Shown piece by piece: positions 1-64,000 of a stretch of DNA of 64,000 nt. Position numbers and translations under genes: made by a program. Below the pieces are notes generated by a model. It had not been told where the DNA came from. It ran no database searches and saw only the letters and a list, made by a program, of their open reading frames with translations. Every line of letters begins with the position of its first letter. Position 1 is the first letter of the stretch. Source of the stretch: Astropecten irregularis (lineage: Eukaryota > Echinodermata > Asteroidea > Paxillosida > Astropectinidae); NCBI GenBank assembly GCA_963971285.1, contig OZ020258.1:6076001-6140000 (forward strand), in the 5' to 3' direction.

Positions 1-2700
1 CTATTAGCCCTATCCATAATTTGTTTGTTGCTGTACTTTATACAGTTACTACAGTCATACAAGCATTGCTTTTCAGATTTTTGCCTCATGTGGAAGTGTA
101 ATAGAAAATGAATACTGGGATGCATGTTTCTAAATAACACAAAACAAGAGGCTATTATATAATTATACTGGCAAAAAAGTGCAGGTAGGTTAATGACGGT
201 TTGCTGTATCTTCAATTTATTCTACTCTCGTTCCTTATAAAGTTTTATCACATCACATGCCCTTCCTTACTCTATGCTACAATGCATCACAAATTATTAC
301 AAGGCTTCATACTGTGTCCCTACAGGAGCACAGCCTGTATACAGTTATGCATGCCTGTTATGTAACAAGTAACAACTAATATGTGGGTGCAAATGTTTCG
401 TACTACCATGGAGCATGGTACTACACCCAACTTCACACTCAACACATTATGTGTTTACTGTTATGTAATGTATTTTGACACAGCAGTCGAAGAGCTCTGC
501 ACGTAACGTGACATTATATGCATGATAGTGTAACAGTTTAATCCACTGAAGCCAAAATAATTATATGAGAAGAAGGCTCAAGTGGTGATAGGTACAAAGC
601 TGGGTCAGACTTTTAATGCAGCCATATTTTACTTTTAACTAAAGAATCATTGAGCAGAGGTGAATGGCCATTGATCCAACCATTGAATCTAGTTAGCCTT
701 GCCTCCCATTATACTGAGTACAGTCTGCCTATTACTCAACAACTGAGATCTAGTACCAACTGTTATTGTACAGAATACAATTACGGGTAGAGCCACAACA
801 CAATACTGAATACTGGAACGATGGATAGGATTTCCATGCATTGAAGGTTTTCAAAAGATTACGAGAGTACAAACAACTACTACCCCTTCCATTCCAAGTA
901 AACGCTTACAAAACCCAATTGGGTCAACAGAAAGCCTTTACTGTCTGTGCAAAAATAACACTTCATTTTGTAGGAAGTAATGACACTCCCCTTCCTTGCA
1001 AAATCGTACTGACACGCCCCCTCTTTTACAGAACATGATAGACCTCGTCTTTGATGATAAACTAAATAACACACACATCTCACTTACAGTTACATGTGTA
1101 CAGACAGAGTCATATTGTTCTCCTTCCTTGCATTGTTTGCAATAATGTACGGATATCTCTCTTTTTAGCAAAACATACACGACACACCCCCTTCTTGCAC
1201 ACATAAACTGACACGCCCCTCTCCCTTGCAGAGCATGATTGCACTAACTCTTCCTTGCAAAATTATGACGAAAGTCATCTCCCTCGCACATCTTTAATTT
1301 AGAGACAAGTTGAATGTAAACAGCATAAAGCAAGTTAATAATTTAAGAAACTTTAAAGTCATGAAGTAATCTTTTTAACTGGGGGCAATCAATTCATTGG
1401 TGTTATTCAATAAGGCCTTTACGTATCTAACAGAATAATGGAAAAAAGACAGTGTATAACCAGCAATTTTTATATCGTCGGATGATCTGGCATTAAAATG
1501 GTGGGGAGGGGGCAGCAATGTAATGACTGTGGAGACATTCTGACATTTGATTTGGTCCCAAGAGACTTTGTACACCAAGAAGCAATGTGCAGGTAGGATA
1601 GCAGCATTCTTTCCTGGATTACTGTCAATGAGCAATCATTCAAATACAAACTCAATTGCTCCGTACGTAAGCATCTGTTGTTTGATTTTGTGCACGAGTG
1701 GACTTGTTTGATTTTGTGCACGAGTGGCACATGGGGATGTAGTGTGTGATATATGTGGGGGTACAGGAAGATGCAGTATCCAACTGCAGTACTGGCACTA
1801 CTGGAACTTTCCTAATGTAACATGCACATAAATGGAAAAACTTTGGCAAATGACATCTACTGTGTATGGTTCTGCACAAAGTCATAAGGAGGCCAAACAC
1901 ATTTTCAAGCATTTTTCCTGGCAAAATTAAAAATATTTCGAAATCCCAAATTCATGTTTCTTTATTTCATCTACATCACTCAAAAATTAGGCGTTGAACA
2001 ATAATGTCTTTTATCCTAAGCCTGTTTTGAATAATAGGACTAGGGGCCTACCCTTAATTCACGACAGAGTAAAACATCACACATGACATAAGGCCTAGAA
2101 TCATAATGTGCAAGTAAATTAACTTCATTAATCCAAGCCTGGAAATAAACGGAGGCCATGGCCTTTGTTGCCCTGGTTATTGGCTTCGGTGCCCCTTCAA
2201 AATGTTTCCATAGACATGATTTTCCAATGGAAGTGCCCCTTGCAATGGAAAATTGGCCTTGCCCTCACCATGTTTTAGGTGCATTCGTTTAGCTAACACG
2301 GGTCAGCCCTTACTGGGAATGGTCCTGCTATACTGCACAAAACAAGCGACAGAATGGGGAGGAGGTTGACTGGTGTCGACCCAGGGGAGCTAATTAAACG
2401 AATGCACCTATAATTTCCAGCCCTACATGTAGGCCCTAGGTCTACGTCATCTTGAAATTGTTTCAAAGAAATACTGAATATTACATATTCATAGCTATAC
2501 TTGTTAGAAAGAGCACCTTAAACAAGTTAAAGTGTTTAAAACTCCACAGCAAACAACAGAGTTTTACCGCACTCCTCCAATTATCTTAACAAATTCGAAG
2601 GCCGAAAAGTACTGAATACAACCACGCCCACCACCAAGGCCAACAACGTGGTTGAAATTCATTTAAAATATCCAAATTCCTGAAGGGGGTGCGGACCGAG
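1..2700. other. Intergenic or intronic AT-rich stretch, no supported gene
   Basis: I see no convincing exon, RNA gene or long conserved frame here. The open frames are short and lack splice context. At about 1,683-1,730 a unit of roughly 25 bp containing GATTTTGTGCACGAGTGG is duplicated head to tail. At about 2,140-2,280 lies a dispersed repeat beginning GGAAATAAACGGAGGCCA; a second, closely similar copy occurs at about 22,896-23,050. Confidence 0.6.
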
Positions 2701-2760
2701 AAATACAAATTTTTGCTTCTTTAAATAATAGTTATGACCAAGCAATGAACATGTACCAAC

Positions 2761-2821
2761 CTTTGGCAGAGTGGATAGTTTGCTCAAAGACGGAGTCCTT
2801 TTCTTGCTCACGGTCGGCCAT
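2761..2821 (-). CDS. Possible first coding exon of an unidentified minus-strand gene
   Basis: On the minus strand an ATG in a good initiation context (AAAATGGCC) opens a 20-codon frame. It begins MADREQEKDSVFEQTIHSAK and then meets a possible donor (GTTGGT). The preceding sequence looks like a 5' leader. I find no downstream partner exons between here and the left edge, so the product is unknown. The donor is weak and the exon may be spurious. If it is real, the rest of the gene lies to the left, in part outside the window. Confidence 0.25.
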
Positions 2822-3553
2822 TTTCAAAGTTACGAATTGTTCTCCCCGGCCTAGCAAACAATCACTGTCATTTCTTGGCACCTCTAAAAGTCAAACAACT
2901 TCTTCCACTTTTTTTCGGCGAAACAAGACAGAAATGTCCCAAACTTTCTTCGGTTTCTTGAAGAACTTCTACTCAAGCACCCTGTTGTTGCTGTTGCGGT
3001 GCCGAGAGGTGAGAGAAGGCCGCTTTTGAGACAACTTTTTGGTACCGGGATGGTGGTGCCAAGTTAGTTGTCAGGCCGACTTACCCCTACGGAAGTCAGG
3101 GATCGTCTGCACGGAGTGCATGCAACTTTGTGTGCAATCTGATGCACACATTACACACACGCCACCACCATCAACCACTGCAGTGCACCACCACCGCAAA
3201 AAAAAAGTCGATAACAACTAACAATTGGCCCACGGATTTACTATCATTCATCATTCATCCGTGACTACCGTCTTCGGCTTTTAGCTCCAGTATGTTTATA
3301 CTGAGGTCTCTGACTTGTGATTACCATTGTTACTTGCTTAGGCTGATTATAGGGGTTGGGCATATTTATTTTTCTACCGGTGGTGTAAATGGTGATTTTG
3401 AAGTGCATGAACAAAAATCAGCGATGGTGGTTGCCCATGTGCGGGGTCAAAGGTTACGTAGTTATGTAAACAGTGCACGCAGTCGAATCAAAGTCTACAC
3501 TTTAATCACCGTGTGAACGGTACTTAAAAAGGTCTCAAAGTGATCTAACTTAC

Positions 3554-3728
3554 CAGCGACTTGCAACACCACGCGGTCTACTAAGTCCGTCGGTTCCAGA
3601 AACCAGCGATAGTTCTCCTCGCTTTCTCCTTGTCTCTCCAAGACATCAGAGATGGTTATTCGGTCGCCATTCAGGAAGTCCATCTCGCCGTTCTGTCCCT
3701 GTGGACTAACGGATGCCGGCCCAGGTCC
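3554..3728 (-). CDS. Probable coding exon of an unidentified gene
   Basis: The minus strand encodes a compact, acidic, low-repeat frame. It includes MDFLNGDRITISDVLERQ, then EENYRWFLEPTDLVDRVV, and ends at a consensus donor (GTAAGT) at 3,553. Codon choice and composition look like genuine protein, unlike the neighbouring frames. The upstream boundary is uncertain: an acceptor could lie near 3,728 or 3,708, or the in-frame ATG at about 3,682 could be the start. I do not recognise the family. It may belong with the candidate exon at 2,761-2,821, but no junction can be proven. Confidence 0.45.
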
Positions 3729-5483
3729 ACCCCTCCCAAAAGAAGGAAACAAGAAATCAGAACTTAGATTTGTTTTGTAAAAACAGTTTTGTTATTATTG
3801 GCGGTTTACCGGCTGACCCCATGCCAGCTGAAATTCACTTTCAGCATCAAATAAACTGCATAGTTTCTCACAGCCTTCCTTCCACTGCGTCTATTCCTGA
3901 TTCGCTCTGATGCAGAAACTGGTGGAAATTTGTGCTTTCAAAGCTTATTAAAATGAGGCTCGACTGGTCGGAAAGAAAAGTTACAATACTGTTTCCAGCT
4001 TGTAATGAAATTGTCGTCTGCTTTTGTTGTAACCGTCTCCAACGATTTGGAACAGTCATGGGTAGGTTAACGAACCGTATAATATCCAACAAAAAATTGT
4101 ATAGCAACAATTTTTATACTGATTGCCATGTACGCAATCATGGTCGTTGCATGAATAAAATGTGGAGGATTGGTATACAGAACAGTGTGATCACAATAAT
4201 ACTTTTTGACGTCAAAACGTGGGTGGTATAAAGTTACGGGTCGAAAGAGTGACAATTTCTGACAAAAAAAGGCTGTATGATCCAGCTAGGCTCATGCACA
4301 TCATGTTGAGAACTAACGAAGGGGCAAAGGTTCGTAAGATAATACGTGTGGCCTATAGAGGTTTCTGCGCCTTGTCTGATGTCTGCCTTGACTTTTTAGC
4401 AGGCATGACCGCATTCAAACTCAATGTATAACTTATCCTCTGTCTAGCCCCTGTCCGCCTTTTAAACCATTGTCCTTTGAAATCCAGCAAAGAATCAAAA
4501 TCGATATTGTCGATATCACTGGCACCACAGGAAAACAACTAGTTGGGATGATCGTAAACTTTGGCCTTATCATGGTGCCATCAACAGACCAAGGGTTACG
4601 ATCATCGCAACCAGTCAAAAGCCTTCATGGTTGGTCAGTCCAAGTTGTCCGCCAGGCCCTCTTAATTTGGTTGGTGACCTCTTCGGAAGAATTTCTTGGC
4701 CATTTAGGACAAATCCAAAATGTATATTGGCCTCTAGAATTATTTTCATGTGGTTCGACATCTGCCCTTGCAGTTTTTTCGTTAATGGACCAGCGGCCGA
4801 TTTCACTAATGCTTTGCGATCATAATTTCACCAAACTCTTCGTAATTGGTACTCATTTATCGTCGGACTTTTGAATTTTTATGCATTGAGGCCCTACGTG
4901 GGATAGGCCCCCTACTATGGGTTGTCCTTCGATCGTAACTCGAGTTACGATCGATCGCAGGGCTTCGTGAAATCGACCCCGAAAAATACTGGACCTGCTG
5001 ATTGCGGAACCTTTCAATATTATTCAAAAAATGGAAAATGCATGCTGCTTTGAAAGTTTGTTAATATACGTTTTTGCTCAACTTTAAAAGTGACAGAAGC
5101 AGTCGCAAAATGTCGGTGACGTCACGTGCGTAGGATCTAGCACTACCCCCTAAAAATTGTTTTCTTCAAGCAATCTTCCATATTGCATGGCATTACAACA
5201 CTACCGTAGCAATCTTGATCTAAGCGCCCTCTACTGGTTTTATACAGCGTTTGAATGTTAAAAATAAGTCTCCAATGGGTACTCCATGGCGTGCTAATTC
5301 TACACCTTTTTCTCTAACTTGGCTAATTCGAACTCCCTTGTGTTCAGGTAATACAAAAGTTGGACAATTGGTAAATTTTCAATGATCTTTATTTTACAGC
5401 TGAACTATATAGCTTACTTGGAAAAGTCAAATTCCTACAAGTGTTATAGATGGCGGACACCACAATGAATGGCATAAGAGTTG

Positions 5484-5910
5484 GCAAGGACGACCAAAGT
5501 TTTGTGAAACATTTTAATCTTCATTGCCCAAAACAATTCACCATCTTAAAAAAGCAAAACGCAAGCCATATGTCATTGTTATTTCTTGTTCGCAACAAAA
5601 TCCAAGGCTGATCTTTTTTATTTTTTGTGGGTTTTATGTACTTATGGACTGCCATTATGGTTTACACTGTTGCAAAGCAATATAGTTTCTGCCATCAGTG
5701 GCAAGGACGACCAAAGTTTTGTGAAACTTTTTAATCTTCATTGCCCAAAACAATTCAAAATCTTAACAAAGCAAAGCGCAAGCCATGTGTCATTGTTATT
5801 TCTTGTTTTGCAACAAATTCCCCGAGTGATTATTATTTTATTTATAATGTGTGTTCTGTGTGCTTATGATTGCTATACACTAATGCAACACAATAGTTTC
5901 TGCCATATTG
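5484..5910. repeat. Tandem duplication, about 217-bp unit
   Basis: The block starting GCAAGGACGACCAAAGTTTT at about 5,484 recurs at about 5,701, an offset of about 217 bp, with a few substitutions and small gaps. Both blocks continue through a matching stretch of more than 100 bp ending near TCATTGTTATTTCTTG. The ends of both units resemble GTTTCTGCCAT. Nothing suggests coding function. Confidence 0.7.
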
Positions 5911-8900
5911 GTTGGTAAGTAAAAACTCGGGCTGTGACGTTGCAATAGAAAGGTCTTTTATGTTGCGACACAGTTTGAAGACGGATAGAACAGTCATAAT
6001 GATTTTGTAAAAACAGATCATCACAACATTCGTTGATTGAAATTAAATTTATAGATCATTGGAGAAAATGTGATGAAAACCATAATAATGGTCTGATTTT
6101 TAGGAACGATATCCGTTCTCTATTTTAAATAACCCGAATATTATGTGAGTGCTGCATGTAACTTGTATGTTTCGAAGTTCCTGATTCCTGTAATGAAGAG
6201 AGAAATCCGGTGTTGAAAAGTGCAACTGCCCCAAAACTGGGTTAAGCCTCCTACTCGTTGGTTTGGGGGTTTGGGTATAAGACAAGTAAGTTGCGTGATT
6301 TTTAAAGGCTTGCCCAAAATTAATGTGGGGCCTAATACTTGCCGTTTTCACCCACCCAAGGTGGGTCAACGTACCCAATTGTCGATGACATACGAGTTGA
6401 AGACGAGTAACAATTTGGTATACATCTCGCCTAAAATGTTTAACAAATTAAAGGTTCAATCTTTAATGATTTGGGTTGGGTAATTATACCATTATTGCAT
6501 TGGTGCATGGTAAATAAATTTAAAGTATGAGCATAGAGCTACAAACTGAGACATTTGTATTGCTGTTGATCTTGGTTAATAAATAAATAAGTAAAAATAA
6601 AATAAATAAATAAATAAACTGTTTGTATTGCTCTGTGGTATGGAGGTCCATCGCAATAATTTTGACACAGGAAAAAATAGTTGATCCGTTTCGTTTGGTC
6701 TTATAGTCTTTGGTTTTATATCCAAACCATTTTCATCCTCGGGAGCCCTGCCAAAAAAACTGTGAAAATAAATCAAAATACCAAAACCCGTAATTGTCAC
6801 CGTTTTCTCAAAAAGTAGGCACCGTCAACTGGGAAATTTACAGATGACTAAATCGACTGGTAGTAGGCCTACTGTGTATCTTACTTGATATTTAATTATT
6901 ATTTTATGCCCGTGAATCTGCCGCGCGTTTCTTTGACAAAAAAACAAAGTATGAAATTACCTAGACGCGGGATTTACTTTAAGCTATATATCGCTTTTTG
7001 GTATTTGCCGTTTTCTGAAAACTAGACCAACCCTTTCATTTTGCAAGAGCCCGTGAACGTGACGGAGTAGGCCTTCGGAGCCAGTGGCGTTCTTTCTTTT
7101 TTTTAGGTGGGTTGTTTTTTGTTGTGGGCAAAATCCTGTTATGTTGCCATAGTTTCGCCTGTTATTCTTGTGATGTTATTGTTGTCGCATATGTTGCCTG
7201 GAGTTTCGCCGATGTGCCTCCGCAATCCGGATATAAAAGTCAGTCGGTTCGATTCAATTTCAACAATTCGTGTATTTCACTTCAATCCACATCACCTCAC
7301 TTCATCTAAATCCCATTTCCAGTCACTTCAATACAAATCACATCAGTGCGCCTAATCATCCATTCCGTGTGAAAGGCATGATTTTGATTGTACATTGGAT
7401 GTGTTTTTTTTTTTAGCAGAATTAAAACTATGCCGTTGTTTTTGTTACTGCCGTTGACTAAACGTTTTCTTCATAGTTAGATACGGAACAAGTGAGATAA
7501 AATAAAGAAATGCATTGACGTATGGTACCCAACTCACAGTTTGTACATCGTGGGAACGTTCACCGTCAAGGTGCCTGACTATAAAAGCCAATGTGTAGGC
7601 GTGCGTGCAATCGGCTTAGGTCTATACATTGAAAAGAAAATACTATGACATCTAGAATCCCTATCCGCTTAAAAAGACTCACACAAAACGCCCTTTCCCC
7701 ACTGGTCGGCTATCAATATGCATTTAACAATACACGGGGAAAATGAAAAAAAAACGACGGTATTTCCTTCGAGACACAGGTGTTACATTTTCTGCGTGAT
7801 TGGGAAAACACAGCAGTTCTCCTCCCATGGTGAACTCAATACGCCTCCTACGCCGTGTATTGTGAAACTTGTCAACGTACCCTTGAACCAGCGAGCACAG
7901 AGCACGGTTTTACGCGATTTCACAATGCAACAAACGAAGAAATAAGAGCAATAAATATCCAGACTATATAACGAAATACACCGTCAGCAAAAGTAGGCTT
8001 GACTTGTCTGGAATTTCCATGCATGCTGAGCCAAAATCACATGGCACGTATTATCAGCGATGTGCATGTAGGCCTATACATACATGTACATAAACACACA
8101 TACATTATAACCTAGTTGCAATATTGTTTTGCAAAATAATACACGTGTTCCAATTTTTAAGATCTATGCCTATACTGTTAAATTCTACTCACCTAAATTA
8201 AGTATTTCCCTTGCCAGCACGTTAGCATGGTAATATCTACAAGATTTCACACAACCAGTACTATTCAGGACGGTAGGCATTGCAGGTTTATTGCACACAT
8301 GGTAGATTTAAATATGTCTTATGTTACAGGCACGCGTCGCACGTATACATAGAATTGTTTTTGAGATATAGCGTATAGCGTATGCCTACTTGTCTGTCTA
8401 TTCAACTGACTTGTTTTTGCACCATGTGCGACAGAAATCCCAGAGGGTTTTTTTTAGTCGGCATATATAGAAGGGCATATATATGATGATTCAGTTCTCT
8501 CAACTGTGCATAATAGCAAGCTGTCCCTTCGCTTGATGCCGTTGACTTCGATGCATAATAAGCCTTTGGCACCCTCACACCGCTATCCACTTCCAATTCG
8601 CGTAACAGTCAACATCACAAGATAGAGGCTGGCCAACGCTAGTTCAGGATGTCTTCATTACTATGTTCTGCTGCGAGCGGAAACTTTCATAACCTCTCAA
8701 ATGTTTTTGGCTCGATTTTTTTTCTGTGTGAGCACCTCAGTCAAACGCAATTGCTGTTTTTTTCCCTCACTCTTCAACCTTTTCGGGTTCCGAGTGAAAT
8801 TTACGCGGGTCGCATCACATGGGGTATATGCAGACTGGTATGTTTTAATCAAAACAAAATATTTGTTGTTTATTTAACGGTGTATCATGTGATTATAAAT

Positions 8901-11900
8901 GGATATGTAACTCATTTTTCTGCCCGAGCAAACTCAAGGACGACTCGAATACGCCAGAGAGTCTCCATTGGTTGTACGAGGGGCGTCAGGTAGATGACTA
9001 GACTCGATCGCTTAGCTTGATCGGGTCATCATTTCTAGGAAAACTATCGATGGAATTTTTTGAGGATTCAATTCAAGAATATTAGACACACTAAAAGTAT
9101 ATTTCACGCAGACGAGTAACATCATGTATCAATTCCACCGTAACAAAAAATTAAGACGATATTTTGGCTAATTTTCCCCTGCGTTGATTCATTGACAAAC
9201 TACATAAGACGCCACGGACTGCAGTAGGCCTACATTGTATCACTATAGTAGTGCGATTTTACTTTCAAAGATCCTCTCATCTCAAATTATAGGTATTTTT
9301 ATAGGCCCTGTGTATGGCACAAACGTTTTGACATGTATGTTTAGGTACCTCATCATAATTCATTACCTCACCGATCTACAGCATAAATTATAGCAAAACG
9401 CAATTTTAAACCAGCATTTTAATACTAATACGGATGCATGTATAGGCCCGGTTGAAACCGTGCCTGAATTACGGCTTACAGGCTCCAACGGGGGAGACAA
9501 CAATTTGTGAATTGGACAAGGTTTTTAGCTTTCACATGACCATACCTTGTCACCGAAAATTATCTTTCACTGTAGTGATCAAAATTATTCAAATTAATAT
9601 GATACTAGTTTTAACTTATAACGGAAGTTTTGGATATTGGACATTTTTATATGGAGGTTTTCTTGCACAAACGTACAAAACCGTTTCAAGAATACAAGTG
9701 CTGCAAACTCAACATCACCCAAAGTAATGACGCAAAGGCAACTTAAAAAAAGAAAAACAAGAAAAGCTGTAGGCATGTACTGTTGAGAGTATTAGAAAGG
9801 CTGAACAAAGAAAGAAAGATCTCAATTCCAAATTGTATTTGTTTTTCATTGGCTTCAGAAGTTGGACTGAATTAGTTTAGCGCTTGCCCGGGCGCCGTTT
9901 TCCCTATAGAAACGCCGCTGAGAATGCCGAACTTTTTCAACATCATTCGAAATGTAGCCTCCGAATTCCCCCACTCTGGCTTCCAAGCAATAGGCATGCT
10001 TATAATTCAACTTTACAAACATACTTGGCTATTATACCATATTCATTGAGTTTCATGATGATGAGACCGCACGTTAGGATTCTGTATACCGATTTTGACT
10101 TGTTTTAATATCAGACAAGTCGTAGACATCCGCCGATGAGGGCGTCTTCAATTTAAATGATTTGAATGACAGTGGAAAACCATGGTAAAACATAATATTC
10201 GCAGACACTCACGTGTCCTCTGTTTTGGTGTGTGGAGTAGTATTTTGTGATGTCGATAAAGGCTTTTCAAGTCTTGTTAAACTTAAGAAACCGTGTAGAA
10301 TTGCCATAGGCAAAAATCAATTGTAAACTCGTGGCAGTGACCGATTCCATTCATGCATGGTGCTGAAACCTAAAGCTCCTACAAGTAGGCCACACGTGCA
10401 TACGAAAAAAGGGGAGAAAACTTTAAATCCACATCAAACTGCATTTTACCTGATTGATGGTAGCCTTTCCTCCATTGCTTGTGATGTTTATGACTCAGAT
10501 CATTGCATCTTGTACTGGTTTCAGGGTTGGACTGATATAGGTAGCAGAAGTGGGATACCTGGGCGTTCAGTTTGAGCGCCAAAGCTCAAGGTTGCTTTGA
10601 TGGGTTTGCGGTCAAGTTGAGTGCCGAGTACCGAGGTTGTATTCTACGAATACCTTTTGTTCAAGAACAAATGGTGCTATAGTTGCCATGGACGGCCAAA
10701 TCTTCCAGAATTCTGGACTGACCGCTGGGACCAAAAACAACTTGGTAAATGATATCGCTATATAAAAAGAATATTCCACTTGCGTTTGTTATCATTTCAA
10801 AAGTACTATAGAATGTTAAAGAAACATTCCGTACAAATTGTGATTTAAATGTTCTTTAATTTTCTTCTCAAATATTTGTTGTTAACAAAAAAAAAAGCAT
10901 TGCTTTTCTAGAGATTGCCACTATAGAACATTCGTCCTGTTTCTGTATGTGCCTAGTGCCAGGCGCGGTTCTAGAACTAAACTAATATCTTTTCGGGGGG
11001 CTATAAGAGCCATCAATTTTTTTTATTATTATTATTTTTTTTTTTTGGGGGGGGGCTACATGACCCACTTATTTGGGGGAGGGGGGAACTAGAACCTTCT
11101 TCTAACACTCATTCGCTTCTGTTACGTCTTAAATATTTGGAGTAGAAAAACAGGCACATATAGCCCACACAGCACGTTTTTCATGTAATTGGCGCGTAAT
11201 AACTGAAAAATCCAGTATCTTCCGTTATTTTTGGTTCAAATGCATTTTCTTTCTAGAACCGCGCATGGTGCTTGCACGGAATTTTTAACGTTCAAAAGGC
11301 TTTGAAAAATTCAAAATGAAAGCTAAAGCTACGCTAGAATTTACATGCGAGCAACGATGCATTTCTCTAAAATCCCCAACCTTACTCCGACTTTGTTGGG
11401 TGGGTTGTACAATATACAATACCTGTAAAACAAAAATAAAACGACCAATCTTTTTTAGAAAACAAAAATGCGGACCTTGTTTTAATGAATGGAAGAAACA
11501 ACACGAATGTATCATGACAGTAATATTGGTACTGTTTTATTCACAGACTACTTCTTCTACAACCAATTTTTATATAAACATGAAACAGTGTACATGTCAG
11601 AGGACAAAGGAACAACAATTAAACCATTCTTGTCTTCCAATAATAGACTTCTTTTGTTCAAAGTTGTCCTTGAACATACAGATGTGTGTTATTGTTAAGT
11701 CTATGGAAACTTGTGTATTGAAGTACACTGACAATAGAACGGAAATCATAAAAAAAATATCAGTTTGTCAACTTAATGGACATAAAATGAAAAAAAAAAC
11801 CAGCCTTGCTAAAATAAACCTGCGCATCTGAAAATTAGTAAAAATCTGAAATTAGAATGCAATGAAAATTGTGGAGGGGCCGTGTCCGTTTGACATTTAC

Positions 11901-12240
11901 AATGGTACCAAAAACATGCTTACCAAGAGGAGATAAAAGTCAATGATTGTGTGGATTTTGTTTATCTGCCTCCAACAAAATGAACATAACATTGGATGGT
12001 GACAGAATATAACCCCTGATAGTGTGAGGGGTGCAAGGGCTGAGACGGTTCAAGTGGAAACACAATGTTGGTTCAAAGCACAAAAAATGCACAGTGCTGT
12101 GATTTTAACCCTTGCCCAGGGGCCCCAGAGACATACACACTTAACATGCTATGCTGGGTGTGTACAATGTACACATAGCACAAACATTCTTGACGGGTTC
12201 CCATGGTTTCCCCCTCAGCAGTCAATAAGCCATTTGCGAC

Positions 12241-12586
12241 TTAAAGGTACAAAAAAGCATTTGTAACATTTCCAGACAGAAATGTTCACAGATTTACCTA
12301 TAACTTTCAGGGTATGAAGAAACATACCTTTAAAATATTTCCAGCTAAAATGGTGTATTTATCCAGAAATTTGTAAAACAACAACCGAAAAGTTTTGATC
12401 ATGAGGTAAGATCAAAACCATTCTTTATGTTTTATATTAAGAAAAAATTGAGTCAGGTTGTTGCAATTTTCTCGTCGACTCAAATTTTCAGAGACTTATC
12501 ATTTCAAGTACCGGTACATGTTGGATTTAATAGAAAAAGTGTGATTGCTGTTCTGTGACCTTTACCAATTGTGTATATACCTTTAA
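12241..12586. mobile_element. TTAA-flanked MITE
   Basis: The element is bounded by TTAA on both sides, with imperfect inverted ends (AAAGGTAC... and ...GTATATACCTTT). The interior shares the AACATACCTTTAAAATATTTCCA and ATGGTGTATTTATCCAGAAAT segments with copies near 13,552 and 37,640. TTAA target duplications are typical of piggyBac-type transposition. No coding capacity is visible, so it would be non-autonomous. Confidence 0.55.
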
Positions 12587-13205
12587 ATCTGAGTAGTATC
12601 TGACACAAAGACTTCTTTCATTGCACATACCAGTAAACTCCCCAGTTTGAGTTCCCTGACTAAAGACTCTAATGCTTTATCACATGATTTGGGGCAAGCT
12701 TTTGCATAGTGATACCCATTTCTGGAATGGACTGGTTCCTTTGTGCCATTCTTATCCATTATGAACAGTGCATTGGTGCAAGACATCTGTCATGTGATAC
12801 TATAACAACAGTATGGAGAATTCAGGTTTTGATGTTTACATACAGTGAAAGAATTCAGTGTACCAGATATTGTTCAATTTAAACTTGCGAAAGGCTTATT
12901 GACCAGCAATCAAAGTTAGTATATAAGATAGATATAAATAGTTTTATAATACAGTACATATTTTAAACCAAACATAACTGTCCTGTGTTGAATGATTTAT
13001 GGAGAAAGTACCATTGAAGACTATTTCATGTTTGATGTAGAAAAGAAACAGAACTAAGTATTCCACATCAAATAGTTGTTGACTGCCAAGCCATTTTCAG
13101 CAGAAAGCAAAGCGTACGATATGCATGCGACTGTTTCATGTTTAATGCGGTGGAGAGATCTTTCCAATCAGGTCTGACTGTGTGTGTGTGTGTAGGGAAC
13201 AGCGG

Positions 13206-16200
13206 CTACATATCCGCTCCCCACATTGAGGTTGACGCTGTCTTTTCCTGCAAAATGACAAGAAGTTGAAACAAAAGTTGTAAATCGTGTTCACTGAATC
13301 AAGATACTCAGATTTTCTATACATTTCTTATTGGCCTCGGATAAAATTGATCACACAAACATCCCTACTGATTTGGGGAGTTGTAGTTAATTGCATGGCA
13401 AAAAGAGACATTCAGATTCCTTTGACTGAAACCCCATATTATTAATACCAGAATTACTTTCCAAGTAAGGACGTATCAACAAACTAATAGTACTAAATGC
13501 ATGTTAAAAGGCTTGTAAAATGTACTGGAGTCGATTTCACCAAAAGTCATCTTAAAGGTAGTATCATACTTTGGTAAGACACCAAAACAGAAATGTTCAC
13601 AGATTTACGTATAACTTACAGGGTATGAAGATGGTGGTGGTAGAAACATACCGTTAATTTTATTTCCACCTGAAATGGTGTATTTATCCAGAAATTAGTA
13701 AAACAACCACCGAAAATCTTTTTGATCTTTTAAAAGATCAAAAATAAAAGAGAAAAGACTTAAGAAATACTGTGGCTGTTTTTCACGATTTTCTAAAAAA
13801 GTGGGCACTGTATGGGACTGAAATTTTTACAGATGACTGTGACTGTATCTTCCTTGATATTTTTGCCCACGAATCTGTACTTCTTTGACAAAAACCAAAG
13901 TATGATACTACCTTTAAAGGGAACACGATATAGGATTTAAATTGCATTATTCCTGCTTAAATCTATAAAGTACTATATCTACAATGACATTTTGTGTCTC
14001 GAGCTAATTATTTCCTGGATTAAATATGAGAAAAAAAATGTTGAAAATGTTTGTCCAAGCTACTACGCCCCTTGAGTGGGACCCTCATTAACATAAATCT
14101 TCCCAAATGCGTGACGTAAATCGAGGAAGCTGCAGCCGCGCGCGCGCGAGCCGGCGCCCCATTCACCGGCCGGTCACATTGTATATATGCATATCCACGA
14201 AGCCTAAAATCGTTCATCAAAAATACTTTTCGAGAAAAAAGGCTTCAAAGATTTTACACACAACGCGTGTCGTAGTGCTGACTGACGGTTTTACGTTGGT
14301 CTGTGTGCGAGACGGATCACTGAAGAGCAGCTTGCAGGCAATGCCGGGGGTCTGTGACCGTGCAAGTTAAGATGTTTTCTAGAACTTCGATAAATTTCCG
14401 CCCCTCGATCTGCGTCACGAACAGCGCCCTCAATTTGAGTCGTGGCAAATTCCCAAAAGGGGGAGGCAATTTTTGGGCGACAAAAAATCAAATGAAAAGT
14501 TCACTTGCACCAGTTTGGCTTTTAATTCACATTTAATACATGTAAATGAATTTATTTATGAAATAAAATGCGATACGCCCAGTTCAAGCAGCTTGTTTCC
14601 TTTAAGGGACACCATTATAAAGCCTATGCTCCACCCTGATGGGAAAACCCATTATTAAAGTGGACATATATACTGACCGGCTTAGCAGTGGATGTATTCA
14701 TCAAATTGTCCCGCTTCTCAATGTTTGTGGCCAGCGCCTGGCTGCGATAGATCAGATTCTTGGTCTTCTCAATGACCTGCTGGTATGGCGACACGTTCTG
14801 CGAGCCCATCACAACATGACCCTGAATAAAAGAGAGTGAAAGAAGAAAGTAGATTAGAGTGAGGTTTGAAATCTTGCTGGATTGGAAACGTAAGGTTTGA
14901 AGTTTTGCATGGTGGAGACACTAGAATGAATAAGGCTTGCGGTGACACCATGTCTGAAAATCTCTTTTAGGAAGATGTGTGGTCCTGAAAAGGACCGATG
15001 AGAGTGGATTCTCGACGTTTCGACTAGTCTGCTCCAGTCGTCTCTCCTGAGGACGACTAGAGCACACTAGTCGAAACGTCGAGAATCCACTCTCATCGGT
15101 CCTTTTCAGGACCACACATCTTCCTAAAAGAGATTTTTATACATGGTGTCACCGCAAGCCTTACTCATTCTAGACTGGAAACGTTGTCTTACTTGAAGCC
15201 TCCTTACATTTTAAACCATAGACATACATAAGAACACTAGATGACGCATCAATTGGCTGCTCGCGGATGTGTCATACACGCTGCCATTTTTAAAAGATAT
15301 AGAATTACTCACAAATCCATTTTTATGGAATGCCGTAGCTATCTTGCTTAGATTGTTTGCTTCGGTAATTCCATCATTCAATTTGCCAAATTGAATGATG
15401 GAATTGGTGAATGGAATGACAAGATGACAAATTGAATGACGGAATTGGCCAATGGAATAAAAAGATGACAAAAAGAATGACAGAATTGGCCAATGGAATA
15501 AAAAGATGACAAATTCATTGATGGCATTGGTGAATGGAATGACAAAATGACAAATTAAATGATGGAATTACTTACAAACAATGTAAGCCAACGAAGATAG
15601 CAACGTCGTTTCATGATGTTTCTGTGTGCACCGTGCCTGCGCGGCTTGCACGATCGTAAAACTGCTGCGAAGCATGGGCAGGTGCGGTATGCGTTGTTGT
15701 TTTTCTACATCCATGGTGGACACAGTCATGACGCATGTACCTCCCACTGGATGATGCACGAGTACGTCATCTGGTTTTCTTATATATCTATGTTTTGAGC
15801 GATGGTCTCTTGTTGTTCAGAACATCCTAGAGAGGCCGTCTCCAAACCAGCTGACCGTTTTTGTTTAATCTAAACCAGCACCTGAAACTCACCTACATAA
15901 AAAAGGGATTTGATTTTGTAGACCTGTCTTACCAATTTGGAGTCAATTTTGGCGTCCAGATGAGCGTTCCTGATGAGATTGACAATCCAGCGTTCAGCAT
16001 CCTCTGGGTTCATGTTCAGCTTGTCCGACAACATTCTGCCAAAAATGGAAAAAGAGAGAAATCTCGGGTCAGTCTTCTCAAAAACAGAAGCTTCTCAAAA
16101 AGCAGCGAAGAATTTGGGAGCAAAGAAAGTCCTCTAAGCTTTATCTTCTCGCCTGAAGGTTGGCTTGTTGACGAAAGAATTAAAAATGCTTCCTAAGAAA

Positions 16201-19200
16201 CCTTAAGGAATTCAAAGACCTTTCAAAGAACTGAAAACAAAACTGCCACCAAAATTCTAAAAACTTCCGTTGAACTTCTAGAGCCGCCCAGAGAACTAAA
16301 AGAGCCGCAAACAAAATACAAAAGCCGTGCATTTCAAAGAACTTCCAAAACTCTCAAAGACCCTTTCAAACTTAAAGGTACATGTACTATCATAGTGGCC
16401 TTTTTTTTTACAATTTTCTCAAAAAGTGGGCACTGTATGGGACTGAAATTTTCAGATGACTGTAACTGTATCTTCCTTGATATTTTTGCCCATGAAAAGT
16501 ATGATACTACATTTAAATACGAGTGTTACATTTCTTCTTGAATACAAATGACAATAGACTCACTCGATGCTGATGCAGTTGTGGATGCGGCAAAACGTCT
16601 CAAAGATGAACATCCTGGCATTCTCGATGAAGTCATCTATACAGGCCACTAGGAAGAAGTCATTGACAAGAACCTGCAGAAGATAAAACATGACAACATT
16701 AGTAGAGAGTTTTCAGATAATAATAATAATAATAAGTGTAACCGAGGATGGGACCTTAGGGAGACTTTCCCATAGGGTCGTGCACAAACTTTACTTACCT
16801 ATTTCTAAACATCCTCCAAACCAATGAACTTGAAATTGACATAAATTATGTTCATATTGAAAGAATTCTCTGTCTCCTATAAAAATACGAACAATAAATA
16901 TTTGTAGCTAGTACCTTAGGAAGACATTGAAAAGTCTCCCTAAGTCCAGAAGTCCACTATTAGAAGCTAACGTGTCTCCCTAATACCACATTTGTAATTG
17001 TAATAATGATAATAATTTGGGAGGCTAATCATCCTTACTGGCAGCTGGGGTGCTGTATTGCAAAGGATGCAACTACAACATGATCGAGTAGCAGGCATTC
17101 ATGGGCGCCCTTGGCTGCCAGACACATCAACCCATATATGATCACGGAATAAAAAAAAACTCTCGTAGCATAGGAGAGAACCACAGCACTATTATGACCC
17201 AAGCCGGGATCAAACCCAGGCCACGTTGGTGAGAGGCGAGTGCCTAACACACTAGCCACCTAGATAGGGGAGCATAAGTCCGATTGTAACCTCTATGTTG
17301 GTGCTCCCTGGGTAAATCAAATACTAACGGTGAAACTAGCAGTGATATACAGTGATAATACTTGGCGAGTCAGAAGTTTGCTAATAGTGGACCTTTCAAG
17401 ATGGTAATGTATGCAAACTGCTGCAAAATGGACAGGCCACACGGATAGCTTCGACCACGGAACGGACATGGAGGCTGAAAACTGCCAGGCCAACACACCA
17501 ATCCAGTAGGCCACGCCCACCATAGCAACAGCCAAGCAACCGCACACTATGCACACAACACGCCATGATCACCCACATGCGTGGCACGCCCTCAACCAAC
17601 AAACTTCTCTTCATTGAACTTTGGTTTTGGAAAAGGCCAGAAATGTACATCACCTCTCATCACCCCGCTCTAAGTAAAAATCCTTGTGTTAAAGATACGT
17701 GAAATTGGATCAGCTGCCCTAACCTCAATATATCTGATTGTACACTTCATTGAAAATTCAACAAGGAAAAATTGACTAGAGCGGGATTCGAACCGGCGAC
17801 CTCCTGAATGCCATACAGGCGCTCAATGTGATCCCCCATGTACCGTTCCCAGGTTGCAGCATTGCTGCGCGTATCGATGAAATTATCCTTGGGATATAGC
17901 GGTGTGTGCATGGTTTCGTGGCTTCTGACTGCCAAATGAACAAAGATAATTGACTATAAGGGGCACCACCAACAAAGGGCTGGATAGCTCAGTTGGTAGA
18001 GCGCCTGTACAGTATTCAGGAGGTTGCCAGTTCAAATCCCGATCCAATAAATTTTTCTTTATTCAATGATTTTAAATTCAGTCCGTTTCCCTTATTATTT
18101 GATGATCGTACAGAAAGTCAACTCACCGTTTCACAGTCTCTCAGCTTCTGCTGGGCTCCGTCAAAATTGAAGTTAACGTAGAGGCACTCCACAAACTCTG
18201 TAATGGGATCCCGGTATGTGTACGACTCCTGAAATCAAATACACACAGTATGTATTTACTACAATGCAATGTTTTAGCAAAGTCTGCAAATTAGACATGC
18301 CCTTCACCAACGTAGATGACCACTGCATATCACTCAGTGCTTGTTGAGCGCATGCCTAGCGGTATGGCATTGATATTTTAGCAATGTCATGTAACTATAG
18401 AGGTTATTGACGTGATGTCATTGGCAGTCAAGCATAATGATTACACATACGAAGCAATACGCTTCAGTGCACATGTAACGTACAGTGTTGCACGCAAAAC
18501 CAAGGACAACATAGAAAAGCTTGATGGCCAATCACGTTATTTTATGACGTTGGTGAATAACCTCTATAGATCTCTTTAGAATCTCAACAGAGTAGGGTCC
18601 AGGTTTGAAAATCTTAACCCTGTTCCAAACTGCAATTTTTCGCCCTGATGCGTGTCGTATCTGGGTTGGTTTCAACATGAAAAGGAGATAGTGTGAAAAG
18701 GCGTTTTGAATTCAGTAAATCTTGTCTTTGTTCACCTTTCAAAATCTAGACTCAATATTAATCCACTCACTTTCCCGTGTGGTTATTTGAAGACTATTGT
18801 AACCGAGGAGAAAGGACCAGGAAGTTGGCCACTGGCCACTCTCCGCTGGCTGAGCGGTTACCACTAAATATATGAACTGGAATCAGGATGTGGACTCAGT
18901 ATTGTGTCTCTCGGTTGAGTGTTCTCAAATTTATTTACGAGACAAAGAATTTGCCAAATAATAATAAAAAAAAACAACGCTACTGAATGCAGGATGCTAC
19001 TGAATGCATGAAGGTATGGTTCAACAACTTATACCATAAACAAATTAAGGAAGGTAACCTGTCGGTTTAGGAGAAACCTGACTGGTTACACTGTACTAAA
19101 TAACTGACCTGTTGGATGACTTTGACTAGATCCTTCAAGACTTGTCGTCGCCGGTTCTTGTTAGTGATGACAGCCGTGGTGAGATAGCGCAGGATGTGTG

Positions 19201-22200
19201 GGCATGTGGTCTGGATAGCGTTCAAATACCTGAGAGAGGAATTATCACCACAAACAATGACATTAACACAGAAATTCAATAACCATTCGGGCTTTGTATG
19301 ATTCAATGGCTAAGGCTTCAAAAATTACACACAAATTCTCCGGTTTTCCTCCTTTCCTCCACAAAACCAAGCACTTTCGATCTCAGGCTCCGTAATCATA
19401 ATTGATTGCCGGTATTGCTGGCAGCCGAGGGCGCCGATGAATACCGGCAATCCAATTACATTGTAGCCAGCGCGTGGTAACTTAAAAGAAAAGGCGCGTA
19501 ATAAATGTAATAATAATAATTATTATTATTATTAAGTCTAGCGCTCATTTACAACAATGCACTTCAAAAGCATTTCGCAACTGTGGAGAAACGTGTGTTA
19601 ATAGAGGGGGAGTTGGCTTGGAAGTTTTCGGAAAATCTCTTACGCAGGTTGGTAGAGGAACTTGTCGATGATGAAATCCCTCCCTTGGGGATGGTTGAAG
19701 TAGACAAACAGACTCCAGTGGATCAGCCACGTCCTCTGCTGTAAAGACTGGAGAGGAGTCACAAACGTCTGGAGGACGGAAAGGAATAAGGAAATTAAAA
19801 GATCAAAAAGGGCTACGGCTGAGAAAGTAAGGCTGTAAGCATATGCTGCGTGGTAAAAGGTCCTTAGCGGGTTTACAAAACAGAGGCTCAGGCTCAGGTT
19901 CCATTTCGGGAATCCATTATAAAATATCTGGTATCAAAATGCTGTGGTTTGAAAGGAGATTCACTGGTTTGAAAAGGAAAACAGAGTTGTAGCTTCAATG
20001 AAAAAACACAACCTATATTTCAGCATATGGATGACGGAACCAGAGCCTGAGCCTCTGTTTCGTAAACGCTCTTAGTTAACAGCCATAGCTGTAGAAGAAT
20101 CATCCATTTTCATCTCATCTGATTGGATTCTTACATTTCCTCAGAGATTACCGTTAATTTATCCTGAGAACAGATTAAAGTAAGCCATGCAAAGTTGAAG
20201 ACTCAACACATTGGAGACAAGATGCATGCAATCACAATTCAACCCAGTTTAGCACACCTGGGGTCGATTTCATGAAGCCCTACGATTGATCGTAACTCGA
20301 GTTACGAAGGATAACCCATCATATCCTAAGTATGCCTGCAATGTGTCATAGGTCCTACGATTGATAGTAAGTTACGATGAGTTTGGTGAAATCAACCCCT
20401 GATCCAAGACCATCTACAGGCATTGAACCCAACACACACCAGGGGCCAATTTCATAGAGCCGTTTAAGCACAAAATTTGCTTAAGCATGAAAAGTTTTCC
20501 TTGATCAAACAGGATAACCAACCAAATTTCCATGTTGATGTTTACTGCTTTTGACTTGTATTCGACCATTGCTTGCTGAGCATAACATTCACAAGAAGTT
20601 CTGGCTGGCATACTGATTTTATCTATGAAGGTTTTTGGTGCTTAAAGCAAATGTTGGTGCTAAAGCAGCTCTATGAAATTGGGATTGCTTTTAAGAATGC
20701 TTATCTTAGCCCTCCTGCAACCTAGTCTGAACCCAAACTAATTCACATGTACTACACTCCAACCCATTATGTCCAAACCCAACCCAACCTAGCATTTGCT
20801 TACATTAGAATCAATGACCTCCTGTAGTTGGTTGAGGTCCTCCAAGGCCTGTTCCCAATCTTGCTTCAAGATCTCCGAGGCCAGCTTTCCCCAGAGGGCG
20901 GGCATCGCATTCTTATCATTCGGTGGGATCTGTGTGTAAGAAAAAATTGCAAGTGAATGAAAAAAATACATCTAAGCACACAAAGGAAACTACATTATGA
21001 TAGGTAGGATTTGAAGCTTTACATTACATGGTGGAAGTCACGTAATAAGGAAAGGTTTGCAGAGACACCATGTATAAACTCTTTTATAGATGTGTGGTTC
21101 TGAAAAGAACCGGTGAGAAGTTGGATCTCGACGTTCCTGCCAGTGTACTCTGGCCATCCTCTCTGGCACACTCTCTCCACAGGACGGCCAGAGTACACTG
21201 GCCGGAACGTTGCGACCAAACTTCTCACCGGTTCTTTTCAGAACCACACATCTATAAAAGAGTTTATACGTGGTGTTTCCGCAAACCTTTCCTTATCACA
21301 TTATGATAGTCCCTGCTGGTGTATAAGGTAAAAGTGACCATCAAAGCCTATTTAATGTACAAGTTGAAGAGGTGCTTGAAAAATACACAAGAGTGTGGGG
21401 TGCTGTGGCCTAGTAGTCTGGCCTGTCATACTCAAGATCTCATAGTCAATCTTTTATTCAGACTGCTTTAAGTGCAGAGAGGCTTATCAAGCACAAAGCC
21501 ATCTCTCTCCTCACAGGTACCCATTTACACCTGGGTGAAGTGGAGCAATATGTGACGAAGTGTTTTGCCCAAGGATGCAAGCACCATTCACCCATGGCTG
21601 GATTTGAACCCACAATCTGTAGATTGACCACAAGACTCTGAGTTCAACACGCCAGACCACTAGGCCACAGCACCCCACAAATTATCAAAGCTGTCCATAT
21701 TTTGTAAGTGAAATTTAATCTATTATCCATGAGAAGTATAAATGGAATAGTACAATCAACTCACCAGCACTCTGAAGAAGTACAAGTACTGAGACGCAGT
21801 GCTGTAGTCACCACACTCATATTTGAATTTGGCAAATGTATACAGTGTGTCCAACATGTCCTGGCGAAACTGCAAAAGTAAAAAAATAATGATACTTGTC
21901 AAGAACTAATTTAAGATGCACCGTTTATTTTTAGGCCAACTTGATGGAATACTATACTTCAATTTGAAATATACAAAATGCTTGGAGTAAGGAGAGCCTG
22001 GCGTTTCGATCCTAACAGGATCTTTATCGCAGACTAGCCTTCGGTAAAGATCCAGCTTGGATCGAAACACGCCAGGCCCTTCTAACTGAACTCCAAGCAT
22101 TAATTAATCCAATCATCAAATATCCACAAGGGAAACTGACTGAATTTAAAGTCACTTTTCAATGACTCTTATATTAATTAAAAAGCGGTATCCTCTTTGA

Positions 22201-25200
22201 GTGATCCCCCATGTACCGTTCCCAGGTTGCAGCATTGCTGCGTGTATCAATGAAATGATCCCTGGGATATGGCGGTGTGTGCGTGGTTTCATGGCTTCTG
22301 ACTGCCAAACGAACAAAGATAATTGACTATTGGGAACACCATCAACGTAGGGCTGGATAGCTCAGTTGGTAGAGTGCCTGTACGGTATTCAGGAGGTCGC
22401 CGGTTCGAATAACGCTCCAGTCGATTAATTTAATCCAGTTAGTTTTCCTTGTGATTATTTGAGTCAATGTAAACCAGGGAGTGTATTAGCCATTGCATCA
22501 TTTACCCCGTGGTTTGTAGCCATGTAATCAAAGAGGACTCGGCCGTCCCGTGTTTCCTGGATTTTGGAGGTGACCTCATCCAGCGAGAAGATCTCCAGGA
22601 TGGGCTTGGTCTGAGACATCAGCTTCTTCATCTCGTCAACGACGATGCTGCGCTTCTCATACATTTCTGAAAATCAACGTTGCAAGGAATTCATGTCACG
22701 CTTTCTGAATAACCCTAGCCCTCCGCAAATACTACACAAGACAAGAGCTGCTTAGTGCTTACCACACACTATTGCAGTCTCCACAGGGGAACTGGATCAT
22801 AAACCACGCATTACCCACCCGCACAAACCACACTGTGGTGTATTGCGGTATTCAAGATGCCACTTAAAAACCATGTTTGATAAACTGTGGCAGGGCTGGA
22901 AATAAACGGAGGCCACAGAGGCCATGGCCTTTGTTGCCCTGTTTCTTGGCCTTGGTGCCCCTTCATTATGTTTCCATAGACATTATGATTTTCCAATGGA
23001 AGTGCCCCTTGCAATGGAAAATTGGCCTTGCCCTCACCAAACCTTATTTCCAGCCCTGCTGTGGTATGCAGGTGGGTTAGGGTGTACTCAGTCACATACA
23101 TATAAGTCATTAAACCATTTCACAGTAAGAATGAAAACCACAGCCATATTTTCAAGCTTTAGCCATTAGACAAGACTGTGTGCATCAGAAGTCAACTTCC
23201 TTGAAGAATCAGATGAAATCATGAGAAGAAACTGAAGAAACGTTGAACATCATGTACCCAATGCCTTGAACTACTCTAGACTCAACACATCACTCTAGTC
23301 ATGAACTGCTAAATCTCCCACACACTGCCATTTGAAGTGGTTTTGGGACAAAATGAAAATACTGACGATCTGATGAGGACAAAGTGTCTCTTACTGTGTG
23401 CACAAAGAGCCTCAGGTTTGATTTTGGCAGATTCTGGAGGGTTAAAGGCTGTTGGTGGAAGAAGGCTGTAGAGGGAGGTGTGGGAGGTGGGTTAAACTGA
23501 ACAGAAGGTGGAGGACTTACCAGTTGGAACCTCCTTGTCAGGATGCAAGTTGCGATAAACATCCATGATGTAATCCACCTGTATAAACGCAATCAATAAA
23601 TTATCATTATAATCATGTTATGTGGTGCCTTCTCCGATTCAAAGGTTGGCAACAATGACACGCCACTGCAAAAGAAAGCTTCCTTTCCTTAAATCTGTCT
23701 GTTGCAGAATCCTTTCATTTGATATCTTATCAATCAATTAATCAATCAATCACTTGTATCAACATATGTTCCATCGATACATATTCAATCAATTACTTGT
23801 ACTTATATTAATTAATACACGCATGTTCAATCAATTGTAATTGTATCAATACATTTATGTGTGTTCAATTAAGGGCTGCAATTTGTAACCAGTTACCCGC
23901 TTAACCGACCGTTCAAACGGTTACCCGGTTACATTTTCCAGTTTCGGTTAACCGAAATGGGTTCTTCTAAGTGTCTTTTCTTTTTCAAACATCCATTATT
24001 GATGTAGGACCGACCTTTTTTGTTTTGCAGAGATGAAACTCAAAATTTCCCAAATATCCGGAAATCCTAAAAAAACAAACAATGCAAGCGCAACTACGGC
24101 CAGGTTGGCCGCAAAAATGGCTGGAATGGTAGTTTTCTGGTTTTTCTGTTTTATTTTCCAGTTGGTTTATTTCGGTCTGCATTTTATGAAAAAATTTCTC
24201 TAACATATTTTTTATGCTAAAAATCGTAGAACTACTGCAAAAAGCACCCAGAAATATGCAGATAAAAGCAAAAGAAAAGGCCACCTTTTCGGTCATAAAG
24301 CGCCGAAACACCATCCTACTGTAGCGTTTATCTTACACAGCGCATACGGGCAACAGAGCTCACTCAACGGCACACACATCTCGACCGCACAGTGACTACA
24401 CAGCGACCACGCGGTGTATGTGCCGTGGACAATGCATGGTTTGTTTGTTATGGTCGGAATTATTAGACTTGTCTCGGTCCTTGCAATAATTTAGAAATTG
24501 TTTTTACGTACGCTGAGCGGGTTGTGATGGTCTGAATCAGTCGTGTGAGGGCGCACTACGAACAGCAATCAAACGTCTTGGATCAAGACTATGTACAAAA
24601 TGGCTGACCATGCAGTATGGTGAACTCGTCGAAACGATGACGAGTACGTACGTCTAATGTGGCAGGCGTTTTCACTGAATTATACCGGTAATTAAGGTTA
24701 ACATTATGATAATTATTGAGTGTATTAATTATTTTGTTTATTCGTCTTGTAATTTCACTATTTCACCAGGCCAGGACGGAAAATCAATGAAAATCCTGAA
24801 AATGCGGGAAATACTTTTTTTCTGCCACGCTGATATCCGGAATTCCGGATAAATCCGGGAAAGTTTCATCTCTGGTTTTGTATACCATCTAAATTCACAA
24901 TGTGCGAAATTCTTTGTTATACGGGTAATCGTAACCGTAACCGAATTACAGACGGGTAACCGGTTACAAAATTATTTGTAAACTTAATACAGCCCTAGTT
25001 CAATTAGTTACTTTGTACCAATATATCCTACGAATCAATCACTTGAATCAATGCACTATCAGTCACCCATATTAATTCAACCTAAATCAAATACTTAAAT
25101 ATTGATACACTTCAAAACCAAAGACTTCTTTCAATACACGATCAATCAACGATTTGTATCAATGAATGTTAACATGTGGTGAAAGGGTGAATATAAAAAA

Positions 25201-28200
25201 CAAACTTTGAAAGCCAAAGAAAAATGGGAAAAACTGGAATGTATTTCACCATTTTGGTGTTGCTCAGAAGAGTCAATTTTCCATCCAGCATCTCCCTTTC
25301 ATCGTAGATCTGTATAAAAAGAGAGAATGGTGAAGAATAATAAATAGGAAGTAGTAAAGTACTGTTATCTTTGTCATTCAACAATGATTTACAATGTCTA
25401 TCGAAGAAGTGTGAAAGGCAATTCATGATCCTCTAATAAGTAATAAATAGTATTTTTAGTTACCAACTAGGCCTAAATTATATTGTAAACAAAATCAAGT
25501 TGCCAGCGGCCAGAAATTCATGTAAGTAGTAGGCCTATGCTGAGAAAACAGTAGCTGAATGCAAGTAAAAAGTAATTAACATAGCTTGAATATTTAGTTG
25601 ATAATCTTGATTTTACCAACAAGCAATGCCATTGTTAAAGTTCCCCAGTGGAACATTCAGGAGGAATAGAGCTCCCCGCTCAAGCTATTTATATATATAG
25701 AGTACACCCTTTACATCGTCAGCCTATAGTTACCCGGATGTTCGGAAAAATAATATCACAAAATTACGTGTAAATTAATGGGCAACGTGCGACTTGTTTG
25801 TCCGAACTTCTGAATGTGAAAGCACGGAGCCCTATTGATCCAAGACTGACAAGGTCAAGGAAGCTGGAAGGGGATTTTTTACTATCATGCTGAGCAACAG
25901 TCGAGCAATTCCCTCAGAAAGAATTCCATTGACGGCCATTACCAGATTACCGAAACGTAAACACAAACAGGGTTATTTCCTTCAACTTTAGGTTTGTGCA
26001 CAAGTGATGGCCGTCAGTGGGATTCTTTCCGAAAAAGCTCAAGTTCTAAATATTGTAATAAATGACAGGCCTACTGCCTTCAACATTAATTTGTCCGGTT
26101 AATGGGCAACAGTTCACTCAAACTCAGTCCTGGAAAACTCCAAATTCGGCAACGTTTCCGAATTCGGCAACGTTGCGTTGCCGAATTCTGCAACGTTGCG
26201 TTGCCGAATTCTGCAACGTTTCCGAATTCGTTAACGATAACGTTGCCGAATACGGAAACGTTAATTTCAATTAAAAATATAGTACATTTAGAGGAAAAAA
26301 TAGTGGTATGCGACAGTGTGATTTTGGAAGTACATTATATAACTTAGATTTCTATCTGTGTAAATCAAAATCCTGTCTGTGCATTTTCTCGTAAAATTCG
26401 TTTGAATTATTGAGATCGACGAACCGACTTTGCAATGTAGTTAATATAGGAAGACGCCATTTTGAGATTTTGGGCACGTTCACATTCAAATAAAAATAAA
26501 GTACATTTAGAGGAAGAAATAGTGGTATGGGACGATACGAATTTGAAAGTACATGAACTAACTTAGATTTCTGTCTGAGTAAATCAAAATTCCTCCTGTG
26601 CATTTTCTTGTAAAATCCGTTTGAATTTATAAGATCGTCGCAAAATTTTTGAGATCGTTGGCTTTTAGGCTCGTTCACTATTGATAATGTTTTTACTGGC
26701 AGGTTTTGTTAATAAACAAAAGATAAATATAATTTTTTCCGTCTTCGCCCTGCCAAAAAGTATTCAAGTTAATGATATTTAAGAAAACCATTGTTCATAT
26801 TATACTTAAAACCAACTTTTGGAATTTTTTTGCACAAATAAATTACATATTCCGGTACTGACCATACTGACAGACCGCGCGAAATTGTGCCAGAAGCGCG
26901 CCAAATTGGGATGGGATCGGATCATCAGTTTTCATTACACCATAACTAGCCTCGTTTGTTTCAATTCCTTCGGATCTCCACTATGTGGCGGGCCGGCGGC
27001 ATCGGGCCATGTGGTCAAAGATACATTGCAGCTGCTGATATATCATGACAGCATCTCAAAAAAAGAAAATAGAAAAATGTACAGGGACGGACCAACTTTC
27101 ATAAAAAAAAACTGAAACGCGCGGCGCGGCGGCGCCCCTTATTCCAACTTCTGATGCCAGTGAAAACAAAAATCAGGACTACTTAAAATTGGAATCTGTC
27201 TTTGTTCATTTGATTAGATTTTCAGTAACTTCAACAAAGGGTCGCAAAGCGGTTCTACGAATTGTGGTTATTTTATGCAACCATGCCCAGGCCAAGCGGC
27301 AGTTCCAAAAGTGCCACGCGCGCACACACAAAACTTTTCAAGGCACGTGCTATTCAAACAGAAATTGGTCCCACTGTGTGTGAGTCAACACGGAGATGTT
27401 AGTCCGGCGGCCACTGGCCGCCGGGTGCGCCCGCCTTGCCTCAATTTGCTACGGGAAATTGGCTTACAATAATTAACATGTCGTGTCAGAAAATACCATC
27501 GGTCCAATATTATTTGGTCTAAAAAAAACAAGAGTCATAATTATGGATAGCACGGAAATAAAAACAAATGCATTGCATAATAAAGAATGTCAGTCAGTTG
27601 TGACTTCGTCTTATTTATAGTGCCATCAGCAGCGATCGTTCATTCACTTTGAATGTGGTTGTATTTATTAAAGTACATGTACAAGTTTAGTAAACTTACC
27701 GTCTAATTGCTGAGTGCCAGCGGCGAGATGATGACTCCACAGTCGATTTTCCTTTCACGTCACAAGGTATTAATTACTTTTATTCTGTCATTATTCATAC
27801 AGGTAATACTAAGGACATGAGCTGTAATGATGGTACAATTTAACAGACGATATCAAGTGGATTAAAGTTTTACGATTGGAAATGTTGAGAAAAGCTTCTG
27901 GAGAGGATGGCTTCTGGTCGATCTCTTGTTGGAAAAATGCTTCTTGGATACAGTCAGTCCTCCATGGTTGTCGGTACACAATAGGGAGCCCCTTTTAACA
28001 ACTCATCTTTGTAGTTTGTTAAAGTGGAAGACACACCAAGAATAATTATCTTCACCACAGCCAGTGGAACTGCATGCACTCCCATCCCCGACAAACTAAT
28101 GCGCAATAATATTGTTTGGGCAGGCTTTTTTTTTAAAAGCTTTGTTTCCTTGAACGCTTCTTTTTATAACGTTAATTTTTATTAACATTACATTTTTGTA

Positions 28201-29430
28201 AAGAATGTCATTGTTTCAATTATATAAATTGAAATTAGATTAAAATAATACAATGATTTTAAGTCAAATTACAAAGCATGAATTCATACGATCAATTGTC
28301 ACAATTGTGTTTCTGTATCTTTTGAAATGTTGAAATAAAATTAATCATTACCCAGGATTTTTGTATTCATGCATAATTCATTCTATCTTAAATTGCCACA
28401 CATTTATACATAATGTATATTCATAAACAAATATTAAATATCAGGAATACTTATGTACCGTTAGACACATTTTGAATGATTTTGATGATGCAGATGAAGT
28501 TGATCAAGGCTAAACTACTTATTATATTTTCAAAGTGACATTTTCAAAGAAATGTAAATATTTTGTTCAAGAAAATGTAATTTACTCACGTTAATTTCAG
28601 TTTTATTATAACCAAAACAGAAGTAATTTGAATATTTGAACAAAAACAAAACAAAAACAACAACAAACACCTCATTGTTGCCGGCAAAAATGCAAACAAA
28701 CAAATACTCCAACAAACAAACGAATAGAGAAAACAAAACAAACAATTATAATGAAACCACTTGTATAAATTAGGACCCATTCGGAATTAATACTGCCCGA
28801 CTGCATGCCCAAATTTAAAATAATTCCCACCCTGCATTTATTATGAACAGCGTCGGACCTTCTCCCGATCTATGTAGCCTAGGCCCATGTAGCTAATAGT
28901 GTGTCTTGTTTCTCCATGGTAGGCCTATCGTTTGCAGTTCTCGGCCGTGCACTATAGAAATAGTCGATACTCAATATTCAAAAAGCCAATAAATATACAT
29001 TCATAACACTGGATATGTCATACTGGTACCCAGTTAACTGAGCCAAATTAATTCATCTCGACATGGTACTTCCCAACGATAGGAAATACAAAAGGCGAGT
29101 GAGTAGTTAACTGTGCAGCAGTGTCAATACGCTGTATGCGGTTAAAATATCGAAGGTTGCTTTATTCGGCAACCATAGCCGAATTCGGCAACGTTGCCGA
29201 ATTTGGAGTTTTCCAGGACTGAACTGTGCGCGAATATGGCAGAACAAGAGGGACAAACAGGCGGCTCGGACACGTATCTTTCCCAACCCCCAAACGATAC
29301 AAATTAATCTACGTGCGGGATACATTAATCAGAATCTTACCTCTTTCACCGACAGGAATTCCAACAAGGGAAAGACCAAATGTCGGTCCAAATATTGGCC
29401 AATTTTCGTCGTCAGATCGTACTCCGCCAT
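13206..29430 (-). CDS. EIF3E: Eukaryotic translation initiation factor 3 subunit E (eIF3e/INT6)
   Basis: eIF3e is a subunit of the cytoplasmic eIF3 complex, which recruits mRNA to the 40S ribosome. Thirteen minus-strand exons join in one frame: 29341-29430, 25250-25309, 23521-23578, 22506-22666, 21765-21869, 20804-20929, 19644-19768, 19109-19229, 18127-18228, 16564-16673, 15933-16035, 14678-14821 and 13206-13247. That is 1,347 nt, 448 aa; human eIF3e is 445 aa. Residues 1-30 include [16 protein letters not shown], as in vertebrates. Exon 8 ([14 protein letters not shown]) and exons 9-11 form the helical/PCI region (about residues 220-390). Exon 12 has [13 protein letters not shown]. All junctions are GT-AG with compatible phases. 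The last exon (14 codons including the stop, with one tryptophan) is the least certain: without it exon 12 would read into an intron and end 18 codons later. The gene diverges from RNF146, and its introns are full of MITEs and SINEs. Confidence 0.95.
13552..13917. mobile_element. TTAA-flanked MITE with AGGTAGTATCATACTTTGG termini
   Basis: A near-complete copy lies in EIF3E intron 12. It opens TTAAAGGTAGTATCATACTT and closes with the inverse, ending CTACCTTTAA. The right arm includes the subterminal sequence TTTGACAAAAACCAAAG. Partial copies of this family occur at about 6,790, 16,374, 41,390 and 43,420, and another full copy is at 60,689. There is no coding capacity. Its TTAA flanks suggest mobilisation by a piggyBac-like enzyme. 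Confidence 0.7.
14892..15175. mobile_element. Foldback element carrying two histone-like 3' stem-loops
   Basis: This is a nearly perfect long inverted repeat in EIF3E intron 11. Its outer arms contain AAGGCTTGCGGTGACACC and the inverse at 15,140-15,173. The inner arms contain GGTCCTGAAAAGGACC (14,981-14,996) and GGTCCTTTTCAGGACC (15,098-15,113). The latter fits the histone mRNA stem-loop consensus GGYYCTTTTCARRRCC and is followed by ACCACAC and a purine-rich AAAAGAGA. The former is the same signal on the other strand. Related copies lie at 21,043-21,298 and 45,661-45,890. Confidence 0.75.
15393..15571. repeat. Minisatellite, 41-bp unit, about 4.3 copies
   Basis: Four consecutive 41-bp units start at 15,393, 15,434, 15,475 and 15,516, with a partial fifth. 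Each follows the pattern GAATGAnGGAATTGG, then AATGGAAT, then AnATGACAAAnn. Sequence drift between units is a few bases. A short inverted flank (CCATCATTCAATTTG) precedes the array. It lies in EIF3E intron 11. Confidence 0.8.
16374..16517. mobile_element. Truncated TTAA-type MITE
   Basis: A fragment of the AGGTAGTATCATAC family within EIF3E intron 10. It opens TTAAAGGTACATGTACTATCA, retains the CTCAAAAAGTGGGCACTGTATGG core, and ends at AAAAGTATGATACTAC. It is shorter than the full copies at 13,552 and 60,689. Confidence 0.5.
17042..17265 (-). mobile_element. tRNA-derived SINE-like element
   Basis: On the minus strand the element opens with a tRNA-like head: TGGCTAGTGTGTTAGGCACT resembles a pol III A box, and GGGTTTGATCCC a B box. 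A body containing GGGCGCCCATGAATGCC and a short A-rich run follows. It lies in EIF3E intron 9. It is distinct in sequence from the GCTGGATAGCTCAG family nearby. Confidence 0.5.
17770..18045. mobile_element. Paired, inverted tRNA-like SINE heads
   Basis: Two tRNA-like segments face each other. The plus-strand copy (from about 17,979) has an A box TAGCTCAGTTGGTAGAG and a degraded B box. The opposite copy (17,770-17,825) is read on the minus strand and has GGTTCGAATCCC. Between them is a spacer of about 130 bp including GATCCCCCATGTACCGTTCC and CATGGTTTCGTGGCTTCTGA. The same spacer-plus-head unit recurs at about 22,195 and 43,872, so this is one repeat family, not a set of functional tRNA genes. 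Located in EIF3E intron 9. Confidence 0.65.
18391..18571. mobile_element. Short inverted-repeat element (MITE)
   Basis: Termini are CTATAGAGGTTATTGACGTG on the left and the inverse on the right, reading GGTGAATAACCTCTATAG. The target may be TA. There is no coding capacity. It lies in EIF3E intron 8. Confidence 0.6.
19855..20077. mobile_element. Inverted-repeat element (MITE)
   Basis: Left and right arms are inverse: AGAGGCTCAGGCTCAGGTTCC on the left and GGAACCAGAGCCTGAGCCTC on the right. Outer ends GCGGGTTTACAAAAC and GTTTCGTAAACGCTC also pair imperfectly. It lies in EIF3E intron 6. Confidence 0.55.
20271..20402. mobile_element. Short palindromic MITE
   Basis: Ends GGGGTCGATTTCA and TGAAATCAACCCC are inverse. 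The interior contains CTACGATTGATCGTAACTCG, itself self-complementary. Relatives occur at 4,905-4,980 and 47,833-48,008. Non-coding. Confidence 0.55.
20443..20683. mobile_element. MITE with CCAATTTCATAGAGC termini
   Basis: Ends GGCCAATTTCATAGAGCCG and GCTCTATGAAATTGGG are inverse. The interior shares TTCCTTGATCAAACAGGAT with a second copy at 45,242-45,480, and a divergent copy lies at 32,606-32,913. Non-coding, in EIF3E intron 6. Confidence 0.65.
21043..21298. mobile_element. Foldback element carrying two histone-like 3' stem-loops (copy 2)
   Basis: Long inverted repeat in EIF3E intron 5. Arms contain GGTTCTGAAAAGAACC (21,096-21,111) and GGTTCTTTTCAGAACC (21,230-21,245). The second matches the histone 3' stem-loop consensus exactly and is followed by ACCACACATC and AAAAGAG. 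Outer arms contain ACACCATGTATAAACTC and its near-inverse. The inner arms (TCTGGCCATCC and inverse) differ from copy 1. Confidence 0.75.
21396..21678. mobile_element. Palindromic SINE-like element
   Basis: Ends GGGGTGCTGTGGCCTAGTAG and CTAGGCCACAGCACCCC are inverse. The middle contains a block with GGTACCCATTTACACCTGGG, GTTTTGCCCAAGGATGCAAG and a tRNA-like GGATTTGAACCCACA. A second copy of the middle block, with CATCTTGCCCAAGGACGCAA, lies at about 45,070-45,215. In EIF3E intron 5. Confidence 0.55.
21979..22099. mobile_element. Short foldback with GATCC repeats
   Basis: Arms GCTTGGAGTAAGGAGAGCCT and AGTTAGAAGGGCCTGG (inverse) enclose TTCGATCCTAACAGGATC and its inverse. The same family occurs at about 36,333-36,560, 36,660-36,770 and 44,397-44,508, and as a fragment near 46,170. 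Non-coding, in EIF3E intron 4. Confidence 0.6.
22195..22425 (+). mobile_element. tRNA-like SINE unit
   Basis: The spacer GATCCCCCATGTACCGTTCC leads into a tRNA-like head from about 22,352: A box TAGCTCAGTTGGTAGAG, then B box GGTTCGAATAACGC. The B box is degraded, which argues against a functional tRNA. Same family as 17,770-18,045 and 43,872-44,092. Confidence 0.6.
23872..24998. mobile_element. hAT-like non-autonomous element
   Basis: A 1,127-bp insert in EIF3E intron 2 is flanked by the 8-bp sequence TTCAATTA on both sides (23,864-23,871 and 24,999-25,006). Ends are inverse: AGGGCTG at the left and CAGCCCTAG at the right. Subterminal GTAACCAGTTACCCG and CGGGTAACCGGTTAC also pair. An AGGGCTG terminus with an 8-bp duplication is typical of hAT transposons. 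The largest frame inside (109 codons, minus) shows no transposase motif. The flanks are low-complexity CAATCAAT-rich DNA, so the 8-bp match is somewhat less decisive than usual. Confidence 0.7.
26107..29225. mobile_element. Possible 3.1-kb element bounded by long inverted ends
   Basis: The sequence around 26,124-26,155 (CAGTCCTGGAAAACTCCAAA followed by TTCGGCAACG) is repeated in inverse orientation at about 29,180-29,218. Both inner flanks continue with short GAATTCGGCAACGTTGC-type repeats. The two ends may be terminal inverted repeats of one insertion in EIF3E intron 1, or two separate repeat copies. No transposase frame is visible between them. Confidence 0.35.
26280..26690. repeat. Two-unit tandem duplication, about 219 bp
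   Basis: GTACATTTAGAGGAA occurs at about 26,283 and 26,502. Both copies continue through AATAGTGGTATG, then AACTTAGATTTCT, then TGTGCATTTTCT. They differ by scattered substitutions. Confidence 0.65.
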
Positions 29431-30279
29431 ATTTTCTCGCATGTGAAACTCAGGAACGGAAGTGCTGTAATCCCACAATTCATTGGCCAAATTTCGTCAC
29501 ATGGACCTTTTTTCGCGGCCAGCCGGAAATATGCAATGAAGCTATACGAGAAATGCATTGTGGGACAGTTTGAGCTAAAATTTGGTACACAAGATAATGA
29601 ATGGTCAGCATCATCGCTCGAATCAAGAAAATGTTTGCATTTCCTATTATTTTATTAACGATATAGATTTAATTTGAAGGACAAAAAAGTCGAGGTTCAA
29701 ACAAAAAAGGTTATTGGAAGTATAAGGAAAAGGGATAACAAATTCTCTGCACCTGTTGCAGTGGCCATCTTTCCAGAGTCAGGCTTCGGCTCAGGCTTTA
29801 GCTCGTATGCACTATGTAAATTAAAGCCGTAGCCAAATAACTGAGGCACTGTGCGGGTTCGGGCTTCAAACATCCTTACGATATCAATTATCGATACTAA
29901 ATATTATTGGTATCGAAAAACGTAGAGGAAGGGAGGGGCTGTTGCATGTTGTTACCTGTCTGGAAGGGGTCATGCAAATGTTTCCATCCTTTGCCTATTT
30001 GATACAGTCAGAGCAAATGCTTATTCGATTTATTGTGATAGAAAAAAAAAAGAGTACAGATGTGCGTCTGGTGTTTCATCTTGTGATATTTGTCAGACAA
30101 ACAATCGATTCTAAATTTATCGATACAAGCAAACCGAATAGACAATGCACATAACGCAATACATTGTAAATAGTGCAGTGTCTGGCAATGTACGAAGTGA
30201 ATGCAAGTTGGGACCTGCAGCTGGCACGGTTGTTATGTTTTTAGAAACAATAACTAGGCAGGCGTTTTAATTAAGGAAA
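29431..30279. promoter_or_regulatory. Shared divergent promoter region of EIF3E and RNF146
   Basis: About 850 bp separate the two start codons, which face away from each other. The EIF3E start lies in GCCATATTTT (minus-strand ATGGCG), a YY1-like context. CGGAAGTG near 29,458 is an ETS-type site. GCATTGTGGGA near 29,553 is reminiscent of ZNF143-type promoter motifs. Assignments are by motif only. Confidence 0.4.
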
Positions 30280-31946
30280 ATGGCAGAAAGATCGTCTAAA
30301 AGATCTTCTTCAGCTCCAGTGAAGAAGGAGGGTGTAATCACTGGTACGTTCACAAATTAATGAATTTGATTTAGGCCTAACGTTAGTGAGTCGAACACTA
30401 CTGTCGAACACCAGGCATTCAGTATTGTCTAAAATAGTATAATATAATAACTAACTACTAACTAGTGAGTAGTGAAGTCGGTATTAAAATCTGTAACATA
30501 GTGTGGCAGTGCAATGTGCATTACTAGTCGCTTGAGATTTTCGGACTATGTATCCTGATGACTTGTGTACAATTCCTACTACCACATACTCAGTGCTAGT
30601 GCCTGAACTTGAAGGCTTGCCAAAATAAACTCAAGTGTCAATGATGGTAGTATAGTATGGGCTGGCTAAGTCAGCACTCATTTATTGGAATTCTCTTTAA
30701 ATAATATTTTGACATGCTTTTAATTTATGCAGATCCGACAGACACCATGAAGAAAGTTGAGGGTTCGCCAACTGACATCCCAGAATGTGCAGTATGTCTC
30801 CAGTCTTGCATTCATCCAGTTAAACTCCCCTGCAGTCACATATTCTGTTTCCTGTGCGTCAAAGGGGCCGCGAACCAGAATCGCCGGTGCGCCCTCTGTA
30901 GGCAGGCAATTCCCATGGAATTCTTCAACAATCCGACTCTGATTGGCAAGAAGGACAAGTGTGTATTAAAAGAAGTGGAGTTGGACGCAGAAAAGGAACA
31001 CTATTCGTGGTTTTATGAGGGGCGTAATGGATGGTGGCAATATGATGAGAGAACTAACGTGGAACTGGAAGAGAGTTACAATGCCAAGAAACGGACGTTT
31101 GAGCTTTTGATTGCCGGATACATGTACGTCATTGACTTGGACAACATGGTGCAGATGCGTAGGAATGACCCATCGCGCCGTCGCCGAATCAAGCGGGACT
31201 TGGTCAGTGCTCCGAAGAAGGGCATCGCCGGGTTAAAACTTGCTGGTAACCAAGATGATTCTGCAGCAACAAAAGAGGATGAGCAGGCCACAGTGCCTGA
31301 AGGTAGAGGGGCTGCTGCTGCTGGTGAGGCACCCTCACAAGAAAGTGATGCGGCCCATAAAGCTGTGCCACCGAATGGCACGGGTCAGACCAAGTTGAGG
31401 ACTGCAGGGGTGGGGAAGGAATTTACCGATGGGAATCCGAGCAACATGCCTGTCGATCAGTATGATGCCGATGATGACTATGACGGAACTGATGATGATG
31501 AAGATGTGGAATGGCAGGGATTGAGACGTAGACCGGCCCCACGAAGGAGACCGGAGCTTCAAGGTTGCCCCAGTGGGTCAGCCAGAGTCCAAGGCAATGC
31601 CACGGCACAGACAAGCACCAGACAGCATGTTGGACCCAGCAGCCGGAGATCCAACCCCATGGGCCTACCCATCATTCATCAGCGGGTAAGCTCCGCGCCA
31701 GAAACACGCCCAGGAAGGTACAACCCTCTCCCAGTCACAAGGAGTACACCCCAGGATGTGTACGGTGTCGATCAACAACAAGATGAAGTGGACGTCACTG
31801 GTGTGGAGAGTGGAATGCATTCATTGCATGTATCCACGCCAGGGGAACCACTGTATGAAGTCGCAACGGTTCCTGTTCAACCTCCGCAGGATGAGCTTCG
31901 CCGACGTAGACGTCGTCAACAACCAAATGAGGATCGTGAATCATGA
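30280..31946 (+). CDS. RNF146: E3 ubiquitin ligase RNF146 (Iduna)
   Basis: RNF146 is a poly(ADP-ribose)-directed ubiquitin ligase that works with tankyrase, for example in axin turnover in Wnt signalling. Two exons join in frame: 30280-30343 (ATG in AAAATGGC, donor GTACGT) and 30733-31946. The product is 425 aa; human RNF146 is 359. A C3HC4 RING spans residues 40-77 (C40, C43, C55, H57, C60, C63, C74, C77). A WWE domain follows (about 106-185) with [14 protein letters not shown] and the basic [15 protein letters not shown]. The C-terminal half is low-complexity, with an acidic [15 protein letters not shown] and RSNPMG at residues 327-332, which fits the tankyrase-binding RxxPxG pattern. Nearly all coding sequence is in exon 2, as in vertebrates. 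It is convergent with the C8orf74-like gene. Confidence 0.95.
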
Positions 31947-34900
31947 TGTCGATCATGGCCACATTTTTGCTGAAAACATTATGGTTAAAAACCATCATAG
32001 CCTGCCAATAACTAACCATGTAGACCGTGTACTACATTTTGTCCACTAAACAAGAGAACTGAATTTCCACTGTGTACATAATGTAAACAGTTTGATTATT
32101 TATTTATCAGCTTTGTGTGAACTTGCTTAAAGGGCGTGTTCAACATTGGAATTTGGAAAAGGTGACAGAACAGCACTTGCACTTTGTCTAATCCAGCATG
32201 TACATGAAATAATAAGGCTGTTAAAATTTGAGCACCGTGAAAATCCGAGTCTCGAGAAAATAGCGAAAATTTGACTTAATTTTTCTTAGTTCTAAAGAAT
32301 GATTTTTGATCTTGCCAAGATCAAACATGTTTTCAGTGTTTGATTTTATGGTAAATTTTCTGGATGTACACCATTTTAGGGGAAAAAATTGTTACAGTAT
32401 GTTTCTACCAGCACCATCTTCATACCCTGAAAGTTATACATAAATCCGTGAACATTTCTGTTTGGGTTATGTTACCAATCATGTACTGAACCTCACAAGA
32501 CCTCGTATTCCAGCTGTGAGTAACATACATTTATATGCTTGCAGGTACTTTTCCTGCTTGGATGTTAAATTGAAGATATCACGGCTGTTATTGGCCAGCA
32601 TGGCCAGGGCCAATTTCATAGAATCTGTTGCAATATAAAGCAAACATTTTTATGGTAGCAGACTTTTGTTTGCTTACGATTACCATAGCGTATTTCACAA
32701 GAGAGTTTTCTTTTTGGTAATGGTAAGCAAGGACCTTCTGCAGAATGCATGACAGTGCGTTAGCCGTTAGCAGAAACAAATCAAGGTTAGACAAATTCTG
32801 AAACCGATTAAGCGCCGAAAGTCTTGCTTACGAATTCCATGAAATAGATATCACGCAAAACAGTGCCTGTAAGCACAAAAATAAGCCCTTAACAGATTCC
32901 ATGAAATTGGGCTATGAGCACCATATGATGGGGCTTAATGGATTAGTTAATTATAAAAAGAAAATCAATAAATCTGTGAGCTTTGCATGCAATTAAATGT
33001 AACTGAGATGAAAATTTAATCAACCATTCAAGGTGTGTAGTGTGCATAAACTATAAATCAATCTTAACTGAACAGCAAAAAATACTGAAAACAAAATACA
33101 TGTAAATGTTAAATTAGTAAAAAAAAATATATACCTTCCTGAGAAAAAAATAAAAACAAAACCTCAAATGGAAACTCAAATTTTCCTCCAGTACCCAAAA
33201 TAGAAATCAATACATCAATAATAGTAAAACATACATAGCAGGCATGCAACTTTTCCTTGGATCAGCTGATTTTCTCCTTTTTTTTCAGTTCACTCTGATG
33301 ACATGGAAAAGTGAAAAACACAACAAAATTTTGTAAAGATTCAGATTGGAATTTCCTTGTTTTTTGTTAAGTCCAAGTTGCATGCCTGATGTAGATGGAT
33401 TACTCTGAAATACCAAACACAATAAACATAAATTGACAAATAAATAAACAATTAAACAAATAATATAAGCTAAACATTAATTGTGGGTACAACAGAAACT
33501 TTTATAGAAGCTTTTGCTACCATATATTGTTTTGGTTTTTAAAAAGGAAAATTATGTAAATATGTGATGTTTGTGAGATGTCGTGTATTGTACAGTTACC
33601 AGTGCTGCAACCATAGTGCAAAATCAAATTATGTGGAATTGTATCAAATTGTTTTCAAATCAGTGTTTTCACACAGTGACTAATGGGTGACAAACACAAT
33701 GTAGTGGGCATAACATGCTGTGCTATAGGCCTAAATATGCCACAATAATTTAATAGCAATTACTTTGTGTTTTGGGATCTTGCAATTTTTGGTACATGAG
33801 GATTTAACCATTTTGTCTTTTTTAATATACAAGGCATTTTTTTGTGAAAAGCTATATTGCGATGAATTTTTCTTTATAAAATAGGCACTTGAATGACGCT
33901 ATTCTACCATGAGATTACTTTTTAGACATGAAACAGTTGATTCAATGAAGATACTTAACTGAAGCTGTAACAAAAAAGAATTTGTGAATAATTTTCCAGA
34001 ATTGCCCAAAATAACAAAAAATGCTGTCCAAAGTGTTACAAAAAAAGAAGAACATTTCATAATTGAACATGGATTCTAAAAGAGCTACATTTTGTTGGTG
34101 TTTATTATGTAATAATTTGCTTTTCTGTTGATGTACATTGCACATGCTCTTGCTCAACTGTTGCAAGGGCCAGAAGTGTTAACAATAGCGGAATCTTTCT
34201 CAATGGCTGAATTACTTCTTATTGTTGTTTTTTTTTTAATTAATTTTTGCAATCCGCTTGAAATGTTTATGAACAGCATTATTGATGATGACAAGATACG
34301 TGTAGAACAGTGAAAAGTAAAGTGTAGAAGTTTACAGTATAATAGATTGCATCTCTAAATTTGTTGTTAATTTGATAAATAATATACTAAAATCTCTAAA
34401 TAAAATAAACTTGTTATTCTAAATCAAATTTACATTGAGTTTCTATTCGTATTGAGTATTCTTACTTAAATGAGTGGTTTAAGTTTTCTCACGCTATATC
34501 ATTGTCTAGTAATACAATGGAACGCCACTATAACGAACACCGCTATACCGAACATTTGGCTATACAGAACATCATCCTTGGCTCCCAAATTTCATGTACA
34601 ATGTATCTAGGCATGCTGAATATTGTTCACTACAATGAACGACCACTATAACAAACAATTTCTGTGCATCCTGGCATGCTCGTTATAATGGCCTTCCACT
34701 GTAATATGAAGTCACTTGACTTGTTAGGAACAACACTGGATTGGAAACTCCTAGCATTAATTTGAAACTGCTTGCACCCCAAACTAAGTAATATAATATG
34801 CTGCATGCTGCAAACTGCACAAAATGTAAAGGTCCTAATTTTACATCTCTGTCCTTCACTTGTGTTCTCCAATAATTTTGCTGGCTTGTTTTTCGATTCT

Positions 34901-35993
34901 TTCTAATTTCTCTTTATCTTCTCTTCTGGATGTTGTATACCAAACAAAGTCCGAGGTCCAGACCATCTTTGGTCCAGACTTACAGCAAAATCCTCGGCAA
35001 ACGGAATATTCCTCAAGGGACGCTTGCGAAATACCGTGGGAAATTTTCAGTACTCATTATCACAGAACAGATCACATATTGCCGAATTTGGCATGATGGA
35101 ATTTTGCTTTTCATCATTAATTAACGATCACATCTTGAGGTAACGATTCAACTCAAAGAATGTTTGTTTGTTTGGGGAGGATGGTAAGTCTTGCAGTGCA
35201 AATAAAGTGGCAGTGAAATGGCATGTTATAGTGATAGTGAGTTTGTGAACATGCTGTGAGTTATTCAACAACCAAAAACAACTGCAACTATTGCAAGTGA
35301 AAAATGACATTTTGAACTTTATAGCAGGTATTACGGTAAAACTGAAGTGCAGCATATTAGTGTGTGATTTGTGCAAAGCTTTGAAAGCTGTTATTCTATT
35401 ATTATTTATTTTTGGTTATGAAACCAAGGATTCTTCAAACATCCAACACCCATCCCCATCTCCAGCTCCCCATCATGGGCAAGTCCTACCAGTAGGTTCT
35501 CTTTGAGAGAGAATCCATCTGGCAGGATCGCTCGCAGGGAATCTAGCCACATGACTGTACAGTCCCATCTGGCGCTCACGTATCATGCAGGTAATAGGTC
35601 ACATCTGACTCTCCCCGAGTAACCTCTCGTTAGACACATGGTCCGACCAGCGGTACCCAAGGATCCTCCTCAGAGACCCAGTACCGAAGACATTGAGTCG
35701 TCTCCCCAGGCCCCCAGTCAAAGTCCATGTCTCACAATGGAGCTATTCAGCCCTATATTTCTTTGTTCCAGTCAATTTTTCTTTGGTTCAATGACTTAAA
35801 ATTAATCCAGTAAGTTTCACTTGTGGTTATTTGATGATTATAAGTTCATTCAAGGACAACAAATGAAGCACCAGCTTCTTCATATGCCTTTCACAGAACC
35901 TAGGATAAACTTAACAAATGCCTTCAATGTTGTATCTTTTAAGAATTAGGCCTGTACTATGTACATGTAGGAAAAGGGTTAAATACCATCATT
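31947..35993. other. Gene-free stretch with RNF146 3' UTR and repeats
   Basis: The first part must hold the RNF146 3' UTR. Beyond that I see a degraded TTAA-type MITE (about 32,140-32,480), a CCAATTTCATAGA-type MITE (32,606-32,913) and a mariner-like MITE (34,513-34,703). No frame with protein similarity is evident. Confidence 0.6.
34513..34703. mobile_element. TA-flanked mariner-like MITE
   Basis: Left end TACAATGGAACGCCACTATA and right end GGCCTTCCACTGTA are inverse, with internal CGAACACCGCTATACCGAAC repeats. A second copy with better-preserved ends is at 59,008-59,190. TA flanks fit Tc1/mariner-type insertion. Non-coding. Confidence 0.65.
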
Positions 35994-38900
35994 CTAACTC
36001 TTGACAGACTTGGGTGTCTTGGACCGAGATGACTTGGCAGAACCTTTGGGCAAATCACCTCCCAACGAGTTCTTGCCTCCACTCTTAGTGCTGGCCGTCT
36101 TGCTCCTGACTGGTGACGGATGCGGAGGGGACTTGGTGCGAGGCGGTGGACCCAGAGCCGCTGGCCGTGGGAGGGCGGTCTTCTCAAAGTAGTAGTCCAT
36201 GCTCTCGTGGGTCTCTTCAACCGTTGCTTGCAGGAGTCGCTCTGTGTAGCTGCCTCGGAGGCTGGTTGCCTCTCTGATTGCTTGAGAGAGATTCTGTGAG
36301 AGACAAAACGTGAATAATTGGAGTTAGGAGGGCCAGACACGTTTGGATCCTTTTGCAGGATCTTTATCGAAGGCTAAATGACAAGAGAACAAGAACATGC
36401 AAGTAAAGATACACGTGACTGGATGAGAGAATCAGGACAAAAAGAGGGGTTATGGAGGGTGGGGTATAGGCAAGTGTGGTCAGGGAAAGAGGGATCTGGG
36501 GTAGGCAAGGTGAAAGGTGGACAATCTTTGCTTGAATGCATCAGACCCTCCTAACTCCAAGCATTTTACAAATTTCAGGTCATCACTTTGGCTGATGAGC
36601 AGTTTACAGCAGTTTATTACCGGTACTTGAATATATTTTAATGAATTACACTATCCAAGAAAGTTAGGAGGGGCCTGATGCATTTCGATCTTAGCAGGAT
36701 CTTTAGCCTTTGATAAAGATACTGCTAGGATAAAAACGTGTCAGCTCTAGCCTCCAGACTCCAACCAGGTTTATTCATTGAATCTGATTGGTCAAGATGC
36801 TCCAAGAACAGTTTTTATTGTTGATCTCAGCCAATGAAAGCGCAGGTTACATTTCACATTACCTCCCGTTGGAGTGGTTCCCCGGCACTATCCAATGATA
36901 CTAAAGGCTCTTCTGCATCAGGCTGCTGCCTAAGAATCTCTTCTTTCTCGGAGGTTAATTTCTCCATCCGTTCCCGTTCTTCGTCCTCGATGGCTGCATA
37001 TCTCTGGTTGTACTCCCAGATGTTCTCTGGCTTGCTCTCCTGATATGAAAAGCATGACATCGAAAAAGCCATATAAATGGTTTGTGTGATTAGAATACCA
37101 TTAATGATAAAACAAAAATTGCAAGATGCAACATTATCAAAGAAACCACAAGGGAAACTGATGACTGAATTAATTGATTAAGTCATTGAAAAGTGAACAA
37201 AGAAAATTGACAGGAGCGGGATTCAGACCTACCAGCAGTATACCGTACTGGAGCCTTTCCAACTGAGCTATCCAGCCATATGCTGGCAGTATACTCCAAA
37301 CCGTCAATTAGCTTTGTTTTTCAGTCAGAAGCCATGAAATCATTCATATATATACCACTTTATGCCAAGGATCATTAAAGATAAATGCAGGATTAGCAAT
37401 AATGCAACCTGAGAAACAGTACATGGGGATCACTTAATTAAGGCCTTTTCAAGTCATTGAAAAGTGAACAAAGAAGTGCAGTGGGATTCGAACCTGCGAC
37501 ATCCAGAATACTGTATCAGCACTCAACCAGCCACTCAGAGATATGCCCTCCTATTGAGCATTTAATACATTTCAGGTCATATTTTTGGTTGATGAGCAGT
37601 TTGTATCAATTTATTACTTGTACAAACAGTTGTTTAACAGTACAGTACAGGATTGGTAAAATACCCAAACAGATTTACATATAACTTTTAGGATATAAAG
37701 ATGGTGCTGGGAGAAACATACCGTTAAAATATTTCCACCGAAAATGGTGTACATGTATTTATCCAGAAATTAGTATTAAAAACATAAAAAAAAGACCGAA
37801 AACAGTTTAGATCTTGAGGTAAGATAAAAAACATTTTTTATGTTTTGTACGAAAAATTGAGTCAGGTTTTCGTTATTTTTATATGACTCGGATGTAAGAT
37901 TGAGCTCAAATTTTCACAGGTTTATCATTACATGTACACGCTGGATCAGACAAAGTGTGAATGCTGTTCTGTGACTTTTACCAATCACCTTAAAGGGGCC
38001 ATAACCATGTACCAGCAGCAACAGGAATCTCTGGGGTTCAAAATACTGCAGCAAGATCCAGTTCCTTCAAGTTTTAGTGAAAATTCAATCTAGAGATCGA
38101 CTGACTCCACTGACCTTCAGACTGACTGTGTCTGGCGGAGGGTGTACCTCTAAGGCCAGTTTGGTCACCATGGGATTACGTGGCTTGGTGAACACAAACT
38201 GAAACAGTCGGTAGTGCCTCATGAACGTGGCAAAGAGATGACTGGTAAAGATCTTGAGATTCTTCTCCGAGATTCGGCCTTTCTGGCCGTACTCCAAGGA
38301 TTTCTCCCGGTACAATCTGATGGCATAGCTGAGTGGCTGACCTGCAAAAAAACAAAAAAAACAAAGAAATCAAGAAGGAAATTTTTTGATGACAAAAAAG
38401 AAGATTTTCTTGTTACTTTCCTTTGCTGGAGGCAATGCCTTATAAATATACAGTGGAACACTGCGCAAGAACACCACTATACACTGATCTGACGGCGCGA
38501 CCATGGAGGTAGGAAACACCTGCAATTTCTGCAGTGTCCCTGCCCGTATTTTGTCTGACAACAAAATAATTTACACCTGCCGCACTCTATAATTGCAGGG
38601 TGTACGTCCAACGTGTACACACATTTACCACCTATGCTCCCTAAATCAATCAGTCAAACTTGTAGATGACCACAGTGACCAAGTTATGTATTATTGTGTG
38701 AATAATATTGCAATTAACACCTTCTCAGGGACTAAAATTGATAAATTCTGGAGACATTTTAACAAATTGTAAGTAACAATCGGCCAAACCTACCAACTGT
38801 CTGTTCTTGCATCTCTCTGGCCAAATCCAAGGCCCAGCAAACCTGAGACCAGGGAAAGCCGTGATCCACGGCAAACGTGAGGCTGCCGTGCAGGTAGTCT

Positions 38901-41176
38901 AAGAGGATAGATTCTCGCATGTTGTCATCTTCACTGAAATCAGTCAGGTTCCAGCCCAGATGCTGAGCCAAGGTCCATCGTCCCTGAGATTTCTGTAAAG
39001 CAAAAGTCACATTTCAAGGAGTATCTATAACATCATTGATATTGAAGGCTCTGTCTCGCTAAAACCAACAGGCTGCATGGATGCCATCTTTGACAAAATG
39101 TCCCCAAATGACAACAAAGACCGTAAAAATCCCAGGCTGTGGAATTGATATGCCGACAGTGGACGTCGCCATCTTAAAAAAATGACGTCATGCATCTCAT
39201 TTCAGGGCACCCGACGCAAAAGGCGCATGTTATTTAATTTTGTGACATTACAAAACTGGTCCCCATTTAAACCGTTCTTGCATAAGATATGAGCTGGGAA
39301 TGGAGTGATCGCCTGGCAGGTGCCCAGACTTCTGACACACGAAGCTCTGCCCCAATAGATGGCGAAGTCCACTGTCGGCATATCAATTCCACAGCCTGGG
39401 ATTTTTACGGTGAAATTCACGGGAAATTGTACGGTTTTGGAAAACTTTAAGGGGCTGGTGTGAAAAATCAACGTCTGAGAAATATGAAAGTGTAAGTGAA
39501 ATTGTCCAGTCTTCTTTATTTGAGAAGATATTCAAATCGGCAGTTTTTGACAATTCTGCTCTTTGGATCTCGCGCATTGAAGTCATGCGTTGAAGTAGGG
39601 CTGTGAATGGCGACCAGGCTGAGACTGAGAGACAGATTTTAAAAGAGAGCAATCGATCTACAGCCCTAACGTATATGTGTGGGGCTAAGTTTCACTACTA
39701 CTAGTAGTACTACTAGTCTCAGTTTGACAGCTAGCTCAGCCTTAACGTCAGTCTCATTTCCCATAGCCTAGGCCAGTCTACTCCGTTACACTCTGCATTC
39801 CCTTGGCAAGGATACGGAGTGTAGTAGGGCCTAATACATGTAACGGAATACGATAGACCATGGTTCCTTCCTCCATGCTCAGCCTGAGGTTGGACCATGA
39901 GCTGCCCAGGGAGGCTACGACATGGTGGTCTTACTTCTTCCTGCAGTCACCGGTTTCCGATGGGATAACGGGAAAACTTCTATTAAACAGAAACGAAATA
40001 AAATTTCAGAAAATCACTTCACTAACTTTGAACTGGACACTTCCAGATTATACTCTGTAAAAATCATCGAAGTTGAAGTCTTTTCTTTGGAAATATTGTC
40101 CGTCATTTACAGTGACATCGATTCCGCTATGTAAACAAAGCGTCACCAGTTTTCGATAACTTGGTTGTGCGGCAAAGTTCGTTGACATCGGAGTAGCTAT
40201 GGCGTGCCAAGTCACTCAAAAATTGATGAAATATTGTCCTGACTTGATTTGATCGAACTGGGTCGATGGAGTTATTTATAAAAGGTCCTGAAACTGTTTT
40301 GATTCAAAGATCGTGATTGATAAATAATTTTTTATAAATAAATGGTTGAATCAACAAAATGAGAATTTGGTATAGATCATGGTAGGTAAAATTATTATCA
40401 CAACATTTTTATAATATATGGCATCATTATGAGAGGCCTAAACGTGGATAGCTTAAGTTCATCAGCTTAGCAAAGTTTCAAATTAAAAAGAGAAAAATAA
40501 AATTATGGCACTTCGATTTGAGAAAGACTTTAATACTTTTGTTACATTGGCATGCCATAAAAACCCAGATCGCACTGGGATCACTTGACCTGCCGTCTGA
40601 CATCGGAAGAATGGAAGTTGTTCGAGCAGACGACAGTTTAGTTTGGAATATTTGACCACAGATTGTGTCTTTTATAAACGTTTGAACATTAGCCTTAAAA
40701 TGCATTAGTAATCTATACCCAAAATTACATAGTTTTTTACTTTTGAGTATCACTCACAACTGAAAACTTTATTCTCAATATCCTGAATGTTGGAGATAGC
40801 CCTGAGTGTAGTCATCACTTCAGGCATACTGATCACGAAGTATCACGCACGGTCTCGCGGTAAATGGGAATCAAATTTCATCATCGGAAACATATGTCCA
40901 TCGGAAACTTATGTCCGGACGATAACACGTTAGGCTAGGCTACTCGTTATAGGGGGCCTAGTTATGACTGAGGGAAATAAAACTGACCAAGTTCAAGTTG
41001 GTTAGTTTTACTGCACCCGATAACAAAATGTAAAAGTATGACGTTCATTCTACATCACAAAACTTAACTTACATTTTCGAGTACTTAGTTTCCAAAAAAT
41101 ACCTCGATAAAGCTTAATTACGTACCGGTAAATAGGCAACTTGTTTTGCCTTTTCAGGCGTCACGGAAGCTGCCAT
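35994..41176 (-). CDS. C8orf74: C8orf74-like protein
   Basis: Five minus-strand exons read in one frame: 41126-41176, 38794-38992, 38115-38341, 36863-37039 and 35994-36293. Together they are 954 nt, 317 aa; human C8orf74 is 294. The N-terminal part (NLTDFSEDD, SILLDYLHGSLTFAVDHG, FPWSQV) follows the human pattern of SILLDTLYESIIFAVGKG and FPWVEV. Exon 3 has SHLFATFMRHYRLFQFVF and LEVHPPP, matching the human TFIRHYKLYQYVL/LEV..PP region. Exon 4 is a charged helix (about residues 160-218). Exon 5 ends in a basic Ser/Pro/Lys-rich tail, also seen in the human protein. Its function is not established; the vertebrate gene is testis-enriched. All splice sites are GT-AG with matching phases. Intron 1 contains a foldback (39,121-39,410) and the host repeat at 39,940-40,924. 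Confidence 0.85.
36333..36770. repeat. Two copies of the GATCC foldback family
   Basis: GTTTGGATCCTTTTGCAGGA and CAGACCCTCCTAACTCCAAG bound a copy at about 36,333-36,560. A shorter one (about 36,660-36,770) has TTTCGATCTTAGCAGGATC and the inverse. They lie in intron 4 of the C8orf74-like gene. Same family as 21,979 and 44,397. Confidence 0.5.
37205..37540 (-). mobile_element. tRNA-like SINE pieces, minus strand
   Basis: Reading the minus strand, GGTTCGAATCCCACTGCA (from about 37,497 leftward) and a degraded counterpart near 37,225 carry B-box-like sequence. ACTCAACCAGCC and AACTGAGCTATCCAGCC match the A-box head of the family at 22,352. Both are degenerate. Confidence 0.4.
37640..37996. mobile_element. 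TTAA-type MITE, second subfamily
   Basis: It opens with AGTACAGGATTGGTAAAA and closes TTTTACCAATCACCTTAA. It shares the ATTTATCCAGAAATTAGT block with copies at 12,241 and 63,404. Lies between exons 3 and 4 of the C8orf74-like gene. Confidence 0.5.
39121..39410. mobile_element. Long-armed foldback element
   Basis: Arms of about 50 bp are nearly perfect inverses: the left begins CCGTAAAAATCCCAGGCTGT and the right ends ACAGCCTGGGATTTTTACGG. The loop is about 185 bp. In intron 1 of the C8orf74-like gene. Confidence 0.7.
39940..40924. mobile_element. 985-bp repeat element (intact copy; empty site for the RAG-like transposon)
   Basis: This element is almost identical to 50,240-50,731 plus 55,961-56,459, and it lacks the 5.2-kb insert found there. 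Imperfect inverted ends contain GTTTCCGATGG (39,953) and CCATCGGAAAC (40,898). The single TTATG at 40,427-40,431 marks the uninterrupted target. No convincing frame is present; the longest minus frame has no recognisable motif. Confidence 0.75.
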
Positions 41177-42452
41177 CTTGAAATTGTTGCTAAGCACATC
41201 AGACACATCGACGATTGGTGGCGCTCTTTCAATTCTAGTGCACATCGACTTGGTGGGTGGGGCTGTTGCCAAAAATCTGAAGGTTTTATATCGATGTCAG
41301 TAAGAGTAGTAGCAATATTACAGTAATCAATGACATCATACCAATAAAGTTGTTCAACATTGATGCCAATGAACAACCAATTTAGTTGGTTTTTGTCAAA
41401 GAAATGATGCAGGTTTCATGAGCAAAAATTTCAAAGAAGATACAGTATCAATCTCTGTGAAATTGTCAGTCCCATACGGTGCCCACTTTTTGAGAAAACA
41501 GTGAAAAATTCCCACTGTATTTTTCAAAATCTATTCACCATTATTTTTACCTTTAAAAGATCAAATTTATTTTAAGTTGGTTATTGGTTTGATTTTGTTT
41601 ATAGCATTTCAGGCAGAATCATTTTAAAAGTATGTTTCTAGAAAAAGAAAACAAAGCTAAGGAACGCAAAGCAGAGGGAACTTTGGGGTTTCAGAACTTA
41701 CCATTTAATAGTTCCTTACATTGGGATTGGAATTAAAATACATTCTTTGAACATAAGTTTGCTCAACCAAAATTATTCTCATCATTACATGTATTTATCT
41801 TCTTGAAAACCATATTCCAATGATTCATTATCTCTTAAATTGGTTTACATCAGTACAAAATGTTGAACAGATAAAAGTTCCTGGAAAACCATTATTTTGT
41901 ATAATTTTGCATAAAACTGCATGCCAAACTGAAATGCGAAGCGATTATTAGAGAGGGGACCAGTGCCAAAAAGCAATATAAAATACAAAGAATTTCAGGT
42001 GGTAACCATGTATTTTGCTTGCCAAAACATTTAAGCTCATGTAAACTTATAAAATTGCCCCATTGTAAATTCAGCCATATAAAAACTCCACTTTTATGTA
42101 TTTCGTATATCACGTTTATCTGTTTATAATGAAAGGCATTATTATCAATATCAATTATTTTACATTCAATTCTACATTTAACAAACTTCTACGTTTTCCA
42201 CAAAAGACAGTGATACAAAAGCAGAAAATGTTTGGAAATTATAAAAACTTCTATTGATTTTCAACTCCATTTAAAAAATGGAAAACAAAAAAAACAAAGA
42301 AAACAACAAAACATTACACAGAAAGATTGTATTTGAAATATTATTAACAACTCAACTTATATAGTATAAAATCGTCTTTCTAATTCCAAAAGATCTTTTT
42401 AAACATTCATAGCCAATTTATGGCATGAGTGTAGTCTTTTTTTCAGGCTCGT

Positions 42453-45400
42453 CTACTTGATGTAAGGGATCAGGTTTGCCTTGAACCATTCATTGGTGAA
42501 CTGGAGATGGTTAGTAGGTGACTGGAGGAAGACTAGTTTGCCAGCCTTGTCCATTGCCTGCAAGCCCAGCTTGTCCTATATAGAATAATATCAAAAAGTA
42601 AATTAACAAAAAATAAAGTAATGGCATATAAATGGTGTCCAAGAAAAAACGCAACACTTTGTGTTGAGAACTATTATATAAAATATTAACTGTTTATCAC
42701 TTCAGATATGTGATGCAGATATGTCTTGGCTATCACCATGTAGAATTTGAGCCAAAATGGACTAAAATTGAGTAAAAAAACTAAGACTGAATTACCCAAC
42801 CTCAAAACCTGATTTCCATCTTTCTTTCATACACATTATGTGTGTATTGTCCACTATGCATATTATCCTTGCAAATTTGTTTTTAATTTAAGGAGTACTC
42901 TATCAATTGGTCATATTTTCGCCAATTTCAGCCCGATTTTGCTTAAAATCTACATGGTGATAGCCAAGACATGGTTGTATCACATATTTGAATCTTGAAA
43001 TGATAAACTGTTTAATTTTAACATAATGGGTCCAGACAGTGTTGCGTTTTTTTCTGGGACACCCTGTATACCTCTACAGTAATAATCTGCCAACAATGCA
43101 AAACACTAAACAAAAAGTTGTAATCATTCATTCTTTGAGTTGTTTTTAAATGTTATTACACTGATCCTTTTAAGAATGTTACAGATTTTTAATGTGGCTC
43201 AAAACATGCTGAGTAATGAATGCTTACCTCAGTGTACAATGAACTCTCCTGCAGGGTGTACATAATCTTAGCTTGCCCTGGCTTATAGAAGCCAAACCAC
43301 TGCAATAATAGGGGAGACACAAACAAAATGAAACTAAATAAAGGAAAAATCAAGGCAACAGCTCAGAGAGGGGAGGAAAGAACTGAAATCTGTCCAAATG
43401 TGTGACAAATCCTTACTTTAAAGGAAATTTCATACTTTGGTTTTTATCAAAGAAATACAGATTCATGGGCACAAATATCAAGAAAGATACAGTAACAGTA
43501 ATCTGTGAAATTCCCAGTCCCACACGGTGCCAACTACCTAGCTTTAGTGAAAAATACCCACAGTATTTTAAGATCTTTTCACTGTTATTTTTGATCTTCC
43601 GCAGATCAAAATTGTTTTTGTTCATTGGTTTTACTCTTTTCTGGATAAATACAGCATTATCCCTTTAGAACCTTGTGCTTGGCACAACAGCGAAATCAGG
43701 AAGATGTCAACCAGGAACATACCTCGCTCTCCTTGGGCTCAACCATGGTGTCCTTGGAAAACATGACCATCACAAACTTGTTCAGTTTCTGCAGATTAGT
43801 CTTGTAGGTTTCATTGACTTTCTGAAAAAAAAAAAACAACAACAAACAAACAACAAACAATTTAAAACGTTTCCTCTTTGAGTGATCCCCCATGTACCGT
43901 TCCCAGGTTGCAGCATTGCTGCGTATATCATTGAAACGATCCTGGCGGTATGTGCGTGGTTTCACAGCTTCTGACTGCCAAACGAACAAAGATAATTGAC
44001 AATTGAGGTCAACACAAACGCAGGGTTGGATGGCTCAGTTGGAAGAGTGCCTGTACGGTATTCAGGAGGCCACCGGTTTGAATCCCGCTCCAAACAATTT
44101 TTTCCCAGTTTCCCTTGTGGTTATTCAATGATCAATTTAAAAAGTAAACAGAGAAAATTTGTTTGGAGTAGGATTCGAACCAGTGACCAAAACACAAAAC
44201 ACAAACAATGCCTTACCAGTTCCTGGTTAATATCAGCCAGATAGATGCTCTTCTGTCTGTACTCGGCCTCATTCAATGGATCGTGCCAGTATTCTGCCTG
44301 CACCAGACTAAAATTCACACAGTGATAAAGAAATGCAAAGTAATTTACTGCTGCAAACTGCTCATCAGCCAAAATAATGACCTGAAACTTATAAAATGCT
44401 TGGAATGTGGAAGGCCTGACACATTTCGATCCTAGCAGGATCTTTAATGATAAGACTTCAATAAAGATCCTGTTAGGATCGAAATATATCTGGCCCTCCT
44501 ACTCCAAGCAGTGAAAAATAATAGATCAGTTTCGCATGACATAGTTTGGTTCAAGGGTTATTCAAAATAAAACACAATACTTCACAAATGAACAATCTGA
44601 CTGTAAATGACACGTACCATATACATGTTGTACAAACCTTAGGCATCTACAGTATATGGGCATATTAGTGATCATGAATGACCTCTGACCCTTATGTGCA
44701 ATTCAACTCCAAGTGAATTACTGCTAGCGTAACTTCACTTAGAAAACTGGAATCCATATTACAAGGTTGTTAATGCCTCCCTGGAGAAACCAGTCTACAA
44801 TTGGTACTCTTTATTTTATACACAAAGAATGTGTTGAATACTTACTTATCCTGCACAAATCTTGACACGACAATTTCCATGGAAATGAAAAAACAAGAAA
44901 GAAAGAAAAAATTTAATTACAAACAAATACTCAGTGTTTCAGTTCTCATTGTTTATGAACAAGTTCTAAATGCACAAACAGTGAAACAATCATGTTAAAA
45001 TTATCACAGAATGTGGTTATAAAAGGTTAGACTAAGTAAAAATGAAAGTCAAATGTCTAAGAACTGCTGTAAGCCGCACAAAGGCTTATCAAGCACAAAG
45101 CCATCTCTACCCTCACAGGTACCCATTTGCTTCTAGGTGAAGAGGAGCTATATGTGACAAAGCATCTTGCCCAAGGACGCAAGCACCTTTAACCCATGGC
45201 TGGAATCGATTGACCACTAGACATTAAGAATGACACAACAGTGGCCAATTTCATAGAGCTGCTTAAGCAAAAAATTTGCTGAAGCATGAAAGTCTTCCTT
45301 GATCAAACAGGATTACCAACCAAATTTTCATGTAATATTTACTGCTTTTGACTTGCATTCGGCCATTGTTTGTTGAGCATAGCATTCACAAGGAGTTTCG

Positions 45401-48400
45401 GCTGGCATACTGATTTTAGTGACCACGGTTTTTGGTAATTCAGCAAAGTTTGGTGCTTAAGCAGCTCCATGAAATTGACCCAAGTAAGCCACAGCATCCC
45501 AAATTGTTGCGGTTAAGACACTGCACCTTTACTTACTCGATATAGGCTCCCATATTCAGCAGTTTCCTGACGAAATTGCAGAGTGTTATATTATCACCAG
45601 GACACCTGGGGAATCCGTAAACTCCTACAACCACAAAGACAAAAAATGTAGTACTAAAAGCCAAGGTAGGTTTGAGGTAGGCACCATGTAAAAAATATCT
45701 TCCATAACTGTGTGGTTCTGAGAAGACCCGGTGGTGAACACTCGACATTCCGAAGATGAACGGGTGAAGGGTGAAGCAAACAGATCAGAGCACACTGTCC
45801 GCAAGCGTCGAGGTATAAAACCATAGGTTCTTCTCAGAACCACACACTTATAGAAGAGATTACATGGTGTTACTGCAAACCAACCTTAGTTAATAGTTCT
45901 TCCATCATGCATGGCTTTTTAGGTGCAGTACAGGATTGGTAATTAAAATACCAACAGAAATGTTCACAGATTTATGTCTAACTTTCAGGGAAGAAAAAGT
46001 AGTATGGTATACATCGTTTAAGAATTGTTGTTGTTGCAATATAATTACCTTGATGTTGTCCTCCGACTGAGATGAGGTTCAGCATTGGTGGGTCTGGGCA
46101 TCGCTGAGCAACGGTCCGCCTTGAAAACAAATAAAGTCCAACAAAAAAATCAAACATCACAAAAGGCATCGAAACACGTCAGGCCCTACTGACTCCAAGC
46201 ACTCTAAATGTCTAACTCCAGTTATTGCTTTTCTCGTTGCAATAATTTGTTAAACATTTTCGGAAGAATGTTAGAGCCTATAAAGCTTATAAAATAAAGT
46301 TGTAACAACTCCGTGTTCGTCCCCGAACACTGAAATGTCTAGTTAATTATGTTTCAGTACTTAAATCGCAAAGTTTAAAGGTATAGTACATGGAGGTAAA
46401 GGTCGCAGAGCAGCATCCATACTTTGTCTGATCCAGCATGTACATTAAATAATAAACCTGTGAAAATGTGAGCTCAATCGGACATCTGAGTCGGTGACTT
46501 GGACTCGAGTAACCAATCTTTATGACTTGTGACTTGACTTGGAACAAAATGACTCAAGATTTGACATGACTCGAGAAAATTTGACTTGCGAGTCGACTTG
46601 ACTTGTGAAAATTTGACTCTGTTACAACTCTGCATTGAGGCGAAGCAAACTTACAGGAATTGACCTCCCTGCGAGAAGCCCATGGAGTTGTATCCCTTGG
46701 CCAGCTTAGGGTCTGACTTGATCTTGCTGCAGGCCATGGCCACTTGCTTGTTGGCATTCATCAGAAATCCATTCTCTGTATCCTGAAGAAACAAAATTGT
46801 AACATTAAGCCAATTAAAAAAGCAAATATATGGATAGAGTCTTGTCTTTTTGGAAAAAAGGAAGGAGGCGGCCCCTTTTTTCCCCAATAGGCCGACTGAC
46901 ACATTTATTTGAAACAACTGGCCGGGCCCACAGGCTAGGAAAATGACTAAAAAGTAGACTTTAGGCTTAAAGTATTGGAACTGCTGTAAAGAAAATTTTT
47001 GGAACCCAAGTTGTGGGTCAATTGCAAAAATGAGACTGAACAAGCATAACAGATGTGTGAGGATCAAGAAAAAAAATACCGGGAGTTCAGGGGAATTCAC
47101 GATCTAGGAGTCGCGGTAGGTGCTGCAATGTTTCACCAAAATTTCATCTATCAATTGTTGTTTTCAAAACCCATAGCGTGACAGCACCCCGAAAAGCAAG
47201 AATGCTAGAACTAGAAGGTTCACAGAGTACTAGTAGCCTTCTAAATCTAGAAGTATGCAGTGGGGAGCTGTAACAGGAAAACCAATGACCCTCAAGTATT
47301 GTGCATCTATTTTTAGCATTTAAGATGAATAAATACAAACCTCGACGATGCCGTTTCCGATTTCCAGGGAATGGACATAAATTCCTGGTACCTCCTTCTC
47401 TATCATTGACTGAATGCTGCCCAAGCTGAGGGGATTACAACAGCTATCACCTAGCATTCAAACAAAGAATGAAGAAAAATAGCGGCTCAAAACTCAAGCA
47501 AGTTTAATACTGTGCAATGTACAATATACAGTACCTCAGGGCTCGAAATATCCACTAGACCTTTGACCGAGTCTAGTGATTTCAGTGTCGGTCTAGTAAA
47601 GTGTGTATTGCACTAGTCCGGCTGTCCAGTGATTTTTGACACAATATTGCATACAACGACCATTTTCCTATGGTCTAGGTCCAGGTCTAGTGAAAAATGT
47701 TCAGGTCTGGTAAAATGCATCAATACTAGACCAGCTGTCCAGTGCGTTTTTTCACGAAATTCGAGCCCTGTACCTTCATAGCCTGCCACATTTCAAAATG
47801 GATAAAAATATGCAACATTTATATCAAACAACAGGGGTTGATTTCTCCAAACTCATCGTAAAAAATACTTTCAATCGTAGGACTTATGATCATTTTGATG
47901 CATTTACACTTTACAGGCCTAAGACTAAGAAGAGGCTACATAGGATACGATGGGTTATCCTTCGTAAATCTAGTTACAATTGATCGTAGGGCTTTGAGAA
48001 ATCGACTCCAGAACGCCGGGCAGTGGTGAGTGTTACTGCTCACACTGTCACAGCAGATTTCGGAGTTGGCCTAATTGCAGAATACCCCGCCGCTCAACTC
48101 TCCCTCATTGAACCTGTGTACAAATGACCGCTCATATGTTTATGCACTGGAATTTCGAGTGGCGGGGTATTCTGCAATTGAGCCCAGATTTCAAAGTGAG
48201 CTATTTATTTCTGTAAACTTCGGGGGTCCCCTGCCACTGCACTCAGTGCACTGTGTTTTTTTGTAGAGCCTGGACTCTGAAGGTTTGGTCCTCAACTTTA
48301 CAATCGCCATTTATGCTACTCCATTACTAGGGAGGACGAAGTCACGCGCGCGGGCTGTGTAAACAGAAGAAAAATGTGAGCGCACGGCGAAATGGGCCAT

Positions 48401-51400
48401 TTTCAAGAATTTTTTTCATCGCTAAAAAACCCATTAAATTTTATATGTTGTCTAGAAATATAATAAGAAGTATGTTTTCTCAGATTTCAGCAAATTTGAA
48501 AAGGATACAATGTTTACTTCTTAAGATATCGGAAGTTGAAGTTGGTATCTTGCGCCGAAAATCACTCTTTTCAGCGCGCATCGAAAAAATGGCCCCAAAA
48601 AAATTCGCGTTTTGCCCATTTTTGACAGCAGATCGGTGCTAGGAGTAACTTCCGATTCAGTTAATCTTGGTGTCAAAAGAAAGCTTATATTCTCCTCTTT
48701 CTAGAAATACCACTTTCCAAGAAGGCATTTTTTGTTTACAGTAGGAAAATAAAAATCTTAGCACAAAATCACGAGGAACTATACTTTGCCCGCTCGGGAA
48801 GTACATCGAAACACACACGGATCGAAAGCTAAAATCCCGATGCATCTGAAAATAAAAGGGCCAACCTCGTTCACAGCGCCAGTTTTCCTTTACAGCACTT
48901 TCAAAACGAGCTCCGCGGTCGAGGTTGACAGACTAGGTCTGGTTTTCACCTCCTCTATTTTGCCATACTTTCATTAAAAACGCACAGCGATGTCCCGTGG
49001 GCCGGAACCAGACTAGACTTGTTTATCATGACACCGCGTGCGTGTGTGTGTATGCATTGCGTGACGGACATGACTTGTGTGTAATGCATGCACTGAATAC
49101 ACTGTGCTGTGTGTTACATGCGGCGGTGTACAGTACGAACCATCGGTAAAGGTACGCTTTGAATGGGGCATAACAGATCAAAAGTTTCGGTCAAATTTGC
49201 AACTTATAAATTTGTTGAATTCTTTTGGAAACTTTTTGATCTTTCAAGATTTTTGTGTGGATTATTCCAGGTTGATTTTCAATGTGTGAAATCTTTTTGG
49301 GGGACACATTTCTGAACAGACTTTGGGAGTTTTTTTTCATGATGGCTGGAACACTAAGTCAAAGAATGTGTGTGATGCATACTTTGTCTTCTTCACTTAT
49401 TATTTTTGGTTCAATGCATTGTTATTTTTGATTAATTTCATGAAGGCTTCATTATTCCAGTGGGTGGGGCAGACTAATTGAAATGACTAATTAGTTAATA
49501 AACACACAGTGACACAATTAAGGTAACATTTCTCATTTTTATTTCTCTGATTATTACACTTACTTTTTAATATAAACATTATTTGATTTTATTATGCCCA
49601 TGGTTTAATTATTCACCAACCATGCTCAAAATTGATATGGAGACCGTCGTTAAGTCTAATTAATGATTTAAAAAAAATAAATTAAATGTTATGAAGACAT
49701 GTATCAAAAGAAATTGAGTCTACAGTACAAATTGTTCTGAATCCAGTACTGAAAAAATGAAGTCCATGTCATTCTTAGTTTATGAGATATGGTTTTATGA
49801 AAATGACCGATAACTCCATATTTTATTGATAATGTCAAAGCGCCATTTTTGAGTACATGCCAATTCTGGTATCGTCATTTCCTCATTTGGACCATTTTCA
49901 GTGGTCATTTATCAAAGTTTTGTTAGGACCCTGAGCCTTATTCTTACTTTTACCAAGAGATATCCTTCCTGGTAACCAGTTCCATTTCATTTTACTGCCA
50001 AAGCTGCCTCATATTTCTGTGTACAAGCAGTCAAAATTCCCTTTTTATCACTTTCGGTTGCTAGGCAACAAGAATTTCCCAATGAAATCGACCTTTAACG
50101 AGCCATATTTTCAGAACCGCTTGACCGATTTGGACCAAACTACCACCAATCATCATTATTCACTTTGCTGTTTCACACTAGGCACTTTACAAATGAATCC
50201 CTGCAACTTCATTTTTCACTTTGACCTCCCTACCATTAGCCTGCAGTCATCGGTTTCCGATGGGATAACGGGAAAACTTCTATAAAACAGAAACGAAATA
50301 AAATTTCAGAAAATCACTTCACTAACTTTGAACTGGACACTTCCAGATTATACTCTGTAAAAATCATCGAAGTTGAAGTCTTTTCTTTGGAAATATTGTC
50401 CGTCATTTACAGCGACATCGATTCCGCTATGTAAACAAAGCGTCACCAGTTTTCGATAACTTGGTTGTGCGGCAAAGTTCGTTGACATCGGAGTAGCTAT
50501 GGCGTGCCAAGTCACTCAAAAATTGATGAAATATTGTCCTGACTCGATTTGATCGAACTGGGTCGATGGAGTTATTTATAAAAGGTCCTGAAACGGTTTT
50601 GATTCAAAGATCGTGAATGATAAATTATTTTTTATAAATAAATGGTTGAATCAACAAAATGAGAATTTGGTACCGATCATGGTAGGTAAAATAATTATCA
50701 CAACATTTTTATAATATCTGGCATCATTATGCACATACAAACTTACTGGGGAATTCTTCGTATGCAAATTAGGTGAACAGCGCCGCTCATTATGACGTCA
50801 CGAGCAAATTTCGCTTCGCGCGCTCGCCAAGACTTCGGCCGATTTCGGCCCGACTCGCTTCGGTTTTATGAATGAAATCTTTATGCATCGGGTGTCGCAC
50901 ATGCGCGAAAATACATCGATGTCAAGCTAAAGATGGCTGCTTCCTGGTGCCGATGAAAACGTGAAAATCGGTGAGGTTTTCGGTGAGTTTTTACAGTTTA
51001 AATATTTGTTGGCCATCTTCCTTTTCGGATCTGAAACTTCGTTTTGTCCGAGGGGGTCCAACTTTTTAATCCAGTTTTTCTTCCTTCTCGAATTTGGTTG
51101 GAACAAACCTGAATTAGGTCTGAATAGTGGAGGGTTTCAGCTGTCGAATGGTGTAGCACACGTGGGTGGTCGGTCTGATTTATGCGATGGTCGGTCGCAA
51201 TATGCATAAAATTCATGGTCATTTTTCGGTTGAACTTCCATAATTCGCGAATTATTTTCATGTGCGCAAGTGATTACGTGAGAAACACGGGCGCGCGCAG
51301 GAACCAACTTGTGTGTTGTTTTATACGTACGTACATGTATGTAGGCCTATAGGATTCGCCTACTGTACATGTACATGTACTGTACGTGATTAGAAAGCAT

Positions 51401-54400
51401 CGTAATAAAAAAATTCAATTTAAATTTATTTCCTTGCTTGCATTTTGTTAATCCTGCGTTTGGTAGTTAAATTTAAATTATTCAGGGATGTGGGACTTCA
51501 GATTTAAATCTGAATTCTGATTTAAAAAAAAAAGAAAGATTTTAACTCCAAATTAAAATTTCAGCTCTGAAATTTTTTAACCGGCCTGCTCTGTACAAAA
51601 GTATAGGAACTTTTAAATTTCAGATTTTTCCTTGGTGTTTTACTGTTTTCAGATTTTGTGTGTGAGTCCACTCATCTCCGAGTTATGATCGTTAAACATT
51701 TTAATATATTTTAAATTTGACCTTTATTGTTTTTTTTGGTCAGAGGTTTATTTAAACAACAGTCATGATTATACATTGAACTTCCATGCCCAAATGCCAA
51801 TTTAAGTCGAAGCAGGTAAACTCGTATGGCAATAAACTTATACGCTGACCAACTCGTACGCTATATAATTACCAACTCGTACGCCAATCAACTTGTACGC
51901 CATGTAATTAATCAGTTGGGTTTTTTTTTCGAGGGGTTTGAGGGATTGGATATTATCAGGACAAGTTCTTTTAGGCTTTCCATTTTAGGGGATAACAAGA
52001 TTTGTTTTCAATGTATCAATGGTTTCCTTTTTCTAGTGATAAATTTTTCAGGGGATTGATATTTTTAAGGGGAAAAACATTTTAAAAAAAAACTCCAGAA
52101 TCCCTGAAATTCAGAGAAAAGTCGTTTAATTGGAAATGGTGTACGAGTTGATTGGTGTATGATTTGGTTGGTGTATGATTTGGTTGGCGAACATGTTGAC
52201 CTACTTTTAGTATATTGACTCCCGACTTCATGGAAATTTTTTTTAGTATTGACTTGTATAGTCATCACTCATAGATCATGCTTTTAAATATGGTAAATAA
52301 ATGAGCAGTTCAAACCTGTAGTAGTTTTCAAATTTCTACTTCAGAATGTATACGGTAATTAACTTCAAGTTTGTAGAAATCGGTTGAACAGACAATTGAA
52401 TATTGATAACAAACTAACAATTGTGGAAAAGAAAGACTTCGGACTAGATTTTGTTTCAGAAATAATTCTGAAACAAGAAACAAAATCTAATCCGAAGTCT
52501 TTCTTTTCATAATTCTTAAACAAAATCTAGTCCGAAGTCTTTCTTTTCCACAATTGTTAAAAATAATTTGTCTTAACTACGTTAACAGTACTCTTTGATC
52601 TTGTTCTTTTCAGAACAATGGCCGAGTTCATAGACAGACGCAAGAACAACCTCAGCAGGTAATGCAGTACTGCAGGATTTACAAGACCCCCTTGAGATGT
52701 CTCTGTAGTCCGTAACATACAATCATATCAGTAAGTGATTGATTAAGGTATTGTATAACATAGATATTACTGAAGATGATTTCGATGTGCATCTTTCTAA
52801 GATGTGTGATGGGTGTAGAAGTATGATTCGTACTGGTACATGTATATCAAATCCACTGGTGAAGAAGAATCAGTACAACTGCAACATCATGTACCTACAT
52901 ACACCAGCCACAATTCCTCCTCATTCACAAAATTGTGAAATATGTATCGTAAAAAGTGGTGCCACTACCCCCCAAAAAAAACACAAATGTAAATAAATAA
53001 AACTGTATTTTATTTTAAGAAATATAAATCACAGAGTGTGATTAAGATCAACCTGCTAAGCTTAGTGGGCTGCCTTCAAAATAATCTGAGATTGTTCATC
53101 CAGGACAGAGTTTGAAGTTTGAAGTGTCACATACGATCCCAATTTTAGCATCAATAGTCTTTCTATCAGTCAATCCCACGTTTCTTCGCTTAAAAGTATA
53201 TAAACACAACTAAAATGACTATTTATATGTCCATTGAATGGATGGTTTTGTGCTTTGCCTATTGTTTTTTCCTCTCCTGATTTGTATTTCACGGCTACAT
53301 GTATGATTTGCTCTTACCTTTGCACACACATCACAGCTTGTTGGTACAGAGGCAAGGGACATCATTGTCCAGCACTATGACTGGAACAAGTTCCTTGAGA
53401 CATACTTCCAGCCTCCGACTAGCATCAAGGGTATCAACATTTCAGGTAATAATATTTTTAAAAGAAAAAAAAATGTGTCCTAAATTTCACCCCACCTTAT
53501 CACTCCTCAGTATGCTGTTCATATGCAAGACATTAAGGCCATAAAAAAAAATTGTTGTATTGGCATAACCCGCCCGACCCAAAAATATGCCCCGACCATA
53601 AACATTTTAAACCAAAACAAATAAAAATTAAAAAATTAATAAATAAAAATCGGGAAAAATATAAAATAAAATAAAAAAATCGCAAATTTGTATGCAGATT
53701 AAAAGCTTAAAAGGAGCATAAGATGGAAACCAGACTGGTTAAAGTTGTTATGTCATTTCTTGTCTTTATTTGACAAGTCAAATACTGTGATATACAGGGG
53801 GAAAAGCATTTAATACTCCAGGAAAAATTTAATAAAAAAAATGAAAAATCCGCCCGCCCTACCCTATTTTCCAAACCTCCGTTACGCCAATACAACAATT
53901 TTTTTTTATGGCCTAATCTTAATTAATTTTTGGTTATTTTGTTTGTTTTTGCCATTCAAGGACTACACAAACCTGGAGTTATTTTTTTCCAGGAAGTCCC
54001 TGCAAGACCCTGAAACACCAATCAACCCATCACCCACCGGCCAGCTGATCTGCCAGCCCCCAGAGAGACCCCGCCACCAGGCTTGGATCCACAACGATAG
54101 TGCACTGCAGTTGTATTGAGAAAATGCACCAGTTTGGCAGCGATCAAGCCACCAAGAACACCACTTGATTTTCTCATTTCTCAATAATTATTTTACAAAA
54201 TATGTTATTCATTAAAAACGTTATTGTTTTTGTATGAAAGAATTTTTTTTTTTCACCAAAAAAGGGAATAAATTTCAATCCACACCCAATGACGTAATTT
54301 GTTCAGTAGCAACACTACAATAATCCAGATTTACACCATGATGCATTTTATTTTCATGGATTTTGTCCACAAATTTTATTGTTTACCCAGAAAAGGAAAT

Positions 54401-56600
54401 GGTAATATATATATAATTTGTTAACCTGCATTTTACATGGAGTTTCTTGATTAAAAATGAATGGAAGTCCAAGGGAGAACTTAGCAGAGAAATTTCCACG
54501 GCTCATTTTTGAACACTAGTTTCAATTTCACACTTTTTGCCCTTATAACATAATGAGTTTTTAATCATCAAAACAATGTCGGTGAAGAAAACTAGCTCAA
54601 GTTTTTATTAGTTGAAGGCATTAAAATAATTACAAATGTGACAGTAAACCGCAAATTGTGTTCAATTTGAGTCTTGAGTGTGATTGTTTAGATAATATTT
54701 TGTTCTAGAATGAGATTAATATAAGGATAGACAGATCATAGAGGGATTAAATATATTTACTAGGTGTTAAAAGAATGAAGAGATTGATCAGGATGAAGTG
54801 AGGAGCTGCTGAGTTTACAGCAATGTTTGTCAAGTGTTTGTCAAGTAGTCTAGATTAATTCTTCTTCACTTCCTTTATGTAATTGGTAAACCCAAATTTC
54901 ACAATAAGCAAACAAGTCTGGCACAAGATACAAAACTCTACAATTTCAAGGGAATACAAACTAAGGAATATATAGGTTGCTAAGGAAATAAGTAAAGAGG
55001 ATTATATGCCATATCCAGTTGTAGCACTTTTTATCTATGTTTTGCCTGTTTAACCTTACAGACTGAGGAAACAAAAATATTTTAACAGAAAAAATAATAT
55101 ACTACAATGCAGTGTCACACCATTTTTAATTCAATCTCAATTTCTGCTCTTTCACATGAATCCCAAAACTCATAACAAACTTTCATCTCATGTCCTCTCT
55201 TGGTTTCATTTCACAAGTGTCATTTCCTTTTATTTGCATGTCTCTGGCTTTCTTGGGATAAGTAGTGAACATCGGGATTCCGACCATAAACTTTGATCTC
55301 GATCACTTTTGCAGGATGTAGGCTTTGTTCTTTATCCATCCAAATAACCACGGGTACCATCCAGACTTGTTCAGATCTGAAATGTTATTAATATGAAGTT
55401 AAATTTACTTAAAACATATACACAGAAAGTCACAGATTACTGTGTATTTCAGTGGCTAATTTACAACATAATATTAATGTAGAAAACCACGGTTGCCGAA
55501 TTATTGTACTTTGGAATACTAGAATTCCATTGCATTTGGTAAAAAAACACGAAGCAAGGAGTTTTAAACATGCTACTAAAAAAGTATTAAAGTATTATTT
55601 AGCCCGAGGCCTAGGCCTACAAACAAAAATCCACACTATACATACACAGTGTACAGTAGATCATGTACAATACTGTACTGTACAATAATTATATGCATGC
55701 ATGTACGTACGTGCACTGCATGCACACAGCCCGGCCGTGGGAAAAAATCAGATTACACACACACTATGCAGCGATCTTTTGTGTGTTGCCCTTTTGACCC
55801 GGCCATTGCCATGGTAGCTGACCACAAGCCTCGAAGTTCAGATTACGCCTGAGGGGAATGACCAGCGGCAGGAAAGTCGCCGACAATTTTTTTCATAAAA
55901 TGATTGCAAGTGCGCAGGCGCGCAAATTCCCGCACGATGTATAGGGCAGGTTTGTATGTGTTATGAGAGGCATAAACATGGATAGCTTAAGTTCATCAGC
56001 TTAGCAAAGTTTCAAATTAAAAAGAGAAAAATTAAATTATGGCACTTCGATTTGAGGAAGACTTTAACACTTTTGTTACATTGGCATGCCATAAAAACCC
56101 AGATCGCACTGGGACCACGTGACCTGCCGTCTGACATCGGAAGAATGAAAGTTGTTCGAGCAGACCACAGTTTAGTTTGAAATATTTGACCACAGATTGT
56201 GTCTTTTATAAACGTTTGAACATTAGCCATAAAATGCATTAGTAATCTATACCCAAAATTACATAGTTTTTGTACTTTTGAGTATCCCTCACAACTGAAA
56301 ACTTTATTCTCAACATCCTGAATGTTGGAGATAGCCCTGAGTGTAGTCATCCCTTCAGGCATACTGATCACAAAGAATCACGCACGGTCTCGCGGTAAAT
56401 GGAAATCAAATTTCGTCATCGAAAACATATGTCCATCGGAAACTCATGACCGGACGATACTTCTTCCTGCACGGAAATCAATGAAATAACTAAGTGATTT
56501 CAATAAACTTACCCATTCCATGCCACATAACAAGAGGCACTGTGGCAAGTGCCGGTGAAAAAATGACCAAAATAACGAGGAAAACGCGAACATCCATCAT
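42453..56600 (-). CDS. PPT1: Palmitoyl-protein thioesterase 1 (lysosomal)
   Basis: PPT1 removes thioester-linked palmitate from proteins during lysosomal degradation. Ten minus-strand exons join in frame: 56513-56600, 47341-47450, 46655-46782, 46049-46119, 45537-45624, 44846-44860, 44217-44307, 43723-43821, 43228-43299 and 42453-42575. The product is 294 aa (human 306). Residues 1-19 form a signal peptide ending PALA, followed by [18 protein letters not shown]. The catalytic triad is intact: S103 in GFSQGG, D221 in FSKDT, H277 in TNHLQF, each exactly 12 residues earlier than in human. The N-glycosylation sequon NET (N200) is conserved. Exon 6 is only 15 nt. Intron 1 (about 9 kb) holds the RAG-like transposon on the opposite strand. 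Confidence 0.95.
42626..43068. mobile_element. Mariner-like MITE with GGGTGTCCC ends
   Basis: Left end ATGGTGTCCAAGAAAAAACG and right end TTTTTTTCTGGGACACCCTG are inverse, with internal CAACACT/AGTGTTG. TA flanks are compatible with mariner insertion. Between PPT1 exons 9 and 10, non-coding. Confidence 0.65.
43416..43672. mobile_element. Partial TTAA-type MITE
   Basis: TTTAAAGGAAATTTCATACTT at the left matches the terminus of the AGGTAGTATCATAC family. The core GTCCCACACGGTGCCAAC follows. The right terminus is missing or degraded. Between PPT1 exons 8 and 9. Confidence 0.45.
43872..44092 (+). mobile_element. tRNA-like SINE unit
   Basis: The spacer GATCCCCCATGTACCGTTCC is followed by a head at about 44,022 with TGGCTCAGTTGGAAGAG (A box) and GGTTTGAATCCC (B box). 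Same family as 17,770 and 22,195, more diverged. Between PPT1 exons 7 and 8. Confidence 0.55.
44397..44508. mobile_element. Short foldback with GATCC repeats
   Basis: TGCTTGGAATGTGGAAGGCC and GGCCCTCCTACTCCAAGCA are inverse. The inner TTTCGATCCTAGCAGGATCT and AGATCCTGTTAGGATCGAAA also pair. Same family as 21,979-22,099. Confidence 0.6.
45242..45480. mobile_element. MITE with CCAATTTCATAGAGC termini (copy 2)
   Basis: Ends GGCCAATTTCATAGAGCTGC and GCAGCTCCATGAAATTGACC are inverse. The interior matches the copy at 20,443-20,683. In PPT1 intron 5, adjacent to exon 5. Confidence 0.65.
45661..45890. mobile_element. Foldback element carrying histone-like stem-loops (copy 3, diverged)
   Basis: Lies in PPT1 intron 4, near exon 5. 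It contains GGTTCTGAGAAGACC (45,714-45,728) and GGTTCTTCTCAGAACC (45,826-45,841). The outer arms have GCACCATGTAAAAAATATCT and TTACATGGTGTTACTGC. The central part is less palindromic than in copies 1 and 2. Confidence 0.65.
47534..47772. mobile_element. Short inverted-repeat element, hAT-like ends
   Basis: CAGGGCTCGAAATATCC at the left and ACGAAATTCGAGCCCTG at the right are inverse. CAGGG termini are common in hAT-derived MITEs. The expected 8-bp duplication is not clean. Between PPT1 exons 1 and 2. Confidence 0.45.
48066..48190. mobile_element. Small palindromic element
   Basis: GGCCTAATTGCAGAATACCCC and GGGGTATTCTGCAATTGAGCC are inverse, spanning about 120 bp with CGCC/GGCG at the arm bases. 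Non-coding. Confidence 0.5.
48290..50239. other. PPT1 intron 1 sequence without a recognised feature
   Basis: AT-rich non-coding sequence inside PPT1 intron 1. The short frames show no motif. The CpG-containing part (48,330-48,980) might be an old repeat, but I found no boundary. Confidence 0.4.
50240..50731. mobile_element. Host repeat, left part (interrupted copy)
   Basis: It aligns with 39,940-40,431 at a constant offset of 10,300 bp, so there is no net insertion or deletion over 490 bp. Only scattered substitutions are seen. It ends in TTATG (50,727-50,731), immediately before the transposon. The right part resumes at 55,961. Confidence 0.8.
50770..50960 (+). promoter_or_regulatory. Putative promoter of the transposon gene
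   Basis: A CpG-rich segment at the left end contains TGACGTCACG (CRE) and, at about 50,932, AAGATGGCTGC, a YY1-like start context. An ATG here opens only seven codons. Possible donors follow (GGTGAGTT near 50,981). Promoter role is inferred from motifs. Confidence 0.4.
52415..52560. repeat. Nested hairpin inside the RAG-like transposon
   Basis: AACAATTGTGGAAAAGAAAG at the left pairs with CTTTCTTTTCCACAATTGTT at the right. A third related arm (CCGAAGTCTTTCTTTTCAT) lies between them. It sits just upstream of the candidate exon at 52,614. Confidence 0.6.
52614..52658 (+). CDS. Candidate small exon of the transposon gene
   Basis: Bounded by a pyrimidine tract plus AG acceptor (TTGTTCTTTTCAG) and a GTAATG donor. 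One frame starts with ATG ([13 protein letters not shown]). Another is open throughout and is the one that keeps the downstream frame with WNKFLETYF. The choice is unresolved. Confidence 0.35.
52748..52996 (+). CDS. RAG1 N-terminal-like zinc-binding fragment
   Basis: The frame follows an in-frame stop at 52,736 and probably starts at an AG acceptor at 52,746-52,747. It begins [15 protein letters not shown], then [10 protein letters not shown], then [10 protein letters not shown]. It aligns with the human RAG1 zinc-binding N-terminal region, where KVFRIDV, FCHNCWSIM and PHTPSCDIC appear in the same order. The metal-ligand pattern (H...CxxC...PHxxxCxIC) is kept. It then ends after KKHKCK at a stop. 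In RAG1 this part lies outside the catalytic core and is not needed for DNA cleavage. The rest of a RAG1 is not seen. It lies inside the transposon and may be one exon of its gene or a decayed piece. Confidence 0.65.
   Translation, partial: VLYNIDITEDDFDVHLSKMCDGCRSMIRTGTCISNPLVKKNQYNCNIMYLHTPATIPPHSQNCEICIVKSGATTPQKKHKCK
53337..54119 (+). CDS. Candidate spliced exons of the transposon gene
   Basis: Exon 53337-53445 (acceptor CATCACAG, donor GTAATA) has a protein-like frame with [17 protein letters not shown]. The next acceptor is at 53,960 (TTTGCCATTCAAG). Phase-correct joining continues [16 protein letters not shown] and stops at 54,011. Joining from the MAEFIDRR frame instead gives a longer tail with [17 protein letters not shown], stopping at 54,117-54,119. 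The two options conflict. The KPGVIFFQE motif, with an upstream WxxFL-YF, resembles C-terminal parts I recall from uncharacterised invertebrate RAG1-N-type proteins, but this is from memory. Confidence 0.4.
53534..53916. mobile_element. Nested MITE in the intron of the transposon gene
   Basis: Ends AAGGCCATAAAAAAAAATTG and CAATTTTTTTTTATGGCCTAA are inverse, followed by TTGTATTGGC and GCCAATACAA. It fills most of the intron between the two 3' candidate exons, so it arrived after the larger transposon. Confidence 0.65.
55961..56459. mobile_element. Host repeat, right part (interrupted copy)
   Basis: It continues the host element from 50,731, resuming with the second TTATG and then AGAGGCATAAACATGG, matching 40,432-40,924 with scattered differences. 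It ends about 54 bp from the PPT1 exon 1 donor, so the repeat sits at the very start of intron 1. Confidence 0.75.
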
Positions 56601-59600
56601 TTTTTAGTTACTCGCTGATCGCTGGTGATGACATACGAAGTAAAGGAAATGGTATTGTGATGTTACCAGTCTTTGATGCCCACGTATGGTTTACACTGCT
56701 AGACGTCTGGGTCAAAGACCACACTGAACAGAAAAGCAGTCATGTGATTGAGGCAGTCCAAATCACGTGACGTTGTGTTGTAAAGCAAGCAAACTTCGGT
56801 ACAAAGTCAAGTTCTTTTTATCAATTAAAGGGTCACTGCAGTGTTTTTTTTCAGTCACAGTGTTTTTGGCCTTTATAATGGAGAAGTGATTAAAGAAACA
56901 AATGATAAGTCTCGTTTGATGTGAAACCAATACTATTCCTTTGAATGACTGCAATAATAATGGCGTTTTATACAGTGAACTCCAAAACAATGAAAAAATT
57001 ACAAACAAATGAAAACTGAAATTGAAATCTCCTGTATTAAGCAAAAATATTTTGGTTAATAAAATCCTCTACTGGTTGACTGATCAAAAGACACAAATTC
57101 CGGCATGAAAAAAGTTGTGATCGAAGGAACAGGCCTTCCAGAAAGCTCACAAATTACTTACCTGAATTTTGCTGAACCTGGATGACATCACAGTTCAGCT
57201 ATTGAATATGGAACTTCTGATACACAAAGCAAAATCTTGTGAACACACCAAAAAAAAATATAAAAAAATGTGGAAGTGGGTCAAATCACTGACCCTGTTA
57301 TTAAAGGTACAATACATGATTGGTAAAGGTCACTAGGACTGCACTCATACTTTGTCTGATCAAACATGTACATAAAATAATACACCTGTGAAAATTAAAT
57401 TTTGAGCTCAATCGGACATCTGAGTCACAAGAAACTAGCGAAATCCCGACTCGATTTTTCTTATAAAACATGAAGAATAGTTAACTTTATGTTTGTTCCA
57501 AAAATCGTTCGGATAAACGATCGATCTTTGGAAAAGACACTAAATCTTGATTTGCTTGAAAAACCCAGCATCTGATGAACCAAGATTTCCCATGGTGACT
57601 AGTACTGTTTGCACTGTTTACAAACTGTTGATTCAATTTTCTGGAGGCCTTGCAAATCCTATATGCTCCCTTTAAGTGCTGTTATTTAGATTGCACTAAG
57701 TATATACATGTACATGTAATCCTATAATGACTAAAACAAGTGAAATTTTGGAAAACAAAAATATCTCCTGAGAAATACGTCAGTGAAGCCTTAAAAAAAA
57801 AGATGGTTAGAAATACTTCAAACCAGAAATAAATACCCACAAAAGGATATTTTGAAGTCCTGTTGAAGTTGACAAAGTCAGGCTCTGCATCAAATACTTA
57901 TCAAGTTATAACAATCAAATAACATACACATCATCATTCACTATTTTTTCCTGTGAAAATACACATAATTTTATTTTCTCTTCAAACCAGACACTGTTTT
58001 TAACGAAAAAACAAATTCATAAATGCATATGCCATCGAAAAAAACAAAAACAAAATTAACTGGCAAAAAACTCTGATACTTTTTAAAAGTTTGATTTTTA
58101 TTAATATTTGAACAGAATGAAGTGAAGAAAAATGGCCGACGAAACAAATTTAACTTAAAATGTAGGAAATAAAGAAAAAAAACCCCAAAATTAAGATGTT
58201 GAACCCTTTGAATATTTAAGAAAAAGAAGATGGATAAAGGAATTTTTTTTTTAGCATTTTGATGAGAAACGAAATTAAAGAAACACAATCAAATCATTGA
58301 AAACAACCATCAATGCACAATTTGCACATAGTACATTGAAAACAATTCAGACTGACATATACGGCAAAATCATTTTTAACTCATTTAAACAACACATAAA
58401 ACATTGGAAATAAACTAATTCTTAGAATAATGTATCTCAACACACACATACGTGTACATTTAATGACAATTATAGAAGCAAAAATTACAATTTTTCTTTA
58501 AGATAGAGGTGTTTTTTTGTGTGTGTGTATGAAAATACAATAATTGAATATTGCTCACCCTTATTAAACACATCGGTATAATCTTAAGCTGCATTGAATG
58601 CATACGAGTCTTTAAATACGCACTCTTAGAGTGCAGCTGATTATATATGAGGTATCGATATCCTTTCAAAATTCCTTAGACATCCCAATTATTATTAAAG
58701 CAAGAAAAATCACCCAAAACAACCATGTGATTGCATTATGCTTAGCAAAATATGAATTATGTTTAATGGTGGTTTGTTTCATTGAGCAAGACATTTTGTG
58801 CTAATCAAATTTTTTTGTGCTTAGCAGCTCCATGAAATTTTCCCCATGGCCCAACGTTTTGTCTCTGCTTACCATATTAAGCTTAGCATTAGTGCTAATT
58901 GAAGCTGTTTTAACAGAGAGGATTTTTTCAGTTGTGTGTCTATGTTTACCTCACCATTTGTGACAGTGTCAATGTTACGTCTGTACACTTACACATCCAT
59001 TATCCTTTACAGTGGAACGCCGCTATAACGAACACTGCTATACTGAACATTTGGCTATACTGAACATCATCCTTAGCTCCCAATGTTTGTGTACAATGCA
59101 TAAGCATGCTGAACATTGTTCACTGTAACAAATGATCACTATAACGGACAATTTCTGTGCATCCCAGCGTTATAGTGGCGTTCCACTGTACTATAACTCA
59201 GTCAATTTTGTTTCTCAACGAGTTGAGGGTCAGTTACAAAAATGAGAAAGCTCGAGCATAAATAGATGTCTGAGGATCAGGAAAACAATGAATTCACGCG
59301 CAAAACAACGCGCGCATGCTCACATCTGCGTGCACATGCGCTGTTGACTTGAAGACCGGTTCTCCAAAGTCTCCCATTTTTGAAAAAGCATTGATGTACA
59401 CCAGGATTGAACTTCCCGACTGATTTCATTCGAATGTGAAGATCTGCCCATTAATGGATAGTGCAAGTGCACAAGAAGTAACATTTGACACCGTCAAAAA
59501 TCCTGCTCCAACCTAATGGAATGGTCCCACACTTATTGGTTTGTCATGTTGAGTTACTGATTTAAGCAAGATAAAGTAATTTATCAATTAATTATGGCAA

Positions 59601-60407
59601 AAATGTAAAACATTTTCCTTTCACACATCAACAAATGTGTGACCTCAAAAATATATCTTAACGATGAGGGGTCCCCCGCACAGAAGTTTGATAACACACT
59701 GCCTTGTGTGAGGCTAAGCGGCTATTAAACAAGAAGGATGGATCCATTTGAAGGAGGCCCTCTAAAGTCTGGTGACGTAATAACAAAGCGTTCTTGTTAT
59801 TCAGTTTATAATCACCTTATAAGTCAGTCCATAACAAGCCGGACCAGACGTGAAATAAACACGATCGGAATCTTTCAATGCCGTGTTTCTGTCTGGTCAC
59901 AGGTCACCACAGCCAAACCCCTGGAATGTCCAGCGATTCGACTGAATGCTGTCCTACGATGATGTGCTGTCGAAACAAACAGAAAATTGCAGTTTTTCTA
60001 ATCATTCAAGGGAAGTGTTTAAATTTCAATATGCATCTTTCAATTACTATGGTGGAAGCATTTAATTGGCCGAATGCATGCCATCACGTGACTGATAGTG
60101 GGTATTTTGTCATCTCATTTGGCACAGAGCAGCGGTGGAAAGTGTGCAAAGAAGGAAGTGGACGTTACCACAGCTGTTCTGCACCAAAATGAGATGAAAA
60201 AAAATACCCAATCTGACATCCTCGGCGAGGTTCATTCTTTTGTCCTAGATCCACGCAGCCTAAGTGGGTCGGCATCATTATGGACCTCCCCAAACGATCC
60301 TTACAAGGTTCCCAAATGATATGAATAACCATTTGGGGCAACCATTCCACGGTTGAGATACCGGATCTATTTTGCACACATGCCTTTATAAGTCACACGA
60401 GCAATAC
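56601..60407. other. Intergenic stretch: PPT1 promoter side and TMEM214 3' flank
   Basis: Just right of 56,600 lies the PPT1 5' region. A degraded TTAA-type MITE (about 57,303-57,675) and a mariner-like MITE (59,008-59,190) follow. The region just left of 60,408 should contain the TMEM214 3' UTR. Several short frames at 59,700-60,320 show no motifs. Confidence 0.55.
59008..59190. mobile_element. TA-flanked mariner-like MITE (copy 2)
   Basis: Left end TACAGTGGAACGCCGCTATA and right end TATAGTGGCGTTCCACTGTA are perfectly inverse and TA-bounded. The interior matches 34,513-34,703. Confidence 0.75.
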
Positions 60408-63400
60408 TCACTTCACCAACTGCTGGAACCACTTGTAGGCATCCTGAAGATACGGCAAGGTGGCCGTCCAGAGCAAGACGGAGTAATGCAGGATGCCATC
60501 CCATAATGCCTCTAGGTATGGGGAGATGGCCACCCAGAAGGCAATGAGGTAAGGCGAGATTACGTTCCAGGTTACTACCAGGTAACCCCAGATGAAGTTC
60601 CAGACGAGTGGTATTTGGGCCTTGATCTTAAAAAAAAAACGAAAAAAAAAACATAGAAGGGAAGATAATGACAGTTGTCAAATCAATCTTAAAGGTAGTA
60701 TCATACTTTGGTTTTTGTCAAAGAAGTACATGGGCAGATTCATGGGCAAAAATATCAAGGAATATACAGTCACAGCCATCTGTGAAAATTTCAGTCCCAT
60801 ATGGTGCCCACTTTTTGAAATAGATCAAAAAGATTTCCGGACGTTGCTTTACTAACTTCTGGATAAATACACCATTTCAGGCGGAACAATTTTAACGGTA
60901 TGTTTCTACCACCACCATCTTCATACCCTGTAAGTTATGCGTAAATCTGTATAATTTTTGTGTTGGTTTCTTACTTAAGTATGAAACTACCTTTAAATTG
61001 GCCTTATATGTGAGGGCAGGTTATCCCATTGCTAAACACTCACCCAGTCTAAGAGTACGGGGACGTTCTCTTTCAGCCACATCCATAATGGCGATGATAG
61101 CTCGAGGAGATACAAGGAGAGTGCGTAGAGTTTATCCTTCAGTAGCAGGAGGTAGGGTCCACATAATTCAGCCGCCTTGACATAGTAGATGGGTACGTTG
61201 ATAGACGCCCATCTAAAATCAAGAAAATGTCCAAACATGGCAGAATCATAGAAACAAAGAAAAATTGACTAGAGCAGGATTCAAACCTTCAATCTTCGGA
61301 ATACTGTACTGACGATTGTTAGAATCATTGAAAGGTGAACAAAGAAAACTTGACTGGCGTGGGATTTGAACCTCCAATCTCTGGAATACTGTACCGATGA
61401 TTGGGAGAATCATTGAAAGGTGAACAAAGTAAAATTGACTGGAGCGGGATTCGAACCTACTATCTCCAGAATACTGTACCGCTGCTCTACCAACTGGGCC
61501 CAATTTCATGGAATACATTACCGAAGCAAATTTATTGGCTTATGATAGCACAATCTTTTTGCTTTATACAGTTTATAGCATATTTCATGGGAGAGTTTTC
61601 TTTTTCGCTACAGTAAGCAAGGACATTCTGCAGAACAAACGCAAAATATAATGGGTGAAGTGCGGAGGACACCTGACAGAAACAGAAGCATATATTGAAC
61701 CTAAATAATCAAGTTTACACTCTCAGAGAAAATCAAATACTGGTTTTGTATTCCGGCGGAAGCAGGTTCGAATCCCGCTCCAATAAATTTTCTCTGTTCA
61801 AGTTTTATTGACTTAAATTACCCCAGTCAATTGTGGTTTATTCCAAAAAATCTAACAATCTCATATTAGTATTATCAATTTTCTTAACGTTATCAAGAGT
61901 ATGATATTATACACATAAAAGTGGACAAGGAAAAACAAAGAATCAATTGTCATTTTTCTTTACGTACTCAAATGCTATCCCAAGGTAGAAGCTAATTTTT
62001 GTCCAGACATGGTTGCAGACAGCTGTGATACCCGATCGCTCAAAGAAAGTCTGAGTCAAAGAGCCTAGACGAATAAATAAAATACGAAAACAATATCATT
62101 ATTTATTATAACTCCAAAGCCAAAACGAAGGAAGAGTGAAAGCAATTTGAAGAAACTAATAATGGAAGACTTTTGAGAATTGGTCTTGAGTCAACAGCAA
62201 ACATGCAAACCATGCTTTCGAAATTGTGAGCATGCGCGCGTTGATTTGCGCGTGTGTGCGCCACAGCCAATGGATCAATCATATTAGTTAATTTGCACCA
62301 TGCAGAACTGACAAAGCAAATGTTTCTACAATAAAAGCCAAGTTTGTACAATACCTTGAAAGCCCTTGTGACTGTAGATATCAAAGGCAATGAACGTTAT
62401 GACGGCCAGAGCTATCGATGTAAGCACACCCTTCCACGGAAACTCAAACCCGTTCATTCGATCCAGCAATTCCTGTATACAAAATACAAAGCATGAAAAA
62501 CCAAATATCATGCCTCACTTTCTTCAATGTTATTTTAATCTTAAACGCATGATCCTATAACGTGCTACATTTACATTGCTCCACTTTTAGATTTTTTATT
62601 GCAACTTGCTTCAAGCATTATGCTTTGGGCGACTTTTCATCTTTAGTGATGTTTTCATCAGGTCCCAGAATCAAAGTAAAAAAAAAAAAAAAAGGAAAAA
62701 AAAAAAAAAGAACAACACCGCATTACATGGAACAATATAATACAGAGTGAGTCTGACGACTAGGACGAAATATAATTATCCAAAATATATGGTCTAACCT
62801 TGCAAGCCAGCTTGCACTGCTCATGCTCCGTCCGGCCAGTCCTCGTTGCGGCCATGTCTTCGTTGGTCAGGTTAAATGCCCTGACCGTTTCCTTCAGAAG
62901 TTGCCGTGGTAACTAAATCCCCCCAAACAAAGAAGAATAAGTTGCAATTAATTTCTCATTAGTACTACAGCGTTGAAAGAGGCACTCCCTGGCTGTGTAT
63001 AGAACATGAAAATAGTTTCCTGCAAAACTATACCATGTATCTAGCACTCCCACCATGCATAGCCTCAAGTCTCACAATTCGCTTTGGCTACGGCTTCATC
63101 TTACAAATGCTCTTAGACTTTTATCAGAACTCCATTTCATTTTGGTAGCGGCTCTGACTTTGGCTACAGCTTATGGTCAATTTCTCAAATTCACTCTTGA
63201 GAAAAAATACAGCGGCTTTTGCCTATGGATTCAAGGCAAGATAATTCATTTTTGAACAAGGACGTGGAGCTTCAATTTAATCCGAAAGCCAAAATGGATG
63301 GCAGAGGCAATGTCTGAGCCAAAGCCTGAGCCAAGGCTTTATACATGGCCTATGGGAGTGGCTGCAAGCAAAATCCAATAGACTCCTGTGCATTGTTAAC

Positions 63401-63904
63401 TGGTTAAAGGTGCAGTACAGGATTGGTAGCATAAGTTCAAATATTTCCACCTCAAATGGTGTATTTATCTAGAAATCAGTCAAACAAAGGACCGAAAACA
63501 GTTTTGATCTCAGGGTAAGATCAAAATTCCTGTGAATAGATTTGAAAATACGGTGAGCGTTTTTCACTGTTTCCTACAGTTTCAGATGATGACATGAGCT
63601 GAACATTTCACAGGTTTGTTTTTAGACCTATTCCATGACAAATCAAATTATGAACAGACCGCAGCTGTTCTGTCACCTTTACCAATCCTGTATTGTGCCT
63701 TTAATCCAAAAATATTATAATGGTAAAATGTTACCATAAAATGTAAAATGTTTGATTTCTGACCTGTTTCTGGACCTTATCCCATGACGATAGCATGTGT
63801 TGCATGAGTACGCTCGACTGAAGTAGATGAGTGTCGTACATCTGACGCCACTTGCTGAAGCAGTGAATGTCGGTGCTTAGGCAGATCACAAGGGTGTTCA
63901 GCAG
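60408..63904 (-). CDS. TMEM214: TMEM214, C-terminal part (5' exons outside the window)
   Basis: TMEM214 is an ER membrane protein linked to caspase-4 recruitment in ER-stress apoptosis in mammals. Six minus-strand exons join in frame: 63764-63904, 62799-62912, 62355-62472, 61968-62064, 61044-61212 and 60408-60626 (285 aa shown). The start matches human TMEM214: WRQMYDTHLLQSSVLMQHML with SSWDKVQK, against WRQLYPKHLSQSSLLLEHLL and SSWEQIPKK, then VRAFNLTNED against IQSLKLTNQE, then CKLACK against CDMACK. A membrane segment follows (GVLTSIALAVITFIAFDIYS, about 62,400). The last exons are rich in aromatic and leucine residues, as in the human tail. The stop overlaps a donor-like GTGAGT, so a further exon cannot be fully excluded. 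Confidence 0.9.
60689..60996. mobile_element. TTAA-flanked MITE (complete copy)
   Basis: TTAA at 60,689 and 60,993 bound inverse ends AAAGGTAGTATCATACTTTG and AAGTATGAAACTACCTTT. The core TCCCATATGGTGCCCAC is shared with other copies. In the last intron of TMEM214. Confidence 0.75.
61262..61500 (-). repeat. Tandem array of tRNA-like half-units, 85-bp period
   Basis: Three units start at about 61,265, 61,350 and 61,435. Each carries, on the minus strand, a B-box-like GGTTCGAATCC variant. ATTGAAAGGTGAACAAAG recurs exactly 85 bp apart (61,326 and 61,411). A fourth tRNA-like piece with CAGGTTCGAATCCCGCTCC is at about 61,770. In a TMEM214 intron. Confidence 0.65.
63404..63704. mobile_element. TTAA-flanked MITE, second subfamily (complete copy)
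   Basis: TTAA at 63,404 and 63,701 bound inverse ends AGGTGCAGTACAGGATTGGT and ACCAATCCTGTATTGTGCCT. Related to 37,640-37,996. In a TMEM214 intron. Confidence 0.75.
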
Positions 63905-64000
63905 CTAAATGACAAATCACGAAAACACGATCAGCAAAACCGTCTCGTTTTGAGAAAATCCTTTGTTTCATTACCACCAATGAAGTAATAATAACCGGGG

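Follow-up and report, generated by a model that had tools for sequence, protein, structure and literature searches.

Transposons of the RAG lineage gave rise to antibody-gene recombination, and two questions about them are still open: where the N-terminal zinc region of RAG1 came from, and whether such transposons still move in animals. Within a 64-kb stretch of the Astropecten irregularis genome, here called the window, a 5.2-kb insert had been read in a first-pass annotation as a DNA transposon with RAG-lineage hallmarks and no visible core gene. The locus raises the question of whether the insert is such an element and, if so, which enzyme moves it. We consider it likely that the insert belongs to a non-autonomous family of cut-and-paste DNA transposons of the RAG/Transib lineage, mobilised in trans by a RAG1-type DDE transposase.

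The insertion and its genome-wide family

The sequence CACATACAAAC is present exactly twice in the window, in inverted orientation, at 50732-50742 and 55950-55960, and none of 100 shuffles of the window contained two matches to it. The pair encloses 5229 bp with TTATG on either side, as the first-pass annotation had described. The flanks of the insert align to window positions 40100-40431 (97.3%) and 40427-40865 (96.1%), and these two alignments overlap by the five bases TTATG. The empty paralogue (40100-40865) had been said to carry TTATG only once; this holds at the joint, though the 766-bp stretch contains a second TTATG at a different place. Because the inverted pair, the flanking TTATG and the empty paralogous site are found together, we regard the insertion and its 5-bp duplication as real. 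The features of the element are collected in Table 1.

Table 1. Features of the insertion (window coordinates)
Feature	Position	Strand	Remark
Target site duplication TTATG, left copy	50727..50731	.	single at joint of empty paralogue
Left terminus CACATACAAACTT	50732..50744	+	first 11 bp form a perfect inverted repeat
Left terminal 200 bp	50732..50931	+	29 genome places, 96-100% identity, 26 over full 200 bp
Decayed exon homologous to RAG1 N-terminal zinc (N-RAG) domain	52739..52996	+	PF12560 20.5 bits; pairwise BLASTP
Second exon-like frame	53337..53447	+	weak likeness to a multi-copy gene family; no Pfam match
Nested insertion, ~380 bp	53534..53913	.	34-bp inverted ends
Third exon-like frame, ending ...SALQLY then stop	53991..54119	+	no Pfam match
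Right terminal 150 bp	55811..55960	-	at least 28 matches at ≥92%, at least 13 weaker or partial
Right terminus CACATACAAACCT, read inward	55948..55960	-	11/13 to AanRAGL terminus
Target site duplication TTATG, right copy	55961..55965	.	sequence comparison with empty paralogue

Searching the 475.7-Mb genome with both ends revealed a multi-copy family with constant ends. The left 200 bp gave 29 matches (29/29 candidates scored), 27 of which reach the first base, and the right 150 bp gave 41 matches with 40 of 212 candidates scored; for the whole insert, 30 of 2505 candidates were scored. Non-5-bp duplications in other copies had been named beforehand as evidence against the annotation. An exact 5-bp target duplication was found in 25 of the 27 copies with both ends (24/26 in the main check and 1/1 in a further copy), and the 11-bp ends of these 25 are intact. 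The two exceptions are copy j (C8:3258219), which has a mutated left end and no exact duplication, and copy z (C22:1012886), whose duplication and right end each contain a single mismatch. The duplications differ between insertion places, and 24 exact ones have a G+C content of 52%, compared with 33-46% for 2-kb segments across the window.

Most two-ended copies (23/27) are 4.7-5.2 kb long, the remaining four measuring 2.6, 5.8, 6.2 and 8.6 kb. An alignment of 27 copies, with copies f and g left out and 12 of the 27 represented by their left part only, placed most copies in two subfamilies, W and N, which lie approximately 6% apart. Average divergence is 1.2% among six W copies and 1.7% among twelve N copies, and these low values indicate recent movement. 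The 11-mer by itself is not enriched, since its exact occurrences across the genome (316 forward and 315 reverse) resemble those of a reversed control (337 and 312); the informative signal lies solely in inverted pairs spaced by about 5 kb.

Further features were observed within and around the family. The nested insertion of about 380 bp is missing from copy x and a number of other family copies, and is younger than its host element. An imperfect palindrome of about 145 bp occupies window positions 52415-52559, with an 82% match to its own reverse complement. Three diverged right ends with identical 15 outer bases were found at C12:1014863, C12:1055120 and C27:11653617, the C12 pair being inverted and 40 kb apart; these are probably parts of a duplicated larger repeat. 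Elsewhere in the window (14957-15138, 45821-45866 and 44024-44096), the histone 3' stem-loop (Rfam RF00032) was matched three times and a tRNA-like match was recorded once; the stem-loops suggest that the window contains histone genes.

Terminal sequences and the known RAG-lineage ends

RAG, RAGL and Transib transposition is described as leaving 5-bp duplications, and the CAC triplet as essential for cleavage (PMC7204232, PMC8289069). The CAC ends and 5-bp duplications that the first-pass annotation had noted at this one insertion recur across the family, as counted above for the two-ended copies. To place the ends more precisely, we compared them with those of protostome RAGL elements, AanRAGL, ProtoRAG and the RSS. 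The published protostome RAGL end, associated with 5-bp duplications, is CACTWMCAAACKTYKBB (Martin et al. 2020, PMC7204232). Both window ends agree with it at 10 of the first 11 positions, and over all 17 positions the left end agrees at 14 and the right end at 13. Among the 1794 CAC-starting 11-mers of the window, only five reach 10/11, including both element ends. Agreement with the 13-bp terminus of the pelagophyte element AanRAGL, CACACCCAAACCT (PMC9435367), is 11/13 for the right end and 10/13 for the left.

The resemblance to Transib, ProtoRAG and RSS ends proposed in the annotation holds for CAC. Beyond the triplet the ends are unlike the ProtoRAG heptamer CACTATG (only 3/7 matched) and the RSS heptamer (4/7), and inspection by eye of the outermost 60 bp at each end did not show the ProtoRAG TR5 block GCCATCTTG. 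The similarity to known ends is one to protostome RAGL and AanRAGL. A second conserved block, placed at unequal distances in the two ends as in RAGL elements and making the ends bipartite, is suggestive in the W copies but is not supported overall: GGGAATT follows the first 13 bp after 4 and 16 bp in three W copies, where 65-80 of 1000 shuffles do equally well, and in two N copies the block is absent and more than 700 of 1000 shuffles are as good.

A decayed interior

The RAG1-N-like frame of the first-pass annotation falls short of the PF12560 cut-off, but is upheld by pairwise comparison with frames of the same genome. More specifically, PF12560 scores 20.5 bits on the 85-aa window frame against a cut-off of 23.3. 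For pieces shortened to 67 aa its scores are 15.1 bits (window copy) and 20.5 bits (copy n), and the unrelated family Folliculin_C reaches 16.0 bits on the window piece, slightly above PF12560. PF12560 appeared in none of six shuffles, one of which matched another family at an E of 0.005, and it went unreported when whole frames of the window copy were read through. Owing to the score below cut-off, the Folliculin_C score, the shuffle match and the read-through result, Pfam by itself is weak evidence for N-RAG.

Comparison within the genome gives stronger support for the homology than Pfam does, although the evidence is modest overall. By pairwise BLASTP, the window exon matches an N-RAG frame on C24 (E=1e-7, 30.8 bits), another on C19 (E=4e-7, 28.9 bits) and a 77-aa piece of the N-terminus of a RAG1L protein on C5 (E=2e-6, 27.3 bits), these E-values referring to single pairs and not to the whole genome. 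Against the whole C5 RAG1L protein the E-value is 0.002, and a genome-wide protein search with the exon returned the family copies and one weak place (E 0.05), missing the C24, C19 and C5 frames. The alignment to C24 brings the H, CxxC, H and CxxC motifs of the two frames into register. The P next to the first H is replaced by L in the window copy and is present in copy n. The comparison relies on the window copy and copy n; the peptide of copy m was set aside because the actual reading frame of that copy is disrupted within the exon, so that the peptide does not represent a natural frame.

The annotation had also allowed for a very split or decayed gene in an element without a visible core, and the codon positions bear out the decay. 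Majority changes from W to N within 52757-52957 number 6, 5 and 1 at codon positions 1, 2 and 3, and over the whole frame (52742-52996) 7, 7 and 3; these counts give no sign of purifying selection on the N-RAG exon. N copies have lost cysteines of the exon. The window copy and copies n, l and m have a stop ahead of the exon, and in copy m the exon itself contains a frameshift. No strong coding phase was found in 159 windows of the alignment (largest chi-square 8.3, with copies z and C left out), a count in which variation in the first windows is inflated by copy B, aligned from a wrong start. The longest frames within the copies measure 101 aa (window copy), 143 aa (copy x) and 91 aa (copy a). 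Five of the six read-through frames of the window copy gave no Pfam match below E 0.05, and no RAG1 core, RAG2 or kelch match. The lack of a strong phase signal, the stops and the cysteine losses led us to reject a functional gene within the element.

Two further exon-like frames accompany the N-RAG exon. The second has 10 matches outside the family, at 40-50% identity within its first 35 residues (E 0.06-3.7); four weak relatives of it lie at C11:19.6-21.5 Mb. Of the 26 aligned copies, 23 keep the third frame open when read in the alignment columns of the window copy, in which inserted bases are unseen.

As a remnant, the interior may have originated by deletion from a RAG1L-bearing ancestor or from a captured N-RAG gene. 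Transposons do capture pieces of genes, and capture of the exon from a host N-RAG gene standing by itself, as opposed to internal deletion of a RAG1L gene, strikes us as a serious contender that falls somewhat short of an even chance. The exon is as near to the free-standing frames on C24 and C19 as to RAG1L, and the neighbouring exon is weakly like a different multi-copy gene family. However, the similarities all lie near 30% with no donor standing out, and capture would make the presence of a RAG1-N piece within RAGL-type ends a coincidence.

Candidate enzymes and comparison with known systems

The element has moved recently, but a search of its interior found no transposase, so the family is probably mobilised by a related enzyme encoded at another place in the genome. 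A RAG1-type DDE transposase made elsewhere would recognise the CAC-starting ends, cut at the CAC border and join the element to its target with a 5-bp stagger; the interior, including the N-RAG exon, would be a decayed leftover without gene function. The C5 protein, or another enzyme of the RAG1L type, would be the most likely partner. A genome search for the RAG1 core (PF12940) gave 10 matches (12/12 candidates scored), none of them in a family copy.

The C5 gene has an open frame of 1074 aa (C5:137001-141878, stretch L048, frame 1417-4641 on the minus strand) and is apparently intact, judging by its sequence. A 1017-aa part (P0001) contains PF12560, a RING finger and PF12940 at 448.5 bits, and the protein has a cysteine-rich tail. 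In alignment with a vertebrate RAG1 chain, the three catalytic D-D-E residues, which we take to be D600, D708 and E962 of that chain, are conserved, with positions counted by eye. Scores against vertebrate RAG1 chains reach 473.6 bits at best and 434.8 bits for a 618-residue core chain, above the 271.7 bits obtained with amphioxus RAG1L (6b40, 658 residues; identified as the amphioxus protein in PMC9885083). In this the C5 protein recalls the RAGL_A family, which is described as closest to vertebrate RAG (PMC7204232).

A second RAG1-core gene occurs at C23:10194132-10197413 (L056) and C25:7718463-7721744 (L057), two stretches that are 99.7% identical over 3.28 kb. One of its open frames, 422 aa long, matches PF12940 (E=3.4e-13), and the other, of 355 aa, has no Pfam match; the gene is, as predicted from these near-identical copies, a recently mobile RAG1-core transposase gene. 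Should this Transib-like enzyme (C23:10195632, C25:7719963) move the family in place of a RAG1L/RAG2L pair, the family would be a non-autonomous relative of the C23/C25 element. The recent mobility of a gene with a 422-aa PF12940 frame speaks for this version, as do the CAC ends and 5-bp duplications that Transib and RAGL have in common (PMC7204232). We nevertheless think it rather unlikely: N-RAG is without a match in the C23 stretch, and the family ends fit the RAGL consensus in the comparison with RAGL, ProtoRAG and RSS ends.

The ends themselves were also sought near these genes. No 13-bp end with two or fewer changes was found in stretches L048-L057, which gave loose matches only; L048 covers no more than about 500 bases beyond the first methionine of the RAG1L frame and stops short of the ends of that element. 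No family-end match lay near a RAG1-core hit among the 29 left-end matches and the right-end matches listed (40/212 scored), and the exact 11-mer was absent from C5 among the first ~100 of 631 places listed. For RAG2, PF03089 had no match in this genome or in the control genomes, and PF13341 gave two weak genome matches, neither above the cut-off.

Other RAG1-related sequences are scattered across the genome. A cluster of third-type RAG1L core fragments, some with stops, lies at C11:19000346-20836646 (L049-L055). N-RAG frames of 277-597 aa occur away from RAG1-core hits at C4:206507, C16:10863317, C19:7875089, C1:13375374, C21:10480754 and C24:7234679. The first three are equal in score and frame length, and look like a repeated gene or element.

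The family could also represent a distinct transposon lineage that combines RAGL-type ends with a free-standing N-RAG gene, lacks a core and is moved in trans by RAG1-core enzymes. We regard this as improbable. If true, such a lineage would be of the donor type proposed to have joined N-RAG to a Transib core, giving RAG1. Least probable of all, and in our judgement very unlikely, is an unrelated superfamily of the CACTA/Chapaev kind with 5-bp duplications by chance: CAC starts are common to several superfamilies and a partner transposase with the same ends was not found, yet the duplication is exactly 5 bp in nearly all two-ended copies, the ends match the RAGL consensus and the window exon is homologous to N-RAG.

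The likely reading, a non-autonomous RAG/Transib-lineage family mobilised in trans, touches on several known systems. Non-autonomous RAGL elements and an N-RAG-only element have already been described, separately (PMC7204232, PMC8355894). Among the open-licence papers listed, none describes a recent family with many copies in which RAGL-type ends enclose an N-RAG remnant. One genome here contains a young substrate family, a RAG1L that appears intact and another RAG1-core transposase, and the pairing of enzyme and ends is therefore testable in a single species.

Amphioxus ProtoRAG also has CAC ends (PMC8289069), and its duplications are predominantly 5 bp (PMC7204232), as in the family here. 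Its heptamer, however, is matched at only three of seven positions, and the family carries no RAG1L or RAG2L inside, unlike ProtoRAG as described (PMC8289069). AanRAGL, whose terminus is closer and which likewise makes 5-bp duplications, codes for both genes and is reported as self-mobile (PMC9435367), whereas the family here has neither gene. The Aplysia N-RAG-TP is similar in that it too is mobile, contains RAG1-N-like sequence and lacks a core (PMC8355894). Compared by description, its RAG1-N-like sequence runs throughout (PMC8355894), in contrast to a decayed exon between RAGL-type ends here. The non-autonomous RAGL elements share CACTWMCAAAC-type ends, 5-bp duplications and the lack of an intact RAG1L or RAG2L with the family (PMC7204232). 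Those elements are described as a small number of TIR pairs (PMC7204232), whereas the Astropecten family comprises 29 left-end matches, mostly copies of about 5 kb, and is set apart from them by the decayed RAG1-N exon that it carries.
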